Part shown: positions 1-64,000 of the stretch, in pieces
Position numbering within the stretch: the first letter of the stretch is position 1
How the letters are laid out: each line of letters opens with the position of its first letter
NCBI RefSeq assembly: GCF_900188225.1
Contig: NZ_FZOC01000005.1
Span: forward strand, 62,001 to 126,000
Reading direction: 5' to 3'
Source of the DNA: Humidesulfovibrio mexicanus
Lineage (GTDB): Bacteria > Desulfobacterota > Desulfovibrionia > Desulfovibrionales > Desulfovibrionaceae
DNA length: 64,000 nucleotides
Made by a program: the position numbers and the translations under genes
The notes under the pieces: generated by a model
Database searches by the model: none
What the model was told of the DNA's origin: nothing
The model's input: only the letters and a program-made list of their open reading frames with translations

Positions 1-354
1 GCTCTTGCCCGCGTCTATGGGGCTTCCCCCGCCGATGGCGATGACGGCCTGGGCCCCGTGCAGGCGGCCGATGGACGCGGCCGCGTCGATGGCGTCGGTT
101 GTGGGGTTGGGCGTTATCTTGTCGTAAAGCGCCATGCGGATGCCGTGCTCGCCGCAGGCCGCGGCCACATGGTCCCAGGCTCCGGTGAGACGGTAGGAGC
201 GCCCGCCGGTGACGCAGAGCACGCTGTCCACCCCGCGCGCCTTGAGCGCGGCGGCGATGTCGTGGATGCGCGTTATGGCCCCTGCGCCGAGGTAGGTCGT
301 GGTCCGGGTGCGAATCTCCTTGATTTCATGGGTGTCGAAGCTGTTGTCCCACAT
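1..354 (-). CDS. Iron-containing alcohol dehydrogenase, N-terminal fragment
   Basis: The first 118 residues of a group III (iron-dependent) alcohol dehydrogenase are visible; the rest lies beyond base 1. The family oxidises or reduces short alcohols and aldehydes with NAD(P) in the cytoplasm. The visible part shows the nucleotide-binding half: a beta-strand segment ending VLCVTGGRSY and the family glycine-rich motif AIGGGSPIDAGKS close to the cut. The ATG at 354 is preceded by a GGAG ribosome-binding site. The gene is divergent from the glycerate kinase, and a perfect CRP/FNR-type palindrome lies about 50 bases upstream of its start. Substrate cannot be judged from this fragment. Confidence 0.88.
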   Translation of the reverse strand, partial: MWDNSFDTHEIKEIRTRTTTYLGAGAITRIHDIAAALKARGVDSVLCVTGGRSYRLTGAWDHVAAACGEHGIRMALYDKITPNPTTDAIDAAASIGRLHGAQAVIAIGGGSPIDAGKS

Positions 355-404
355 GGGGCGCTCCTTTGTTTAGGGGGGAAGCTGCTGTCCGTGACGCCTT
401 GTCG

Positions 405-422
405 TTGTGAATGTATTCACAA
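405..422. promoter_or_regulatory. CRP/FNR-type operator palindrome
   Basis: A perfect inverted repeat with 8-base arms (TTGTGAAT and ATTCACAA) separated by GT. It contains the TGTGA-N6-TCACA core recognised by CRP/FNR-family regulators. It sits in the divergent intergenic region, 51 bases before the alcohol dehydrogenase start and about 150 bases before the glycerate kinase start, so regulation of the dehydrogenase is more likely. Which regulator binds is not shown by the sequence. Confidence 0.6.
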
Positions 423-574
423 GCTAGTCTCGGCCCTGGCCTGGGTCAAGCGGCCGTGCCGACGGAAGATTTTGATCCAGGCTTCGGCCAAGGCGAACGC
501 AGGCTTGTGCCGGGCGGGCAAAACGCATAGCCTGCGCCCTGGCAGCGCCAACCCTTCGCCACACAGGAGCCCCC

Positions 575-1963
575 ATGCGCGACGAACCGCAGTTTTCGAC
601 CCTCCGCGCCATTTTCGAGGCGGCGCTGGAGCGCATCGACCCCTACGGAATGATCACCGAGCGCGTGCGGCTGGAGGGCGGGCGGCTGGTGGTGCAGCTG
701 GACCAGGCCCGGCACGAGGAGGAGCTTTCGCGCTATTCTCGCGTGCTGGTGCTGGGCTGCGGCAAGGCCAGCGCGCGCATGGCCCTGGCCCTGGAGGGCA
801 TCCTCTCCGGGCTGCCGGAGGGCTTGGAGTGGGGCGGGCTGGTGTGCACCAAGTACGGCCACACGGAGCGGCTTGCGCGCATCGGCCAGGTGGAGGCCGC
901 GCACCCGGTGCCGGACCAGGCCGGGGTGGAGGCGGCGCGGCGCATGGCCGAGCTGGCGCGCCAGGCCGACGAGAATACCCTGGTGCTGAACCTCATTTCC
1001 GGCGGCGGCTCCGCGCTTCTGCCCGCGCCCATGCGCTATAGCGACGCCGGGCGCGAGGTGGCCCTGACCCTGGAGCACAAGCAGGCCGTGACCCGCGCCC
1101 TGCTCTCCTGCGGGGCGGACATCCGCGAGATCAACTGCGTGCGCAAGCACCTTTCCGAGCTCAAGGGCGGACGTTTTCTGCGCCTGCTGGCCCCGGCGCG
1201 CAGCATCTCGCTCATCCTTTCCGACGTGGTGGGCGACCGGCTGGACACCATCGCCTCGGGCATCACCAGCGACGATTCCAGCACCTATGCCCAGGCGCTC
1301 GAAATCGTGCGGGGCTACGGCATCGCGGGGCGCATTCCGCAGCAGGCCCTGCGCGCCCTGGAGCTGGGCGCGGCAGGGGAGATTCCGGAAACGCCCAAGC
1401 CCGGCGACCCGGCCCTGGAACGCGCCGTGAACCTGCTCATCGGCACCAACCACGCGGCGCTTCTGGCCGCCTGCCACAAGGCGCGGGAGCTGGGGCTCAA
1501 CGTGGCGCCGCTCACCTGCCTGCTCACGGGCGAGGCCCGCGAGGTGGCGCGCTTTCTCTCGGGCATCGGGCAGGACGCCCGGCGCACGGGAATGCTGGTC
1601 GCGCCCCCGGCCTGCGTCATTCTTGGCGGGGAGACCGTGGTCACCCTGACGGGCGAGGGCAAGGGCGGCCGCAACCAGGAGATGGCCCTGGCCTTTCTGG
1701 CGGAGCTGGACCGCGATCCCGAGGCCGGGCGCGGACTGGCGTTTTTGTCTGCCTCCACCGACGGCAGCGACGGCCCCACGGACGCCGCCGGGGCCTACGC
1801 CTCGGCCGGGATGCTGGCCCGGGCGAAGGAGGCCGGGCTCTCCATGAGCCAGGCCCTGCGCGCCAACGACTCCTATCACTTCTTCGAGGCCATAGGCGGG
1901 CTGTACAAGACCGGACCCACGCGCACCAACGTCTGCGACCTGCACCTGTTGCTGGTGGAATAG
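575..1963 (+). CDS. Glycerate 2-kinase (MOFRL family)
   Basis: A 462-residue protein of the type II glycerate kinase family (DUF4147 N-terminal domain plus C-terminal MOFRL domain), which phosphorylates D-glycerate to 2-phosphoglycerate in the cytoplasm. Visible family features are VLVLGCGKASARMALALE near residues 55-75, LVLNLISGGGSALLPAP near residue 140, and the C-terminal LGGETVVTLTGEGKGGRNQE and FLSASTDGSDGPTDAAGA segments. Length fits the family (about 420-460). An AGGAG site precedes the ATG. Older annotations call this family hydroxypyruvate reductase TtuD. It stands alone on the plus strand, with the cobalamin operon convergent 25 bases downstream. Confidence 0.9.
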   Translation: MRDEPQFSTLRAIFEAALERIDPYGMITERVRLEGGRLVVQLDQARHEEELSRYSRVLVLGCGKASARMALALEGILSGLPEGLEWGGLVCTKYGHTERLARIGQVEAAHPVPDQAGVEAARRMAELARQADENTLVLNLISGGGSALLPAPMRYSDAGREVALTLEHKQAVTRALLSCGADIREINCVRKHLSELKGGRFLRLLAPARSISLILSDVVGDRLDTIASGITSDDSSTYAQALEIVRGYGIAGRIPQQALRALELGAAGEIPETPKPGDPALERAVNLLIGTNHAALLAACHKARELGLNVAPLTCLLTGEAREVARFLSGIGQDARRTGMLVAPPACVILGGETVVTLTGEGKGGRNQEMALAFLAELDRDPEAGRGLAFLSASTDGSDGPTDAAGAYASAGMLARAKEAGLSMSQALRANDSYHFFEAIGGLYKTGPTRTNVCDLHLLLVE

Positions 1964-1988
1964 GCGGCGGATCGGGTTTCGGGCTCGG

Positions 1989-2696
1989 TCAGCCCCTGCG
2001 CACCAGGATCAGCGAGAAGTAACTGGGCCTGTCCGGCACGGCGTCCAGGCCGTGGAAGACCGCCTCGTCCTCCAGCCCCAGCCGGGTGACGAACACGGCC
2101 GCGTCCGAAAGCCCCAGGCGCGCCAGCACCCGCCGGATGACCGGCATGTTCTTGTAGGCCTTCAGGATCACCGCCGCCTGGGCCGAGGAGAGCACGCGCT
2201 CCAGCTCCGCCTCCCCGGCCACGCCGGAGACCACGGCCAGGCTCTCGCCGCTTTCCACCAGCACCCGGCCCGTGTGCGCGGCAGCCGCCTGGTAGCTGGT
2301 TATGCCCGGCGTCACTTGCACGGGAATCTCCGCCAGCAGGCCGTTCAGGGTGCGCAGCAGGTAGCCGAAGGTGCTGTAGGTAAGGGGGTCGCCCAGGGTC
2401 AGGAAGGCGGCGCTTTTGCCCTGGGCCAGGATGTCCGCCACGGCGCGCGCGTTGTCGCGCCAGGCTTGGTCCAGCACGGCCTGGTCGCGGGTCATGGGGA
2501 AGTCCAGGCGCAGGATCTGCGCGCCCTGGCGCAGGTGCGGCCGGGCGATGGACAGCGCCAGCGAGGCCTCGTTCTTGGTGGATGCCGCGGCCAGCACGAC
2601 ATCGACGTTCTGCAATATCTTGACGGCCTTGAGCGTGATGAGGTCCGGGTCGCCGGGGCCGACGCCGATGCCGTGCAAGGTTCCGTAACGGGTCAT
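1989..2696 (-). CDS. cbiL: Precorrin-2/cobalt-factor II C20-methyltransferase
   Basis: A 235-residue SAM-dependent tetrapyrrole methylase. It opens with GTLHGIGVGPGDPDLITLKA, the family loop (GxGPGDPxLxTxKA), and carries the second conserved block FLTLGDPLTYSTFGYLLRTL and the VTPGITSYQAAAA motif. The subfamily methylates C20 of precorrin-2 or cobalt-sirohydrochlorin; next to the cobalt chelatase cbiK the cobalt (anaerobic) route is likely. The ATG overlaps the stop of the upstream binding-protein gene by four bases (ATGA). It is the last gene of the riboswitch-controlled operon. Confidence 0.92.
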   Translation of the reverse strand: MTRYGTLHGIGVGPGDPDLITLKAVKILQNVDVVLAAASTKNEASLALSIARPHLRQGAQILRLDFPMTRDQAVLDQAWRDNARAVADILAQGKSAAFLTLGDPLTYSTFGYLLRTLNGLLAEIPVQVTPGITSYQAAAAHTGRVLVESGESLAVVSGVAGEAELERVLSSAQAAVILKAYKNMPVIRRVLARLGLSDAAVFVTRLGLEDEAVFHGLDAVPDRPSYFSLILVRRG

Positions 2697-3661
2697 TTGG
2701 TGTCCTTTGCGCCCGGTTTGCGGGCGATTTCTGGATGCAGCAGCCGGGCGAGCTCCTCCACGGCGTCCACGTTGCGCGGGCCGGGCCGCGAATACTTCAT
2801 TTCGTCCACGAACCAGGCCCGACCGCTTTTGGTCGCAGGGAGGCCGCGCAGCCTCGGGCGATCGGCCAGCGGCAGGGGGGCCGGGTTCATGGGGCCGCGC
2901 TGGATGACGTACGCCTCCGGGGCCAGGCGGATGACCTCCTCCTCGCTCAGGTGCGCGAAGCGCTCCGGCGTCTGCACGCAGTTGATGCCGCCCGCCCGGC
3001 GGATGATTTCCGTCACCAGGCTTTTTTGCCCCACGCTGAACATGTTGGGCGAGCGCACCTCGAAGAACGTGCGGGGTCGGCCGCTGGTGCGGGCCACTTG
3101 CGCGTCCACGGCGTCCAGCCGGGCCTGCAGGCCCAGCACCATGGCCTCGGCCCTGTCGTCCGCCCCGGTGAGGGTTCCCACCCGGCGGATGACGCTCATG
3201 AGCTCCGCGAAGCTCCCCGCGCGGAACACGGCCACGCTCACGCCGTGGCGCATAAGGGCGTCCACCGGGATGGAGGCCTCCTTGCGCCCGGCCATCTGGA
3301 GCACCAGGTCGGGCTTCTGGGCCAGCACGGCCTCGATGTTGGGGCGCATGTGCGTGCCGATGACCGGCAGCTTGGCGATGCGCGCCGGGGTTGTGTCGGC
3401 GTTGGTGCGCGCCACGATGGCCTCCGCCCGGCCCAGGCCGTCCAGGATCTCGTTGAAGGCCCCGTAAAGGGCGATGACGCGCACGGCCGGGCGCGGCAGC
3501 ACGATCTCCCGGCCGGTGTCGTCGGTGACGCGCACCCCGGCCAGGGCCGGGCGGGCCGTGCACAGGGCCGCGCTAAGGACGGCCAGGGCCAGCGCCAGGA
3601 ACCATGTGCGCCTGGGGCGCGCCGGTGACGGGGTGCGGGGCCACGCGGATGTCGGTCTCAT
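2693..3661 (-). CDS. btuF: Periplasmic cobalamin/metal-chelate binding protein (BtuF-like)
   Basis: A 322-residue solute-binding protein of the Fe3+-siderophore/cobalamin class. An Arg/Pro-rich N-terminus precedes a hydrophobic signal segment (FLALALAVLSAAL, residues about 21-33) ending ALA about residue 41. The mature part begins with VRVTDDTGREIVLPRPAVRV, typical of the class, and continues through the two-lobed fold (PDLVLQMAG, RTFFEVRSPNMFSVG). It would deliver corrinoid to the BtuC-BtuD permease. The assigned ATG overlaps the upstream ATPase gene by 89 bases, unusually long; no in-frame ATG lies before the hydrophobic segment, so this start was kept. Cobalamin specificity is inferred from the riboswitch and neighbours. 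Confidence 0.85.
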   Translation of the reverse strand: MRPTSAWPRTPSPARPRRTWFLALALAVLSAALCTARPALAGVRVTDDTGREIVLPRPAVRVIALYGAFNEILDGLGRAEAIVARTNADTTPARIAKLPVIGTHMRPNIEAVLAQKPDLVLQMAGRKEASIPVDALMRHGVSVAVFRAGSFAELMSVIRRVGTLTGADDRAEAMVLGLQARLDAVDAQVARTSGRPRTFFEVRSPNMFSVGQKSLVTEIIRRAGGINCVQTPERFAHLSEEEVIRLAPEAYVIQRGPMNPAPLPLADRPRLRGLPATKSGRAWFVDEMKYSRPGPRNVDAVEELARLLHPEIARKPGAKDTK

Positions 3662-4361
3662 AGATGTCCTTCAGGTTCGCTTCGGTGAAGACTTCGGCCG
3701 TGGGGCCGTCGAGCGCCACCCGCCCGCCCTTGAGGAAGATCAGCCGGGGGCAGTACAGGGCGGCCAGGTTCAGGTCGTGGGCCGCGGCCAGCACCGTGCC
3801 GCCAGCCCTGTGCTGTGCGGCCAGCAGGTCGAAGGCCTCCACGCGCCGGGCCAAATCCAGGGCGCTGGTGGGCTCGTCCAAAAGCAGCAGGCGGCGGCCC
3901 TGGCACAGGGCGCGGGCCAACAGCACGCGCTGGCGCTCCCCGCCGGAAAGCCCGCAGGCCTCGCGCGGGGCCAGCTCCTGGCAGCGGGCCTCGGAAAGCG
4001 CCGCGTCCACGGCGGCTTCGTCCTCCGGCCCGCAGCCGCCGAAAAATCCGGCATGGGCGTAGCGGCCCATGCGCACCAGCTCCCGTACGGTGAAGCCCTG
4101 CGGCACCTGCACGCTTTGCGGCACGCAGGAGGCCAGGCGCGCCCGCTCCCGCGCGGAGATCCGCGCCAGGTCTCGGCCGTCCAGCTCAACCCGGCCGTCC
4201 AGGGGCGTCAGCACCCCGGCCAGCGTCAGCAGCAGCGTGGTCTTGCCCGAGCCGTTGGGGCCGAGCAGGGCCGCGAACTCGCCCGCCGCAAGGCGCAGGT
4301 CCACCCCGTGCAGCACCGCGCGGCCGCCGTAGCCGGAGCGCAAGCCCGAAGCGCGGATCAT
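3573..4361 (-). CDS. btuD: ABC transporter ATP-binding protein (BtuD/FecE-like)
   Basis: A 262-residue ABC ATPase that powers corrinoid or metal-chelate import. Walker A is LLGPNGSGKTT (near residue 35), the Q-loop lies in SCVPQSVQVPQGF, the signature is GLSGGERQRV, Walker B is RLLLLDEPTSALD, and the switch histidine is in AAAHDLNLAA. The ATG overlaps the permease stop (ATGA), and its 3' end runs 89 bases into the binding-protein gene. The order permease-ATPase-binding protein and the upstream riboswitch support a role in cobalamin uptake. Confidence 0.9.
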   Translation of the reverse strand: MIRASGLRSGYGGRAVLHGVDLRLAAGEFAALLGPNGSGKTTLLLTLAGVLTPLDGRVELDGRDLARISARERARLASCVPQSVQVPQGFTVRELVRMGRYAHAGFFGGCGPEDEAAVDAALSEARCQELAPREACGLSGGERQRVLLARALCQGRRLLLLDEPTSALDLARRVEAFDLLAAQHRAGGTVLAAAHDLNLAALYCPRLIFLKGGRVALDGPTAEVFTEANLKDIYETDIRVAPHPVTGAPQAHMVPGAGPGRP

Positions 4362-5521
4362 GCGCCGCCCCCGCCCCTGGCCATGAGACCCCTGCGGGCC
4401 AGCAGCAGGCAGAAGAACGGTCCGCCCACAAGGGCCGTCACCACGCCCACGGGCAGTTCGGCTCCGCCGGGCAGCACGCTGCGCGCCGCCACGTCGGACC
4501 AGATGAGCAGAAGCGCGCCCAGCAGGGCCGAGGCGGGCAGGAGCCGCGCGTGCCCGGCCCCCAGGAACAGCCGCGCCAGGTGCGGCACCACCAGCCCCAC
4601 GAAGCCGATGACCCCGCTGACCGCCACGGCCGCGCCGGAGAGCAGGCTTGCGCCCAGAAGCAGCCACAGGCGCGAGCGCCCGGCGTCCAGGCCCAGCATC
4701 CGCGCCTGGGTTTCGCCCAGGGCCAGCAGGTCCAGCTCGCGCGCGCGCCAGAACACCAGTCCCGCGCCAAGCAGCATGTACGGCCAGGCCAGCTCCGCGT
4801 GCTCGAAGCCCCGGCCCTGGAAACTGCCCATGACCCAGAACACGATGCTGGCCACGGACTCCTCGTCCAGGCTTTTCAAGAGCGAAATAAGGGCGGAGAG
4901 GAAGGTGGACACCACTATGCCCGCCAGGACCACGGTTTCCCGCCGCAGGCCGGAGAGCGGCCCGCCTCCGGCGCGCGCCAGCAACAGCACCAGGGCCAGC
5001 GCGCCGAGCGCTCCGGCCAGGGCGCAGGCGGGCAGGGCCATGGCCTGGCCCGTTTGCGCGGCCTGCCCGGCCAGCCCGCCCAGGATGGCCGCAGAGGCGC
5101 CGAACGCCGCGCCGCCGGAGACGCCCAGGGTGAAGGAGTCGGCCAGGGGGTTGCGCAGCACGCCCTGGAAGGCCGCGCCCGCCACGGCCAGGGCCGCGCC
5201 GGTGAGGCCCGCCAGGAGCACCCGCGCCAGGCGGATGTCCACCACCACCAAGGCCAGGTCCGGGGCCACGGGCGCGCCAAGGGGGATCCCGGCCGCTTGG
5301 GCCAGGGCGCGCAGTGCGTCCTGGGCCGTGGTGGGATAGCTGCCCACGGCGCAGGCCAGGACCATTGTGGCGGCAAGTCCCGCCGCCAGCGCGACGGGCA
5401 GGGCGAGCGCCCGGACGGCGGCCCGGACGACAGGTCGGTCCGGGGCGCGCAGTGCGGCGGAGCGAAAGTCCCGCCGCACTGGCCCTGTGGCCCCGGTTTC
5501 GTGTTCGCCCTGCCCGGTCAT
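4358..5521 (-). CDS. btuC: FecCD-family ABC permease (BtuC-like)
   Basis: A 387-residue integral membrane permease of the FecCD/BtuC family. After a hydrophilic N-terminus of about 35 residues there are roughly ten hydrophobic segments. Family hallmarks are visible: RLARVLLAGLTGAALAVAG, GAAFQGVLRNPLADSFTLG and SGVIGFVGLVVPHLARLF, which includes the loop contacting the ATPase. It starts one base after the cbiK stop and ends in an ATGA overlap with the ATPase gene. It forms the inner-membrane channel for corrinoid brought by the BtuF-like protein. Confidence 0.92.
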   Translation of the reverse strand: MTGQGEHETGATGPVRRDFRSAALRAPDRPVVRAAVRALALPVALAAGLAATMVLACAVGSYPTTAQDALRALAQAAGIPLGAPVAPDLALVVVDIRLARVLLAGLTGAALAVAGAAFQGVLRNPLADSFTLGVSGGAAFGASAAILGGLAGQAAQTGQAMALPACALAGALGALALVLLLARAGGGPLSGLRRETVVLAGIVVSTFLSALISLLKSLDEESVASIVFWVMGSFQGRGFEHAELAWPYMLLGAGLVFWRARELDLLALGETQARMLGLDAGRSRLWLLLGASLLSGAAVAVSGVIGFVGLVVPHLARLFLGAGHARLLPASALLGALLLIWSDVAARSVLPGGAELPVGVVTALVGGPFFCLLLARRGLMARGGGGA

Positions 5522-5522
5522 G

Positions 5523-6419
5523 CTAGTGGTCCAGTTCCTTCACGGCGTCCTTCAGGTGCTCGATCCACAGCCTGGCCACGGCCGGACGGCTGCCCAGGCC
5601 CGTGAGCTCGGCCTTTGGCGCGAAGCCCTTGGCCTTGAGGATGCTGACCCAGGAGTCCTCCTCGCTGCCGGCCATGTCGTTGTGGGCGTGGTCGCCGGCC
5701 ACGCTCATCAGCGGCAGCAGGTGCACGGTGCGCGCGCCCATGCGCTTGAGGGCCGGGATGATGTCCTCCAGGCTGGGGCTGCTTTCCACCGTGGCCACGA
5801 ACACGCCGGGATCCTTCTTCCACAGTTCCAGCTGCAGGGCGGAGTAAGCCGCGTTGGCCGGATGCTCGGTGCCGTGGCCCATGAGCACGACGGCTTCGCC
5901 GCGCCCGCGTTTGGGCAGGCTTTTCAACACGGCCTGGGCGGCCAGGGCGATGTCCTCGGGCGTGGAGAGCAGCGGGCGGCCCACGCTGATTGTGCCCATG
6001 GACTTGGGCATTCCCTCGAAGGCCTTGGCCGTGGCGCTGATGTCGGTGAACTCGCGGCCGGGGATGGAATGCAGGGACTGCACGGCGACCTCGGTGAAGC
6101 CCTCCGCGGCCATGTCGGCCAGGGCCTGGGCCGGGGAGCGCTTCTGCACGCCTTCGCCGGCGATCTTGTCGCGGATGATCTTGGAGGAATAGGCTAGGCG
6201 CACGGGCACGCCGGGGAAGGCCGCCTTGGCCTGCCGCGTCAGTTCGTCGATGGATGCGGCGGCTTCGGGCACGCTGGTGCCGAAGGCCACCAGCAGAATG
6301 CCGCGCTTGGCCTCCGGAGCCTTGCCGTGCTCTCCGGCGAAGGCGGGCGCGGAAAGGCAGAGGCACAGCAGGGCCGCGGCGAACAGGGACCAATGGAAAC
6401 GGACTGCGCGTGAACGCAT
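5523..6419 (-). CDS. cbiK: Periplasmic sirohydrochlorin cobaltochelatase
   Basis: A 298-residue CbiK-family chelatase that inserts cobalt into sirohydrochlorin. Family signs are ILLVAFGTSVPEAAASID near the start, the metal-site histidines in VVLMGHGTEHPANAAYSAL and LPLMSVAGDHAHNDMAG, and EEDSW following. An N-terminal signal peptide (hydrophobic SLFAAALLCLCLSAPAFA, cleavage expected after residue 28) places it in the periplasm, as known for the CbiKp form of Desulfovibrio. GGAGG lies eight bases before this ATG; an upstream in-frame extension would run through the riboswitch and was rejected. It is the first gene of the riboswitch-controlled operon. Confidence 0.93.
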   Translation of the reverse strand: MRSRAVRFHWSLFAAALLCLCLSAPAFAGEHGKAPEAKRGILLVAFGTSVPEAAASIDELTRQAKAAFPGVPVRLAYSSKIIRDKIAGEGVQKRSPAQALADMAAEGFTEVAVQSLHSIPGREFTDISATAKAFEGMPKSMGTISVGRPLLSTPEDIALAAQAVLKSLPKRGRGEAVVLMGHGTEHPANAAYSALQLELWKKDPGVFVATVESSPSLEDIIPALKRMGARTVHLLPLMSVAGDHAHNDMAGSEEDSWVSILKAKGFAPKAELTGLGSRPAVARLWIEHLKDAVKELDH

Positions 6420-6440
6420 GGGAACCTCCAAAAGCGGAGG

Positions 6441-6477
6441 GCGGAGTTGGGGGACGCAAAAAAAGCCCCCGTTCCGC
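6441..6477 (-). promoter_or_regulatory. Hairpin between riboswitch aptamer and cbiK
   Basis: On the minus strand GCGGA-ac-GGGGG and CCCCC-aac-TCCGC can pair, with a T-rich loop. The hairpin ends about a dozen bases before the cbiK ribosome-binding site. It could be part of the riboswitch expression platform, or simply a leader stem. The T-run is in the loop, so this is not a standard intrinsic terminator. Confidence 0.4.
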
Positions 6478-6569
6478 GCAACAATAGGCGGAAGGGAGGC
6501 TCCGTTTTCATCCCCTTGCGTGTCCCGTCGGACAAAAGCCCTCGTTGCCGACGAGAAGCCATGACACGT

Positions 6570-6731
6570 GTCCGGCAGGTCTTCCGGCTCACCCCATCGG
6601 CCCCGGCCTTCCCGGAAGCATTCTTCCAGTGGCGCGCTTGGGGGCTGACTATTCGCGGGGCTCACGGCGGCGGGTCCGCTCCCGGTTCGCACGGGATTCC
6701 CTTTTCACCCCGCGTTGGCGGGGCACCGGAC
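6570..6731 (-). promoter_or_regulatory. Cobalamin riboswitch (AdoCbl class aptamer)
   Basis: Read on the minus strand, the conserved cobalamin-riboswitch elements occur in order: GGTGCC, GGTGAAAAGGGAATCC, the GACCCGCC element, AGTCAG, GCCACTGG, CGGGAAGGC, GATG and AGCCGGAAGACCTGCC. The ends close by a perfect P1 stem (GTCCGG with CCGGAC). It lies 151 bases upstream of cbiK and reads into cbiK-btuC-btuD-btuF-cbiL. Expected behaviour from the family is repression of the operon when adenosylcobalamin is plentiful. Confidence 0.95.
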
Positions 6732-6763
6732 GCAAGGGCGATAGTATGCGGCGGCTTTCGCTG

Positions 6764-8395
6764 TCAAGCCTGGGCAGGGGGGGCGGCGGGCGCGGCCAGT
6801 TCGGCGAGCAGCTTCTCGATGTCCAGCACCAGCGCGTCGCTTTCGCCCATCATGCCGAAGCCCAAAATGGGCAGGGTGTAAATGTCCTGTACGGGCACGG
6901 TGAAGCCGGTGACCACCACCTGCTGCTGGCGCAGCACCTCGTCCACCAGCAGCGCGGCCGAAAGCTCGCCCATGCGTACGGTAATGATGAGGCCGCGGTC
7001 GATGTCCGGGCAGGCGTCGTCCAGGTCCAGGTGGCGGCACAGGCGCAGCAGGTGGAATATCTGCCCGCGCACGCTCACGGTCTCGCCGCCGTCGGGCAGG
7101 GACACCAGGTCGCCTGCGCGCGGGGCGTAGATCTCCAGCACGTCGCGCGAGGGCACGATGAGGGTCTCCGGGCCAACGCGGCACACCAGCGCGTCCACGA
7201 TGCCCTCGTTCACCGAGCGCGACAGCGGGATGGAGAGCAGGAAGCGCGAGCCGCCTCCGGTGAGGTTCTCGATGGAGATGTCGCCGCCGAGCTGCGCGCG
7301 CACGGCGTTGGCCACGGCGTCCATGCCCACGCCCCGTCCGGAGACGTCGGTGACCTTCTCGGCGGTGCTGAAGCCCGAGGCCAGGATGAACTGGACGATT
7401 TCCTGCTCGGAGTATTCGTGGCCTTCCTCCACCAGGCCGCGCTCCCGGGCCTTGTTCAGAATCTTCTCCGCATTGAGGCCCCGGCCGTCGTCCGTGACCT
7501 CCACATAGGCGGTGTCGCCCTTGCGGTAGGCTGTCAGACGCACGCTGCCGGTCTCGTCCTTGCCTTTTTCCGCGCGCTCCTCCGGGCCTTCCAGGCCGTG
7601 GTCCAGGGCGTTTCGCAAGAGGTGCACCAAGGGTTCGTTCAGGCTTTCCACGATGGTCTTGTCCAGGGCCAGCTCGTCGCCGCTGATGACGAAGCGCACC
7701 TTTTTGCCCATCTTTTGCGACAGGCTCTGCACCAGGCGGTTCATGGGCAGGAATATCTGCTTCAGGGGCACCAGGCGGATGGCGTCCACCTGGTTCTGCA
7801 GGCCGGTGATCACCGTGTCCAGCTCCGCCAGGGTGGAGGCGGACAGGGTGGCCCCTCGCGTGCCGGACTGCGAAAGCACGGCGAAGGTCACCATGAGCTT
7901 GCCCACCAGCTCGATCAGGCTGTCCAGACGCTCGGTAGGCACGCGGATGCTGGTGATGCCCTGCTTGCTGGCGGCCAGGGCCTGTTTGGCGTGGTCGTCG
8001 GCGGCGTCTGGCGCGGCGGCGTCGGCATGGGGTGCGTCGGCATGGGGCGCGTCGGGCTGGACTTCAAGGGTTTGGGCCGCCGCGGGCATGGCCTCGGCCA
8101 CGGGTTGCGGCGCAGCGGGCCTGGGCGCCTCCAGCACGCCCGCCAGGGCGTAGAGGAATTTCTTGTTGGCCTCGCACAGGCGCAAGAGCGCCGTGACCAC
8201 GTTCTCGTCCACAGGGGTGATGCCGTCGGCCAGCATGTCCAGGAGCGAGATGATCTGGGCCGAGCCGAACTTGACGTGCGTGAGCCCAAGATCCTCCAGC
8301 ACGGGGGCCACGTCGTTGCCGGTGGGGCGGCCCTCCTCAAGCTTGAGGATGCGCTCCTCCAGCGGGGCGATGCACTGGCGGATGACATCCCTCAT
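6764..8395 (-). CDS. cheA: CheA-type histidine kinase core lacking its Hpt domain
   Basis: A 543-residue chemotaxis kinase. The first 150 residues hold a predicted helical region and an Ala/Pro-rich linker with a PHADAPHADA repeat. Then come the P3 dimerisation segment (VPTERLDSLIELVGKLM), the P4 ATPase domain (N-box PLVHLLRNALDHGLEGPEE, DDGRGLNAEKI, GRGVGMDAV) and a C-terminal CheW-like P5 domain. No HxxKG phosphotransfer domain is present; it is encoded by the upstream gene, whose stop overlaps this ATG. It should phosphorylate that Hpt protein and couple to a receptor. What is sensed is unknown; no receptor gene lies nearby. Confidence 0.85.
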   Translation of the reverse strand: MRDVIRQCIAPLEERILKLEEGRPTGNDVAPVLEDLGLTHVKFGSAQIISLLDMLADGITPVDENVVTALLRLCEANKKFLYALAGVLEAPRPAAPQPVAEAMPAAAQTLEVQPDAPHADAPHADAAAPDAADDHAKQALAASKQGITSIRVPTERLDSLIELVGKLMVTFAVLSQSGTRGATLSASTLAELDTVITGLQNQVDAIRLVPLKQIFLPMNRLVQSLSQKMGKKVRFVISGDELALDKTIVESLNEPLVHLLRNALDHGLEGPEERAEKGKDETGSVRLTAYRKGDTAYVEVTDDGRGLNAEKILNKARERGLVEEGHEYSEQEIVQFILASGFSTAEKVTDVSGRGVGMDAVANAVRAQLGGDISIENLTGGGSRFLLSIPLSRSVNEGIVDALVCRVGPETLIVPSRDVLEIYAPRAGDLVSLPDGGETVSVRGQIFHLLRLCRHLDLDDACPDIDRGLIITVRMGELSAALLVDEVLRQQQVVVTGFTVPVQDIYTLPILGFGMMGESDALVLDIEKLLAELAAPAAPPAQA

Positions 8396-9123
8396 TGTCC
8401 GGCCTCCTGCTGCGGGGCGGGCATGGGCTCCTGCGGGAACAGGGCGTCGAACTCCCAGGCGTAGAAATTCTCCCTGGCCGCGCCGGAAAGCCCGCGCACG
8501 CGCAGCGTCCACATGCCGGTCAGGCCGGAGAGGTCCTCCCATACGGAGGAGCCGAAGCTTGTGACGCCGGAGAGGTCCAGGGTCACCGGGGCGGTCTGCG
8601 GCAGGGCAAGAACCGCGGCGACCAGCTGGTCGGCCTGGGCCTTGCCGTGCACGCGGGCAGCGGTGAGGCGCAGCACCGGGCCCTCGGGGCCGTCCTCGCG
8701 GGCCACGCAGTCGGCGCTGGCCGCCGCCTTGCCCTGCTGCGCCCCGCCGGAAGCCTGCACGAGCATCTCGCACACGGCGTCGATCTCCGCCTGGTCCGGC
8801 GCGCCCAGGTCGCGTATCTGCTCAATGGCTGCGAACACGGAGTTCACCCCGTAGGAGGCCAGCGAGATGTTGTCCGCGCTGTGGGGCAAGGTCCCGGCCT
8901 GGAGCTTCTTGAGGAAGCTCTCCACCTTGTGGGTGAGCTGGCTGGCGGCCTCGAAGCCGGGCATGAACCCGGTGACGCCCTTGATGGTGTGCAGGGGCCG
9001 GGCCAGAATCTCGATGCCCTGGGCCACCTCGTCCGAGCCGAAGAGCTCCAGCCCTTCCAGAACCTGGGGATAATACTTGTCCGCCACCTCGGCGAAGAAT
9101 TCCTCGGAGAGCGCGTCGCCCAC
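8392..9123 (-). CDS. Hpt-STAS fusion protein (detached CheA P1 domain)
   Basis: A 243-residue protein. Residues 1-110 form an Hpt domain with the phosphorylatable histidine at about residue 45 in PLHTIKG. Residues about 150-225 resemble a STAS domain (VTLDLSGVTSFGSSVWEDLSGL), the fold of anti-sigma antagonists. The start is GTG, 14 bases after the receiver gene's stop. Together with the next gene it makes up a CheA split in two; the STAS domain is an addition not found in ordinary CheA. It probably receives phosphate from the CheA core and passes it to the receiver encoded upstream. The STAS call is by motif impression and less sure than the Hpt. Confidence 0.78.
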   Translation of the reverse strand: MGDALSEEFFAEVADKYYPQVLEGLELFGSDEVAQGIEILARPLHTIKGVTGFMPGFEAASQLTHKVESFLKKLQAGTLPHSADNISLASYGVNSVFAAIEQIRDLGAPDQAEIDAVCEMLVQASGGAQQGKAAASADCVAREDGPEGPVLRLTAARVHGKAQADQLVAAVLALPQTAPVTLDLSGVTSFGSSVWEDLSGLTGMWTLRVRGLSGAARENFYAWEFDALFPQEPMPAPQQEAGQ

Positions 9124-9137
9124 GTCGTTTTTCCGCC

Positions 9138-9533
9138 CTAGTCGGTTATGAAGCCGAGCTTCTTGAGTTCCTCGAAGAGCTTGTCCTTGCGCACGGGCTT
9201 GACGATGTAGCCCGAGGCCTCGCCATCGTGGAAGGAGCGGATCACGGTCTTGGGGTCGTCCAGGGCCGTGGTCATCAGCGCGCGGACAGCCGGGCGGATT
9301 TTCTGCTCCTGCTCCATGGCGCGTATCTGCCGCAGGGCCTCCAGCCCGTCCATCTCCGGCATCATGATGTCCATGAGCAGCAGGTCGTAGGGTCGGCCCT
9401 CCTGGTGGGCCAGCTTGAAGGCCTCCACGGCCTCCAGCCCGTTGACCACCACGTCCACCTCGAACAGGGTGTTCAGGAAGACCGAAAGCACCTTCCGGCC
9501 CAGGAATTCGTCTTCCGCGACCAATGCGCGCAT
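9138..9533 (-). CDS. Single-domain response regulator (CheY-like)
   Basis: A 131-residue stand-alone receiver domain. Acidic pocket residues follow the first strand (VAEDE), the phospho-acceptor is Asp55 in LLLMDIMMPEMDG, the conserved Thr is in ALMTTALDD and the Lys in YIVKPVRK. GGAGG precedes the ATG. As first gene of the three-gene relay it is the likely output or phosphate sink of the Hpt-STAS/CheA pair. There is no DNA-binding or enzymatic output domain. Confidence 0.9.
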   Translation of the reverse strand: MRALVAEDEFLGRKVLSVFLNTLFEVDVVVNGLEAVEAFKLAHQEGRPYDLLLMDIMMPEMDGLEALRQIRAMEQEQKIRPAVRALMTTALDDPKTVIRSFHDGEASGYIVKPVRKDKLFEELKKLGFITD

Positions 9534-9667
9534 ACGTATACCTCCAGAAGCTGAAACCGCACGATGTACCAGCTTATTCGCGGAACTGCGTAAAATGTCA
9601 ACACGCGATGCGCGCGCCGGGCCCCGTGAACTTGCGCGCCGGGCCGCGAGCGGGTACAAGCCCGCCC

Positions 9668-10258
9668 ATGCGAGGATTCATCACACCCGAACGCCTTGGG
9701 CGCATTCGCCACGTGCTTTCGCTGCGGCAGAAGGACGTGACGCTGGTCATGGACAACATCTGGGACCCGCACAACGTCTCGGCCATTTTGCGCAGTTGCG
9801 ATGCTTTCGGCATTTTCGGCGTGCATCTTTACTACACCACGGAAAAGTGGCCGGATTTGGGGGAAAAGTCCTCGGCGTCGGCCAAGAAGTGGGTGGAGCG
9901 CACGAGCCATTCCGACGCGGGAGAGATGCTGGACGGCTTTGCCGCGCGCGGGATGCAGGTCATCCGCACCGGGTTTTCCCAGACCGCAAAGCCCCTGCAC
10001 GCGTTCGACTTCACCATCCCGACGGCGGTGATCCTGTCCAACGAGCACCGGGGGGCCTCGCCGGAGTTGACGGAGCGCGTGGAGCAGGAGCTGTACATCC
10101 CCATGCAGGGCATGGTGCAGAGCCTGAACGTCTCCGTGGCCGCGGCGGTGATTCTGTACGAGATGTTCTCCCAGCGCAGGCGCGCGGGTCTGCTGGATTC
10201 CCCCTCCCTTTCCCCGGAGGAGCTGGCCCGGCTGGAGCTGGAGTGGAGCGACCGCTAG
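9668..10258 (+). CDS. TrmH/SpoU-family RNA 2'-O-methyltransferase
   Basis: A 196-residue SPOUT methyltransferase close to TrmH, which methylates the 2'-O of guanosine in tRNA loops. The three SPOUT motifs are visible: motif 1 VMDNIWDPHNVSAILRSCDAFG, motif 2 AVILSNEHRGASPEL and motif 3 IPMQGMVQSLNVSVAAAVILYE. I chose the ATG at 9668 because the first conserved residues (MRGFITPERLGRIRHVLSLRQ) match TrmH starts; an upstream in-frame ATG exists but would add unrelated residues. It is divergent from the receiver gene and convergent with mnmE. Confidence 0.85.
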   Translation: MRGFITPERLGRIRHVLSLRQKDVTLVMDNIWDPHNVSAILRSCDAFGIFGVHLYYTTEKWPDLGEKSSASAKKWVERTSHSDAGEMLDGFAARGMQVIRTGFSQTAKPLHAFDFTIPTAVILSNEHRGASPELTERVEQELYIPMQGMVQSLNVSVAAAVILYEMFSQRRRAGLLDSPSLSPEELARLELEWSDR

Positions 10259-10291
10259 GCGCGGCCCGGGCCTGACGCCCTGTGCGCCTTC

Positions 10292-11701
10292 CTATTTTCC
10301 GATGCAGAAGCGGGAGAACACGGCCTCGAGCACCTCGTCGGGCGCGATGTCGCCCGTGAGCTCCGCCAGATGGCGGCAGGCGGCGTCGAGCCGCACGGAC
10401 AGGATGTCGTAGGGCAGGCCGGTGTCCTGGTCGTCCGCCAGGGCCAGCAGCTCTTGTCTGGCCAGGGCGATGGCCTGCGCCTGCCGGGCGTTGGGGGCGA
10501 GGGCGTCCGGGTCGGGTTCGGCTGCGGCCAGCAACGGCCGCAGGCGCTGGCAGAGCGTTTCCAGCCCCTGGCCCGTGCGGGCCGAGACGCGCACCCGCTC
10601 AAGCCCCAGGGCTTCCAGCAGGGCTTCGTGCTCCGCCGACGCGGCCTTCTGCTCCGGCCCGGCCAGATCGCACTTGTTCAGCACCGCCAGGGTGCGCCGG
10701 GGCTCCAGGGCGCCCAGCGCCTCCCGGTCCTCCACATGCGGCTGGCGGCTGGCGTCCAGCACGTAGAGCACGGCCTCGGCCCGGCCCATGAAGTCCCGCG
10801 CCAGCTCCTGCCCCGCCGCTTCCACGGGGTCGATGCCGCCAGCGTCTTGCGCGCGCAGTCCTGCGGTGTCCACCAGGCGCACCGGAAGGCCGGAAAGCTC
10901 GATGTGTTCCTCGATGTAGTCGCGCGTGGTGCCTGGCGCGGCAGAGACCAGCGCCCGGTTGCGCCCGGCCAGGGCGTTCAGCAGGCTGCTTTTGCCCGCG
11001 TTGACGCGGCCCGCCAGCACGGCCAGCGCGCCTTCGCGCCAGGCGCGCGCACGCTCTACGCCGTGCAGCAGTTCGGCAAGGTCTTCGGCCGCGGCCACAA
11101 CGCCCTGGCGGAGCCGCTCGGGCGGCAGGCAGTCCACCTCCTCGTCCGGAAAATCCACGGCCAGGGACATGTGCGCCCGCAGGGACTCCAGCCCCTGCCG
11201 CAGGGCCGCGATGCGCGCCGACAGCGCCCCGGAAAGCTTCATCTGCGCCAGATGCAGGGCCGCGCGGCTGGGCGCGGCGATGGTTTCGGCGATGGCCTCG
11301 GCCTGGGCGAGGTCGAGTCTGCCGTTGCGGAAGGCGCGGAAGGAGAATTCGCCGGGCAGGGCCAGCCTTGCCCCAAGCGCCAGAAGTTCGTCCAGCACGG
11401 CGCGCAGCACGGCCGGGCCGCCGTGGCAGTGCAGTTCGGCCACGTCCTCTCCGGTGAAGGAGCGCGGGCCTGGCATGAAGGCGGCGAGCACCTCGTCCAG
11501 GGTGCGGCCGCTGGCGTCCAGCAGGTGCCCATGGTGCAGGCGATAGGGCTTGAGCCCGGCAAAGCCTGCCCGCGCGGAGCGGAAGAGCGATTGGGCCAGG
11601 TCGCGGGCCTTGGGGCCGCTCAAGCGGACGATGCCCACCGCGCCGGTCCCCTGGGCCGTGGCGATGGCGGCGATGGTGTCGCCCTGGGGCATGTGGGCCA
11701 T
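10292..11701 (-). CDS. mnmE: tRNA uridine-5-carboxymethylaminomethyl GTPase MnmE
   Basis: A 469-residue GTPase that, with MnmG, modifies the wobble uridine of tRNAs. It has the N-terminal formyl-THF-binding domain (DTIAAIATAQGTGAVGIVRLSG), a central helical domain, a G domain with P-loop GRVNAGKSSLLNALAG, G3 DTAGLR and G4 NKCDLA, and the invariant C-terminal CIGK. Length is typical. An alternative start three codons downstream is possible. It is last in the rpmH-rnpA-yidD-yidC-khpB-mnmE cluster, a widely conserved order, and is separated from khpB by a GC-rich hairpin. Confidence 0.96.
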   Translation of the reverse strand: MAHMPQGDTIAAIATAQGTGAVGIVRLSGPKARDLAQSLFRSARAGFAGLKPYRLHHGHLLDASGRTLDEVLAAFMPGPRSFTGEDVAELHCHGGPAVLRAVLDELLALGARLALPGEFSFRAFRNGRLDLAQAEAIAETIAAPSRAALHLAQMKLSGALSARIAALRQGLESLRAHMSLAVDFPDEEVDCLPPERLRQGVVAAAEDLAELLHGVERARAWREGALAVLAGRVNAGKSSLLNALAGRNRALVSAAPGTTRDYIEEHIELSGLPVRLVDTAGLRAQDAGGIDPVEAAGQELARDFMGRAEAVLYVLDASRQPHVEDREALGALEPRRTLAVLNKCDLAGPEQKAASAEHEALLEALGLERVRVSARTGQGLETLCQRLRPLLAAAEPDPDALAPNARQAQAIALARQELLALADDQDTGLPYDILSVRLDAACRHLAELTGDIAPDEVLEAVFSRFCIGK

Positions 11702-11722
11702 GTGCCGCCTCCCTGAAACGAG

Positions 11723-11759
11723 GCCGCCGGGGCGGGGACCGAATCCCTGCCCCGGCGGC
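11723..11759. terminator. GC-rich hairpin between khpB and mnmE
   Basis: An 11-base perfect stem (GCCGCCGGGGC with GCCCCGGCGGC) is extended by an inner GGGA/TCCC pairing, in the gap between the khpB stop and the mnmE ribosome-binding site. No T-run follows on either strand, so it may be an attenuator or mRNA-processing element rather than a full terminator. Confidence 0.4.
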
Positions 11760-11781
11760 GCGCGCGGCGTTCAAGCCGGGG

Positions 11782-12987
11782 CTAGTCCCCGGAGGTCTCG
11801 CTGAATTCCTGTGCGGCGTCCTGGGGGATCTCCTCCAGCATTTCGCCGTTCTTGCCCTTGCGCTTGGTCATGATGAGCACGCGCTTCATGGAGCCCTCGC
11901 CCTTGCTGCGGGTGAAGACGTGCTCGTCGTCCTGCAGGGTGAGGTGCACCACGCGGCGGTGGTAGCTGCTCATGGGCCGGGTGCTTTGGGTGCGGCCGGT
12001 GCTCATGGCCTTGTCGGCCAGATGCCGGGCGATTTGGCGCAGGCGCTCGTCCTGGTTCTCGCGGTAGTCGCCGGCGTCGATCTGCACCCGCACGGAGGCG
12101 TCCATGCGCCTGGAGACCAGCCGGTTGGCCAGGTATTGGATGCTGGCCAGGGTCTGGCCCTCGCGCCCGATGAGCAGGCCGGAATTCTCCGGGTCCTCGA
12201 TGCGCACGCACACGCGGTCGGGCTTGAGCTCCACGCTCACCACGGCGGTTTCCACCAGCTGCTCCAGAAGCTTGCCCACCACCTCGCGGGTCACCTGCTC
12301 AAGCAGGGCCTGGTCCAGGTGGTCGATGCCCCTTGGCGCGCCGTTGTCCTCATCGTCGCCGAAGCCGCCTGTCGCTTCGTCGCGGCGGGGGGCCTGGGAG
12401 CGCGGGGCGTCGGCCTCGCGGCGCGGACGCTCGCGGCGGCTGCGTCCGCGTCCGACCTCGCCCTCGCCGGACCTGTCGGACCGCTCGGGCCGGTCGGACC
12501 GCTCAGGCCGGTCGGGCCGGTCAGACCGTTCAGAACGCTCGGGCCGGTCGGATTGGCGTTCGCTTGCGCCGCGCTGGCCCGTGCGATCGCCGGAGCGTTC
12601 GCCTCGCCCGCGGCCACGGCCACGGCGGCTGCCACGTCTGGGCTCGTCGGTCTCGCCAGCGGCGGGCGACTCGCCCGTCTCGGCCTGGACCGGAGCGGGT
12701 TCGGCCTGCGCGGGGGCTTCCTCGCGCTCGTGCCGTTCGGGGCGCTCGGCCGTTTCCGTCCGCTGGGCGGGCTCGGCGCGGCGCTCCGGTTCGATGATCG
12801 GCTTGAAGGCGCCGCGGGGCTTGGCCCGCACGACGGCCTTTTTCACGCCCACCAGGCCGAAGATGCCCGAGGAGCCGCCGGAGACGATCTCGATCTCCAG
12901 CTTGTCGCGCTTGAGGTCATAATGCCGACACGCGGCCTCTATGGCCTCGTCCAGGTTCTTGCCCTGGAATTCCTTGCTTTCGCTCAT
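11782..12987 (-). CDS. khpB: RNA-binding protein KhpB/Jag (Jag-N, KH, R3H)
   Basis: A 401-residue member of the Jag/KhpB/EloR family, cytoplasmic RNA-binding proteins tied to cell-envelope biogenesis. The Jag-N domain occupies residues 1-60 (SKEFQGKNLDEAIEAACRHY, SSGIFGLVGVKKA). Residues about 60-225 are an unusually long charged linker rich in Arg, Asp, Glu, Ser and Pro with repeated RSDRPERSDR-like units. A KH domain follows (RIEDPENSGLLIGREGQT) and then an R3H domain (NQDERLRQIARHLADKA, PMSSYHRRVVH). The family is usually 200-300 residues; the excess is the linker. It lies downstream of yidC as in many bacteria. Confidence 0.93.
   Translation of the reverse strand: MSESKEFQGKNLDEAIEAACRHYDLKRDKLEIEIVSGGSSGIFGLVGVKKAVVRAKPRGAFKPIIEPERRAEPAQRTETAERPERHEREEAPAQAEPAPVQAETGESPAAGETDEPRRGSRRGRGRGRGERSGDRTGQRGASERQSDRPERSERSDRPDRPERSDRPERSDRSGEGEVGRGRSRRERPRREADAPRSQAPRRDEATGGFGDDEDNGAPRGIDHLDQALLEQVTREVVGKLLEQLVETAVVSVELKPDRVCVRIEDPENSGLLIGREGQTLASIQYLANRLVSRRMDASVRVQIDAGDYRENQDERLRQIARHLADKAMSTGRTQSTRPMSSYHRRVVHLTLQDDEHVFTRSKGEGSMKRVLIMTKRKGKNGEMLEEIPQDAAQEFSETSGD
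12471..12552. repeat. Degenerate short repeats encoding the KhpB linker
   Basis: Several imperfect copies of a roughly 12-base unit (GTCGGACCGCTC and GGCCGGTCGGAC variants) encode the Arg-Ser-Asp-Arg-Pro-Glu low-complexity stretch of KhpB. The repeats are in frame and probably expand or contract by slippage without breaking the gene. Confidence 0.6.
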
Positions 12988-13026
12988 GTATCCTCCCAGC
13001 AGAGTGTTACGCCACCGGCGCGTCCC

Positions 13027-14631
13027 CTAGGCCTTGCTGCGCATCATCCACCACTGCTGGGCGATGGAGAGGACGTTGTTCACCAGCCAGTAGACCACGA
13101 GCCCGGACGGGAAGTTCAGGAACAGGAAGGTGAACACCACAGGCATGAGCAGCATGATCTTGGCCTGCATGGGGTCCCCTCCGGTGGGGGTCATCTTCTG
13201 CTGAATGAACATGGTGGCCCCCATGATCAGGGGGGTGACATAATAGGGGTCCTTGGCCGAAAGGTCGGCGAGCCACACGAGATCAGTGAAGGGCACGTGG
13301 GTGATGAACGCCGCGTGACGGAGCTCGATGCTGCCGAGCAGGGCCTTGTACAGGCCGAAGAAGACGGGAATCTGCACGATCATCGGCAGGCAGCCGCCGG
13401 CCGGGTTCACCTTGTAGGTCTTGTAGAGCGCCATGATTTCCTGGTTCATGCGCTCCTTGTCGTCGGCGTGCTTCTCGCGCAGCTTCTGGATCATGGGCTG
13501 GATCCGCTTCATCTGCTCCATGCTCTTGTAGCTTTTCTGCGAAAGGGGCCAGAAGATGAGCTTGATGAGCACGGTCAAGAGGATGATGGCCACGCCGTAG
13601 TTGTGCACGTAGGCGTAGAACCAGTTCAGCAGCTTCAACAGCGGCACGGCGATGATGTGGAACCAGCCGAAGTCGATGGCTTCCTCAAGCTTGTTGGGCA
13701 TGGTGGACAGGATGCCGCGGTCCGCCGGGCCGACATAGTAGGAGCAGCCCACGGTCTTGGACTGTCCGGGCTCGAAGGTGGCGGCGTTGCTCACAGCCAG
13801 GTTGAACACGTCGTCCTTGAGGCGGCCGAAGGCGAGGGAGCCTTCCGCCTTGGGCAGGGCGGCGAAGAGGAAGTAGTTGCTCTCGATGGCGGCCCAGTTC
13901 ACGGGGTCCTTGGAAGCCGCGCCCGTCTCCTTCAGGTCGCCGTGGTCGGTGTGCTCTTCGAAGCCGCTTTTGACCTTGCCGAAGGCGATGCGGGTGACGT
14001 TGTAGCTGTCGCCCTTGGGCGCAAGCCCAGCGGAGGCGACGCCGAAGGCCACCCGGCCGGACACCGGGGCCTGTCCGGGGTTGGTGATGGTGGTCTCCTC
14101 GGTCACAAGGTAGGAATCGGCGCTCAAGGTGAGGCGCCGAACGATCTTGAGCCCGGCGGCCTCGCCGCTGAAGACCAGCGTCTGCTTGGCATTGCCCGAA
14201 AGCTCCACGTCGCCGCCCTCATAGGTCCAGCCGGGGGCGTTCCAGGTGTGCACCTCGCCGCCCTCGGGCAGGATCATGAGGCCCAGCGCGGCCTTGTTGC
14301 GCGCGGCCTGACCCACAATGTCGATGTTGGCGGAGCCGGGCTCCACGGTCTCGCGGTACTTGGCCAGCACAAAGCTTTCCAGCACGCCGCCCTGGGTGTT
14401 GAAGCGGGCGGTGAAGAGCGGGGTCTTGACCATGACCGGGCGGCCCTGAGCCAGGGCGGTGGTGGCGTCGGCGGCAGCGGTGGGGGCGTTTTGCGTCGGC
14501 TGCTCCAGCTTGGATTCGGGCTGGGCGGCCACGGGCGGGGTCTGGGGTGCGTCGGGCGGGAAAAGGTAGCTCCAGCCGAAAAGGATCACAAGGGAGAGGG
14601 CCAGGGCCGCGATGAGGCGTTTGGTATCCAT
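13027..14631 (-). CDS. yidC: Membrane protein insertase YidC
   Basis: A 534-residue YidC of the Gram-negative type. It has an N-terminal membrane anchor (LIAALALSLVILFGWSYLF), a large periplasmic beta domain up to about residue 340, then the conserved core with the hydrophilic-groove membrane segments (NWFYAYVHNYGVAIILLTVL, GCLPMIVQIPVFFGLYKAL, NFPSGLVVYWLVNNVLSIAQQ). It inserts and folds inner-membrane proteins alone or with SecYEG. It ends 39 bases before khpB and begins three bases after the yidD stop. Confidence 0.97.
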   Translation of the reverse strand: MDTKRLIAALALSLVILFGWSYLFPPDAPQTPPVAAQPESKLEQPTQNAPTAAADATTALAQGRPVMVKTPLFTARFNTQGGVLESFVLAKYRETVEPGSANIDIVGQAARNKAALGLMILPEGGEVHTWNAPGWTYEGGDVELSGNAKQTLVFSGEAAGLKIVRRLTLSADSYLVTEETTITNPGQAPVSGRVAFGVASAGLAPKGDSYNVTRIAFGKVKSGFEEHTDHGDLKETGAASKDPVNWAAIESNYFLFAALPKAEGSLAFGRLKDDVFNLAVSNAATFEPGQSKTVGCSYYVGPADRGILSTMPNKLEEAIDFGWFHIIAVPLLKLLNWFYAYVHNYGVAIILLTVLIKLIFWPLSQKSYKSMEQMKRIQPMIQKLREKHADDKERMNQEIMALYKTYKVNPAGGCLPMIVQIPVFFGLYKALLGSIELRHAAFITHVPFTDLVWLADLSAKDPYYVTPLIMGATMFIQQKMTPTGGDPMQAKIMLLMPVVFTFLFLNFPSGLVVYWLVNNVLSIAQQWWMMRSKA

Positions 14632-14634
14632 GTG

Positions 14635-14886
14635 TCAGCTCGCGTGGGTGTCTGGGATGTTGGGGGTAAAACCGACGGGCACGGGGTCGTGTCCGCCCCG
14701 GCACAGGGGCTGGCAGCGCAGTAGGCGCCACAAGGTCAAGAGCCCGCCCTTGAACGCGCCGTGCAGGATCACGGCCTGCCGGGCATACTGCGAGCAGGAG
14801 GGCTCAAAGCGGCAGGAGCCCGCGAAGAGGGGGGACAAAAGTCTCTGGTAGAGCCAGATGAACGCCAGCAGGACGGACTGCGCCAT
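14635..14886 (-). CDS. yidD: Membrane insertion efficiency factor YidD
   Basis: An 83-residue YidD protein with the signature WLYQRLLSPLFAGSCRFEPSCSQYA followed by the downstream block containing AVILHGAFKGGLLTLWRLLRC. The family helps YidC-dependent insertion and is usually 70-85 residues. I chose the ATG at 14886, which has GGAG nine bases upstream; an alternative ATG at 14919 overlaps the rnpA stop and would add 11 residues. It sits between rnpA and yidC in the standard order. Confidence 0.92.
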   Translation of the reverse strand: MAQSVLLAFIWLYQRLLSPLFAGSCRFEPSCSQYARQAVILHGAFKGGLLTLWRLLRCQPLCRGGHDPVPVGFTPNIPDTHAS

Positions 14887-14912
14887 GGTGCGCTCCGCCC
14901 CGCGCGTGCCTC

Positions 14913-15308
14913 TCAGCATGGAGACCTCGCGTCGGTCATCCCGTCTCCGGCCTCGCGGGCGAGCCGCTCCAGGACGGGAAGGAATTCCTGTTCCGCCAGG
15001 GCCATGTCCATGCGCTTCGGGTCCAGGTTCCGCTTGGGAACAACGACGATGTCGAGGGGCCGGACGATCATGGCCTGGCGCAGCCTGAAGAATTCGCGCA
15101 ACACGCGGCGCACGCGGTTGCGCACCACCGCCCGCCCGACCTTGCGGCTTACCGTAAGGCCAAGCCGCAAGCCTTCCCCCGCCGCGTCGCGCTCAAGCAC
15201 GAAGAGCACGAAATGGCGGGTGAAGTGCTTGCGGCCCTGGTCGTAACAGGCGCCGAAGCGTCTGCTGTCCGGCAGGCGGTGGCTCTTGGGCCAGCCTAGA
15301 GGGCTAAT
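14913..15308 (-). CDS. rnpA: Ribonuclease P protein component, non-canonical start
   Basis: The RnpA protein, which assists the RNase P RNA in trimming tRNA 5' leaders. The sequence [20 protein letters not shown], the signature [26 protein letters not shown] and VVPKRN are diagnostic. There is no ATG, GTG or TTG between the likely transcription start and the conserved N-terminus. I place the start at ATT (15308), overlapping the end of rpmH, with AAGGGG upstream, giving 131 residues, the usual length. Other options are CTG within SHRL, or a much longer form enclosing rpmH as in Thermus. The exact start is therefore uncertain. Confidence 0.88.
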
Positions 15309-15433
15309 CTCTTGCGCCCCTTCTGGCGGCGGCGGCGGATGACGGCCTGGCCGTTCTTGGTGCGGGAGCGGACGAGGAAGCCGAGGGTGCGCTTCCTTCT
15401 GATCTTGCTGGGCTGGTAGGTACGCTTGCTCAT
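15296..15433 (-). CDS. rpmH: 50S ribosomal protein L34
   Basis: A 45-residue, highly basic protein identical in style to all L34 proteins: it opens [16 protein letters not shown] and ends with an Arg/Lys-rich tail. It is a component of the large ribosomal subunit. AGGAG precedes the ATG. It is first in the rpmH-rnpA-yidD-yidC-khpB-mnmE cluster and is preceded by a good sigma-70-type promoter. Its 3' end overlaps the probable ATT start of rnpA, which suggests translational coupling. Confidence 0.98.
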
Positions 15434-15483
15434 ATGTGTTCTCCTGAGAGGATGGTATCGTCTCCGTCGGTGCGGAACCAAGC

Positions 15484-15512
15484 CCTATAGGGGCAAATCG
15501 CGCGCGCGTCAA
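15484..15512 (-). promoter_or_regulatory. rpmH promoter (sigma-70 type)
   Basis: On the minus strand TTGACG (15512-15507) and TATAGG (15489-15484) are separated by exactly 17 bases, about 50 bases upstream of the rpmH ATG. The implied transcription start near 15477 leaves a short leader and excludes any upstream start codon for rnpA. Confidence 0.65.
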
Positions 15513-15582
15513 GCGCGGGCCGCAGGGGGCGGCGGCGGGCGCGCCCTTTGCGACGGAGCCATCCTGTGCTATCGTGTTCCGC

Positions 15583-16341
15583 ATGTCGAGGCAAGCATTC
15601 CTTTCCGCGCACAGGGCCTATCGCGAGTCTGTCCTGGCCCAGCCGGGGGAGCGGCGCTTCCAGGTGGTGCTGGAGCAGACCGATCTCATGGTCACCGCCG
15701 AGACCGACCTGAGCGGCCCCATGCTGGACATGGCGCGCGTGCTGCGCGGCGAGCTCAAAAACTACATGCTCACCCATCCCGGCTTCCGCGAAAGTCTCGT
15801 GCCTTTTCCCGTGCAGGACGACGCCCCGGAGATCGTGCGCGAGATGGCCCGCGCCTCCGCCCTGGCGAACGTGGGCCCCATGGCCGCCGTGGCCGGGACC
15901 ATCGCCCAGCTGCTGGCCGAGCGTTTTGCGCCATTGAGTCCGAACCTCATTGTGGAGAACGGGGGCGACATCTTCATGCGCTCCACCCGGAAGCGCACCG
16001 TTGCCCTGCTGGGCGACCCGCAGTCCGGCGCGCGGCTGGGCCTGGCTCTATCCCCGCGCGATTTTCCCGTAAGCCTGTGCGCCTCCTCGGCCACCATCGG
16101 GCATTCCTTGAGCCTGGGCAAGGGCGAGCTGGTGGTGGTGCGCTCCAGAAGCGCCGCCCTGGCCGATGCCGCGGCCACGGCCCTGGCCAACCTCATCGAT
16201 ACGGCGGACGACCTGGACCTGCTGCTGGCCCGCGCCCGCAAAATGGGTTCCCTCGGCGTGGAGGGCGTGTTCGCCCAGGCCGGGGGCAGGCTGGGGGTGT
16301 GGGGCAAGATGGAGCTGGTGGCCCTGGACGGCGAGGGTTAG
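15583..16341 (+). CDS. UPF0280 family protein (ApbE-like)
   Basis: A 252-residue protein of UPF0280/COG2122, distantly related to ApbE flavin transferases; the biochemical role is not established. Visible family features are the central block MAAVAGTIAQLLAERF, the following IVENGGDIFMRS and the late SSATIGHSLSLGKGE. No signal peptide is visible, so it is probably cytoplasmic. Start chosen at ATG 15583; a GTG three codons upstream is possible and the ribosome-binding site is weak for both. It is divergent from rpmH, and its last four bases overlap the stop of the convergent DUF1566 gene. Confidence 0.82.
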   Translation: MSRQAFLSAHRAYRESVLAQPGERRFQVVLEQTDLMVTAETDLSGPMLDMARVLRGELKNYMLTHPGFRESLVPFPVQDDAPEIVREMARASALANVGPMAAVAGTIAQLLAERFAPLSPNLIVENGGDIFMRSTRKRTVALLGDPQSGARLGLALSPRDFPVSLCASSATIGHSLSLGKGELVVVRSRSAALADAAATALANLIDTADDLDLLLARARKMGSLGVEGVFAQAGGRLGVWGKMELVALDGEG

Positions 16342-17267
16342 GGCAGGTCCCAGGCGCGCCAGCGGCCTCCGCCAAACGACTCGCGTTCCGGGCCGCGCAC
16401 CGGCCAGGCCGGGAATTCGCGGCCAGCCGTGAACCCCACGCCGATCGCGCCTTTGCGCGCGTACAGCACAAAGGCCCAGGCCGGGTCGAAGCCGCTTGCC
16501 GTGGCCGACCAGAAGCCTTCGGCCTCCACGCGCCCCAGGGCGGCAAGGGCGTCGGGAAGCGCCGGATCGGCCCGGTCCGCATGGACCAGGGACTCCAGCT
16601 CGCGGATGCCCGGCAGACGCCAGCCCGGCCCGACCGACGCGGCCAGGGCCCGCGCGTCCTCCCAGTCCAAGGGCCGGGGATCGAGACGTTCCGGGTGCAG
16701 CCAGCAAAGCCCGGTCAGGGCGTCCAGCACCTCTCCGCCGCGCACGCTGAAGCGCGGCTCGGGCCAGGGCGCGCCCAGGCGCAGCTCCCCGTCCTGCCCG
16801 GTCCCGGCACATGCGGTCTGCGCTCCGGCCGCATCGAAGCAGCTCGTTTGGCCGGTGCGCGGCAAGAGCCCGCCCATCCCCCGCACGGGCCAGAGCAGCC
16901 GGTGCTCGTCCTTGCGGCTGAAGAACAGCCTCGCGCCCTCCAGGTGCATGTTCCAGGCGTAGGCCTCGTTCCCGGCCTTGGTTGTGGAGGTCCAGCACCA
17001 GCCCAGGAACACGTCCTGGAAAGGGTGCCCGGCGGGCAGGGCGGGTTGTCGCGCGCCGTGGTCCGCAAGGGAGCGCAGCTCCGCCCGGTTGGGCATACGC
17101 CAGTCGGAGAAGCCGAGGAAGGAGGAGCGGTTGAGGTCGGCCACGGCGGCCAGGGCCTCGGTCCAGGGCAGGGGGAAGCCCAAGGGGTTGGCCGAGCGGC
17201 TCCACACGAGGCCTGTGGCGGCGTCGCGGACGAAGCCGCGAGGGTCGGGGTTGAAGCGGCTGGGCAT
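16338..17267 (-). CDS. DUF1566 domain-containing protein
   Basis: A 309-residue protein with two DUF1566-type (Lcl C-terminal) modules. The first starts at DAATGLVWSRSANPLGFPLP with DLNRSSFLGFSDWRMPNRAEL. The second starts near residue 185 (DALTGLCWLHPERLDPRPLD) with GWRLPGIRELESLV and FWSATASG. The pattern 'Trp-Arg-(Met/Leu)-Pro-x-x-x-Glu-Leu' is the hallmark. Function of the domain is unknown. No signal peptide is visible. It follows the TPR lipoprotein gene by 12 bases and may be cotranscribed with it. Confidence 0.8.
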   Translation of the reverse strand: MPSRFNPDPRGFVRDAATGLVWSRSANPLGFPLPWTEALAAVADLNRSSFLGFSDWRMPNRAELRSLADHGARQPALPAGHPFQDVFLGWCWTSTTKAGNEAYAWNMHLEGARLFFSRKDEHRLLWPVRGMGGLLPRTGQTSCFDAAGAQTACAGTGQDGELRLGAPWPEPRFSVRGGEVLDALTGLCWLHPERLDPRPLDWEDARALAASVGPGWRLPGIRELESLVHADRADPALPDALAALGRVEAEGFWSATASGFDPAWAFVLYARKGAIGVGFTAGREFPAWPVRGPERESFGGGRWRAWDLP

Positions 17268-17279
17268 GTGCGCCTTGGG

Positions 17280-17744
17280 CTATTGCGGCGCGGCGCGCGC
17301 GGCGCGGATGGCGTCCAGCGTGTCGCGGTAGGCCTTGCGCGCGGCCTCGGAGGGCGCTGCGGCCACGGCGGCCTCGGCCAGCGCCTGGGCCTCTTCAAGC
17401 GCGCGGCCGCGCTTGAGCAGCACCCAGGCCAGGTTGTTGCGCACCTCCGGGTTGCCGGGCAGCCGCTCCAGGGCCGCGCGGTATTCGGCCTCGGCCTCGG
17501 GCAGCTTGCCCCGCGCATAGAAGACGTTGCCCAGGTAGAGGCGGGCCAGGGGCTCGCGGTGCATGGCCTTGCCGTATTCGGCGGCTGCGGCGTCCAGGTC
17601 GCCCTTGGCCTCGTAGGCCATGCCCAGGCGCAGGTGTTCGTCCGCCGAAAGCGGGTCGTCATGCACGGTGATGCGCGGCAGGGAGCAGCCCGCCGCCAGC
17701 AGGGCGAGCCCAAGAACAAGCGCGCCAAGTATTCCGCCCCGCAT
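17280..17744 (-). CDS. TPR-repeat lipoprotein (C-terminal half of a PA2778-type protein)
   Basis: A 154-residue lipoprotein: signal LGALVLGLALLAAGC with lipobox Cys20, then three tetratricopeptide-like repeats (DEHLRLGMAYEAKGDLDAAA, ARLYLGNVFYARGKLPEAEA, PEVRNNLAWVLLKRGRALEEA). In Pseudomonas PA2778 a C39-like peptidase and a TPR region are in one protein; here they are two genes joined by a TGATG overlap. It is probably an envelope-anchored scaffold acting with the peptidase encoded upstream. Confidence 0.82.
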   Translation of the reverse strand: MRGGILGALVLGLALLAAGCSLPRITVHDDPLSADEHLRLGMAYEAKGDLDAAAAEYGKAMHREPLARLYLGNVFYARGKLPEAEAEYRAALERLPGNPEVRNNLAWVLLKRGRALEEAQALAEAAVAAAPSEAARKAYRDTLDAIRAARAAPQ

Positions 17745-18358
17745 CACATCCCCTCCTTGGCCGCGCCTTGGCCCGGCGTCACCAGCAGCATCCAGCGTGC
17801 CGCGCCCTCCCAAACGGAAAGGAACGCGCCCCAGGACAGGCGCACGCCCTGCCTGCGGCCGGAATTGGCGATGACTCCCTCGGCGTCGTAGCCCGTGACC
17901 ACCATGAAGTGCGGCACGCGGATGCCGCCCAGACCCTCGTCCACCATGACCAGCGGCGGGATGCCCGCGTTGACCGCCTTGGCGATGTCTTCCGCCGCGC
18001 CCTTGGAAAAGCGCGCCGAATGCCCGCGCCCGCGCGCGTACAGCACCAGGTCCAGGCTCAGGCTGCCGCGCAGGTCCGCGCGGTACACGGCGCGGGAGAT
18101 TTCCTGCGGAGTGGCCGGGTCGCCCAGGTGGTTGAGCACCATGGCCAGGGAGGCCGGACCGCATTGATGGTCTTCCTGGGCGTGGAAGGGCACGCCGGGC
18201 ACCTGCCCCCGGCCCGGAGGCGGCGCAAAGCCCGCGGGCGGCCTGGCGCAGGCCGAAAGCGCCACGGCGGCCAGCAGAAGCGCGGCCAGCGCCGCCGGAA
18301 ACGCGAGGGCCGCCCACAAGGGCGGCCCGGCGGCCCGTGTCGGGCGGTTGTGCTCCAT
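17744..18358 (-). CDS. C39-like cysteine peptidase lipoprotein (PA2778 family)
   Basis: A 204-residue lipoprotein with signal sequence and lipobox ALSAC (Cys37). The peptidase domain follows: catalytic Cys66 in DHQCGPASLAMVL, His150 in VPHFMVVTGYD and Asn165 in IANSGRR, the C39-type triad arrangement. It is anchored in the envelope facing the periplasm. The substrate is unknown. It is the middle gene of a PA2779-type / PA2778-type / TPR set, with the TPR gene starting on its stop codon. Confidence 0.83.
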   Translation of the reverse strand: MEHNRPTRAAGPPLWAALAFPAALAALLLAAVALSACARPPAGFAPPPGRGQVPGVPFHAQEDHQCGPASLAMVLNHLGDPATPQEISRAVYRADLRGSLSLDLVLYARGRGHSARFSKGAAEDIAKAVNAGIPPLVMVDEGLGGIRVPHFMVVTGYDAEGVIANSGRRQGVRLSWGAFLSVWEGAARWMLLVTPGQGAAKEGM

Positions 18359-18364
18359 TTGGGG

Positions 18365-18763
18365 CTACCGGATGGTGACCGTCTTGTCGCTGAGCTTCAG
18401 GATGACCACCACCAGCAGCACGATGACCAGAAGCCCGATGACGAAGCCCACGCCGTCGCCGCCGGCGTCCAAGGAGTCGAGCTGGGTGGCCAGGCTGTGC
18501 AGGTCGGAGTCGGAGACGGCGGAAAGCTTGGCGGAGATTTCCTCGTCGGTGTAGCCCAGGGCCGCGAGCTTGCCTTTGATGGCCTTGTGCTCAAGGGCCT
18601 TCTGCACGATGTCCATGTCCTGGGCGCGCAGTTCGCTGGCCATGCTCATGGCCGTGGGCACAAGGGCCGCCTCGGCCTTGGGCGCGAAGGAGATGAGGCT
18701 CATGACGGCGATGAGCACGAAGGCCGTGTGGCGCATGAATGTCGTGTGAAGAATGGACTGCAT
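18365..18763 (-). CDS. PA2779 family small membrane protein
   Basis: A 132-residue protein with an N-terminal signal or membrane segment (FVLIAVMSLISFAPKAEA), a short helical domain containing the family feature LAALGYTDEEISAKL, a Gly/Asp hinge, and a C-terminal membrane helix (GFVIGLLVIVLLVVVILKL). The pairing with the PA2778-type peptidase, six bases downstream, matches the conserved gene pair. GGGAGG precedes the ATG. Function is unknown; the domain may be exported and membrane-held, and could be a substrate or partner of the peptidase. Confidence 0.8.
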   Translation of the reverse strand: MQSILHTTFMRHTAFVLIAVMSLISFAPKAEAALVPTAMSMASELRAQDMDIVQKALEHKAIKGKLAALGYTDEEISAKLSAVSDSDLHSLATQLDSLDAGGDGVGFVIGLLVIVLLVVVILKLSDKTVTIR

Positions 18764-18907
18764 GGGGCCTCCCGGTGTGTTTTTTGGGATGAAGAACGGC
18801 GGCGGCGCCTCCTGTGGCGCACCTCCGGCCGACGCAAGGGCTTCATACTCGTACAGGAACAAAGGTGTCAATGCGGCAGCGGCAAACCGCATGTGTCCGT
18901 CTATGCT

Positions 18908-19963
18908 TCATGCGCTGCGCGGTTCTTCTTCCTCTTTGGCGCTTGCCCGCACGGCCAGGGCGAACTCGCGCACCTCGTCCTCCGTGGTGGCGAAGCTGGT
19001 CATGAAGCGGACCACGCTTTGCGCTTGGTCCCAGACATAGAAGGCGAAGCGCTCCCGGAGCCGCGCGATGGCGCGCGGGGCCAGGGCCGCGAACACGGCG
19101 TTGGTCTGCACGGGCTGGACGATGCGCACCCCCGGCCCAGAGGCGAGGCATTCCGCCAGCAGGCGGGCCATGGCGTTGGCGCGGGCGGCGTTCTCAAGCC
19201 AGAGGCCGTCCTCCAGCAGGGCCAGGAACTGCGCGGCGATGAACCGCATTTTGGAGCAGAGCTGCATCCCCTGCTTGCGGATGAAGGGGAAGTCCGCCGC
19301 AGGTTCCGGCCGGAAGAACACCACGGCCTCGCCGAACATGAGGCCGTTTTTCGTGCCCCCGAAGCTGAGCGCGTCCACGCCCGCATCAACGGTGATGTCG
19401 GGCAGGGAACAGTCCAGCGCGGCCGCCGCGTTGCCAAGGCGAGAGCCGTCCATGTGCAGCAGCATTGCGTTGTCATGGGCGAACCCGGCCAGGGCGCGCA
19501 CCTCGTCCGGGGTGTACACGGTGCCCAGTTCCGTGGCCTGGGTGATGGACACGCAGCGGGGCTGGTTGTGGTGCTCGTTGCCCAGGTGCAGCAGATAGGG
19601 TTCAAGCAGGGCCGGGGTCAGCTTGCCGTCCGGCGTGTCCACAGGCAGCAGTTTGCAGCCCAGGTGCCGTTCCGGCGCGCCGCATTCGTCCACATTGATG
19701 TGCGCGCTGGCCGCGCAGAGCACGGCGTGGTGCGGCCGGGTCATGGCCTGCAGCGCCAGCACGTTGGCCGCCGTGCCCAGGAACACGAAGAAGGCCTCAG
19801 CCTCGGGGCCGAGAAGCTCCTTGAAGCGGGCGCGGGCGGCTTTGGTGAGCGGGTCGTCGCCGTAGGCCCCGGCCGGGCCGCTGTTGGCCTCGGCCAGGGC
19901 CCGCATGACCCGTGGATGCACGCCGGCGTAGTTGTCGCTGGCGAAGCAGGGAGCGTCGCGCAT
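18908..19963 (-). CDS. ltaE: Low-specificity L-threonine aldolase
   Basis: A PLP-dependent fold-type I enzyme of 351 residues that splits L-threonine or L-allo-threonine to glycine and acetaldehyde. It opens with CFASDNYAGVHPRVMRAL, has the cofactor-stacking region HINVDECGA and the PLP lysine in LSFGGTKNGLMFGEAVVFF. I start it at the ATG at 19963, eight bases after the gltX stop, because upstream residues would be within gltX. It is probably cotranscribed with gltX and the NFU gene. Confidence 0.9.
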   Translation of the reverse strand: MRDAPCFASDNYAGVHPRVMRALAEANSGPAGAYGDDPLTKAARARFKELLGPEAEAFFVFLGTAANVLALQAMTRPHHAVLCAASAHINVDECGAPERHLGCKLLPVDTPDGKLTPALLEPYLLHLGNEHHNQPRCVSITQATELGTVYTPDEVRALAGFAHDNAMLLHMDGSRLGNAAAALDCSLPDITVDAGVDALSFGGTKNGLMFGEAVVFFRPEPAADFPFIRKQGMQLCSKMRFIAAQFLALLEDGLWLENAARANAMARLLAECLASGPGVRIVQPVQTNAVFAALAPRAIARLRERFAFYVWDQAQSVVRFMTSFATTEDEVREFALAVRASAKEEEEPRSA

Positions 19964-19971
19964 CTGGTGCG

Positions 19972-21378
19972 CTACAGCGCCAGGGCCCGTTTGATGCGCG
20001 CCAGGCTTTCGGGCTTGCCCAGGGCGCACATGGTCTCGAACAGGCCGGGGCTGGCGGTCTTGCCGGTGAGGGCCACGCGCAGGGGCTGGGCCACCGCCTT
20101 GAACTTCAGGCCGCGCTCGTCCAGAAACGCCTGGGTCGCGGCTTCCAGCGCCTTGTGGTCGCCATAGTCGGCCGGGGCCTCATAGATGGGCAGCAGCGCG
20201 GCGAGCAGTTCGCGGGCCTCGGGCTTCAGGTGGTCGGCCACGGCCTTGTCGTCGTAGGGCAGGCTGGCGGCGTCCACCAGGAACAGGCGGGCCATGTCGG
20301 CCATTTCCGCAAGGGTCTTGGCGCGGGGCTGCAAGAGCGGGATCACGGCCTCAAGGTACGCGGTGTCGAGCCTGAGCCCTGCCGTGTCCTCGTAGAATTC
20401 CGGCAGCAGGGCGGCCAGGCGCGCGGGCGCGGCCTCCTTGATGTAGTGGGCGTTCAGCCACTCCAGCTTCTTCATGTCGAAGACCGAGGGCGAGTTGCCC
20501 AGGTTGCCGGTGCCGAAGAGCCGCACCAGCTCCTCGCGGCTGAAGATCTCCTGATCGCCGTGGCTCCAGCCGAGCCGCGCCAGGTAGTTCACCAGGGCCT
20601 CGGGCAGGTAGCCCATCTTCTTGTATTCCATGACGGAAAGCGCGCCGTGGCGCTTGGAGAGCTTGGCCTTGTCCGGCCCCAGGATCATGGGCACGTGGCC
20701 GAACTGGGGCACGTCCCAGCCAAAGGACTGGTACAGCAGGATTTGCCGGGGGGTGTTGGCCACGTGGTCGTCGCCGCGCAGCACATGGGTCACGCCCATC
20801 TCGTGGTCGTCCACCACAACGGCCAAGTTGTAGGTGGGCGAGCCGTCGCCGCGGCGCAGGATCATGTCGTCCATTTCGGCGTTCTGCACGGCCGTGGGGC
20901 CTTTGACCATGTCGTGGAAGGCGGTGACGCCGTCGTGGGGGGTCTTGAAGCGCACCACCCATCCCTCGCGCTGACCATCGCCCGGGGCCAGGCCCAAATC
21001 GCGGCAGCGGCCGTCGTACTTGGGCTTCTTGCCCTCGGCGCGGGCCTTCTCGCGCATGGCCTCCACCTCGTCCGGCGTGCAGCGGCACCAGTAGGCGCGG
21101 CCGGACTCCAGCAGACGGTCGATGTAGCTGTTGTAGAGGTCGAAGCGCTGGCTCTGGAACACGGCGGTTCCCTCGGCGGCCAGGTCCAGCCAAGCCATGG
21201 CCTCGATGATGGCGTCCGTGGCCTCCTGGGTGCTGCGCTCGCGGTCGGTGTCCTCCACGCGCAGGAGGAACTGGCCGCCCGTGTTCTTGGCGAGCAGCCA
21301 GCTGAAGAGCGCGGTGCGCGCGCCGCCGATGTGCAGGTAGCCCGTGGGGCTGGGGGCGAAGCGGGTGACGACGGTCAT
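19972..21378 (-). CDS. gltX: Glutamyl-tRNA synthetase
   Basis: A 468-residue class I aminoacyl-tRNA synthetase that charges tRNA-Glu. The HIGH-type motif is in RFAPSPTGYLHIGGARTAL and the KMSKS-type motif is KLSKRHGALSVM. A CxC...C zinc-like segment (YWCRCTPDEVEAM ... GRCRD) is present near residues 100-145. Length fits the bacterial enzyme. It lies three bases after the NFU gene stop and eight before ltaE, on the minus strand. Confidence 0.97.
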   Translation of the reverse strand: MTVVTRFAPSPTGYLHIGGARTALFSWLLAKNTGGQFLLRVEDTDRERSTQEATDAIIEAMAWLDLAAEGTAVFQSQRFDLYNSYIDRLLESGRAYWCRCTPDEVEAMREKARAEGKKPKYDGRCRDLGLAPGDGQREGWVVRFKTPHDGVTAFHDMVKGPTAVQNAEMDDMILRRGDGSPTYNLAVVVDDHEMGVTHVLRGDDHVANTPRQILLYQSFGWDVPQFGHVPMILGPDKAKLSKRHGALSVMEYKKMGYLPEALVNYLARLGWSHGDQEIFSREELVRLFGTGNLGNSPSVFDMKKLEWLNAHYIKEAAPARLAALLPEFYEDTAGLRLDTAYLEAVIPLLQPRAKTLAEMADMARLFLVDAASLPYDDKAVADHLKPEARELLAALLPIYEAPADYGDHKALEAATQAFLDERGLKFKAVAQPLRVALTGKTASPGLFETMCALGKPESLARIKRALAL

Positions 21379-21381
21379 GGG

Positions 21382-21609
21382 CTACTCCGCCACGTTCTCG
21401 ACGGCCTTGGCCTCGGGCACTTCCTTGAGCACGATGCGCTCCACGCCGCTTTTGAGGGTCATTTGCGACATGGGGCAGCCTTTGCAGCGGCCGGTGAGCC
21501 GCACCTTGACGATGCCGTTCGCGGTCACGTCCACCAGTTCAACGTCGCCGCCATCGGCCTGCAGCATGGGGCGGATCTTGGCCAGGGCGGCCTCGACTTT
21601 CTCGCGCAT
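21382..21609 (-). CDS. NFU-domain iron-sulfur scaffold protein
   Basis: A 75-residue stand-alone NifU C-terminal (NFU) domain that holds and transfers Fe-S clusters. It starts MREKVEAALAKIRPMLQADGGDVELV and carries the CxxC pair in LTGRCKGCPMSQMT. GGAGG precedes the ATG. It is cotranscribed with gltX (three-base gap). The short length and the cysteine pair are typical of NFU proteins. Confidence 0.92.
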   Translation of the reverse strand: MREKVEAALAKIRPMLQADGGDVELVDVTANGIVKVRLTGRCKGCPMSQMTLKSGVERIVLKEVPEAKAVENVAE

Positions 21610-21621
21610 GGGAGTACCTCC

Positions 21622-21661
21622 AAAAAAGAAATGAGCCCGCGAACCGGAAGGGACTGCGGGC
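21622..21661 (-). terminator. Possible terminator after the asnB-like gene
   Basis: On the minus strand GCCCGC and GCGGGC (21661-21635) form a 6-base stem with a 15-base loop, followed by a T-rich stretch, between the asnB-like stop and the NFU gene. The loop is long, so confidence is moderate. Confidence 0.4.
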
Positions 21662-21770
21662 GTTGCACGCTGGGCGCAGAACTACGGCCTTTGGCCCCGG
21701 CTGTCAACGAAGCGGGGCGGGAGGGGCTTGGGGGGGGCTGGCCTGGACGCGGGTTTGCGGGGCGCCTCTA

Positions 21771-23666
21771 TTACGTGCGGCTCCACAGGGCCAGCACCAC
21801 CAGCCGCCAGAGCATGTTCTTGCGGTTGATGCCGCTGGCGTGCTCCCTGGCCACGGCCAGGGCGGCGTCCAGGTTCAGGTGTTCGGCCAGGGCCGGGTGG
21901 GCCTGGCCCAGGGCCTCGCGCACGAAGCCCTGCATGGGTCCGGCCATCCATTCGCGCACGGGCAGATCGAAGCCCTGCTTGCGGCGGTACAGCACATCGG
22001 GCGGTACGCGCGTTTCGGCCATCTTTTTGAGCAGGTACTTGGTCTCCTGGCCGCGCACTTTGAGGCTGACCGGGAAGCTGGCGAAGAGCTCCACCAGCCG
22101 CACGTCGAGCAAGGGCGAGCGCACCTCCAGGGCGTGGGCCATGCTGGCGATGTCCATCTTGACCAAAAGGTCGTCGGGCAGGCTGGCGCTGTTGTCGATG
22201 TACTGGATGCGCTCCACCGGGTTGCCCGCCCGCTGGAACGAGCGTTTGAGCACGGGCAAAAACCAGTCCGCATGGGCGGCGGCCACGGCCTGGGCTGTGG
22301 CCGGGGTGTACAGGCGGCGTTTGAGGGGCCGGAGGCGGCCTTCGTCGCGCAACAGGGGCTTGGCCTCGGGCCAGAGGTTGGCGGCGGCGGCCTCGCGCAG
22401 CAGGCGGGCCATGGCTCCGTCCGAGGCGGCCAGGGCGCGCAGGGCCGCATCGCCGGGAAGCGGGGCCAGGGCGCAGAGGGCGCTGGCCATGCGCGCGTGG
22501 CGGTAGGTGGGGTAGCCGCAGCAGAGTTCGTCGCCGCCATCGCCGCCAAGGGCCACGGTGATGTGCTGGCGCGCCATGCGCGAGAGCGCCAGCGCGGGCA
22601 GGGCGGAGTCGTCGGCGTAGGGCTCGCCGTAGCGTTCCACGGCCTCGGGCAGCAGGGCCATGCTCGCCGGGGGCATGACCTCGTGGTGCAGGGCGATGCC
22701 CAGATGCCGGGCCACGGCCTGGGCGTGGGGCAGTTCGTCGTACTTCTTCTCGTCGAAGCCGATGCAGAAGGCTTCCACCTTGCCGGGGCAGAGCTCGGCC
22801 AGCACCGCAGCCACAAGGCTCGAATCCACCCCGCCGGAGAGCAGCAGGCCAAGGGGCACGTCGGACTCCAGGCGCAGGCGTACGGCCTCGCGCAGCTCGG
22901 TCCAGGCCAGGTCCAGGGCCTCGGCCTCGCCCACCTGCCGCTTGGCGCGGAAATCAAGCTCCCAGTACCGGCGGATGGCGAGTCCGGGGGCGCCCTCGCG
23001 GCAGGAATAGGTGGCGCAGCAGCCCGGCGGCAGCTTGCGCAGGCCTTTCAAAATGCTTCTGGGCGCGGGCACGAAGCCCGTGCTCAGGTACAGGTCCAGG
23101 GCCTCCGGGTCCAGCGCGCCGGAGGACAGGGACGGGCAGTCCGGATGGGCGCGCAGGGCGCGTATCTCCGAGGCGAAGACCAGCCCGCCGCCGTCCGCTG
23201 TGGCCGGGCTTTGGAAATAGACCAGGGGCTTCTTGCCCAGCGGGTCGCGGGCCAGGAAGAGCTCACGGCGTGCGGCGTCCCAGATGGCGAAGGCGAACAT
23301 GCCGCGCAGGCGTTCAAGGCAATCCTGGCCGTACACGCGGTACAGGGCCAGCAGCACCTCGGTGTCGCCGGTGGTGCGGAAGCGCTCGCCCTGCGCTTCC
23401 AGCTCGGCGCGAAGCGCCCGGAAGTTGTAGATCTCGCCGTTGAAGACGATGACGTTGCCGGTTTTGGGGTCGTGCATGGGCTGGCCCGCGCGCGTGTCCA
23501 GGTCCAGGATGGACAGGCGCGTGTGCCCCAGGGCGACCTCCGGCGCGGCCCAGCGGCCTGTGGCGTTCGGCCCCCGGTGGGCGATGCGCTGCAGCACCCC
23601 CTCCAGGCGCGCGGCCGCGTCCGGGGGCAGTCCGCCGGGGCGCGCGTGTCCGCAAATGCCGCACAT
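21771..23666 (-). CDS. Asparagine synthetase-type glutamine amidotransferase
   Basis: A 631-residue AsnB-family enzyme. The N-terminal class II amidotransferase domain starts with catalytic Cys2 (MCGICGHARPGG), with HRGPNATGRW and SILDLDTRAGQPM. The C-terminal ATP-pyrophosphatase domain has LLLSGGVDSSLVAAVL and LGGDGGDELCCGYP. The overall length and the exact MCGICG start match the subgroup found in exopolysaccharide and surface-sugar loci. It follows the UDP-glucuronate decarboxylase gene by three bases, so amidation of a surface sugar or a linked biosynthesis step is possible; general asparagine synthesis is the alternative. Confidence 0.87.
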   Translation of the reverse strand: MCGICGHARPGGLPPDAAARLEGVLQRIAHRGPNATGRWAAPEVALGHTRLSILDLDTRAGQPMHDPKTGNVIVFNGEIYNFRALRAELEAQGERFRTTGDTEVLLALYRVYGQDCLERLRGMFAFAIWDAARRELFLARDPLGKKPLVYFQSPATADGGGLVFASEIRALRAHPDCPSLSSGALDPEALDLYLSTGFVPAPRSILKGLRKLPPGCCATYSCREGAPGLAIRRYWELDFRAKRQVGEAEALDLAWTELREAVRLRLESDVPLGLLLSGGVDSSLVAAVLAELCPGKVEAFCIGFDEKKYDELPHAQAVARHLGIALHHEVMPPASMALLPEAVERYGEPYADDSALPALALSRMARQHITVALGGDGGDELCCGYPTYRHARMASALCALAPLPGDAALRALAASDGAMARLLREAAAANLWPEAKPLLRDEGRLRPLKRRLYTPATAQAVAAAHADWFLPVLKRSFQRAGNPVERIQYIDNSASLPDDLLVKMDIASMAHALEVRSPLLDVRLVELFASFPVSLKVRGQETKYLLKKMAETRVPPDVLYRRKQGFDLPVREWMAGPMQGFVREALGQAHPALAEHLNLDAALAVAREHASGINRKNMLWRLVVLALWSRT

Positions 23667-23669
23667 GCG

Positions 23670-24620
23670 CTACAGCCCGAGCACCTTTTTGAAGTAGTCG
23701 ATGGTGGGGCCGAGGCCGTCCTCCAGCAGCACCTTGGGCTCCCAGGCGAAGGCGGTCCTGGCCAGGGCGATGTCCGGCCTGCGCTGCATGGGGTCGTCCT
23801 GGGGCAGGGGCTTGTGGACGATTGTGGACGACGAGCCCAGGCGGGCCACGACCTTTTCGGCAAGCTCCAGGATGGTGAACTCCCGCGGGTTGCCCAGGTT
23901 CACCGGCCCGGTGAAGTCGTCGGGCGTGTGCTCCATCAGGCGGATGAGCCCTTCCACCAGGTCGTCCACGTAGCAGAAGGAGCGGGTCTGGTCGCCCTTG
24001 CCGTACACGGTGATGTCCTCGCCGCGCAGGGCCTGGACGATGAAGTTGGAGACCACGCGGCCATCGTCCACCGCCATGCGCGGGCCGTAGGTGTTGAAGA
24101 TGCGGGCCACCTTGATGCGCAGGCGGTGCTGGCGGTGGTAGTCGAAAAAGAGCGTCTCGGCGCAGCGCTTGCCCTCGTCGTAGCAGGCGCGGGGGCCGAT
24201 GGGGTTGACGTTGCCCCAGTAGCCTTCCTGCTGCGGATGCATGGCCGGGTCGCCATACACCTCGCTTGTGCTGGCTTGCAAAATCTTGGCCTTGATGCGC
24301 TTGGCCAGGCCCAGCATGTTGATGGCCCCGTGGACGCTGGTCTTGGTGGTCTGCACGGGGTCGTGCTGGTAGTGGATGGGCGAGGCCGGGCAGGCGAGGT
24401 TGTAGATCTCGTCCACCTCCACATACAGGGGGAAGGTCACGTCGTGGCGCAGCACCTCGAAACGCGGGTGCCCCAGCAGATGGCGGATGTTTTCCTTGCG
24501 GCCCGTGAAGTAGTTGTCCACGCACAGAACGTCGTTTCCCGCCTCCAGCAGGCGCTCGCACAGGTGGGAGCCCAGGAAGCCGGATCCGCCGGTGATGAGG
24601 ATGCGTTTTGCGTTGGCCAT
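23670..24620 (-). CDS. uxs: UDP-glucuronate decarboxylase (UDP-xylose synthase)
   Basis: A 316-residue short-chain dehydrogenase/reductase of the extended type, converting UDP-glucuronate to UDP-xylose with bound NAD. The Rossmann motif is [20 protein letters not shown]; subgroup features are [29 protein letters not shown], the TSEVYGDP serine, and the catalytic YxxxK in [16 protein letters not shown] precedes the ATG at 24620. It is the first gene of a two-gene unit with the amidotransferase, suggesting surface polysaccharide precursor synthesis. Confidence 0.9.
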
Positions 24621-24735
24621 GCGCTCTCCGGATTGAGGTTTTTCAGCTGGAATGAGCAATATGCCGAATCGGCCGGGCGCACAAGCGGCCGGGAGCGGAG
24701 GGATCTGCGGGAAAAGTGTTACGAATCATAAAATT

Positions 24736-24768
24736 GTGCTACCAAACGGGTTGAATTTGATGTAGCAC
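24736..24768. repeat. Inverted repeat GTGCTAC / GTAGCAC
   Basis: Two perfect 7-base arms (24736-24742 and 24762-24768) are separated by 19 bases in the uxs-nuoA intergenic region, 116 bases upstream of the uxs start. It may be an operator or a stem-loop. No T-run follows. Confidence 0.4.
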
Positions 24769-25017
24769 CGTGTCTCGCCATGTGGGGGAGTGTGCGTCTC
24801 TGTGTCTTTCTCCGTGGAATTTTGTATATCATCTTGGTTTTATGAGTAAAATTGATTATTGCCTACGGGGGAGCAGGAATTCTCCACAGGGTCTTGATGA
24901 TTGTGAAAACATGAACATGTAAAAAATATATATTTGCAAATCAGCTAGTTGCTCCGACGCGGACGGGCAAAAAAAACACGGACGAGGTGAGATTTTCCGG
25001 AACAGGGGTTGACGTCC

Positions 25018-25046
25018 TTCGCAAGTCGGGGCAGAGTAGGGATAAT
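25018..25046 (+). promoter_or_regulatory. Candidate nuo operon promoter
   Basis: TTCGCA (25018-25023) and GATAAT (25041-25046) lie 17 bases apart, about 64 bases before the nuoA ATG. A second -35-like TTGACG at 25009 is too far away for this -10. The assignment is by consensus matching only. Confidence 0.4.
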
Positions 25047-25109
25047 AGACCAAAAGGTTTGGCAAGGCTCATTTTTCCGGACTGTTTTCTTCCGGTAAGG
25101 GGGAGTTTT

Positions 25110-25487
25110 ATGGTCTTTAGCTGGCTTCACTTCGCCATCATTCTGTTCCTTCTGGGCGGACTGCTGTTTGCTGGCGGTCCGCTCATTTTGTCGTACCTGG
25201 TGGCGCCGCGTGCGCGCGGAGGGGATATGGGAATGCCGTACGAGTGCGGCATGAGACCCTACGGCGGCGCCTGGACGAGCTTCGGGATCAACTACTACGT
25301 CTACGCGATGCTGTTCCTGGCCTTCGACGTGGACGTGCTTTACCTGTTCCCGGTGGCGACGGCCTACCGTTTCACCGAGGGCTGGCTGCCCTTCCTGGAA
25401 ATGGTCATCTTCCTCACTGTGCTCGCGCTCGCAATCATCTACTTCTGGGCGAAAGGGGTGTTCACATGGCCGCGCAAAATCTCATAG
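25110..25487 (+). CDS. nuoA: NADH-quinone oxidoreductase subunit A
   Basis: A 125-residue membrane subunit of complex I with three hydrophobic helices. The family signature is [13 protein letters not shown], followed by [22 protein letters not shown]. It forms part of the junction between the membrane arm and the hydrophilic arm near the quinone tunnel. AAGGGGGAG precedes the ATG. It is the first gene of a 13-gene operon, and its end overlaps nuoB by 22 bases. Confidence 0.96.
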
Positions 25488-26011
25488 CGCAAAAACCCGA
25501 CGTCGTTGTCGCCGACCCGCTGCTGAACATCGGGCCGGGCAAGCAGATCGTGGACCTGTGCCGGTCCATGTCTTTGTGGCCCATGACCTTCGGCCTGGCC
25601 TGCTGCGCCATTGAGATGATGGCCGTGGGCATGGCCCGGTGGGACATCGCCCGTTTCGGGGCCGAGGTGTTCCGCCCTTCGCCCAGGCAGAGCGATTTGA
25701 TGATCGTGGCCGGCACGGTGACCAAGAAAATGGCCCCCGCCGTGGTGCGCCTGTATGAGCAGATGCCCGCCCCGCGCTGGGTCATGGCGCTGGGCAACTG
25801 CGCCATCTCCGGCGGTCCCTTCCGCTACAAGGACCAGTACGGCATCATGGAGGGCGTGGACACGCTCATCCCTGTGGACGTGTACGTTCCCGGCTGCCCG
25901 CCCAGGCCCGAGGGCCTGCTGGAGGGGCTTTTCCTCCTGCAGGAGAAGATCACCGGCAAGCGCTTCTGGCCCAATCCCCCTGTGGACGGGCCCTTCGAGG
26001 AGGGCAAGTAG
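25466..26011 (+). CDS. nuoB: NADH-quinone oxidoreductase subunit B
   Basis: A 181-residue subunit carrying the terminal 4Fe-4S cluster N2, which reduces quinone. The four ligands are visible as adjacent Cys46-Cys47 ([11 protein letters not shown]), Cys112 (LGNCAISGG) and Cys144 ([13 protein letters not shown]). It belongs to the Q-module with NuoC, NuoD and NuoI. Its start lies inside the end of nuoA, and its stop directly abuts the nuoC ATG. Confidence 0.97.
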
Positions 26012-26542
26012 ATGGAAGAGCTGCTGAAAGGCCTGGCCGTGGACTACATGGCCAAGGGAGAGTTCCGCAAGACGGGCTTGAGCTGGCAGGCCATTTTGCC
26101 CGCGGGCAGTCTGGTGCGCGCCGCCGAGCGGCTGCTGGCGGCAGGGTATTTCCTGGAGGACATCGGCGCGGTGGATTGTGCGGAAGGGTTTGTGGTGAAC
26201 TATAACTTCGCCCACTGGGACACGCCGGGCAGGGCGCGGCTGCGCGTCATCGCCCCGCACGACGCGCCAAGCGTTCCCTCCATTGCGGGGGTGTACCACG
26301 GTGCGGAGTGGCACGAGCGCGAGGTCCGCGATTTTCACGGCGTGCTGTTCGAGGGCAACCCGAACTTCATTCCGCTTTTGATCGACCCGGACATGGCCGA
26401 CTGCTTCCCCCTGCGCAAGGACCCGAAATCGCGCTCCAAGATGCGCGACGTTCTGGAGGCCGGGCAGGTGGTGTTCTGCGCGCCCGCCTTTTCCCTCATG
26501 ACGCCCGACGCCCCGGCAGAGGGCGCCGCCGACAAGGCATAA
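26012..26542 (+). CDS. nuoC: NADH-quinone oxidoreductase subunit C
   Basis: A 176-residue peripheral subunit of the complex I Q-module. The conserved block is HDAPSVPSIAGVYHGAEWHEREVRDFHGVLFEGNP (start to end of the motif region, residues about 85-120), followed by LIDPDMADCFPLRKD. The C-terminus is a short Ala/Pro tail. NuoC and NuoD are separate proteins here, not the fused NuoCD of enterobacteria. The gene begins immediately after nuoB. Confidence 0.94.
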   Translation: MEELLKGLAVDYMAKGEFRKTGLSWQAILPAGSLVRAAERLLAAGYFLEDIGAVDCAEGFVVNYNFAHWDTPGRARLRVIAPHDAPSVPSIAGVYHGAEWHEREVRDFHGVLFEGNPNFIPLLIDPDMADCFPLRKDPKSRSKMRDVLEAGQVVFCAPAFSLMTPDAPAEGAADKA

Positions 26543-26562
26543 CCCAAGGACGGCGCGGAGCT

Positions 26563-27729
26563 ATGACACAGAACGCCTTTACCGACATGGTCGCCGGAGA
26601 CTTCTACACCACCAACTTCGCCAAGGACGCGAAGGACGGCTCGCTGATTCTGAACCTGGGCCCGCAGCACCCCTCCACCCACGGCGTGTTGCGCGTCATC
26701 GTGGAGCTGGACGGCGAATACGTCCTGCGCGCGGAGCCGGTGCTGGGCTATCTGCACCGGATGCACGAGAAGATGGCCGAGATCAAAACCGCGGCCCAGT
26801 ACATTCCCAACATGGGCCGGGTGGACTACGGCCACGCGATCGGCTGGAACTGGGCCTTTGTGGGCGCGGTGGAGAAGCTGGCCGGCATCGAGGTTCCGGA
26901 ACGCGCCGAGTACGTGCGCGTCGTCACCTGCGAATTGAACCGTCTCGCCTCGCACCTCCTGTGGTGGGGCGCATACCTGCTCGACCTGGGGGCCTTCACC
27001 CCCATCATGTACGCCTTCGACGACCGCGAAAAGATTCTGGACATCCTGCAGCGGCCCACGGGTTCGCGCCTTACCTACAGCTACTTCCGCGTTGGCGGCG
27101 TGGCCCAGGACCTGGACGACGAGGCCATACGCCTCATCCGCGAGTTCATTCCCTGGATGCGCTCGCGGCTGCCCATGTACAAGGATCTGGTCTCCGACAA
27201 CATCATCCTGCGCCGCCGCATAGAGGGCGTGGGAGCCATAGAGCCCGAATGCTGCCAGCGCTACGGCGCAACGGGCCCCGTGCTGCGCGGATCGGGAGTG
27301 GGCTACGACGTGCGCCGCATCGACCCCTATTCCGTGTACCCCAAGCTGGACTTCGAGATTCCCACCTCAAATCTCAAGGACGCCCGCGGCCGCTACGATG
27401 TGCGCATCGCCGAGTTCGAACAGAGCTTGCGCATCATCGAACAGTGCCTGGACATGATGCCCGAGGGCGAGGTGCTGGTGAAGGGCGCGCCCAAGCCGAG
27501 TTGGAAGGCCCCCAAGGGCGAGTCCTACTTCGCGGTGGAAGGGGCGCGCGGCAAGATCGGCGTGCATCTTGTCTCCGATGGGGGCAAGAACCTGTACCGC
27601 TGCAAGCTGCGCGCGCCGGGCTACTGCAACTTGAGCCTTTTCGCCGAAGTCTCGAAGGGCACCATCCTGGCCGATGCCGTGGCCATCCTGGGCAGCCTCG
27701 ATCTGATCATCCCGGAAATCGACAGGTAG
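26563..27729 (+). CDS. nuoD: NADH-quinone oxidoreductase subunit D
   Basis: A 388-residue 49-kDa-type subunit that forms the quinone-binding pocket with NuoB and is related to [NiFe] hydrogenase large subunits. Signatures include LNLGPQHPSTHGVLRVIVEL, GYLHRMHEKMAE, CELNRLASHLLWWG and the C-terminal ILGSLDLIIPEIDR. The ATG follows a GGAG. Length is standard for the unfused subunit. Confidence 0.97.
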   Translation: MTQNAFTDMVAGDFYTTNFAKDAKDGSLILNLGPQHPSTHGVLRVIVELDGEYVLRAEPVLGYLHRMHEKMAEIKTAAQYIPNMGRVDYGHAIGWNWAFVGAVEKLAGIEVPERAEYVRVVTCELNRLASHLLWWGAYLLDLGAFTPIMYAFDDREKILDILQRPTGSRLTYSYFRVGGVAQDLDDEAIRLIREFIPWMRSRLPMYKDLVSDNIILRRRIEGVGAIEPECCQRYGATGPVLRGSGVGYDVRRIDPYSVYPKLDFEIPTSNLKDARGRYDVRIAEFEQSLRIIEQCLDMMPEGEVLVKGAPKPSWKAPKGESYFAVEGARGKIGVHLVSDGGKNLYRCKLRAPGYCNLSLFAEVSKGTILADAVAILGSLDLIIPEIDR

Positions 27730-27738
27730 GAGAACGCG

Positions 27739-28722
27739 ATGCCCGCAGAACTCATACGCATCCTCGTGGGCCTTGTGGCCGTGGCCGTCAGCGTGGGCCT
27801 CATCGGCCTGGTGATGGTCTGGGTGGAGCGCAAGGTGGCCGGCCACATCCAGCGGCGGCCAGGACCCTACGAGGTCGGCCCCAACGGATTGTTGCAGCCC
27901 CTGGCCGACGCCCTCAAACTTGTGGGCAAGCAGTTGTTCATGCCCGACAAGGCCGACCCCATCCTGTTCTGGCTGGCGCCGGTGCTTTCCTTCCTGCCGG
28001 TGCTGCTGCTCTTCCTGCCCCTGCCCGTGGGCGACGGCCTCTACGCCCTGGACATCAACCTCGGCCTGCTGCTGATTCTGGCCTTCTCCGGTCTGGCGGT
28101 GCTTTCGCTGCTTCTGGGCGGCTGGGCCTCCAACAACAAGTACGGTCTGCTGGGCGCGGCGCGCGCGGTGGCGCAGTCCGTGGCCTACGAGATCCCGCTG
28201 CTGCTCTCTGTCCTGGCGGTCAGCTTCGTGGCCGGCAGCCTGGACCTGGCCCAGGTGGTGAAAGGGCAGGGCGCGTGGCCCTGGAACTGGAACATCATGA
28301 CCCAGCCTCTGGCTTTCCTTATTTATATAGTGAGCGCCCTTGGCGAAACCAACCGCGCCCCCTTCGACCTTCCCGAGGCCGAGAGCGAACTGACCGCCGG
28401 GTTCCACACCGAGTATTCGGGCATGGGCTTCGGCCTGTTCTTCCTGGCGGAGTACGCCAACATGGTGGTGGTCTGCTCCGTGGCCACGGCGCTGTTTTTG
28501 GGCGGCTGGCAGGGGCCGGTGCTGCCCGGTCCGGTGTGGTTCGTGCTCAAGGTGTCATTGTTGATGCTGCTCCTGGTCTTCTTCCGCTGGACCTATCCGC
28601 GCGTACGTTTCGACCAGCTCTTGAACATCAACTGGAAGTGGCTGCTGCCCCTGGCCGTGCTGAACCTTCTTGGCACGAGCTTCTTCGTCAAGCTTGCCCA
28701 GTTCACCGAAGTGCGTTGGTAA
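27739..28722 (+). CDS. nuoH: NADH-quinone oxidoreductase subunit H
   Basis: A 327-residue membrane subunit with about eight helices that links the quinone site to the proton-pumping arm. Family blocks are MVWVERKVAGHIQRRPGPYE, GLLQPLADALKLVGKQ, EIPLLLSVLAV and SALGETNRAPFDLPEAESEL. It begins ten bases after nuoD. Confidence 0.97.
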   Translation: MPAELIRILVGLVAVAVSVGLIGLVMVWVERKVAGHIQRRPGPYEVGPNGLLQPLADALKLVGKQLFMPDKADPILFWLAPVLSFLPVLLLFLPLPVGDGLYALDINLGLLLILAFSGLAVLSLLLGGWASNNKYGLLGAARAVAQSVAYEIPLLLSVLAVSFVAGSLDLAQVVKGQGAWPWNWNIMTQPLAFLIYIVSALGETNRAPFDLPEAESELTAGFHTEYSGMGFGLFFLAEYANMVVVCSVATALFLGGWQGPVLPGPVWFVLKVSLLMLLLVFFRWTYPRVRFDQLLNINWKWLLPLAVLNLLGTSFFVKLAQFTEVRW

Positions 28723-28732
28723 AGGGAGCGCT

Positions 28733-29296
28733 ATGAACGCCATCAAGGAAGCTTTCAAGACCGTCTCCGACTTGTGGAGCCTCATGGTGGGCCTGCGCGT
28801 CACCGGGAAATATTTCCTGGAGCCGCAGCGCACCGTGCGCTACCCCTGGAAGGCGCTGGCCAACACCGACTCCTACAAAGGCCACCTGGAGTTGGTGGGA
28901 GGAGTGAAGGACCCCTTCAAGCCACGCTGCATTTCTTGCGGCATGTGCGCCATCTCCTGCCCCTCGAACTGCCTCACCGTGGTCAAGCGGAAGCCCCCGA
29001 AACCCACGCCCGAGGAAGAGAAGGCCCTGGCCGAGGCCAAGGCCAACGGGGAGAAGCCCAAGGACAAGACGCCCAAAGATCCTGAAAAGTTCTTGTACGA
29101 TTACACATTGTGCAGCCTGTGCGGCACCTGCATGGAGAACTGTCCGGCGGGCGCGTTGCGGTTTTCCAAGAACATCTACCTGGCGGGCTATTCGCGCAAC
29201 GACTTCCTCTTCGACCTGGTGCTGAAGCTCAGGGAGACGGAGGGCGCGGCCCCGGCCGAGCCTGCGGCACAACCCGCAGAGAAGAGCGAGGCGTAA
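28733..29296 (+). CDS. nuoI: NADH-quinone oxidoreductase subunit I with an inserted charged loop
   Basis: A 187-residue ferredoxin-like subunit with two 4Fe-4S clusters (N6a, N6b). Ligands are Cys66, 69, 72, 76 (CISCGMCAISCP) and Cys127, 130, 133, 137 (CSLCGTCMENCP). Between the two motifs lies an unusually long, charged Lys/Glu/Pro loop at residues about 86-118. With no NuoEFG, this subunit is the most likely entry point for electrons from a soluble donor such as ferredoxin; that is inference. It begins ten bases after nuoH. Confidence 0.94.
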   Translation: MNAIKEAFKTVSDLWSLMVGLRVTGKYFLEPQRTVRYPWKALANTDSYKGHLELVGGVKDPFKPRCISCGMCAISCPSNCLTVVKRKPPKPTPEEEKALAEAKANGEKPKDKTPKDPEKFLYDYTLCSLCGTCMENCPAGALRFSKNIYLAGYSRNDFLFDLVLKLRETEGAAPAEPAAQPAEKSEA

Positions 29297-29299
29297 GCT

Positions 29300-29809
29300 A
29301 TGGAAGTGATGGCAAAAGTCGCCTTCGGGCTGTACACCCTGATCATCCTTGGCGGCAGCCTGCTGGCCGTGGGGGCCAAAAGCCTTGTGCGGGCCATGGT
29401 GGGGCTCATCGCCACGCTCCTGGGTGTCGCGGGCATGTACATGCTGTTGAACAGCCCGTTCATGGCCTTCATGCAAATCCTCATCTACGTGGGCGCGGTG
29501 TGCGTGCTCATCTTCTTCGCCATCATGCTCACCCGCGCCTCTCCGGACGGCGAGGAGGCGGAGAGCGCGCCCTTGTACCAGAACGTGCTGGCGCTTTTGG
29601 CGGTCGTGGTCACCGGCGGGGTGCTGTCCTGGCTGGTGCTCACCCGGCCGCTGGCCACAACGGGCGTTCCCGTGGAGGTGAACATCCAGAAGCTGGGCCT
29701 GGGCCTGCTTGGCCCTTATGGGCTTGCCTTTGAGCTGATTTCGGTGGTGCTGCTGGTCTCCATGGCCGGTGCGGTGCTGCTGGCGTGGGAGAGGAGGAAC
29801 GGCAAATGA
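29300..29809 (+). CDS. nuoJ: NADH-quinone oxidoreductase subunit J
   Basis: A 169-residue membrane subunit with about five hydrophobic helices. The conserved stretch is LVRAMVGLIATLLGVAGMYM and FMQILIYVGAVCVLIFFAIML, which includes the pi-bulge helix region typical of NuoJ. It overlaps nuoK by four bases (ATGA) and follows nuoI by three bases. Confidence 0.94.
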   Translation: MEVMAKVAFGLYTLIILGGSLLAVGAKSLVRAMVGLIATLLGVAGMYMLLNSPFMAFMQILIYVGAVCVLIFFAIMLTRASPDGEEAESAPLYQNVLALLAVVVTGGVLSWLVLTRPLATTGVPVEVNIQKLGLGLLGPYGLAFELISVVLLVSMAGAVLLAWERRNGK

Positions 29810-30114
29810 GTCCGCTTGTCTTGTATCAACTGGTGGCCCTGATTCTGCTTCTGGCGGGGCTTTTCGGCATCACGCAGCGCAAGACCCTGGTGGGGATGCT
29901 CATCTGCGTGGAGCTCATGCTCAACGGCGCGGGGCTGTCCATTGTGGCGGCGGCGCAGCTCACCCCGGCCAACGCCGTGCTGGGGCAGCTGGGAACCCTG
30001 TTCGTCATGGGGCTTGCGGCGGCGGAGGCAACCCTGGTCCTGGCCATCATCGTGGTCATCGCCCGGCGGTTTGGCAGCACCAAAACCAGCGTCGTTTCGA
30101 CTCTGAAGGGATGA
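29806..30114 (+). CDS. nuoK: NADH-quinone oxidoreductase subunit K
   Basis: A 102-residue, three-helix membrane subunit related to MrpC. It carries the two conserved glutamates in LVGMLICVELMLNGAG and in GLAAAEATLVLAIIV, which form part of the proton path. The ATG at 29806 lies in an ATGA overlap with nuoJ and has GAGGAGG upstream. Confidence 0.95.
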   Translation: MSPLVLYQLVALILLLAGLFGITQRKTLVGMLICVELMLNGAGLSIVAAAQLTPANAVLGQLGTLFVMGLAAAEATLVLAIIVVIARRFGSTKTSVVSTLKG

Positions 30115-30121
30115 GCACGCC

Positions 30122-31618
30122 ATGACGGGGATCATCGAAAGCGCACGCGTTCTCCTGCCGGTGGCCTTCACCCTGCTGGCGCCGCTGTTCATTTGGCTGA
30201 ACCGGGGCAACCAGAACCGGCGTGAAGCCATGAGCTTCATTGCCGGAGCTCTGACCTTCGCCTCGGTTCTGTCGCTGGCGCCGCAGGTTCTGGCCGGGAA
30301 CATCTGGAAGTACACACTCTTTGAAATCATGCCGGGCATCACCGTCACCTTCATGGCCGACGGTCTGTCCCTCATTTTCGGCCTGGTGGCCTCGTTTTTG
30401 TGGATGCTCGCCACCAGCTACAACATCGGCTACATGCGCAGCCTGGATGAGCACGCCCAGACGCGCTACTACGTCTGCTTCGCCGTGGCCATCTTCGGCG
30501 CGGAGGGCGTGGCCCTGTCGGCCAACGTGTTCACGCTCTACCTCTTCTACGAGGTCATCACCGTGTTCACGTATCCGCTTGTGGCCCACCACCAGGACGA
30601 CGAGGGCTTCGGCGGTGCGCGCAAGTACATCGTGTACCTGATGGGCACCTCCAAGCTCTTCCTGCTGCCGGCCATGGTCATGACCTACGTGCTCTTGGGC
30701 CACCTGGACTTCGCCCTGGGCGACGTGGTCACCGGCATGTTCCCGCCCGATGTGGTGGCCAAGCATCCGCTGGCCGTCACCGTCACGTACGTGCTGTACA
30801 TCGCGGGCATCGGCAAGGCGGCGCTCATGCCGTTCCACAACTGGCTGCCTTCGGCCATGGTGGCCCCCACGCCGGTCTCCGCCCTGCTGCACGCTGTGGC
30901 CGTGGTCAAGGCGGGCGTGTTCTGCGTCTGCCGCATCATCCTCTCCGGCTTCGGGGTTACGGTCATGGACCAGCTGGGCCTGGGCATTCCCACGGCCTGC
31001 GTGGCGGCCTTCACGCTCACCGCCGCCAGCTTCATCGCGCTCACCAAGGACGACCTGAAAGCCCGGCTGGCGTATTCCACCGTGGCCCAGCTCTCCTACG
31101 TGGTCTGCGGCGTGGCGCTTTTGACCCCTCTGGCGGTGCAGGGCGGCATGGCGCACATCGCGCACCACGCCTTCTCCAAGATCACGCTGTTCTTCGCGGC
31201 AGGGGCCATCTACGTGGCCACGCACCTGAAGAAGATCAGCCTCATGGACGGGCTTGGACGCAAGATGCCCTGGACCTTCGGGGCCTTCGCCATCGCGTCC
31301 CTGTCCATGATCGGGATGCCGCCGGTGTGCGGCTTTGTCAGCAAATGGTACATCGTGAACGGGGCGCTGCAGGCGGGGCAGATCATCATCTTCCTGGCCT
31401 TCATGCTTTCCACGGCGCTGAATGCGGGCTACTTTGTGCCGGTCATCTACAGGGCCTTCTTCAGGGAGCCCAGGCCTGAGGACGACCACTTCCACCATTA
31501 CAAGGAAGCGCCGCTGTCCATGGTGATTCCGCTGTGCGCCACGGGGGCCATCTCGGTGCTGCTGGGCCTGTACCCGGCGTTGTTCATGGACTTCGTCCGC
31601 GTGTTCGGCAAGTTCTAG
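30122..31618 (+). CDS. MrpD-like antiporter subunit, extra pump of the nuo operon
   Basis: A 498-residue protein with about 14 membrane helices of the proton-translocating NuoL/M/N-MrpD superfamily. It contains LYLFYEVITVFTYPLVAHHQ (helix-5 glutamate), a pump lysine region GIGKAALMPFHNWLPSAM, HAVAVVKAGVFCVCR and the discontinuous-helix region. It reads most like MrpD-type antiporter subunits, without the NuoL lateral helix. It lies between nuoK and an 86-residue gene, a place normally held by nuoL, and is a candidate fourth pumping subunit of the complex. Confidence 0.85.
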   Translation: MTGIIESARVLLPVAFTLLAPLFIWLNRGNQNRREAMSFIAGALTFASVLSLAPQVLAGNIWKYTLFEIMPGITVTFMADGLSLIFGLVASFLWMLATSYNIGYMRSLDEHAQTRYYVCFAVAIFGAEGVALSANVFTLYLFYEVITVFTYPLVAHHQDDEGFGGARKYIVYLMGTSKLFLLPAMVMTYVLLGHLDFALGDVVTGMFPPDVVAKHPLAVTVTYVLYIAGIGKAALMPFHNWLPSAMVAPTPVSALLHAVAVVKAGVFCVCRIILSGFGVTVMDQLGLGIPTACVAAFTLTAASFIALTKDDLKARLAYSTVAQLSYVVCGVALLTPLAVQGGMAHIAHHAFSKITLFFAAGAIYVATHLKKISLMDGLGRKMPWTFGAFAIASLSMIGMPPVCGFVSKWYIVNGALQAGQIIIFLAFMLSTALNAGYFVPVIYRAFFREPRPEDDHFHHYKEAPLSMVIPLCATGAISVLLGLYPALFMDFVRVFGKF

Positions 31619-31629
31619 GGGGCAAACAC

Positions 31630-31890
31630 ATGAGCCTGTTCGGAATGTTGCTCAATTGGTTGAGGAGCAAGACGGGGATCATCTCCGCGTTGTTCTTCCT
31701 GGGGCTTGCGGGGCTTGTCCTGGCCAACGTGTTCATCCGTCCGCACCATGCGGAATTCGGGCTGGACGCGTATCCGGGCTTCTGGGCCGTGTTCGGCCTG
31801 GTGGGTGGGCTCGCCATGGTCATCATCATGAAAAAGATCGTCCAGCCCATGATCAGCCGGGGAGATGACTATTATGAGCGCAATAGCTAG
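31630..31890 (+). CDS. Small two-helix membrane protein within the nuo operon
   Basis: An 86-residue protein with two strongly hydrophobic helices (ISALFFLGLAGLVLANVFI and FWAVFGLVGGLAMVIIM) joined by a short loop PHHAEFGLDAYPG; the N- and C-termini are charged. I do not recognise a family. It sits between the MrpD-like and NuoL-like genes, overlaps the latter by about 17-26 bases and shares the operon's direction, so it is probably an accessory membrane subunit of this complex. Start at ATG 31630. Confidence 0.72.
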   Translation: MSLFGMLLNWLRSKTGIISALFFLGLAGLVLANVFIRPHHAEFGLDAYPGFWAVFGLVGGLAMVIIMKKIVQPMISRGDDYYERNS

Positions 31891-33658
31891 CGGTTTCGTC
31901 CATCCCAGCGTGGGCTTCTACGCCCTGGCGCTGGTCTTGCCGTTCTTGCCCGGCAAGGCCTGGAAATGGCTGCTCCTGATCCCGCCTATCGTGGCCATCT
32001 GGAGCGTCATGACCATCGAGCCGGGGCTTTACGGGCAGGCCAGCTGGCTGGGGCAGTCGCTCCTGTTCGGCCGGATCGACAAGCTCTCGCTGATCTTCGC
32101 CCAAGTGTTCGCGGTCATGAGCCTCATCGGCATGGTGTACGCCCTGCATGTGGAGGACAAGCTCCAGCACATCATGGCCTGCGTGTACGTGGGCGGGGCC
32201 TTCGGCTGCACCTTCGCCGGCGACTTCCTGACACTCTTCGTGTTCTGGGAGCTCATGAGCATCGGCAGCACGTTTCTCATCTGGCTGGCGAGAAACCCCA
32301 TCTCCACAAAGGCGGGCTTCCGCTACTTCCTGTACCACACCATCGGCGGGCTTTTCCTGCTCATCGGCCTCTTGATGCGCTACAAGGCCGTGGGCGACTT
32401 CACCTTCGACCACGTGATCCCGGCGCAGATGCAGGTGTATGACTGGATGATCCTCTTGGGCTTCTGCGTCAACGCGGCTGTTGTGCCCCTGCACGCCTGG
32501 CTGCCGGACGCCTACCCCGAGGGCACGGTGACCGGCTCGGTGTTCATGTGCGCCTTCACCACCAAGACCGCGGTGTACGTGCTTCTGCGCGGGTTCCACG
32601 GGGTGGAGGCCCTGGCCATAGCCGGAACGGTGATGTGCGTGTACGGCGTGCTGTACGCGTGCATAGAGAACAACGCCCGGCGCATCCTGTCCTACCACAT
32701 CGTTTCCCAGGTGGGCTACATGGTGGCGGGCATCGGCATCGGCACGGCCATGACCATGAACGGCGCGGTGGCCCACGCCTACGCGCACATCCTGTACAAG
32801 GGCCTTCTGTTCATGGGCGCGGGCTGCCTGCTCTACGCCGCGGGCACCACCAAGCTGGACCGCCTGGGCGGCCTGGTGCACCGGCTTCCCTGGGTCATGG
32901 CGCTCTACATGGTGGCGGCGCTCTCCATCTCCGGAATGCCGCTCTTCAACGGCTTCATCTCCAAGACCATGACCATAGCGGGCGCGGCCGAGGCCCATCG
33001 CTACTGGCTGGCCATCGGCATGGAGGTGGCCGCGGTGGGCACCTTCCTCTCGGTGGGCATTAAGCTGCCGTACTTCGCCTTCTGGGCCAAGCCCGCCAAC
33101 GACAAGATGGAGCTCAAGCCCATCCCGGCGAACATGTACTGGGGCATGGCCATGGGCGCGGCGCTGTGCATCGCCCAGGGTCTGTACCCGGACATGCTGT
33201 ACCGCTATCTGCCCTTTGAGATGGAAGAGGCCTATCACCCCTGGACCGTGTGGCACGTGCTGCAGGCGCTGCTGCTTCTCGGCTTCTCCGGGCTGGCCTT
33301 CTACATCACGCGGGAGGTCATCACCCCGCACGCAAAGACCAACCTGGACTTCGATTACTTCTATCGGCTCATAGGCCGGGGCGTCATGGCCCTGGTCTCC
33401 AAGCCCCTGGCGTGGATCGACGACCGCTGGACCGAGGCCTACCGGGCCGTTGGTCTTGCCGGTCTGCTGAACCTGGCGCGGGGTACTGTCTGGTTCGACA
33501 CCAAGGGAATCGACACCGTGGTGGATGGCTCGGCGTATACGGTCCGGAACGTGGGCGTCATCGGCGCCAAGGTGCAGACCGGCAGGCTCCAGGAGTACCT
33601 GGGCCTGGCGGCCGCCTTGGCCGTCGGCATTTTCGCCCTGGTCTGGTATCTTGCCTAA
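31874..33658 (+). CDS. NuoL-like antiporter subunit
   Basis: A protein of about 594 residues of the NuoL/MrpA-D superfamily. The core has LFVFWELMSIGSTFLIWLAR (helix-5 glutamate), NAAVVPLHAWLPDAYPEGTV, and the histidine-rich HAYAHILYKGLLFMGAG. The C-terminal 100 residues leave the core with WFDTKGIDTVV and VQTGRLQEYLG before a last hydrophobic helix, strongly resembling the lateral-helix anchor end of NuoL. It therefore probably fills the distal NuoL position. ATG 31865 is an alternative start, but GGGGAG is better spaced for 31874. Confidence 0.85.
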   Translation: MSAIASGFVHPSVGFYALALVLPFLPGKAWKWLLLIPPIVAIWSVMTIEPGLYGQASWLGQSLLFGRIDKLSLIFAQVFAVMSLIGMVYALHVEDKLQHIMACVYVGGAFGCTFAGDFLTLFVFWELMSIGSTFLIWLARNPISTKAGFRYFLYHTIGGLFLLIGLLMRYKAVGDFTFDHVIPAQMQVYDWMILLGFCVNAAVVPLHAWLPDAYPEGTVTGSVFMCAFTTKTAVYVLLRGFHGVEALAIAGTVMCVYGVLYACIENNARRILSYHIVSQVGYMVAGIGIGTAMTMNGAVAHAYAHILYKGLLFMGAGCLLYAAGTTKLDRLGGLVHRLPWVMALYMVAALSISGMPLFNGFISKTMTIAGAAEAHRYWLAIGMEVAAVGTFLSVGIKLPYFAFWAKPANDKMELKPIPANMYWGMAMGAALCIAQGLYPDMLYRYLPFEMEEAYHPWTVWHVLQALLLLGFSGLAFYITREVITPHAKTNLDFDYFYRLIGRGVMALVSKPLAWIDDRWTEAYRAVGLAGLLNLARGTVWFDTKGIDTVVDGSAYTVRNVGVIGAKVQTGRLQEYLGLAAALAVGIFALVWYLA

Positions 33659-33685
33659 ACCCCGCAACGAGACGGAGAGCGAGCC

Positions 33686-35230
<1,545 letters not shown>

Positions 35231-35242
35231 GGAGTGGTCGCC

Positions 35243-36679
35243 GTGGAGTTCAATCCCATCCTGATTGTCCCGGAGCTGTATCAGCTGCTGCTCATCGTGG
35301 CCCTGTTCTGCCAGAGCCTGGGGGACGGGTCCGATACCCCGCCCGCAGAGCGCTGGCTGCCGTTCTTCGCCGGGTTTGGCGTGTTTGTGAGCATCGTGTC
35401 TTGGGGAGCCGAGGGGCTCATCTTCGGCGGGGCCTACAAGCTCGACGCGCTGTCCCAGTTCTTCAAGGTGGCCATTGCGGCGGGCTTTTATGTCGCCGTG
35501 CTGAACGCCGCCCGCCAGCCCAGCCTTGAGGAACGCAAGCGTCCGGACTACTTCATGTTCCTTGGCATCTCGGCCTGGGGCTTGATGATCTTGTCCTCGG
35601 CGGTGGAGCTCATCACCATTTACATCGCCCTGGAGATCAGTTCCTACAGCCTGTACGCCGTCATCCCGTTGCGCAACAGCGGCGGCGTGGGCCACAAGGG
35701 CGCGGCCGAGGCCGGCATCAAGTACATCCTGTTCGGCGCGGTGGCCACGGCCATCGCCCTGTATGGCTTCTCCTACATCCTGGCCAGCCAGCACACCAGC
35801 TACATCGACCAGCTGGCCCAGCGCTCGTGGCACTGGTCCGGGCAGCCCATGGCCGTGGTGGGGCTCTCGCTCTTTTTGGGCGGCATGTTCTACAAGCTGG
35901 CGCTGTTCCCGTTCCACTTCTGGTGTCCGGACGTGTACCAGGGCTCCAGCAACGAGACCGCGGGCTTCGTGGCCACCCTGCCCAAGCTGGGCGCGGTGGT
36001 GGTGCTCATCCGCCTGGCCGCGCTCTTGAAGCCCGGCCTGGAGATCACCACCTTGCTGGCCGTGCTGGGCGCGCTGTCCATGACCTACGGCAACCTTTGC
36101 GCGCTTGCGCAGCGGGATCTGAAGCGTCTGCTCGGCTTCTCCTCCGTGGCCCACGCGGGGTACATGATGGTCGGGCTTGTTTCCGGAACGGCCATGGGCC
36201 TTTCGGCGACGGCGTTTTACGCCCTGGCCTATGTGGCCATGAACCTGCTCTGCTTCTGGGTCGTGTCCCGCGTGGCTTCCGATGGCCGCAACCTGACTCT
36301 TGACGACCTGAACGGTTTGTACAAGCGCGCCCCCGGGCTGGCCTTCGCCTTGGGCGTGGGCGCCTTCGCCCTGGTGGGCCTGCCGCCGACCATGGGCTTC
36401 ATGGGCAAGTTCTTCCTCATCACCTCCGCCTGGGACCACGGCTACAACTGGCTGGTCATCACCCTTGTGCTGAACAGCGCCATCGCCATCTACTACTACT
36501 TGAGCCTGGTGCGTCACGCCTACACCCACGATGCTGGCGACGATGCGCCTGTTCCCGACAACAGCCCCTTCAGCGTCTGCGGGGCGGGCATCCTGGCCGC
36601 CGTGGTGCTGGTCTTCGGCCTGGTTCCCGGCGGGCTCTTCGACTTCGCCATCCGCGCGGGCAAGCAACTGTTGCCGTAG
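35243..36679 (+). CDS. nuoN: NADH-quinone oxidoreductase subunit N
   Basis: A 478-residue antiporter-like subunit. NuoN features include EPELY-like IVPELYQLLLIVALF at the start, YIALEISSYSLYAVIPL, GMFYKLALFPFHFWCPDVYQGSS and YSSVAHAGYMMVGL-like FSSVAHAGYMMVGLV. I chose the GTG at 35243, which has GGGAG at good spacing; a GTG three codons upstream is possible. It is the last gene of the operon, followed by a strong intrinsic terminator. Confidence 0.94.
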   Translation: MEFNPILIVPELYQLLLIVALFCQSLGDGSDTPPAERWLPFFAGFGVFVSIVSWGAEGLIFGGAYKLDALSQFFKVAIAAGFYVAVLNAARQPSLEERKRPDYFMFLGISAWGLMILSSAVELITIYIALEISSYSLYAVIPLRNSGGVGHKGAAEAGIKYILFGAVATAIALYGFSYILASQHTSYIDQLAQRSWHWSGQPMAVVGLSLFLGGMFYKLALFPFHFWCPDVYQGSSNETAGFVATLPKLGAVVVLIRLAALLKPGLEITTLLAVLGALSMTYGNLCALAQRDLKRLLGFSSVAHAGYMMVGLVSGTAMGLSATAFYALAYVAMNLLCFWVVSRVASDGRNLTLDDLNGLYKRAPGLAFALGVGAFALVGLPPTMGFMGKFFLITSAWDHGYNWLVITLVLNSAIAIYYYLSLVRHAYTHDAGDDAPVPDNSPFSVCGAGILAAVVLVFGLVPGGLFDFAIRAGKQLLP

Positions 36680-37031
36680 CCCTTCCCCGACAGCATCTGC
36701 ACACACAGGGCCCGCGAAAGCGGGCCCTGTTTCGTTTGCGCGCCAGAGCGCAATGCGTGGAAGCGGGATCAGGGCCTGGAGCCTATGCGGTTTGGGGCCA
36801 GCGGGATGTGTGTGCGTTCACCGCTGCAACGCGTCGATTCGAGGCGGTCAGGTGGGCTGAATCGTGACGTGGGAAACCCCGCGGCGTGCTTCAGGGGCTT
36901 CCGGCTCCGGCGCAAGGAGCCCGCATTGCGAACGGGCCATCCTCCGACAGAATATCTGGCAGGGCGAGCATCCGGGGCGTTTGCCGTTGGAAGAGGCGGG
37001 GCGTTACGGCTTTCCTTTGGCTGGCGCGGTT
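36680..37031. other. Intergenic region after nuoN
   Basis: A 352-base convergent gap between nuoN and tonB. Apart from the nuoN terminator at 36705-36737 I see no gene, repeat or regulatory site in it; short open frames here have no ribosome-binding site or recognisable sequence. Confidence 0.5.
36705..36737 (+). terminator. Rho-independent terminator of the nuo operon
   Basis: An 11-base perfect stem, ACAGGGCCCGC and GCGGGCCCTGT, closed by a GAAA tetraloop and followed by TTCGTTT. It lies 25 bases after the nuoN stop. Confidence 0.85.
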
Positions 37032-37745
37032 CTACTGCAGGTGGAAGCGGATGGGCACCTCGACCACAAGAGCCGTTTCCATCTTTCCCTGTGGCAGCAG
37101 GTGCGGATCGACCTCGGCCATGGTTTGGACCGCCGCATCGCACAGCCAACGGTGCGGCGCTCCGTCCGTCCGGACGGAATATTCTGCAATGCGCCCGGCT
37201 TCGTCGATGCGCACGCGCATGGTCACCACGCCCTCGATGCCGGCCTTGCGCGCGGCGAAGGGATAGCGCTTGGCGCGTTCAATGCGGCCAATGAGGGCCG
37301 CGACCAGCTGGTCGCGCAGGGCCGCGGCGCGTTGGATTCCCGATGGATTGCCAAGGGGCGCTGGTGCGTTCGCCGGGGTGGCTGCGCCAACGGCGGCGGC
37401 TTTGGGGGGCGCTGGGGCGGCCGAGGCGGCGGGAGCGGTGGGGGCAGGGGCCGGGGCCGTGAGCGGGGCCGGGGGCTGAGACGGTGTTGCGGGAGCGGGG
37501 CGGTGCAGTGGGGCGGGCTGAGGCTCCGCCTTTGGCGCAACCGGGGCCTGGGGCAGCGCGGCCGGGAGGGGCTCCGGCGCAGCCTGGACTTGGACCACGC
37601 AAGCCCCCAGGGGCATGTGCTCGGCCGTGGGCGGGCACAAGGCCGTGCTCGCCCCCCACAGCAGCATCACGGCGAGCACGCCGTGCAGGCCAAGGCTGAC
37701 CGAGGCCCCGATTCCCGAGGCGCGTTGTTCACCCACGATCCGCAT
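37032..37745 (-). CDS. tonB: TonB family energy-transducing protein
   Basis: A 237-residue TonB protein: short cytoplasmic N-terminus, one membrane anchor (IGASVSLGLHGVLAVMLLWG), an Ala/Pro-rich periplasm-spanning linker (residues about 55-155), and a C-terminal TonB domain (RIERAKRYPFAARKAGIEGVVTMRVRIDEAG). It passes proton-motive energy from ExbB-ExbD to the outer-membrane receptor of this operon. The ATG lies 16 bases inside the exbD coding region. It is the last gene of the haem operon. Confidence 0.92.
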   Translation of the reverse strand: MRIVGEQRASGIGASVSLGLHGVLAVMLLWGASTALCPPTAEHMPLGACVVQVQAAPEPLPAALPQAPVAPKAEPQPAPLHRPAPATPSQPPAPLTAPAPAPTAPAASAAPAPPKAAAVGAATPANAPAPLGNPSGIQRAAALRDQLVAALIGRIERAKRYPFAARKAGIEGVVTMRVRIDEAGRIAEYSVRTDGAPHRWLCDAAVQTMAEVDPHLLPQGKMETALVVEVPIRFHLQ

Positions 37746-38136
37746 GGTCTGGCTCCGTGGTGATGATGAAGTTCGTGCGGCCTTTGCGCCGCGCCTCGTC
37801 CACCACGCCCATGAAGGATTGGAACGGCGCATCCCGGTGGACCATGAAGTTGATGGGGACGCCGGGTTCCATGTCGAGCAGGGCGGAGTAGCCCGTCGGC
37901 TCCACCACCTGGTCGCCGTGGAGAACCCGGCCCTGGCTGTCGATGGTGATGACCAGCTGCCGTTCCCGCGTCTGGCTTTGGGCCGTGGCGGCCTTGGGCA
38001 GGCTGACGGCGATGGCCGGTTTCATGAACGTTGTGGCCAGGATGAAGAACAACAGCAGCATGAACACCACGTCGATGAGCGGCGTCAAGTCGATGCTGTC
38101 GTCGAAGTCGTTGTCCAGACCGAAATCCGCGCTCAT
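37729..38136 (-). CDS. exbD: Biopolymer transport protein ExbD
   Basis: A 135-residue ExbD/TolR protein with one membrane helix containing the proton-carrying Asp (DLTPLIDVVFMLLLFFILATTF) and a periplasmic domain. It works with ExbB as the proton channel that energises TonB. The start overlaps exbB by four bases (ATGA), and the end overlaps tonB. Confidence 0.94.
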   Translation of the reverse strand: MSADFGLDNDFDDSIDLTPLIDVVFMLLLFFILATTFMKPAIAVSLPKAATAQSQTRERQLVITIDSQGRVLHGDQVVEPTGYSALLDMEPGVPINFMVHRDAPFQSFMGVVDEARRKGRTNFIITTEPDHADRG

Positions 38137-38825
38137 GCGGCTCCCCTTCCCGCCGTGTCGAGCCGGGACAGCGGCGGCCTCACGGCATGGTCGGCGCTTC
38201 TGCGGTGCAGGGCCGCTTCTTCCGCCAGGGGGCAGGTGGTCTTGAAGCGCTCCAGGGCGCGGTAGCTGTGCTCGATCGCCTCGATATGGAAGCCCTTCAT
38301 GCGCAGGGAGAGCATGTAATAGAAGGCCAGGGTGGGAATGGCGATGCACAGCCCCTGCACCGTGGTCAGCAGCGCCTCCCATATGCCCCCGGCCAGAAGG
38401 GCGGAATCCGCATTGGAGCTTTGCGCCACCACCTTGAACACGGAAACCATGCCGAGGACCGTGCCGAGCAAGCCCAGAAGCGGGGCAATGACCGCAATGA
38501 GCCTGAGGAAGGTGATGCCCCGGTTCACCTTCTCGAAGTTGCGGTGGAACAGGTAGGCCACTTCGGCGCGCAGATCGTCGGAGTGGGAGCCGTGGGTCTT
38601 GACCACGCTGGCGATGATGTCGATGAGCGGGTTGGAGACCTCGCCGCAGAGCTGGTCGCGGTAGTTCCCCGTGCCGTTTTCAATGCGCGCGAAGCGGCGG
38701 CGGAAATCGCGGTGGACCATGGTCAAAAGCACCATGTTCTTGATGGAGAGGTACAACGCCACCACGGACAGACCGATGAGCACATGCCCAGCAGGACCGA
38801 CGAGTTGCAGAAATTCCAGGATCAT
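38133..38825 (-). CDS. exbB: Biopolymer transport protein ExbB
   Basis: A 230-residue MotA/TolQ/ExbB channel protein with three membrane helices: residues about 8-30, a second at LRLIAVIAPLLGLLGTVLGMVSVF (the typical core motif) and a third at ALLTTVQGLCIAIPTLAFYYM. It forms the inner-membrane motor with ExbD. The ATG overlaps the preceding split-barrel gene (ATGA). Confidence 0.94.
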   Translation of the reverse strand: MILEFLQLVGPAGHVLIGLSVVALYLSIKNMVLLTMVHRDFRRRFARIENGTGNYRDQLCGEVSNPLIDIIASVVKTHGSHSDDLRAEVAYLFHRNFEKVNRGITFLRLIAVIAPLLGLLGTVLGMVSVFKVVAQSSNADSALLAGGIWEALLTTVQGLCIAIPTLAFYYMLSLRMKGFHIEAIEHSYRALERFKTTCPLAEEAALHRRSADHAVRPPLSRLDTAGRGAA

Positions 38826-39304
38826 GCGGGTTCCTCCGCCAAGGCCTTCTCCTGTGCGTCAAGGAGCAGGGTTTCCCCGGCCTTTGCGCTGCACCGGCCG
38901 GTCATGTGGTCCACCTGGACCATGAACAGGGGACTGGCTTCCTTGCCGAGGAAGCGCTCCGCCGCAGCGCTGAAATCTTGCCCCAGCACCAGGCCGAGCT
39001 TGGCCCAGCCTCGCACGAGCAGGGCGTCATCCGCGACGAAACGGCCCCGGCCGAAGCAGCTCACCCCGGCCCAGCCCCTGACGCCGTCCCAGGTGGCGGT
39101 ATATTTGAGCAGCACCTTGTCGTTGCGTCCCACGTTCCGGAAGGTTCCGCCACGCGGGCTGATCATGAAACAGATCGTGCCGTCCAGCCGGAAGGGGGTC
39201 GCCTCTATGGCGTAGGGCGCTCCGGACTCGTCCACGGTGCAGATGGTGGCCCATTTGGCCCGCTCCACCAGTCCGCGCATCTCTTCTTCGCGCATGGGCC
39301 TCAT
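38822..39304 (-). CDS. Pyridoxamine 5'-phosphate oxidase-like split-barrel flavoprotein
   Basis: A 160-residue PNPOx-like split-barrel protein. It opens MREEEMRGLVERAKWATICTVDESGAPYAIEATPF, continues with CFMISPRGGTFRNVGRNDKV, and ends in a haem-utilisation type tail. The fold binds FMN or haem. In a haem operon it resembles the position of HutZ/HugZ, which bind or degrade haem, but it is a member of the broader NimA/PNPOx group and could equally be a flavin-dependent reductase of the haem breakdown product. It is flanked by ATGA overlaps on both sides. Confidence 0.82.
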   Translation of the reverse strand: MRPMREEEMRGLVERAKWATICTVDESGAPYAIEATPFRLDGTICFMISPRGGTFRNVGRNDKVLLKYTATWDGVRGWAGVSCFGRGRFVADDALLVRGWAKLGLVLGQDFSAAAERFLGKEASPLFMVQVDHMTGRCSAKAGETLLLDAQEKALAEEPA

Positions 39305-39834
39305 TGTGCGCCCTCCTTGGCGTCCGCTGTTTCCGCAAGAACGTTCGCGGCAACGCGAAACGCCTGCGCCGCGGCAAGGCGATCGGCCTCATCCGGGTGC
39401 GTTCTGGCGGTCTCTATGCGTGCCGTGCGCTCCGGGGTCATGGGGTGGTGCGCATTCATGGCCGAAACAACGGCCGGGTCGATTTTTCCCAGGCAGAGGA
39501 ATTCGCAGAGGATCTCGTTGTCCGAGAGGCGCGCGCGGGCATCGGCCAGTACGCCCCGGCCGTGGTCGGAGTCCGGGTTGGCCCCCATGGTGCCGAAGAA
39601 ACCCACCTTGTGGCCGTTGACGCGCGCCATGTACCCCAAGGCCTTGTCGTCCGGGCGCCCCTTGTCCACCCAGAACCCCAGGGCGATGAAGGTGAAGCCG
39701 TCCGGCGGCGGGGCGCTTTCAACGGGATGAAGCTCCGCGCCGCCGGGCATGACGGCGTGAAGCGCGTCGCGCACGGCCTCGGCCACGCAGCGGGTGTTGC
39801 CCGTGCGGCTGGAATAGACCACAAGCGCCTTCAT
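39301..39834 (-). CDS. Flavodoxin family protein of the haem operon
   Basis: A 177-residue flavodoxin-like protein. The FMN phosphate-binding loop is at the very N-terminus, VVYSSRTGNTRCVAEAV, followed by FIALGFWVDKGRPDD and VGFFGTMGANPDSDHG. It may supply electrons to the radical SAM haem-degrading enzyme or reduce its product; a flavodoxin in the Fusobacterium hmu haem locus has been described with such a role, which I recall rather than derive. ATGA overlaps join it to hutX and the split-barrel gene. Confidence 0.87.
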   Translation of the reverse strand: MKALVVYSSRTGNTRCVAEAVRDALHAVMPGGAELHPVESAPPPDGFTFIALGFWVDKGRPDDKALGYMARVNGHKVGFFGTMGANPDSDHGRGVLADARARLSDNEILCEFLCLGKIDPAVVSAMNAHHPMTPERTARIETARTHPDEADRLAAAQAFRVAANVLAETADAKEGAQ

Positions 39835-40358
39835 TGCGCGCCTCCGGTCGAAGGCTCGTAGCGGGCGCGAAGGGCGAGGAAGCCTGTGCGCACAGAGTCC
39901 AGGATGGCGCGGCGCTCGTCGCGGCCCGCATACACCGAGAACAGAATGCCGCCCGCGGCATCGAAGAACTGGACGCTGTGGCTTTCAAGCCCGAAGAACG
40001 GCTTGGACACCAGCCAGATTTGGGCCACCGTGTCGGCGAAGATGTGGCCGCCCAAGGGGCTGTTCTTGTCCAGCAGGTTGAACATGCCGTGGGCGGCGCG
40101 GCCTTTGGGCAGCCGACAGGGCACCTCCACGATGACGCCCGGGTTCACGGCGATGAAGGTGACCTTCTCCCAGCCGCACATTACTTCCCAGATGGTTTCG
40201 AAGTCCTGCGCCCGGGCCTCCACGCGCATGTCCTCGGGCAGGCTGCGGATGATCTCCGCCTCGCTGACGCCAAGTTCCTCGGCCAGGCCGCGCGGCATGA
40301 GGCTGGGGTTCTCGCGCACGCGGGCGCGCACCGTTTCCGTTATCTGTTCGCTGGGCAT
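39831..40358 (-). CDS. hutX: Cytosolic haem carrier protein HutX/ChuX
   Basis: A 175-residue member of the HutX/ChuX family of intracellular haem-binding proteins. Visible features are the helical N-terminus with AEELGVSEAEIIRSLPEDM, then FETIWEVMCGWEKVTFIAVNPGVIVEV and FFGLESHSVQFFDAAG. It would accept imported haem and hand it to the degrading enzyme. The ATG sits in a TGATG overlap with the ECF ATPase gene. Confidence 0.9.
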   Translation of the reverse strand: MPSEQITETVRARVRENPSLMPRGLAEELGVSEAEIIRSLPEDMRVEARAQDFETIWEVMCGWEKVTFIAVNPGVIVEVPCRLPKGRAAHGMFNLLDKNSPLGGHIFADTVAQIWLVSKPFFGLESHSVQFFDAAGGILFSVYAGRDERRAILDSVRTGFLALRARYEPSTGGAQ

Positions 40359-41818
40359 CAGGCGGCCTCCTTGGTCGTGTTGCTGTTGTGGGCGAGGGGC
40401 AGGCGCAGGGCGCAGTGGCACACCCGCCCGAGAAGTTCGAGATCGTGCGAGATGAGCACGACGCAGCAGCCGGCCTCCGCTCTGGCGCGCAGCCGGGCGG
40501 CGATGAGCCCCATGTTGGCACCGTCCAGTCCGCTTGTGGGCTCGTCGAGAATGAGCAGGTCCGGTTCCTTGGCCTCTCCGCAGGCCACCACCAAGCGTTG
40601 CCGCTCCCCGCCGGAGAGCGATTGCGGGTGCCTGTCGGCCAGGCCGTCCAGACCGTACAGCCGCAGCAGTTCCTGCACGCGCTGGCGCCGCTCGGCCTCG
40701 CCGCCGCAAGCGGAAGCCCCCCCGGCCGCGCGCATGGCCGAGTGCACCTCATCGGCCACGCTGCGCATGTGCAGCTGGTGGTCGGTGTTCTGCAGCACAA
40801 TGCCCGAACGCCGCAGCAGGTTGGACGGGCGGACCCGCTCGCCCTGCGCGGAGAATCGCGCGCCCTTGGCCGCAGTCAGTCCGGTCAGCAGCATGGCCAG
40901 GGTGGTCTTGCCCGCGCCATTGGGGCCAAGCAGGCCCACCACGCGCCCGGCGGGCAGGCGCAAAGAGGCGTTTTGGAACAGCGGGGCTCCCGCGCCGTAG
41001 CCGAAGCTGAGGGCGTCGGCCTCCAGGCTGTCCGCCAGCCCGGACCGGACATCCTCCAGCGCGGGCAGGCCGCAGCGCGGATCGTCCACGCTGCTTTGGC
41101 GCAGGCCGTGGCGTGCGCGCAGTTCCGCATCGTCGAGCATTTCGAAGGGGCCCTCCGCCACCACGGCGCCGCGCTCCATGACCAGCACGCGGTCGGCCAC
41201 GCCCCGCAGCCAGTAGAGCCGGTGGTCCGAAACCAGCACCGCCAGCCCCTTGGCCTTCAGCTCCACGAGCTTGCGCGCAAGGTCGTCGGTGGACTCCGGG
41301 TCGAGGTTGGCCGTGGGTTCGTCCAGCACCAGGGCGCGCGGCTCCATGGTCAGAATGCTGGCCAGGGCCACCTTCTGCTTCTGCCCTTCGGACAGGGAGA
41401 GGGTGGACTGCTCCAGCAGCGCAGAGAGTCCGAACTCGGCGGCGGCCTGCGCAATGCGTTCCGTGATGCGCCCGGGGTCCAGGCCGCGCCACTCGTGCCC
41501 CACGGCCAGCTCGTCGGCCACGGCGAGGGTGAAGAACTGGGCCTCGGGCTCCTGCAGCAGGGTGCCCAGGTCACGGGCGATGTCGGATACGCTCCGTTCG
41601 GCGTTGTCGCGCCCGCCTATGAGCACGCGGCCCGAAACGCGACCCTGGAAGTGCTGCCGGGCGAAGCCGTTGGCCAGACGCACCAGGGTGCTTTTGCCGC
41701 AGCCGCTCGCTCCGGTGACGAGGACCACCTCGCCGGGGCGCACGCGCAGGCTGACGTTTGAAACGGCCGGTTCGGGCCGGAAGGGGTAGGTGAAGCACAC
41801 GTTTTCGAAGCGGATCAC
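40358..41818 (-). CDS. ECF transporter fused ATPase (A1-A2)
   Basis: A 486-residue protein with two ABC ATPase halves. The first has Walker A VTGASGCGKSTL (about residue 35), the signature STLSLSEGQKQKV and LVLDEPTANLDPES. The second, after residue 280, has LLGPNGAGKTTLAMLL, SLSGGERQRLVVACG and LLILDEPTSGLDG. Fused A1A2 ATPases of this type drive energy-coupling-factor importers. The start is GTG (41818) with GGAGG upstream. With the T and S components upstream it makes a complete ECF importer, whose substrate here is probably haem or a related tetrapyrrole, judged from context. Confidence 0.9.
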   Translation of the reverse strand: MIRFENVCFTYPFRPEPAVSNVSLRVRPGEVVLVTGASGCGKSTLVRLANGFARQHFQGRVSGRVLIGGRDNAERSVSDIARDLGTLLQEPEAQFFTLAVADELAVGHEWRGLDPGRITERIAQAAAEFGLSALLEQSTLSLSEGQKQKVALASILTMEPRALVLDEPTANLDPESTDDLARKLVELKAKGLAVLVSDHRLYWLRGVADRVLVMERGAVVAEGPFEMLDDAELRARHGLRQSSVDDPRCGLPALEDVRSGLADSLEADALSFGYGAGAPLFQNASLRLPAGRVVGLLGPNGAGKTTLAMLLTGLTAAKGARFSAQGERVRPSNLLRRSGIVLQNTDHQLHMRSVADEVHSAMRAAGGASACGGEAERRQRVQELLRLYGLDGLADRHPQSLSGGERQRLVVACGEAKEPDLLILDEPTSGLDGANMGLIAARLRARAEAGCCVVLISHDLELLGRVCHCALRLPLAHNSNTTKEAA

Positions 41819-41829
41819 GCCGTGACCTC

Positions 41830-42597
41830 CTAGTGCATGGACATGCGCAGGCCGGAGCGCAGTTGCAGCCACACGGCCAGGACCAGCAGCCCCGCGCCCA
41901 CAGCCAATGTCAGGTAATCGACCCTGGCCAGGCGTCCGACGCGGTGCGCCGTCACCCTGGTCTGGCCGCCCACGCCCTTGAGCTCGGCGGCCATGGCCAG
42001 GTCGTCGGCCGAGCGCAAGGCCCGGAACACAAGCGGCATGAACAGCACCCGCACGGCCAGGCCTGGCCGCGCCGCCAAGCCCAGCGGGGAGCGGACATAG
42101 CCCCGGATGCGCAGGGTTTGCCATATCTGCCGGATGTCGTTGATGAAGGTCGGGATGAAGCGCACCATGACCGAGGCGGGGATGAACACCAGCGCGGGCA
42201 GCCGCAAGGACTTGAGCGCCGTGAGGATGGACTGCACCCTGGAGGTGAGCGCCAGCCCCAGCACCACGTTGATGGACACGACGATGCGCATGAAGGGCAC
42301 GACGAAACGCTGTATCTCCAGGCTGGCCATGGCGGGCCAGAGAAGCCCCATGCCCACCACGCAGAGGGCGGAGGTTCCGAGCATGAGCGCCACGGCGGCA
42401 TAGCTTACGAGCAGGCCTTTCACATCCCGCGCGGAGAGCGCGTATGCGACGCTTGCGGCCAGCAGCACCCCCAGGGCGGCCATGTCCGTCAGCACGATGG
42501 AGGAAAGCGATGCGGCCAGGCAGAGCAGCATCTTGGTGCGCGTATCCAGGCGGGCGGGGAATCCTCCCCCCCGGCTATTCCCGTACAATGCCCGCAT
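41830..42597 (-). CDS. ECF transporter transmembrane (T) component
   Basis: A 255-residue CbiQ/EcfT-family membrane protein. The N-terminus LDTRTKMLLCLAASLSSI is typical. About five to six helices follow, and the coupling region contains TLRIRGYVRSPLG and the Ala-Arg-Gly-like motif, here AELKGVG. It links the S component to the ATPase pair. It overlaps the S-component gene by 23 bases and ends 11 bases before the ATPase. Confidence 0.88.
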   Translation of the reverse strand: MRALYGNSRGGGFPARLDTRTKMLLCLAASLSSIVLTDMAALGVLLAASVAYALSARDVKGLLVSYAAVALMLGTSALCVVGMGLLWPAMASLEIQRFVVPFMRIVVSINVVLGLALTSRVQSILTALKSLRLPALVFIPASVMVRFIPTFINDIRQIWQTLRIRGYVRSPLGLAARPGLAVRVLFMPLVFRALRSADDLAMAAELKGVGGQTRVTAHRVGRLARVDYLTLAVGAGLLVLAVWLQLRSGLRMSMH

Positions 42598-43180
42598 GTC
42601 TCAGCTCCTTGACGAAGGCCACGCCGAACCAGAGGCCCAGCAGCGATCCGGCGTAGCCCACCGTCACCATGACCGTTGAGGTGACCATGAGCGCGGGCTG
42701 TTCGCGCATCATGAGCCAGGAGAAGGCCAAACTCAGGCCTTTGGAGAGCAGATCGTAGCAGCCCACCCCCAGAAGCAGCGGCACAGTGCGGCCGTACCCG
42801 CCCAGGGCCATGACCAGGGTCTCCGAGGCGAGGCCCGCCAGGAGCATGGCCGGAAGCAGCGCAAGCCCCGCGCCCATGAGCAGCAGCGACACCACGGCGC
42901 TGATGAGCGTGAACAGGGTCAGCGTGCCGAACACCCGCACCTTGTGCAGCAGCACCACCAGCAGCGCGGTGAACACGGCGTTCTTGAGCATCAGCGACAC
43001 CGGGTTCATGCCGCCTCCGGCCAGGGCGATGGCCAGGCTGGAGACCTTGATGACCGCGGCGAAGATGCCGATGGTGATGAGTTCGCTCACCCGCCAACGG
43101 CGCGACAGGCCGCCCCGTTTCCCGTCCGCCGACGCGGGAGAGGCCGCGCCGGCGGTGAGCATGGTGCTCTGGGCGTCCAT
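42575..43180 (-). CDS. ECF transporter substrate-binding (S) component, MptD-like
   Basis: A 201-residue membrane protein with about six hydrophobic segments after a hydrophilic N-terminus of 30 residues. It resembles the putative ECF S components called MptD, with VSELITIGIFAAVIKVSSLAIAL and LPAMLLAGLASETLVMALGGYG. S components define substrate specificity. Here the gene lies between the TonB-dependent receptor (TGATG overlap) and the T component, so haem or another tetrapyrrole is the likely cargo; this is inference from position. Confidence 0.82.
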   Translation of the reverse strand: MDAQSTMLTAGAASPASADGKRGGLSRRWRVSELITIGIFAAVIKVSSLAIALAGGGMNPVSLMLKNAVFTALLVVLLHKVRVFGTLTLFTLISAVVSLLLMGAGLALLPAMLLAGLASETLVMALGGYGRTVPLLLGVGCYDLLSKGLSLAFSWLMMREQPALMVTSTVMVTVGYAGSLLGLWFGVAFVKELRHAGIVRE

Positions 43181-45240
43181 CAGAACTCCGCTCCCAGGCG
43201 GAGCACGGCATGGAAGCCGGGGGAAACCAGGGCCGAGTTGGCCTCGGTATATTTTTCGTTGGTGAGGTTGTTCAGGTTGAGGGAGAGGCTGTATTTCCGC
43301 TCCCCGGTCCAGTCCAGCCCAAGGGCCAGGTTGTAGGTCTGCCAGTTGTTGTAGCGGTACAGCGTGCCGCTGGAGTCTTCCTTGGCCGTGCTGGCCTGGC
43401 GGGAATACGCATCGGCCGTGAAGCGCAGGGCCGCGTCCAGGTCGTGGAACCAGCGCAGGCCATAGCGGCCGAAGAGCGAGGGATCTCCGGTCTGCGAGGT
43501 CTCGTAGGTGTTGGCGTCGTATTTGCGGCGCAGGTACGTGGCCGAGACATACGGCGTGAGATTCCAATCCGCGAAGAGGTATTCGAGGGCGAGCTCGCCG
43601 CCGTAGGTGGTGGCCCCGCTGACGTTCTGGAACTGCGAGGTGGTGCCGGTGAGCGCCACGGTGGCGATGTAGTCCTCGGCCTTGCTGTAGAAGGCTGCGG
43701 CGTCCATGGTCCAGGCGCCATCGCCGTAACGCGCGCCAACCTCGAAGTTGTTGGAGGTCTCGGGCTTCAGGTCCGGGTTGGAGTAGGTCGGCCGGGAGGA
43801 GCCGTGCACCGTGCCGATGTAGAGCTGCTGCAGATTGGGGAAGCGGTAGCCCTGGGAGGCCTGGGCCCGCAACCGCCAGTCCTTGAAGCCGGAGTACACC
43901 AGTCCGATGCTGCCCACGGGCCGGTTGCCGCTGCTGGTGCCAGGGGCCAGGCCAGGGTCCTGCGCACTGTCAAGCTCGGACTTCACGATGGTCTCACGCA
44001 GGCCCATGGTCAGGGTCCAGTCGGGGGTGATGCTCCACTGGTCCTGGACAAAGGCGGCGTAGGTGTCCTGGTGGGCCTTGTTGGTGTAGGTGGAGTCGGA
44101 GGTCACCACCCCCAGCCAGGTCTTGGTGGTCTTGTGGTCGCGCGCCTTCAGGTCCTCGAAGCTGGCCTCGGCCCCGGCCACCACGTAATGCCCCCCGCCC
44201 AGGGTCCAGTCGGTCTGCAGGCTGGCCCCGGTGGTGTCCTGCCAGTTCTTGGTCCACAGCGAGGTCTTGGGGGCGAAGGCCGCGGGGTCGACGTAGTTGT
44301 AGAAGTCCTTGTAGGTGGTCTGGAAATAGGCGTTCAGCGCCAGTTTGCTCAAGGTGTCGCTGATGTCCTTGAATTCCACGAAGCCGGAGACCTTGTCCCT
44401 GGTCCAGGCCGGAAGATTGAGCTCCACCAGCGTTGTGCCGGACACGGCCGCCGGAACCTGCTCGTGGCTCCAGAAGCTGTCGGCGCGCAGGCCGAACTTG
44501 GCCTTGCCCAGCACCTTGTCCACATAGGCGGAGAAGTTGCGGCTCAGGTAGCCGGAGTCGTCCACGGGGCCGCCCGGGGCGTAGCGGTTGCCCCCGTCGG
44601 TGTAGGAGCCGGAAACCCGGTAGCTCCAGCCATCGATGCCGCCGAAGGCCGAAAGATACTCGGTGAGGGCGTTGGCCGAGCCGTCGAAGGTCTCGGCCAT
44701 GGCGAGCTGGATGGGCTTCTTGCCCCCCTTCTTGGTGATGATGTTCACCACGCCGCCGATGGCCTCGCTGCCGTGCAGCACGGACGCCGGGCCTTTGATC
44801 ACCTCGATGCGCTCCACATCGTTCAGGTCCACAAGGATCATGGAGCCGTCCATGGACTTCTGCTCCGGCACCTTCTGCCCGTCCACCATGATGAGCACGC
44901 GCGAGGGCGACTCGCCGCGGATGGTGACGCGCTTGACCCCGGCGATGGACTGGTCCAGCACCTGCACGCCGGGGATGTCCTTCAAAAGGTCGGCCACCGT
45001 GGGGGCGGGCTCACGTTCGATGTCCTCCTGCGTGACCACGCTGATGCTGTTGGGCGCGTCCTTGAGCTCGGTTTCCATGCGCGTGGCCGAGACGACTACC
45101 TGCCCGGTCTTGACTTCCTCCGCGCTTTTCGCCGCCCAGGCCTGGGCGGCGGAGGTCAGGCTGAGGAGCACGGCGCTGGCGAGCAGCAGCGGCTTCACTG
45201 TGTTGCGTTTTTTGCGCCTGCGGGGGGACAACGGGATCAT
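43180..45240 (-). CDS. TonB-dependent outer-membrane receptor (probable haem receptor)
   Basis: A 686-residue receptor. A signal peptide (LLLASAVLLSLTSAAQAWA) precedes a TonB-box-like VVVSATRME segment, then the plug domain (SISVVTQEDIEREPAPTVADLL, VTIRGESPSRVLIMVDGQ, VERIEVIKGPASVLHG, IGGVVNIITKK) and a roughly 500-residue beta barrel ending in Phe (VLRLGAEF). It would bring a large ligand into the periplasm using TonB-ExbBD from the same operon. Haem specificity is inferred from hutW and hutX; the classical FRAP/NPNL haem-receptor motifs are not seen. It overlaps hutW by four bases. Confidence 0.9.
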   Translation of the reverse strand: MIPLSPRRRKKRNTVKPLLLASAVLLSLTSAAQAWAAKSAEEVKTGQVVVSATRMETELKDAPNSISVVTQEDIEREPAPTVADLLKDIPGVQVLDQSIAGVKRVTIRGESPSRVLIMVDGQKVPEQKSMDGSMILVDLNDVERIEVIKGPASVLHGSEAIGGVVNIITKKGGKKPIQLAMAETFDGSANALTEYLSAFGGIDGWSYRVSGSYTDGGNRYAPGGPVDDSGYLSRNFSAYVDKVLGKAKFGLRADSFWSHEQVPAAVSGTTLVELNLPAWTRDKVSGFVEFKDISDTLSKLALNAYFQTTYKDFYNYVDPAAFAPKTSLWTKNWQDTTGASLQTDWTLGGGHYVVAGAEASFEDLKARDHKTTKTWLGVVTSDSTYTNKAHQDTYAAFVQDQWSITPDWTLTMGLRETIVKSELDSAQDPGLAPGTSSGNRPVGSIGLVYSGFKDWRLRAQASQGYRFPNLQQLYIGTVHGSSRPTYSNPDLKPETSNNFEVGARYGDGAWTMDAAAFYSKAEDYIATVALTGTTSQFQNVSGATTYGGELALEYLFADWNLTPYVSATYLRRKYDANTYETSQTGDPSLFGRYGLRWFHDLDAALRFTADAYSRQASTAKEDSSGTLYRYNNWQTYNLALGLDWTGERKYSLSLNLNNLTNEKYTEANSALVSPGFHAVLRLGAEF

Positions 45241-46640
45241 ATGGACTCCTCCTTTTGGTTGTGCATGTGCCAGTCGAGCAGCCCCTGCACCAGGTTCACC
45301 TGCCAGAACTGGCCGGCCAGGGTGAGGTCGACGCGGTTGCGGCGTCGGGTGAGCAGGCCCGCCCGCTCCCACTGGCGGAGCAAGGGATCGAATTCCGCCC
45401 CTGCGTCGAAACCGGCCGCGCGGGTCGCACGGGGCAGGTCAAGCCAGCCGCGTTCAAGCTGCTCGGAAAGCGAGCGCATGAGCGCCAACTGGAGCGGCGG
45501 ACGCGCCACTCCGGCCAGGGGTTTTTCCCCGGCGCGGCTTCGGGCCATGTAGTCCGAGGGGTCGGCGGTCATGAAGCAGAAGTGCCCCTGCAGGCAGCCG
45601 CCCGCGCCCGCGCCGTAGGCCAGGCAGTCGGCGCGGCTTTTCATGAGGGGATTGTAGATGTTGCGCTCACGCGCGGTGCGTCCCCAGTGGGAGATGGACA
45701 GACGGGCGGCGCGCATGTCCGTCATCAGCTCCACCCCGCGCCGGAACATCCGCGACTGCATGGGGATGTCGGCCACGGGGGCGGCGGCGCCGCTTTTCAG
45801 CGCCCGGTCGAGCTTGCCGCCGGGAAAGACGTTGAGCTGGTAGAGGTCGCAGCCGTCCAGCCCCAGGGACTCGAAAGTGCGCATGTCCTCCTCCCAGCTG
45901 CGCATGGTCTGGCCGGGCAGGCCGTAGATGAGGTCCACCACCACGGCTGCCGTGTCCATGGCCAGCAGCCGCTCCAGGGCTGTGGTGACCTCCCGCCTGG
46001 AGCACACGCGGCCCAGCGATTGCCGAAGCCGCGTGTGGAAGGTCTGCACGCCGATGGAGAAGCGGTTGGCCCCGCCCTCCACTGCGGCGCGCATCTTCTC
46101 CGGCCCGAAATTGTGGATGCGGCCCTCCACGGTGATTTCGCAATCGTTGGCCAGGGGCATGTTCTCGCGGATGCCCCGCAGCAGGCGCTCCAGATCCTTG
46201 GGCTCCAGGGCGGTGGGCGTGCCGCCGCCAAGGTACACGGCGTGCACGGGCTCGCGTCCCACTGCGGCGCGGCCGCGTTCCCGGCGCATCTCGTCGAGCA
46301 GGGCGTCGGTATAGGAGGCGCTCACCTCCTTGCGGTAGGGGGCGATGTAGAAGCCGCAGTAGATGCACTTGGTTTCGCAGAAGGGAATATGCACGTACAC
46401 CGCGCTTTTGCCTTGGCGCGGGCGCTCCATGAGGGCGGCGTGCAGCTGCAGCGCCTCCTCTCCTGTGACCATGCCGCCGCCCATGCCCGCGTGGACCGCG
46501 CGCTTGCGCTCGAAGGCCTCGGACAGCGGGTCCACCCCTTCGCGGGCGAACCATTCGCCTTCCCGCGCGCGCGTGGTCATGCCCACCCTGTTTATCCTTC
46601 CGGAGGGGCTGGTTTGTGTCCGTGCTTGAGCTGTGTTCAT
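45237..46640 (-). CDS. hutW: Anaerobic haem-degrading radical SAM methyltransferase HutW/ChuW
   Basis: A 467-residue HemN-like class C radical SAM enzyme of the HutW/ChuW group, which opens the haem ring without oxygen and frees iron. The 4Fe-4S ligands are Cys88, Cys92, Cys95 in HIPFCETKCIYCGFY; other blocks are VYLGGGTPTALEPKDLERLL, GVQTFHTRLRQSLGR and VDLIYGLPGQTMRSWEEDM. The C-terminal 90 residues form a winged-helix-like end. The Ala/Thr-rich N-terminus includes the substrate GGGMVTGEE segment. GGAGG precedes the ATG and a Fur-like box lies just upstream. It is the first gene of the operon. Confidence 0.92.
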   Translation of the reverse strand: MNTAQARTQTSPSGRINRVGMTTRAREGEWFAREGVDPLSEAFERKRAVHAGMGGGMVTGEEALQLHAALMERPRQGKSAVYVHIPFCETKCIYCGFYIAPYRKEVSASYTDALLDEMRRERGRAAVGREPVHAVYLGGGTPTALEPKDLERLLRGIRENMPLANDCEITVEGRIHNFGPEKMRAAVEGGANRFSIGVQTFHTRLRQSLGRVCSRREVTTALERLLAMDTAAVVVDLIYGLPGQTMRSWEEDMRTFESLGLDGCDLYQLNVFPGGKLDRALKSGAAAPVADIPMQSRMFRRGVELMTDMRAARLSISHWGRTARERNIYNPLMKSRADCLAYGAGAGGCLQGHFCFMTADPSDYMARSRAGEKPLAGVARPPLQLALMRSLSEQLERGWLDLPRATRAAGFDAGAEFDPLLRQWERAGLLTRRRNRVDLTLAGQFWQVNLVQGLLDWHMHNQKEESI

Positions 46641-46660
46641 TTGCGCCTCCAAAGGATTTT

Positions 46661-46679
46661 GAAATTCATTTTCATTAAC
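46661..46679 (-). promoter_or_regulatory. Fur-box-like operator before hutW
   Basis: On the minus strand the 19 bases GTTAATGAAAATGAATTTC match the Fur consensus at 14 of 19 positions and include the near-palindrome TGAAAAT-G-AATTTCA. It ends about 20 bases before the hutW ATG, overlapping the expected promoter. Iron-dependent repression of the haem operon would make sense. Confidence 0.55.
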
Positions 46680-46699
46680 AAGGCGTAAAAAAACGCCTC
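46680..46699 (-). terminator. Possible terminator after the tetR gene
   Basis: AGGCGT and ACGCCT (46681-46698) can pair around an A/T-run loop directly upstream of the Fur-like box. The T-run lies between the arms in the tetR direction, so it may serve as a weak terminator or leader stem. Low confidence. Confidence 0.25.
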
Positions 46700-46723
46700 T
46701 CCGGCCGGGGGCTGGATACGGCG

Positions 46724-47365
46724 TTACAGGCCCAGGGAGGCGACGATGGCGTCGCCCAGGGGCCGGGAGATGAGCAGGTGCTTGTCGCCTTCCAGGTCGG
46801 GCCACTTGAGGCGGGGCAGCAGCAGCACCCGTCCACGGAAAAACGTCATGCACTGGGCGACGATGGCCTGCCCCAGCACCAGGCTTTCAAAGGCCTCTGG
46901 CTTGAGCCCCTTGGCCTCGGCCGCGATGCGGCTGGCCGTGCGGTGGAACGGGGCGAGCACCTCGTTGAACAGGCGGTCGTAATACTTCTTGGGGGTGGTC
47001 AGGTCGTCGTTGAGGAGCACGGCCAAGAAGCGCCCGCTCTGCTTGCCGGTGATGGCCGCGATGACCCCGTCCACCAGCTCGCGCACGGCCGCCGCAAGGG
47101 CGTCTTTGCCGCCGCCGATGCGGGTTTCCGCGGCCTCCAGAAGCGGCAGGATGATCTCTTTCCATTTTTGCAGACAATGGCTGAAGATGGCATCCAGGAG
47201 CCCCTCCCGGCTGCCGAAGTGGTAGTTGATCATGGCGTGGTTCACCTTGGCCTCGGCGGCCAGGCGGCGGTTGCTCACCTCGTGCCCGTTGTGCTCGGCA
47301 AAGAGCCACGTGCCCGCCTCGATGAGCTTGGCCCTGGTCATGTTCTCGCCGACTGTCTGCTGCAT
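46724..47365 (-). CDS. TetR/AcrR family transcriptional repressor
   Basis: A 213-residue TetR-family regulator. The N-terminal helix-turn-helix is TRAKLIEAGTWLFAEHNGHEVSNRRLAAEAKVNHAMINYHFGSREGLLDAIF (start to end of the domain, residues about 9-60). The C-terminal ligand domain resembles the CerR-type group (FLAVLLNDDLTTP). Two tandem AACC-N4-GGTT operators overlap the -35 of its own promoter, pointing to autorepression. No copy of that site is seen in front of hutW, so control of the haem operon is not supported by the sequence. Confidence 0.9.
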   Translation of the reverse strand: MQQTVGENMTRAKLIEAGTWLFAEHNGHEVSNRRLAAEAKVNHAMINYHFGSREGLLDAIFSHCLQKWKEIILPLLEAAETRIGGGKDALAAAVRELVDGVIAAITGKQSGRFLAVLLNDDLTTPKKYYDRLFNEVLAPFHRTASRIAAEAKGLKPEAFESLVLGQAIVAQCMTFFRGRVLLLPRLKWPDLEGDKHLLISRPLGDAIVASLGL

Positions 47366-47394
47366 GTGCCCCTCGCCATGATGTTCGTGAACCC

Positions 47395-47423
47395 CACCTA
47401 GTCCATCGGCGGCGGCATGTCAA
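47395..47423 (-). promoter_or_regulatory. tetR promoter
   Basis: On the minus strand a perfect -35 TTGACA (47423-47418) and a -10-like TAGGTG (47400-47395) are separated by 17 bases, 30 bases upstream of the tetR ATG. The -35 is overlapped by the first operator. Confidence 0.55.
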
Positions 47424-47446
47424 CCGCTTGGTTAAACCGCGTGGTT
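47422..47446. promoter_or_regulatory. Two tandem TetR operators
   Basis: AACC-GCTT-GGTT (47422-47433) is followed after one base by AACC-GCGT-GGTT (47435-47446). The half-sites are identical and the two palindromes are offset by 13 bases. They cover and flank the -35 of the tetR promoter, as expected for cooperative autorepression. Confidence 0.65.
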
Positions 47447-47590
47447 AAAATGCTCTTGCCGCGGAGCCGGAGGCTTCGCGGCCATGGGCGAGACCCACGC
47501 TGGTCAACGCCATGGGCGCGCGCAGAGAGCCGCGCCGCATGGTGCGGGCGGTTGCGGCCGGGACGGTTTGGGTGTGCTGCGCCGGTGGCG

Positions 47591-48160
47591 CTACGTGCCG
47601 CTTTTGGGCGGAATGCGGCAGGACTCCTGGCAGCAGGTGCCGTAGAGGAAGCCGTTGTACGCGTGGAGGATGCGCTCCTCGCGGGCCCGACGTTCCGGCG
47701 TCAGCGCGTTGCGCGGGGTGTCGGCGTGTTTGGCGAGCACTTCGGCCCAAGCGGGGATGGCGCGCACGCCGGTGGCGACGCAGTCTCCGCTGGCGGTGTC
47801 GAGGATGCTGGCGCCGATGGTGTCCGTGGCGATGGCCAGGGGCACAGGCCCGCCGGGAAAGAGGCGCGCGCAGCTCACGGTCTCGCGCTCGAAGCTGCCC
47901 ACGTCGCCCGCGCAGAAGATGACGAGCAGCACGGGCGCGCCGCCGGGCTCGTAGGCCACCAGGTCGACATGCCTGCCGGTTTCTTCCCCGTCGACATGGA
48001 AGATCAGGGGAACCTTGGCCTTGAGCGCGTCCTTGGGGAAGCCCTTCTCCTCCACCAGATGCCGGGCAAGGGCTTGGCGGAACTCTTCGTAGGTGGTCTC
48101 CTCGATGGGCTGGCCGCTCAGGTAGTCGGTGAGCATTCCGCCCAGGCTGGTTTCGTGCAT
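47591..48160 (-). CDS. Type I restriction enzyme R N-terminal-like domain protein
   Basis: A 189-residue protein resembling the HSDR_N domain, a nuclease-like fold found at the N-terminus of type I restriction enzymes. It has LTDYLSGQPIEETTYEEFRQALARHLVEEKG at the start, the core element HVDLVAYEP (Asp followed by the strand that in such folds carries catalytic acids) and a late YGTCCQESCR cysteine cluster. There are no restriction-modification genes nearby, and stand-alone copies occur in related bacteria. Function unknown. Confidence 0.65.
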   Translation of the reverse strand: MHETSLGGMLTDYLSGQPIEETTYEEFRQALARHLVEEKGFPKDALKAKVPLIFHVDGEETGRHVDLVAYEPGGAPVLLVIFCAGDVGSFERETVSCARLFPGGPVPLAIATDTIGASILDTASGDCVATGVRAIPAWAEVLAKHADTPRNALTPERRAREERILHAYNGFLYGTCCQESCRIPPKSGT

Positions 48161-48207
48161 GGCGTTCCTCCCTTTTGCGGGCAAGGGGCTCGGCGCGGCC
48201 GCCGCGT

Positions 48208-48540
48208 TCAGGTCCGGTCCTGGCCGAGCACGGCGTAATGCCGCACATGCTTGTCCGGGATGATCTCGTAGCGTTCGTCGCCGGGGTACAGCACGGCGCG
48301 GTGCATGTCTTCCCCGGCAAAGGCGCGCACCGCCTCCCAGGAATCCCAGAAGGTGGTGAGGCCGATCTCCACGCTTCCGGACCCTGGGCCGAGGCCGTTG
48401 TCCTCCAGGCGTTCCAGCACCAGATGGCCCTTGTAGCCCTTGGTTTCCCGCGCCTCGCGCACGCCGGTGCGCTCCAGGTGCAGCAGGAAGCCGTCGCGGT
48501 GCCGGGCGGGGCACAGGCATTTCCATTCACGGGCGATCAT
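48208..48540 (-). CDS. Antibiotic biosynthesis monooxygenase (ABM) fold protein
   Basis: A 110-residue ferredoxin-like ABM-domain protein. It has the typical opening IAREWKCLCPARHRDGFLLHLERTG, a middle strand GHLVLERLEDNG and TTFWDSWEAVRAFAGEDMHRAVLYPGDE, then a closing HVRHYAVL. The fold is shared by quinol monooxygenases and by IsdG-type haem oxygenases; the IsdG catalytic trio is not clearly present. Given its place between a cytochrome complex and the haem operon, a link to haem is possible but unproven. Confidence 0.7.
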   Translation of the reverse strand: MIAREWKCLCPARHRDGFLLHLERTGVREARETKGYKGHLVLERLEDNGLGPGSGSVEIGLTTFWDSWEAVRAFAGEDMHRAVLYPGDERYEIIPDKHVRHYAVLGQDRT

Positions 48541-48555
48541 GGTTTGCTCGCACTC

Positions 48556-51096
48556 CTACTGGATGGTGTTCGGGTGGTGCGCATCCATGTCCTTGGCGAC
48601 CTTGTGGCACACGGCGCAATTGGCCTTGGCCCCCAGAGGGCGCTCCAGCTTCTGGTACTGCAGCGGCTGCACCACGTCGCGGCGCTTCCCGTAGGGGTTC
48701 GTTGCCGGGTACAGCGCGTGCTGCGGGCCGTGGCACGAGGGGCAGGAGAGCGCCCCCATGTCGTCCAGCCGCTCGCGGAAGCGGTCCGCCGGGGCCTTGG
48801 TCCAGTTGCCGAAGGCCTGGCTGGGGTCGGGCGCGCCGAAGTCCTTGTGGCAGGCCAGACAGTCGGTGGTCTGCACCCAGGCGGTGCGCGGCGGAATCTG
48901 CTTCTTGTCCATGCCCTGCGGGGTGATCGTGCTGATGAGCCGACTTGCCCCGCGCGTGCCCGTACCGGCCTCGGCCTCGCGCTTCAGCAGCGCCAGGGCG
49001 TGATCCTCCAGGTGGCCGTGGCAGGCCACGCAGTCCAGGCCAAGCTGGCCGTGCAGGCCGCGCAACATGCGCGTGCCGCCGTTTTCGCGGCTGGGGTGGC
49101 AGCGTGCGCAGGCCTCCGCGCCCTGGCCGCGCATGGTGTTGGCATGGAAGCCGTGCAGCGCGGCGGAGACGGAGAGCAGGTCGCCCCGGCCTTTGCCGCC
49201 GGTCAGGGGATCAGCGTGGCAGTCCGCGCAGCGTACGGGCTTGCCGCTTCGGGCCTGGGCCGCCAAGCCGGTGCGGTTCAGCCTGTCGTGGATGCGCAGG
49301 ATGTTCATGCCGGTTTCCGGCGTGATTGCGCCCTTGGCGTCGCCCCCGCCGTGGCAGGCGGCGCAGCCCGCCTCGTCGGACACGGGCAGGGCCGCGCGGG
49401 TGCGGGCCAGCACACGGCCGCTTGCGTCGCGCGCCTCCACCGTGGCCATGGGGTAGGGGAAGAGCGTTCCATCGGCCCTGCGGGGCGAAAGGGTGAGCGT
49501 GGCGTGGAACCAGTCGCGGCCGTCCAGGAGCTTCATGCCGCCGCTGGCCGCGCCCCCTTCCACGGCGTAGGTGAGGGCGACCCCGTCGGTGACCTTGGAG
49601 GGGCCGTCGCCGCGCTTGATGAGCTGGGCGTGGAGGCGGACTTCCGGCTCCCGCAGCGAGAACACGCCCGGAGCCCCGACAGCCTGATGCATTCCCTGGC
49701 CGGGCCAGGCAAGCAGCACGTATTCGTCCGTGGCCGGGTCGAAGGGCGGCACTTCGGCGTCCGTCTCGACAATGTCCACCGCAGGCTGAGGGCCGTCCGT
49801 TCTGCCCCCCAGCACCTGGGCCACATAGGCGGCCAGGGCGTCGCGCTCCTGGCCGTTGCCCACAAAGGGCGGCATGGCCGGGTTGATGGCGTCAAGGGCG
49901 CCCAAAAGCGAGGCCATGCCTTCCGTGGTGAGGCTGGCGGCCCAGGGGCGGATGTTGTTCATGGGGCCGCCGATGGAGTGGCAGCTTGCGCACTGGTGTT
50001 GGAACAGTTCTGCCCCGGCCTCCAGCCTGTTGGCTTCGGTCACCTGGCGGATGCGCGCCCATTTGGCCGTGGCCAGATAGCCCTGGGCGCTGGCGGTTTC
50101 CTCCGTGCCCACGCGGATGCCGTTGGAATAGGTGTGTCCGTAGATGAGAAACGGCTTGCGCGCGGCCTCGCGCACGAACTCGAAGCTGCCGATGACGCCC
50201 CAGCCCGTAAGCACCACCACAAGGGCCAGCGGGAAGCGGAAGCGGCCGGGCGTGCGGATGGCCAGGACCAGCGCGCCAATGGCCGCCGCTGCGGCGAAAT
50301 ATTGGAAGTACTTCAGGAAACCGGTGATGCGCGCCGAGCGCAGCATGACCATCTCAAACTGCGGCTGGGGCAGGGCGTGGATGTACCACCAGCCCGCGCC
50401 GACGCAGGCGGCCAGCGGCAGGATGGTCCAGGCGGCGGCCATGCGCACCATGCGTTCGCGTGCAAGGCCGGAGCCGTTCTCATCCGGAATGCGCGTGGCC
50501 GTGACAAAGCCGAAGAGCCCGGCCAGCGCCAGGCTGATGGCCGTGCGCAGGGCCAATTGCGGCCAGAAGGTCGGGTTCAGGAAGGCGTCCCAGAAGTCAC
50601 GGCTGGTGGTCCACTCGCCCGGCGTCAGCATGAAGCCCACAATGCCGTTGATCATGAACAGGGAGAGGAAGGCGAACAGGAAGTAGAACCAGCCCATGCG
50701 CATGTGGTCGCCCGGCTCCATGCGGTCGAACCCGTAGTAGTAGACGAGCAGCGCGACGATTTCGCCCAGGAAGAACACCCATTCTGTGGCGAAGCCGTAA
50801 ACGAAGACCTTCAGGAGCGTGCTTGTGGCCTGCGGCGACAACAGCCCGATGGTGAACCAGATGCCCACGCCCGTGACCCCGCCGGCCACCATGGTCACCA
50901 GCAGGAAGAGCCGGGCGTGGCGCTTGACGTGGGCCAGCAGCGCCGGGCTGCCCAGCCTGCGCGCGTACAGTTCGGCAAGCACGAGGTACAGGCCGCCGCC
51001 CACGGCGAAGTGCGCCAGGTACACGTGGAACGTGCCGATGAGGGCGATCCAGAAGCCGCCAGCCAATGCGAAAAGGTGCCAGATAGGGTATTCCAT
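48556..51096 (-). CDS. CydA-like membrane subunit fused to an octahaem cytochrome c region
   Basis: An 846-residue protein. Residues 1-330 hold about eight membrane helices resembling subunit I of cytochrome bd (TFHVYLAHFAVGGGLYLVLAE, TEWVFFLGEIVALLVYYYGFDRME, INGIVGFMLTPGEW). A class I cytochrome c-like segment follows with CASCH at Cys369. The rest of the chain, to Cys827, carries seven more CxxCH motifs (CAACH, CADCH, CARCH, CVACH, CLACH, CPSCH, CAVCH) in a periplasmic region. It probably passes electrons between quinol and c-type carriers rather than reducing oxygen. It forms a two-gene unit with the next entry, which starts upstream. Confidence 0.75.
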   Translation of the reverse strand: MEYPIWHLFALAGGFWIALIGTFHVYLAHFAVGGGLYLVLAELYARRLGSPALLAHVKRHARLFLLVTMVAGGVTGVGIWFTIGLLSPQATSTLLKVFVYGFATEWVFFLGEIVALLVYYYGFDRMEPGDHMRMGWFYFLFAFLSLFMINGIVGFMLTPGEWTTSRDFWDAFLNPTFWPQLALRTAISLALAGLFGFVTATRIPDENGSGLARERMVRMAAAWTILPLAACVGAGWWYIHALPQPQFEMVMLRSARITGFLKYFQYFAAAAAIGALVLAIRTPGRFRFPLALVVVLTGWGVIGSFEFVREAARKPFLIYGHTYSNGIRVGTEETASAQGYLATAKWARIRQVTEANRLEAGAELFQHQCASCHSIGGPMNNIRPWAASLTTEGMASLLGALDAINPAMPPFVGNGQERDALAAYVAQVLGGRTDGPQPAVDIVETDAEVPPFDPATDEYVLLAWPGQGMHQAVGAPGVFSLREPEVRLHAQLIKRGDGPSKVTDGVALTYAVEGGAASGGMKLLDGRDWFHATLTLSPRRADGTLFPYPMATVEARDASGRVLARTRAALPVSDEAGCAACHGGGDAKGAITPETGMNILRIHDRLNRTGLAAQARSGKPVRCADCHADPLTGGKGRGDLLSVSAALHGFHANTMRGQGAEACARCHPSRENGGTRMLRGLHGQLGLDCVACHGHLEDHALALLKREAEAGTGTRGASRLISTITPQGMDKKQIPPRTAWVQTTDCLACHKDFGAPDPSQAFGNWTKAPADRFRERLDDMGALSCPSCHGPQHALYPATNPYGKRRDVVQPLQYQKLERPLGAKANCAVCHKVAKDMDAHHPNTIQ

Positions 51097-51099
51097 GGC

Positions 51100-52140
51100 C
51101 TACCTCCCCGCGCCCGCGGTCTTGGCGTAGGTCTTGAGCATGTAGGTCACGGCGGCCAGGCCCACGACGAGCGAGCCCAGGAACATGACCAGGGGCGACA
51201 CCTCGTTGCGCACCGGCAGGTCCGCGGGGTTGAAGTACGGGGCCAGGGTGAAGGCGCGCACCTGGGCGCGGGTCAGGCTCATGACCAGTACCGCGGCCAC
51301 GGTGAGTCCGGCGGCAAGCCCCGGGCGTCTGCGCAGCCCGGCGAACAGGGCCGCCAGTCCGGCCAGGGAGCCCACGGCCAGGGCCCCGGTGGCCAGGGCG
51401 CTGCCGCCCATGAACGCAGACAAGACCGTCCGGGGCAGGGAGACGAGCACCCAGGCGCCGATGACGATCTGCAGCATGGTGGCCCGCGTGAACCACTTCA
51501 TGCCGAGGTCCACCCAGTCCGGCCGACCTCGTTTTTCGCCCAGGAGCGCGGCGTACAACCCGGCCACGGCCGGGGCGGCCACGATGGCGTGCAGGTAGCG
51601 CGGCCACAGGGTGGGGTCCGAGAGGTTCAGCAGGCTGCCGCGCGGGTTTTCCGAATAGGCGGTCCAGGCCTCGGGGCGCAGCATCAGGGTCATGTTTGTC
51701 GCCAGCAGGAAGCCCGTATACAGGAGGAACGCCAGCGACACCCCCAGCGCCAGGCGCGAAAGGCTGGGCGCGGCGTTGAACTTGGCGTCGTGGGCGTACA
51801 ACCCATAGTAGCCGATGATGACCGCCGCGATGGCCGAGAGCCACCATCCGGCCATGAGCACCGAACTGGTGTAGAGGAACTGGCCGTACAGCACCTGCAC
51901 GAAAAGCAGCGGGGCCACGCCGAAGTTGATGGTCAGCGCCAGGAAGGTGGGCGCTCGGTGCCCCAAATCATGGGCCAGGTCCGCGTGTCGGCCGCGCCCG
52001 AAGAACGCCAGCAGGGCCGAACCCACCGCAAGGTTCATGAACAGGATGTGCAGGGCGAAGGTGATGACGAGCAAGGCCTCGAACCAGCCCCAGGGGGAGG
52101 GGATGGCCTCGGCCGCAGGAATGAGCCTGGCCGGGTCCAT
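51100..52140 (-). CDS. CydA-related integral membrane subunit
   Basis: A 346-residue protein of about eight to nine helices. The first region (WGWFEALLVITFALHILFMNLAVGSALLAFFGRG) resembles the first helices of cytochrome bd subunit I, with a candidate haem-ligand histidine (ALHILF). It ends three bases before the CydA-octahaem fusion gene begins, and both share the same direction. The two polypeptides probably form a single membrane complex of two related halves. No cytochrome-c motif is present. I do not recognise a named family. Confidence 0.7.
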   Translation of the reverse strand: MDPARLIPAAEAIPSPWGWFEALLVITFALHILFMNLAVGSALLAFFGRGRHADLAHDLGHRAPTFLALTINFGVAPLLFVQVLYGQFLYTSSVLMAGWWLSAIAAVIIGYYGLYAHDAKFNAAPSLSRLALGVSLAFLLYTGFLLATNMTLMLRPEAWTAYSENPRGSLLNLSDPTLWPRYLHAIVAAPAVAGLYAALLGEKRGRPDWVDLGMKWFTRATMLQIVIGAWVLVSLPRTVLSAFMGGSALATGALAVGSLAGLAALFAGLRRRPGLAAGLTVAAVLVMSLTRAQVRAFTLAPYFNPADLPVRNEVSPLVMFLGSLVVGLAAVTYMLKTYAKTAGAGR

Positions 52141-52277
52141 GCGTATTCTCCTTGACGGATGTCTAGGTTATGGCAATACACGGTGCTGGGCGCTCTGGCA
52201 ATGCGCTTTGCGCACGTCTTTGGTCCCGCACCGCGCCCACCTCCCCCGTTTTTCGAACCAAAACTCCGGAAGAGCGA

Positions 52278-54510
<2,233 letters not shown>

Positions 54511-54543
54511 GGCTCAGGCCGCAAGGCCGCGTTGAGGAAATGT

Positions 54544-54582
54544 AAGGCCCCGCCCCCCGGTTAAGAGGGGCGGGGCCTTTTC
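54544..54582 (+). terminator. Rho-independent terminator of eno
   Basis: AAGGCCCCGCCCC and GGGGCGGGGCCTT form a 13-base stem, followed by TT. It lies 34 bases after the eno stop. The convergent gene ends 18 bases beyond it, and the stem can also act in that direction. A near-copy lies at 56367-56410. Confidence 0.8.
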
Positions 54583-54599
54583 GCTGCGGTCAGTACGGA

Positions 54600-56219
54600 T
54601 TAGGCGTCGGGTGGAATCTGGCCCAGGTCCTTGAGCCCCGCGATGGTCGATTCCGGCACCAGCCTGCGCAGGGTGGCGTAGTCGGCCTCGCGGATGCACC
54701 TGCGCACCGCGGACGCGCTCACGGCTGCGCCGCCGACGCAGTGGCGCTCCACCTCGATGTATTCGATGCCGTAACGCGGCATGTGCTCGGCCATCTGCCT
54801 GTTGTACTGGCTGGTCACCGGGCAGTAAGGCTCCTGCCCGGCGAAGCGCTTGGTGATGCCGAGGGCTTGGGCGATGTACCGACCGAAGTTGGAGAGGTCG
54901 TCCGTGGCGTCCAGTTGGGCATTCGGATTGGCTTCCTTTTCGAAGTACTGCGGATGGGTGCTGGCTGTTCCCCAGGCGCCGCTGTAGGGCAGCACGGTGA
55001 CGTTCGGCAGATCAGACGTGCCTGCCTGCACCATCCGGAACCGCTGTTCGAAGTTGAAGTGTTGCCTGTTTTCCCGATTGATGAACACGAACAGGTGGTC
55101 CACCTGGCCAGCCGCCAGGCGAATCAAGTGCTTGTGCCCCAGGGTGAAGGGGTTGCAGTTCATGACGATGGAACCCACTATTCCGCTCGCGGGACGCAGG
55201 CTCTTCAAGTGGGCCAGGTAGTCCCGGACCTCAGGAATCCGGAGCAGCTGGTCCTCGCGTTCCTGACTGAACTCCGGAATGGCTTCCAGGCGAAGGGCGC
55301 GGGCGATGTCGTCGGCAACGGCCTTATGCTCGCGAGGGAGCTGGAAGCAGGTCTGGAAGAGTCTGTCCGCCACGAGTTTGTTGCCGCGCGGGCTGAGGTG
55401 GGAGAAGTCGATGAAGACTTCTCCGTGAGGGTGCGGCCGTTCGAACAGGGGGGTGGAGTCCATGGTCGGGATGCCGTGAGCCTGGCAAAGGCCAACGATG
55501 CGCGGGAGGGTGTCCGGCGGTGTCTTGCTCCAGCCCACGCGGCCATGCTCGGTCTCGACCATGCAGCCGAAAAAGATCACCAGGTCGCCCTGGCGCAGGG
55601 GGGTATGCTTCAGGTGGCCCAGAAGCATGGAATACGATCCGCCGCGTATGCCGCGGTTCAGGACGCCGTGTGCGGGGAAGCCGCTGTCCTGCAGGTTGAG
55701 TTCGTTCAGCCGCGCCTGCAGCAGCGAAGGAATGGTGTGCGCGTCTTCGGACCCGAAGCCGTACACCGGGGACGTGCCGAACACGTATACGGAGCGCTCA
55801 TGCTTGACGGGAACGCCCGTGGTGACGCGGAATCCGTGCCGCACGTTGACAAGACGCGAGGTCATGTCCTGCTGGAAGGTGAGCCCGTCCGGGTTGGTGA
55901 TGAGGCCGGGGCCGGTCATCACCTCGCGCGCATAGGCATCGCAGAAGCCGTCGACGCCTTCGTAGGTCTGGGCCAGATGCGGGGGATTGCCCTGGAGCCA
56001 GCTGATCCTGTCCGTTATTCGGGTCACTTCCTCGCCACCCTCTTTGCCACCGAAACGCGCCATGCCGAGATGGCGTTCGGTGTCAGACGGGGCGCGTAGC
56101 ATTGTCACCCAGGGCAGTGCGCAAAAGATGAAGTCGGCACCCTGGCTGCGCACATGTTGGTGGGCGTGGCGCAGACATTCAAAGTGGTAGTGATATGGTG
56201 AGAGGCGGGCGTGGCTCAT
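54600..56219 (-). CDS. SGNH-like domain fused to a citrate-lyase-ligase-type nucleotidyltransferase
   Basis: A 539-residue protein of two parts. Residues about 130-310 look like an SGNH/GDSL-like domain: VYVFGTSPVYGFGSED, GVLNRGIRGGSYSML and the Asp-His-type segment DFSHLSPRGNKLVADRLF. Residues about 340-525 closely follow the C-terminal adenylyltransferase domain of citrate lyase ligase: SIVMNCNPFTLGHKHLI (HxGH-like), LPNVTVLPYSGAWGTAS, CPVTSQYNRQMAEHM and AAVSASAVRRCI. The usual N-terminal acetyltransferase domain of CitC is missing, and no citrate lyase genes are near. The substrate is unknown; activation of an acid or sugar for envelope chemistry is one possibility. ATG start chosen; the ribosome-binding site is weak. 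Confidence 0.75.
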   Translation of the reverse strand: MSHARLSPYHYHFECLRHAHQHVRSQGADFIFCALPWVTMLRAPSDTERHLGMARFGGKEGGEEVTRITDRISWLQGNPPHLAQTYEGVDGFCDAYAREVMTGPGLITNPDGLTFQQDMTSRLVNVRHGFRVTTGVPVKHERSVYVFGTSPVYGFGSEDAHTIPSLLQARLNELNLQDSGFPAHGVLNRGIRGGSYSMLLGHLKHTPLRQGDLVIFFGCMVETEHGRVGWSKTPPDTLPRIVGLCQAHGIPTMDSTPLFERPHPHGEVFIDFSHLSPRGNKLVADRLFQTCFQLPREHKAVADDIARALRLEAIPEFSQEREDQLLRIPEVRDYLAHLKSLRPASGIVGSIVMNCNPFTLGHKHLIRLAAGQVDHLFVFINRENRQHFNFEQRFRMVQAGTSDLPNVTVLPYSGAWGTASTHPQYFEKEANPNAQLDATDDLSNFGRYIAQALGITKRFAGQEPYCPVTSQYNRQMAEHMPRYGIEYIEVERHCVGGAAVSASAVRRCIREADYATLRRLVPESTIAGLKDLGQIPPDA

Positions 56220-56295
56220 ATCGGGGCTCAATTGCTAGAGTTCTGGAGGCGGTCGGGCTGACCTGTGGCAGATGTTATCATCAAATTTCGTGGCA

Positions 56296-56322
56296 ATTAT
56301 TGTCTTGCGCAACGAAAGTCAA
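56296..56322 (-). promoter_or_regulatory. Candidate promoter of the SGNH-ligase gene
   Basis: On the minus strand TTGACT (56322-56317) and AATAAT (56301-56296) lie 15 bases apart, about 80 bases upstream of the ATG. The boxes match consensus at five of six positions each, but the spacing is short. Confidence 0.35.
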
Positions 56323-56366
56323 GACGCTTGGGCGGTTGCGTCGTCATCAATCGGCCTGTGCCCGAC

Positions 56367-56410
56367 ATGTAAGGCCCCGCCCCCCGGTAAAGAGGGAGGC
56401 GGGGCCTTTG
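56367..56410 (+). terminator. Near-copy of the eno terminator
   Basis: The sequence TGTAAGGCCCCGCCCCCCGG at 56367-56386 is identical to that at 54541-54560, and the second arm matches with small changes (GAGGGAGGCGGGGCCTTT). The plus-orientation hairpin remains intact. No gene reads into it from the left on the plus strand, so it looks like a displaced duplicate. Confidence 0.6.
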
Positions 56411-56592
56411 TACGTAGCGGCCACGGGGAGGACCGGGGCGCTTCCGTGTTTCCGGACCTCGGGGAAAGGCCTGGAAGCGGATCGTCGAATCATCCAACGG
56501 GGTGAAACGAAAGGGACCCATACTGTTGAAAACTGCGCAGTCCATTTGGCCTTGAGGAAACGTGCGTCGCGCCTGTGCGCGGCCCTTTCGCG

Positions 56593-56865
56593 CTAACGCA
56601 AAATGGCTGCGAGCGTGTTGCGCACCAAGGCAATGGGGTGCAGTGACCCTTTCGTTGGGGACTGGCTGCGGTGCTGCGCGGATTGTGGCGGATCGTATTT
56701 CACAGGTTTTTCCCCATCCCAGCGGCGCAGGCCTTTGTTGCGTATGAATTCATGCCAGTGGCTCACGGAAATGCGGATCGCATCGCCGGGAATTCGTGAG
56801 TGGACAACCGGTGTGTAGAAGCCCTTCGGGTGGCCATTTTCATCGAAAAGCGCATAGATCTCCAT
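56593..56865 (-). CDS. Small protein resembling phage tail-fibre-type modules
   Basis: A 90-residue protein beginning MEIYALFDENGHPKGFYTP, then HWHEFIRNKGLRRWDGE and a polar C-terminus. The opening and the Trp-rich middle resemble short proteins found with phage tail-fibre genes in related bacteria, but that is recollection, not proof. GGAG precedes the ATG. No other phage genes are nearby; it may be a remnant or a small gene of unknown function. Confidence 0.55.
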   Translation of the reverse strand: MEIYALFDENGHPKGFYTPVVHSRIPGDAIRISVSHWHEFIRNKGLRRWDGEKPVKYDPPQSAQHRSQSPTKGSLHPIALVRNTLAAILR

Positions 56866-57033
56866 CGGCGACTCCAGAGGAAATTTCTGAATTCTTGAAC
56901 AAAAAATACAAGTTATGGCTGGCATCGTCAATGCCGGGAATTGCGTATTTGCGTTTGTGCCCTTTACAACCCACCCCTCGCGCGGCATGATGCGAATAAG
57001 AGCCATAATCCCCGTTTGCGGGAAGGAGGGCGT

Positions 57034-57414
57034 ATGCAACACCGGGCGTCGTTGACCAAGCATGAGAACGAACTGTCGCGGGCCTTGCGCCAGCGGGTGC
57101 AGAGCGCGGAGAGCGTTCAGGATGTGCAGCAGGCCTTCGCCTTGTTCCTTAAGGACATGCTGGCCCGCGCCACAGGGCACGAACTGGTGCTGGAGGAAGG
57201 GGACGTGCGTGTGGACCCGGCCGCGCCAGAGGGCTATGTGCTGGGGCCGGGCATTGCGGCAAATCCCGACTACGCCAGATTCCTCGTCGGCTCCGACCTG
57301 CCGGAGATATTGCGCCGCCAAGCCGAGGACGCCGTGAACCGCATCAACCACCTCAAGCGCAACACCGTGAAGGCCGAGGCCAAGCTGTTCCCCCGGCCGG
57401 ACCGGAAGTACTAA
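57034..57414 (+). CDS. Hypothetical protein, charged helical
   Basis: A 126-residue soluble protein with no signal peptide or membrane helix. The N-terminal half is predicted helical and charged (SLTKHENELSRALRQRVQSAESVQDVQQAF is the first helical stretch in outline), the middle reads EDGVRV-like EEGDVRVDPAAPEGYVLGPG, and the end is basic. A strong GGAAGGAGGG site precedes the ATG, which argues that the gene is real. I do not recognise a family. Confidence 0.6.
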   Translation: MQHRASLTKHENELSRALRQRVQSAESVQDVQQAFALFLKDMLARATGHELVLEEGDVRVDPAAPEGYVLGPGIAANPDYARFLVGSDLPEILRRQAEDAVNRINHLKRNTVKAEAKLFPRPDRKY

Positions 57415-57515
57415 GTCCGGTAAGGGGCTTGCGCCGTGCGCATGGGCGTCTTTGGCGGCGCTCCAGACCGGCTGCGGTCTTCCGTCGTCGCTGTAGCCCG
57501 GCCCCAAAACGCCAA

Positions 57516-57551
57516 GCGGCCCGGTCGCCCCAATCGAGGCGGCCGGGCCGT
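57516..57551 (-). terminator. Possible fabD terminator
   Basis: CGGCCCGG (57517-57524) and CCGGGCCG (57543-57550) form an 8-base stem with further inner pairing. On the minus strand a TTTT follows after about ten bases. It lies 26 bases beyond the fabD stop and may stop transcription from both sides. Confidence 0.4.
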
Positions 57552-57576
57552 GTGTCGTTGCTTCGGGGAGGGCGGG

Positions 57577-58533
57577 TTAGATGTCCGCCACGGCGTCCAT
57601 GTTTCCGGCAGCCTGGGCGATGATGTCGTCTTTTCCTTCCAGGTTCTGCAAGGCCAGCTTGGCCAGCACGCTCTTGGGGCCAAGCTCGACGAAGCGCCGC
57701 GCGCCCGCCGCATACAGCCCCCGCATGGTGACGGTCCACAGGACGGACGAGGTCATCTGCGCGGTGAGCAGGGCTTTGAGGACGCCGGGGTCGGTCTCGG
57801 CCTGGCCGGTGACGTTCATGTACACCGGGAAGGCGGCGGGCCGCCAGGCCAGGGAGTCCAGCACCTTGGCGAAGGCGTTGGCGGGCTCGCTCATGAGCGG
57901 GCTGTGGAACGCGCCGGACACGGCCAGGGGCACGGCGCGGCCCTTGGCCTCCTTCACCAGCGCGCTCGCGGCGTCCAGCGCGGGCTTTTCCCCGCTGATG
58001 ACGAACTGCGCGGGCGAATTGTGGTTGGCGATGCGCAGAAATGCGCCGCTCTGCCCGGCGGCCTTGGCCACGATGGCCTCCACGGTCTCAAGGGGCAGCT
58101 TGACCACGGCGGCCATGCCGTGGCCGGACGGCCCCGAAGGGGAGCCCGCGTCGGCCATGAGCTTGCCGCGCTCGCACACGGCCTTCACCACGTCCTCCAC
58201 GGAAAGCACGCCAGCGGCGCACAGGGCGGCGAATTCGCCCAGGCTGTGCCCGGCCGCGCCAACCACGCTCATGGCCTGGGCCTTGCCCTTGGCGGCCAGC
58301 CACAGGCTGACGTTGACCACGGTGAGGGCGGGCTGCAGGGCGCGGGTGTCGCTCATCTCCGGGGCCGGGGCGGCATCGGGAGCGCCCCAATAGATTTCGC
58401 GCAGCTTGAGGCCGGAGCATTTTTCGGCCAGCAGCCAGAGGTCCATGGCCGCGCTTTGCGCCTCGGCCACGTCGCGGCCCATGTTCAGCTCCTGCGAGCC
58501 CTGGCCGGGGAAGAGGAAGGCGGTGGGAAGCAT
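57577..58533 (-). CDS. fabD: Malonyl-CoA:ACP transacylase
   Basis: A 318-residue FabD, which moves malonyl from CoA to acyl carrier protein for fatty-acid synthesis. It starts FLFPGQGSQELNMGRDVAEA; the nucleophile serine is in AAGHSLGEFAALCAAG and the catalytic histidine in SGAFHSPLMSEPANAF. GGAG-type site (AAGGAGACGACG) precedes the ATG. It follows radA by 23 bases on the minus strand; no other fab genes are adjacent. Confidence 0.95.
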   Translation of the reverse strand: MLPTAFLFPGQGSQELNMGRDVAEAQSAAMDLWLLAEKCSGLKLREIYWGAPDAAPAPEMSDTRALQPALTVVNVSLWLAAKGKAQAMSVVGAAGHSLGEFAALCAAGVLSVEDVVKAVCERGKLMADAGSPSGPSGHGMAAVVKLPLETVEAIVAKAAGQSGAFLRIANHNSPAQFVISGEKPALDAASALVKEAKGRAVPLAVSGAFHSPLMSEPANAFAKVLDSLAWRPAAFPVYMNVTGQAETDPGVLKALLTAQMTSSVLWTVTMRGLYAAGARRFVELGPKSVLAKLALQNLEGKDDIIAQAAGNMDAVADI

Positions 58534-58556
58534 CGTCGTCTCCTTGCGTGTGTCTT

Positions 58557-59912
58557 TCAGGATTGCGTTTTGCCGAACAGGGCGCGGCGCAGGTCGTCCA
58601 GGGTCTTGCAGGTCCCGGCGTGCAGCAGCGGGCCGTAGCCCAGGCGCGAGGCCTGCTTCTGGCGCGTCTCCTGCCCGGCCACGGGCCGAACGTGCCCGTT
58701 CAGGTCCAACTCGCCCCAGAACACCGCCCCTTCGGGCAGCGGGGCGTCGTAGAACGAGGACAGCACGGCCGCCGCGAGCCCCAGGTCCAGGCCGGGGTCG
58801 CGCAGGGCCAGCCCGCCGCCTTGCTTCACGTAGATGTCGTGTTGCCCCAGCGGCAGTTTGAGGCGCTTTTCCAGCACGGCCAAAAGCAGGTGCAGGCGGT
58901 TGGCGTCGAAGCCCAGCGCCGCCCGGCGCGGAATGGACAAAAAGCTCTTGGCGGCAAGCGCCTGGATCTCCACGGCGAAGGGCCTGCGGCCGTCCAGCGC
59001 CAGCGACACGGCTGCGCCCGAAAGGCTGGCGTCGCGCGCGCCCAGGAAAAAGGTGGACGGGTCGTCCACCACGGCGAGGCCCTTTTCCTCCATGGTGAAG
59101 ACCAGCAGCTCGTCGGACGGGCCGAAGCGGTTTTTCAGCACCCGCAGCACGCGGGAGTAATCCCTCCGGTCGCCCTCCAGGTAGAGCACGGTGTCCACCA
59201 TGTGCTCCAGCAGCTTGGGCCCGGCGATCTGCCCGTCCTTGGTCACGTGGCCCACCAGCACCAGGGTGGCCTGGGTGCGCTTGACCGCCTCCACCAGCTC
59301 TCCGGACACGGTGCGCACCTGGCTTACGCTGCCGGGGATGCCCTCGGCGCGCGGGCTGGCAAGGGTTTGCACCGAATCCACGATGAGCAGCCCCGGTTCG
59401 CGGCCCAGGCCCGCGATGACATCCAGGGCCTCGTCGGCGTTGTTGGTGGCCAGCGCAAGCAGGCCGGGGCCAAGCAGGCCAAGGCGCTCCGCCCGGCCGC
59501 GAATCTGGGACAGGGATTCCTCGCCGGAAATATAGACCGTGCGGCCGGCTTTTGCACCCATTTCGGCCTGGCGGGCGGCCAGTTGGAGCAGGAGCGTGCT
59601 TTTGCCCACGCCGGGCTCGCCGCCAAGCAGGATGGCCGCTCCGGGCACAAGACCCGCGCCCAGCAGGCCGTCCAGGGCCGGGATGCCCGTGGGCCTGGCG
59701 CGCACGCCTTCGGCGCTCAGGCCCTCCAGGGCCTCCGGGGCGCTCAGGCTGGCGGGGCGGCTGGCCGTGCCCCGCGCGCTCCAGCCGCCGAGGGCGGCAG
59801 CGGCCACGGCCTCCACGGTGTTCCATTCGCCGCAGGCCGCGCACTGGCCCGTCCAGCGCGGGCTCTTGGCCCCGCAGGCCTTGCAGACGTACTCTTCGCG
59901 CTGTTTCGCCAT
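58557..59912 (-). CDS. radA: DNA repair protein RadA
   Basis: A 451-residue RadA, a RecA-like ATPase that promotes branch migration. The N-terminal C4 zinc finger (CKACGAKSPRWTGQCAACG), Walker A LLGGEPGVGKSTLLLQ, the diagnostic KNRFGPSDEL motif and the C-terminal Lon-like domain (LGAARDASLSGAAVSLALDG ... LGYGPLLHAG) are all present. The start follows directly from the zinc finger; the frame upstream is not RadA-like. It lies between the PP-loop gene and fabD. Confidence 0.95.
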   Translation of the reverse strand: MAKQREEYVCKACGAKSPRWTGQCAACGEWNTVEAVAAAALGGWSARGTASRPASLSAPEALEGLSAEGVRARPTGIPALDGLLGAGLVPGAAILLGGEPGVGKSTLLLQLAARQAEMGAKAGRTVYISGEESLSQIRGRAERLGLLGPGLLALATNNADEALDVIAGLGREPGLLIVDSVQTLASPRAEGIPGSVSQVRTVSGELVEAVKRTQATLVLVGHVTKDGQIAGPKLLEHMVDTVLYLEGDRRDYSRVLRVLKNRFGPSDELLVFTMEEKGLAVVDDPSTFFLGARDASLSGAAVSLALDGRRPFAVEIQALAAKSFLSIPRRAALGFDANRLHLLLAVLEKRLKLPLGQHDIYVKQGGGLALRDPGLDLGLAAAVLSSFYDAPLPEGAVFWGELDLNGHVRPVAGQETRQKQASRLGYGPLLHAGTCKTLDDLRRALFGKTQS

Positions 59913-59919
59913 GCGCGCC

Positions 59920-61128
59920 TTATGCCCTGTTTGGCCGGGGCTGGCAATGCGAGGAGCCTGCGTCCGGCTCCTCGCGCCGCTTCCAGGCGTTGACGGCCGC
60001 GGTTTTGGGCTCGGTCCAGCCCAGGGGCGTGGAGCGCGCGGGCGTGACCTCAACAGAGCCCGGCAATGGGCGGTTGTCCTGTGACGGCTGGGGCGTGGAG
60101 CGCGCGGGCGTGACCTCAACAGTGTCGCTCCCGCCGCCGGAGAGCACCAGCACGGCCACGCTGCGGCCCGCCTCGGCCTCGGCCCGGGCCTTGGGCGAGT
60201 AGGAGGCCGCGAAGGCGGCGGCGTCCTCGACGACTGCGCGCGGCCAGGCCTGGGGCGAGGCGCCGGGCCGTGCGATTTTTGGCGCATAGTGGCGGCCAAG
60301 GGCCAGCGGGCCGGTGAAGTCCCGCAGGCGGAAGCGCAAGTCGTCCGGTCCGCAGGCGGCCTCCAGGGCCTGGTTTGCGGCCTCGTTTCTGCCGATGGAC
60401 AGCCAGTACGGCCCGGCCCAGTACTGCCGCGCCAGCTCCGTGATCCGGAAGTCGCCCGTGCGCGGGTCGGCCAAGTGGGTGAGGATGGGCAGGTAGCGCG
60501 CCGCGGGTTCGGCCTCGGCCAGGCGGCAGCCGCCCGCCGGGGTGGGAATGTCGGTTATGCCGAAGCGCGCGGCCAGGTCCAACTGCTCCCGGCGGCCCCG
60601 GCCCCAGAAGCCCGGCAGCCGCGCGCGGTCCACCAGACCGGAGGCCTCCATGGGCGTTTTGGGAAACTTTTGCGCCGAAAGGGGCCGCAGAAGCAGCTCG
60701 GACACCCCGGCGTCCTTTCGGATGAGGTTCAGGGTGTCGCCGCGCTGGCTCATGGGCCGCTGGCCAAGCACCTCGCCGGAGACCAGGAACTTTGCGCCCA
60801 GGCGCGGCAAAAGTTCGCGCGCGTGGCGCAGCATCAGGATCTTGCAGTCCACGCAGGGGTTCAGGTGCTTGCCGTAGCCGTGCTCCGGCGCGCGCAGCAT
60901 GTCCAGGTAGGGGCGGCGCACATCCACCAGAGCGGCCTCAATGCCGTACTCGCGCAGCCAGAAATCCACCAGCTGCGGTTTGCCGAAAAACGGGCTCACG
61001 TAGTGCAGGCCCAGCACGCGCAGGCCCTGCTCCTGCAGCAGCTTGACGGCCAGGATGCTGTCCAGCCCGCCGGAGAAGAGCGCCAGCGCGTCCCAGGGGC
61101 GGCCGGTGAAGCGGTCGATGGTGTCCAT
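59920..61128 (-). CDS. PP-loop ATP-pyrophosphatase (MnmA/ThiI-like)
   Basis: A 402-residue protein with a PP-loop ATP-pyrophosphatase domain: LALFSGGLDSILAVKLL at residue 14 and onward, a Cys pair in HLNPCVDCKILMLRHA and SGEVLGQRPMSQRGDTL. The family thiolates tRNA or similar substrates; bacteria of this type often carry such a protein annotated as MnmA-like. After residue 340 comes a low-complexity tail with the phrase VEVTPARSTP twice, encoded by a 33-base tandem repeat. Start chosen at ATG 61128 (GGAG upstream); an ATG 12 bases earlier is possible. Confidence 0.8.
   Translation of the reverse strand: MDTIDRFTGRPWDALALFSGGLDSILAVKLLQEQGLRVLGLHYVSPFFGKPQLVDFWLREYGIEAALVDVRRPYLDMLRAPEHGYGKHLNPCVDCKILMLRHARELLPRLGAKFLVSGEVLGQRPMSQRGDTLNLIRKDAGVSELLLRPLSAQKFPKTPMEASGLVDRARLPGFWGRGRREQLDLAARFGITDIPTPAGGCRLAEAEPAARYLPILTHLADPRTGDFRITELARQYWAGPYWLSIGRNEAANQALEAACGPDDLRFRLRDFTGPLALGRHYAPKIARPGASPQAWPRAVVEDAAAFAASYSPKARAEAEAGRSVAVLVLSGGGSDTVEVTPARSTPQPSQDNRPLPGSVEVTPARSTPLGWTEPKTAAVNAWKRREEPDAGSSHCQPRPNRA
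60024..60122. repeat. 33-base direct repeat pair in the PP-loop gene
   Basis: The units at 60024-60056 and 60090-60122 are identical 33-base copies, 66 bases apart, in the same reading frame. Each encodes VEVTPARSTP. It may have arisen by local duplication in the dispensable tail of the gene. Confidence 0.85.
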
Positions 61129-61269
61129 GGGCGGCTCCATACGTGAGGGCCTGGAGGAGGGCAAGGCCGCAGTGCGCGGGGCTGCCGCGCGGCGCGCGCT
61201 TCTTGACGCGGCGGCTGGGGGGCGCATACACCGCTCAGATCCGCACCCGGCGGAAAAGGAGACCGGCTT

Positions 61270-62604
61270 ATGGCGTTCAGCGTAAAGGATGTTTTGCGGT
61301 TGCAGGTTGCCCCGGCCCTGGGCTGCACCGAGCCCGTGGCCGTGGCCCTGGCCGCTGCTGCTGCTGCCTCGCTTGTGCCCGCGGCGGCGGAGTCCGTGGA
61401 GGTGTGGGTGGATCCCAACGTGTACAAGAACGGGCTGGCGGTCTCCATTCCCGGCACGGCGGGCCTTTCCGGCCTGGACACGGCGGCGGCCCTGGGCCTG
61501 TGCGGGGGCGACGCCTCGCTGAAGCTGGAGGTGCTGGACCCCGTGACCGAAGCCGACGTGGGGCGCGCCAAGGATTTGTTGCGCACGGGCAGGGCCACGG
61601 TGAACCTGCTCGCGGACAGGCGCGGCCTGCACATCCGCGCCGTGGTGCGGGGCGTTGGGCCGGATGGCGCGACGCACGAGGCCCAGGCCGTCATCGAGGG
61701 CCAGCACGACCGCATCGTGTCCTTGCACCTGGACGGCGAGCCCGTGGCAGCGCATCCGCTTCTGGCGGAGGGCGCGGCGGGCGGCGGCAAGAGCCAGATG
61801 GACGAGTTGGAGGACTGGCTGCGCGGGCTTTCCCTGGCTGAGCTGCTGGCCCTGGCCGAGCAGCTGGACGCCGAGGACCTGGCCTTTTTGGAGCAGGGCG
61901 TGGCCTACAATACCCGGCTCGCCCGGCATGGGCTCAAGTACGGCTGCGGGCTGGGCGTGGGCAAGACCTTCGAGCGCCTGGCCCGGCAGAAGCTCATCGC
62001 CAAGGACATGTTCCTGGCCGCGCGGATGCTGACCAGCGCCGCGGCCGACGCCCGCATGGACGGGGTCAAGCTTCCGGCCATGAGTTCCGCCGGGAGCGGC
62101 AACCACGGCCTCACCGCCGTGCTGCCCATCTGGGCCGTGAAGGATTATCTTGCCTGCACCGAGGCCGATGCGCTCCGGGCCATCGGGCTGTCGCACATCG
62201 TCACCGCCTCGGTGAAGGCGCACACGGGCAGGCTTTCGGCCGTGTGCGGGTGCTCCGTGGCGGCCGGGGCCGGGGCCACGGCTGGCATCGCCGCGCTCAT
62301 GGGCGGCTCTCTGCACCACATCGCCGGGGCCATCAAGCTGCTCATAGAGGATTTGGCCGGGGTGATCTGCGACGGGGCCAAGGCTGGCTGCGCGCTGAAG
62401 CTTTCCACCGCGGCGGGCACGGCGGTGCAGGCCGCGCTCTTTTCCCTGCACGGAATGCGCGTGCGCGCCACCGACGGCATCATCGCCGAAAGCCCGGAGC
62501 AGACCATGAAGAATGTGGGCCAGCTCTCCTGCGAGGGCATGGTGGAGACCGACCGCACCATTCTGGCCATCATGATCCAGAAGAAGCTGGCGGGGTACGT
62601 GTAG
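61270..62604 (+). CDS. L-cysteine desulfidase family protein (CyuA/UPF0597)
   Basis: A 444-residue protein of the CyuA/UPF0597 family, 4Fe-4S enzymes that release sulfide from L-cysteine. The family motif with a probable cluster ligand is APALGCTEPVAVALA (Cys19). Others are SSAGSGNHGLTAVLPI, a Cys pair in LSAVCGCSVAAGAGATAG and ICDGAKAGCALKLST. Length is typical. GGA-rich sequence (AAAAGGAGACCGGCTT) lies before the ATG. It stands alone, divergent from the PP-loop gene, followed by a GC-rich hairpin. Confidence 0.87.
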   Translation: MAFSVKDVLRLQVAPALGCTEPVAVALAAAAAASLVPAAAESVEVWVDPNVYKNGLAVSIPGTAGLSGLDTAAALGLCGGDASLKLEVLDPVTEADVGRAKDLLRTGRATVNLLADRRGLHIRAVVRGVGPDGATHEAQAVIEGQHDRIVSLHLDGEPVAAHPLLAEGAAGGGKSQMDELEDWLRGLSLAELLALAEQLDAEDLAFLEQGVAYNTRLARHGLKYGCGLGVGKTFERLARQKLIAKDMFLAARMLTSAAADARMDGVKLPAMSSAGSGNHGLTAVLPIWAVKDYLACTEADALRAIGLSHIVTASVKAHTGRLSAVCGCSVAAGAGATAGIAALMGGSLHHIAGAIKLLIEDLAGVICDGAKAGCALKLSTAAGTAVQAALFSLHGMRVRATDGIIAESPEQTMKNVGQLSCEGMVETDRTILAIMIQKKLAGYV

Positions 62605-62628
62605 CCCGTCCGGCAGCCGGACGCTCGT

Positions 62629-62663
62629 GCGCCCGGCCGAGGCGTTGAGCCTGGGCCGGGCGC
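62629..62663. terminator. GC-rich hairpin after the desulfidase gene
   Basis: GCGCCCGGCC and GGCCGGGCGC pair perfectly over 10 bases with a 15-base loop, 25 bases after the stop. No T-run follows in either direction, so it may be a bidirectional, weak terminator between the convergent genes. Confidence 0.4.
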
Positions 62664-62691
62664 GGGGTTGCGGTGGATGCTCAGGCGCGCG

Positions 62692-63105
62692 CTAGCGCAC
62701 CACCAGCACGGAGCAGGGCGCCAGGGCGATGACTTTGCTGGCCACGCTGCCCACCAGCAGGGTGTGCGGCTTCTTTTTGCCGCGCGTGCCCATGACGATG
62801 AGATCGAAGCCGCCGCTCTTGGCGATGTCCACGATGAAGTCCTCCGGCGACACGCCGACCTCGAGCAGTTCCTTGGCGTCCAGCCCGGCCGCGCGCACTA
62901 CGCCCAGCGCCGCGCCCAGCGCCTTGGACGCCTTGTCGCGCAGACGCTCGGTGGCGCTTGCGCCGAACAGGCTCTCCATGTCCTCCACGGATTCGGCCAC
63001 GGCGAGCAGCGTCAGCTCCGCGCCTTCCTTTTTGGCCATTTCGGCCGCGCGGGCCACGGGCAGGTGGACGGTGTCGGCTGGATCGACGGCGACGAGAATC
63101 TTCAT
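62692..63105 (-). CDS. Universal stress protein (UspA family)
   Basis: A 137-residue UspA-fold protein. It starts MKILVAVDPADTVHLPVARAAEMAKKEGAELTLLAV (opening strand and helix) and ends with the ATP-binding motif GTRGKKKPHTLLVGSVASKVIALAPCSVLVV (GxxG-9x-GS type). Such proteins help cells survive stress; the exact role here is unknown. Start chosen at ATG 63105 with GGGGG upstream. A promoter-like sequence lies about 110 bases upstream. Confidence 0.92.
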   Translation of the reverse strand: MKILVAVDPADTVHLPVARAAEMAKKEGAELTLLAVAESVEDMESLFGASATERLRDKASKALGAALGVVRAAGLDAKELLEVGVSPEDFIVDIAKSGGFDLIVMGTRGKKKPHTLLVGSVASKVIALAPCSVLVVR

Positions 63106-63212
63106 GCGAACCCCCTTGGTTGTGGATGCACCGTGTGGGGTCGTGGACGGACTGGAACCCTGCCGAGACCCCATGCGGCAGGGATCGCCTTGAAGCTGTG
63201 ATTCCAATTTGC

Positions 63213-63240
63213 AGGATATGTGAAAAAGAGAACAAGTCAA
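63213..63240 (-). promoter_or_regulatory. Candidate usp promoter
   Basis: On the minus strand TTGACT (63240-63235) and TATCCT (63218-63213) lie 16 bases apart, each matching consensus at five of six positions, about 108 bases upstream of the usp ATG. Confidence 0.45.
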
Positions 63241-63323
63241 GGGAACGGTGCAAAAAAACATGCGAATGAGCGCCCACTCAGGGCCGAATGGCAGGCACAG
63301 GGCGGTTTGCGTCAAAGGGGGGA

Positions 63324-64000
63324 TCAGGGGTGGGGGGTGCCCTGGCGCGGGGCGCGACCCACGGGCCGCACGCAGGCCGCAGCCAGGAGCATGAGCCCTC
63401 CGGCCACGCCGAAAAGCACCGTGTGGCCCCATTCCCCGGCCATGATGGCCCCGCCCAGGAACGGGCCGACAAAGAAGCCCGCGTCCACGGCGATCATGAG
63501 CAGGTTGGCGTTGTAGGCGCGCAGGCGGGGCGGAGAGATGTCGAGCATACAGGAGTTGATGAGCGGCATGGTGAGCGCCATGCCCGTGCCGTAGAGCGCG
63601 GCCATGCCGAGAAGCGTGGCGAAGCCCCCGGCATGGGCGAAGAGCGGCACCAGCAGGCCCATGCCCAAAAAGGCGAGGGCGAGCGCCCGGCCCTTGTTCA
63701 GGCGGTCGAGCATGGGGCCGCCCAGCACCCGCACAGAGATGGTGGCCGCGTTGGCGCAGGTGAAGAATGCGCCGGGGTTGCCCGCGCCGATTGCCGCGGC
63801 GAAGTCGCGCATGAAGAAGAAGACGATGGCGTGCGCCGCCACCAGGAAGAAGTTCGCCACCACCAAAAGCGCCACCCCCAGGCTGCGGAAGCTTTGGCGC
63901 ACCTCGTCCCAGCCGGGGCGCTCCAGGTGCGAGGGCGGCAGGCTGGCGGCCAGGGCGGCCACGCGTTTGCCCAGGGGCATGAGCAGCAGAAAGGCCGGCA
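63324..64000 (-). CDS. Major facilitator superfamily transporter, C-terminal part
   Basis: The last 225 residues of an MFS transporter are visible; the N-terminal half lies beyond base 64000. The visible part opens in the central cytoplasmic loop (LGKRVAALAASLPPSHLERP), followed by six hydrophobic helices of the second half (LLVVANFFLVAAHAIVFFFM, LGMAALYGTGMALTMPL, LLMIAVDAGFFVGPFLGGA). The loop element RVLGGPMLDRLNKGRALAL is the MFS A-motif-like turn between helices. Substrate cannot be told from this half. Confidence 0.88.
   Translation of the reverse strand, partial: PAFLLLMPLGKRVAALAASLPPSHLERPGWDEVRQSFRSLGVALLVVANFFLVAAHAIVFFFMRDFAAAIGAGNPGAFFTCANAATISVRVLGGPMLDRLNKGRALALAFLGMGLLVPLFAHAGGFATLLGMAALYGTGMALTMPLINSCMLDISPPRLRAYNANLLMIAVDAGFFVGPFLGGAIMAGEWGHTVLFGVAGGLMLLAAACVRPVGRAPRQGTPHP

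Follow-up and report, generated by a model that had tools for sequence, protein, structure and literature searches.

A candidate ECF-type heme importer encoded with an outer-membrane receptor and the heme-opening enzyme HutW in Humidesulfovibrio mexicanus

The route described for heme across the inner membrane of Gram-negative bacteria pairs a binding protein in the periplasm with a type II ABC permease, and Vibrio cholerae imports heme through HutBCD. In streptococci, heme is taken up by the ECF importer SiaFGH. A further heme ECF importer is LhaSTA from Staphylococcus lugdunensis, where LhaS binds heme and the system supports growth on heme; a lhaSTA isdEFL double mutant shows poor growth on this compound (PMC7299338). 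That paper also cites heme ECF importers from streptococci and L. sakei, one each, and reports that the three Firmicutes S components have little similarity to one another (PMC7299338). Anaerobic opening of the heme ring is known from other loci. The hmuTRUVWF clusters of Fusobacterium nucleatum and relatives code for a TonB receptor, HutW/HmuW and the flavodoxin HmuF, and some also for ExbB, ExbD, TonB and HugZ (PMC10404700). HutW and HutX occur together in hutWXZ from Vibrio cholerae, which is under Fur control, and in the chu operons from E. coli O157:H7 (PMC12670364).

The locus described here was found in the analysed window, a stretch of 64 kb from Humidesulfovibrio mexicanus, as a chain of 11 genes on the minus strand which runs from position 46640 down to 37032. 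In 5′ to 3′ order the genes code for HutW, a receptor, the ECF components S, T and A1A2, HutX, a flavodoxin, a PNPOx-fold protein, ExbB, ExbD and TonB. Adjacent ORFs overlap by a few bases, except that T and A1A2 are separated by about 11 bases (with the start codons chosen by us). A preliminary description had proposed an eleven-gene heme uptake and degradation operon without a periplasmic binding protein and without an HmuUV-type permease, and both parts were borne out: family matches were obtained along the whole chain, which encodes neither a soluble binding protein nor a FecCD permease, and thus not the FecCD plus type III binding protein set of HmuTUV-type importers. While Fusobacterium crosses the inner membrane with HmuT, HmuU and HmuV, and E. 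coli O157:H7 with ChuTU-HmuV, the operon in the window has S, T and A1A2 in this place. It resembles LhaSTA in having S, T and A components within a heme locus under iron control, which for the window is predicted from a Fur-like site. It differs in that LhaSTA belongs to single-membrane Firmicutes without an outer-membrane receptor, and in that HutW, present here, is not named in the available text on the Lha locus (PMC7299338).

HutW (45237..46640, minus strand, as are all genes that follow) reaches 493.6 bits against TIGR04107 (cut-off 400), the equivalog profile for the radical SAM heme-opening methyltransferase HutW/ChuW (anaerobilin synthase), and carries the CxxxCxxC cluster motif as CETKCIYC. 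The cytosolic heme carrier HutX (39831..40358) scores 171 bits against TIGR04108 (cut-off 110). The flavodoxin (39301..39834) matches PF12641 with 131 bits and NCBIfam BilS with 80.7 bits, which is below the cut-off of 155 for that model. Its sole sequence match in the PDB is 8g64, and it is probably of the HmuF/FldH/BilS type, as judged from these matches. The PNPOx split-barrel flavoprotein (38822..39304) matches PNPOx_N (PF01243) with 35 bits. It has no match among PDB sequences up to E 0.1, and Foldseek with its structure model (pLDDT 92.6) returned matches of several kinds, with a nitroimidazole-resistance-type protein, HutZ and HupZ among them; its assignment therefore stays at the level of the superfamily. 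ExbB (38133..38825, PF01618), ExbD (37729..38136, PF02472) and TonB (37032..37745, PF03544; with an inferred start codon in an ORF that is open from 37832) complete the chain.

In heme receptors, a conserved histidine is placed between the FRAP and NPNL boxes. The TonB-dependent outer-membrane receptor (43180..45240) has the boxes YRFPNLQQLYIGTVHGSSRPTYSNPDL (YRFP...H...NPDL), which are variants of FRAP and NPNL with a histidine between them; FRAP and NPNL boxes and conserved histidines are hallmarks of heme receptors (PMC6449446). Its best NCBIfam match is TIGR01785 (TonB-hemin) with 223.4 bits, which stays below the curated cut-off of 316.85. When a FRAP/NPNL regular expression was applied to 62 receptor rows, 34 matched; this position is occupied by histidine in 13 of them and by methionine in the remaining 21. 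Because rows that do not match may represent failures of the pattern, the motif result is used for the protein from the window only.

The S component (42575..43180, 201 aa) matches PF09605, the Pfam family of MptD/Trep_Strep S components, with 33.9 bits (cut-off 28.7) over model positions 2-130 of 185. Against the curated model TIGR02185 (MptD) it reaches only 29.9 bits, below the cut-off of 76.45, and the initial designation as MptD-like is therefore valid at the superfamily level only. That the ECF importer is complete could be confirmed: directly adjoining S are the EcfT/CbiQ-like T component (41830..42597; PF02361, 59.5 bits) and the fused ATPases A1A2 (40358..41818), with two ABC_tran stretches in one ORF and with Walker A, signature and Walker B in both halves. 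The best NCBIfam models for A1A2 are TIGR04520/04521, and both scores are below their cut-offs. The genome yielded a single further T gene. As is typical for ECF operons, the chain lacks a gene for a soluble binding protein; as in LhaSTA-type systems, it forms a heme/iron locus and is preceded by an iron-type operator.

The AlphaFold2 model of S (pLDDT 84.1, pTM 0.76) has the six-helix fold of ECF S components. In a VIA fold search, the 12 best matches are ECF S components according to their titles (Z 9.0-12.2; next row 8.4), among them 4m5b (NikM), and Foldseek matched the model to 5edl (E 5.8e-4); absences in either search were given no weight. The aligned HutW-linked S sequences have the motifs GGGMNP, RE and ELRHAGI in common. 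Their invariant residues map to the loops that follow helices 1 and 5 of the model, the place where S components bind their ligand. Arg159 and Glu160 are invariant loop residues, and Met58 is nearly invariant. The alignment contains no invariant histidine on the outer side of S, so that an axial heme ligand is not evident.

The preliminary description had suggested searching for ECF genes beside HutW in other genomes, and the arrangement does recur, which rules out chance or a local oddity. Among 288 genomes of the family, 34 carry a total of 36 HutW genes. ECF genes adjoin 30 of these, four are cut by contig ends, and in the remaining two S is about 30 kb away. S is present in 33 of the 288 genomes and 32 have both genes (Fisher p ~6e-39, with kinship ignored). 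In each of the two HutW-only genomes the HutW contig ends nearby, and the single S-only genome is 84% complete. Within the genus of the window, HutW or S is found in only one of 15 genomes.

A comparable picture emerged for 80 S loci from several phyla, of which 69 carry HutW on the same strand at a distance of no more than 8 kb; among those with at least 3 kb of upstream DNA, these are 64 of 66. Spearman correlation of distances is 0.67 between S and HutW (66 loci) and 0.74 between S and T (75 loci). Nine of the 11 S loci without an adjacent HutW have less than 3 kb of upstream DNA. For five of the 11, HutW is present in another part of the genome, while in the genomes of the other six, of unstated completeness, it was not detected at E<=1e-80; one of these six loci (L155) is not truncated. 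At two loci where HutW has moved away (L215, L216), HutX is still kept by the S-T-A genes. The receptor was not detected with the query used in 25 of the 80 S loci, some of them truncated, including all ten titled Kiritimatiellae. Of the 17 HutW-bearing genomes in the phylum draw, 10 have no match to S, and HutW thus does not require this importer.

A Fur-like operator, TGAAAATGAATTTCA (46660..46674, minus strand), immediately precedes the ribosome site of hutW and has one mismatch to a Fur-type consensus. With up to three mismatches, it is the only match to this consensus in the window, where 0.28 are expected; at least one match occurred in 25 of 100 shuffles. Fur-like sites at p<=0.05 were found in 31 of 82 de-duplicated upstream regions vs 5 of 82 coding controls (L086, regions with less than 300 bases upstream and duplicates were left out), and in 38 of 105 regions before de-duplication. 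The site is followed further upstream by a gene for a TetR/CecR-like regulator (46724..47365, minus strand; PF00440 and PF09209). Relatives of this regulator precede HutW in L046 and L070 and S in L215, and it is a possible co-regulator of the operon. A search for cobalamin riboswitches in five stretches (L072, L073, L074, L076 and L033) had a single find, which belongs to another permease cluster, and on this evidence vitamin B12 was rejected as ligand of S.

Vitamins are the classical cargo of ECF systems. As the operon codes for two flavoproteins, S might import a cofactor for the pathway enzymes, e.g. riboflavin or FMN. We regard this as very improbable, since ribH is present in all 33 S-bearing genomes of the family, which disfavours flavin import, and since two loci (L116, L126) retain S and HutW while neither flavoprotein was detected with the queries used, although the DNA continues. 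In addition, no vitamin riboswitch was found in L033.

Some FecCD (HmuU-type) permease is present in 41 of 48 S-bearing genomes and was not detected in seven, three of which are 96-98% complete. These counts are from the 48-genome search; neighbourhood matches to over-long 'Fec' ORF queries, which may also hit ATPases, were disregarded. The frequent presence of FecCD systems would fit an ECF module whose substrate is a related tetrapyrrole or an intermediate of degradation (e.g. cobalamin precursors, metal-free porphyrin or non-heme metal porphyrins), with heme itself entering via a BtuCD/HmuUV-type system. This reading also draws on two loci (L204, L205) where distant S relatives have as neighbours a receptor and a large chelatase-type subunit that resembles BchH/CobN. 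It is, however, unlikely in view of the three nearly complete genomes just mentioned, the pairing of S with HutW and often HutX, and the upstream Fur-like sites, with no riboswitch found in L033.

The genome that includes the window has three further strong FecCD systems outside the chain, and a parallel heme importer may thus operate there beside the ECF module. The first of the three adjoins a cobalamin riboswitch. The second, on contig C3, codes for a binding protein, a CobN homologue and a receptor that scores 195 bits against TonB-hemin and 174 bits against TonB-B12. Given this receptor and the CobN homologue, the ECF module might be able to import heme while the main flux in this organism takes the C3 route, which is partly compatible with heme import by the ECF module and does not compete with it for probability. 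We consider this quite unlikely: the CobN homologue scores higher against CobN structures (420 bits) than against the heme dechelatase HmuS (269 bits), which suggests a corrin/cobalt role and led us to reject an HmuS-like dechelatase at this locus.

We thus consider it likely that the operon represents a complete anaerobic route for heme iron with the ECF module as inner-membrane heme importer. This role, suggested in the preliminary description, is strongly supported by linkage, co-occurrence, the iron-type site and the genomes without detected FecCD. Iron shortage would switch on the operon via the Fur-type site. The receptor, driven by TonB-ExbB-ExbD, would bring heme into the periplasm, as its family and motif suggest. 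The membrane-embedded S component would capture it there, and the dedicated T-A1A2 module would use ATP to deliver S-bound heme to the cytoplasm, so that S would replace HmuT (periplasmic binding protein) and HmuU (permease) and T-A would replace HmuV. By their families, HutX and the flavodoxin may act as heme carriers. By analogy with characterised homologues, HutW would open the ring and free the iron, and the linear product would probably be reduced by the flavodoxin.

Heme ECF importers are already known from Firmicutes; what would be new is one that occurs in Gram-negatives, is fed by a receptor and is coupled to the anaerobic opening of heme. Among the open-access matches listed, none describes such a receptor-linked system in Gram-negatives by title or abstract, a weak indication, as subscription papers are mostly outside this set. 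A receptor-fed ECF route would explain inner-membrane heme uptake in anaerobes without an HmuU-type permease and would name the ligand for an orphan clade of S components.

A broader reading, to which we give slightly less than an even chance, is that the S clade is a widespread second inner-membrane heme solution in double-membraned anaerobes and the S superfamily a general receptor-fed tetrapyrrole importer. The receptor would hand heme to S without a binding protein, and the chelatase-linked distant relatives would do likewise for other tetrapyrroles; the neighbourhoods of L204 and L205 suggest that the wider S group may handle several of them. The range would cover Desulfobacterota, Sutterella/Parasutterella-type Burkholderiales, Mucispirillum, Kiritimatiellae/Lentisphaerae, SAR324 and Cloacimonadota. 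A search for S relatives on plasmids gave one match, which is insignificant. Titles of S-bearing records include Bilophila, Mailhella, Parasutterella, Sutterella and Mucispirillum.

The eleven-gene chain claimed in the preliminary description was borne out. It occupies 46640 to 37032 of the minus strand and encodes, in this order, HutW, a TonB-dependent receptor, ECF S, ECF T, a fused ECF A1A2, HutX, a flavodoxin, a PNPOx-fold protein, ExbB, ExbD and TonB. With start codons as inferred, consecutive genes overlap slightly, except that about 11 bases separate T from A1A2. In the sequence, each ATPase half of A1A2 shows the Walker A, signature and Walker B motifs. The sole PDB match of the flavodoxin at E<=0.001 is 8g64, which we take to be FldH, a heme-binding flavodoxin. 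FldH is described as such in PMC10404700. A review on Gram-negative heme uptake names FRAP and NPNL boxes, together with conserved histidines, as marks of heme receptors (PMC6449446); the receptor here carries the variant YRFP...H...NPDL of these boxes.

A TetR/CecR-like gene (46724-47365, minus strand) lies upstream of hutW in the same direction. Relatives of this regulator precede HutW in two loci from other genomes (L046, L070) and an S-led cluster without HutW in a third (L215); because of this recurrence, the protein may regulate the gene set in response to heme. Near the operon is also a protein with an HSDR_N_2 match, resembling the N-terminus of type I restriction R subunits (47591-48526, minus). 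The window further encodes an 846-residue protein (48556-51096, minus) whose N-terminus is like cytochrome bd oxidase subunit I and is followed by several CxxCH cytochrome motifs.

A Fur-like palindrome with one mismatch to a Fur-type consensus was found at 46660-46674, between the TetR/CecR-like gene and the ribosome site of hutW. It is the only match with at most three mismatches in the window, where 0.28 are expected and 25 of 100 shuffles give at least one. The best match to this consensus in 360 bases around each HutW start (300 before, 60 after) was compared with shuffles. Such sites reach p<=0.05 in 31 of 82 de-duplicated regions and at least 13 of 15 positions in 20, compared with five and none, respectively, for 82 control stretches of HutW coding sequence.

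The S protein matches PF09605 weakly, just over the cut-off, and is far under the cut-off of the MptD model TIGR02185. A structure model built from 63 aligned sequences has six helices (mean pLDDT 84.1), and its only Foldseek match below 0.001 is 5edl, an ECF S component. The top twelve VIA rows are all ECF S components by title (Z 9.0-12.2, rmsd 3.6-4.5, 153-171 residues aligned), followed by a methane monooxygenase subunit at Z 8.4; helical proteins often reach such Z values, so the case rests on the top rows all being of one kind. Among them is 4m5b, presumably an ECF S component. The predicted fold thus settles the class of S as an ECF S component. G56, G57, N59, P60, R159 and E160 are invariant in the 63 sequences, and position 58 is M in 60 of them. 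In the model, the conserved positions map to the loops after helix 1 and helix 5, where S components bind their ligand. No invariant histidine was found on that side among the aligned sequences.

Within the Desulfovibrionaceae, HutW exceeds the curated cut-off in 34 of 288 genomes (36 genes), and the surroundings of all 36, the window included, were read. S, T and A adjoin HutW in 30 cases, and contig ends cut off the surroundings in four (L041, L057, L069, L071). In L037 and L042 the ECF genes are not adjacent, S being about 30 kb off on the same contigs; at these S loci (L215, L216) S-T-A still adjoins HutX and, in one, the flavodoxin too. The HutW of L037-L039 and L042 is of a second type, its N-terminus rich in histidine, and has as neighbour a DtxR-type iron repressor (by Pfam, applied to L039 only). 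An independent search for S found it in 33 of the 288 genomes, and both genes occur together in 32 (Fisher's test 6e-39, ignoring relatedness). The two genomes with HutW only (G124, G184) have HutW contigs that end nearby, and the one with S only (G181) is 84% complete. S is patchy, occurring in 11 of the family's 44 genera; in the window's own genus either gene is present in only one of 15 genomes, that of the window.

Among named genomes, 91 relatives of S were found, the best 80 of which were kept; a good part coincide with loci of the family set. By title, these 80 come from Desulfovibrio relatives, other Desulfobacterota, Parasutterella, Sutterella, Turicimonas, Duodenibacillus, Mucispirillum, Kiritimatiellae, Lentisphaerae, SAR324, Cloacimonadota and others. 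On the strand of S and no more than 8 kb away, with set score limits, T was found in 78 of the 80, A in 75, HutW in 69, flavodoxin in 63, receptor in 55, HutX in 45 and ExbB in 36. The receptor query used matched none of the ten loci titled Kiritimatiellae. HutW was present in 64 of the 66 loci with 3 kb or more of sequence upstream (exceptions L086, L155). A genome search for the 11 loci without adjacent HutW located it elsewhere in five genomes, that of L086 included; at E<=1e-80 there was none in those of L155, L137, L117, L121, L129 and L148, where five of the six loci are truncated and genome completeness is not given. Distances of S and HutW correlate (Spearman 0.67, 66 loci) nearly as closely as those of S and T (0.74, 75 loci), which must work together. 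Secreted proteins of similar appearance with Peripla_BP_2 matches lie beside S-T-A in L086 (8883-9857, plus; just under the cut-off) and near HutW in another genome (L189:328-1317, minus); it is possible that they are periplasmic heme binders in some lineages.

As a control, 345 genomes were drawn evenly from the phylum. HutW was found at E<=1e-100 in 17, of which 16 are over the cut-off and the remaining one has an internal stop. All seven genomes with a strong S match are among these 17, so that ten HutW genomes are without S match. One of them (G439) has, in L197, a run of receptor, PNPOx, ExbBD, TonB, HutW, flavodoxin, an S-like membrane protein, T and A. This 190-residue protein (10960-11532, plus), lying between the HutW-flavodoxin pair and T-A, scores 12 bits against the S profile and has no Pfam or NCBIfam match; it is a candidate S component of an operon of this kind, either far diverged or recruited independently. 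In the other nine genomes neither ECF T nor a FecCD permease was found beside HutW, two stretches being shorter than 6 kb; a flavodoxin-like ORF, judged by first residues only, adjoins HutW in seven of their ten loci. Given these ten genomes, HutW can exist without this importer, whereas strong S matches seldom occur where HutW is missing.

Heme might instead enter through a FecCD-type permease. PF01032 has three strong matches and a marginal one in the window's genome. The first belongs to a stretch of the window (about 2693-6745, minus) in which a cobalamin riboswitch (6557-6745) is followed by a CbiK-like gene, the permease and a binding protein; the second is accompanied by a binding protein, a receptor (TonB-hemin 195 bits, TonB-B12 174 bits) and a homologue of CobN that resembles CobN more than HmuS. 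None of the three systems is clearly for heme, though any may still be. At 1e-10, FecCD matches occur in 41 of 48 S-bearing genomes and are absent from seven: G011, G189 and G273 (96-98% complete), G122 and G284 (incomplete), and G632 and G633 (completeness not given). In the loci of the three most complete of these genomes (L059, L043, L055), the whole set of receptor, HutW, S, T, A1A2, HutX and flavodoxin is present for G011 and G273; for G189 there is no HutX match and A1A2 matches in two pieces. As an HmuU-type permease was undetected in G011, G189 and G273, the ECF module is their only apparent dedicated heme route; peptide permeases are also able to transport heme. Flavin import by S was also considered; ribH, present in all 33 S-bearing family genomes, counts against it.

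Set beside the observed gene content, S fold class, linkage, co-occurrence and operator-like site, heme would cross the outer membrane through the receptor, be captured by S from periplasm or membrane and be driven inward by T-A1A2; HutX and flavodoxin would carry it, and HutW would open it, releasing iron. LhaSTA of Staphylococcus lugdunensis is a heme ECF importer with experimental support, and its authors cite two further ones from Firmicutes with S components little alike (PMC7299338). PMC6593403 lists the ECF components SiaF, SiaG and SiaH among regulated genes in a table. PMC10404700 shows clusters of similar plan with HmuT, HmuU and HmuV in Fusobacterium, Campylobacter, Leptotrichia, Veillonella and Treponema. 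The Gram-negative review describes binding-protein-dependent ABC importers, and the term ECF is absent from its main text (PMC6449446). No description of a receptor-linked heme ECF importer was found in the open-access literature searched; the putative receptor-linked form would be a variant on the heme ECF importers already known from Firmicutes.

In L204 (2280-12190) and L205 (5641-14334, minus), weak matches to S, distantly MptD-like, lie beside T, a fused A and a BchH/CobN-like chelatase-type subunit of 1247 residues, with a receptor nearby; in L204 one further gene separates A and receptor. The subunit exceeds the BchH cut-off in L204 and is assigned by similarity to CobN in L205. They form another receptor-linked ECF set, one that includes a tetrapyrrole-type enzyme. 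The only other PF09605 match of the phylum draw, a stronger one at 68 bits (L214:7031-12242, minus), stands immediately between a TonB-dependent receptor, which comes first, and an ATPase; the 20-kb stretch around it gave no match to HutW. The three arrangements suggest a wider tetrapyrrole link.
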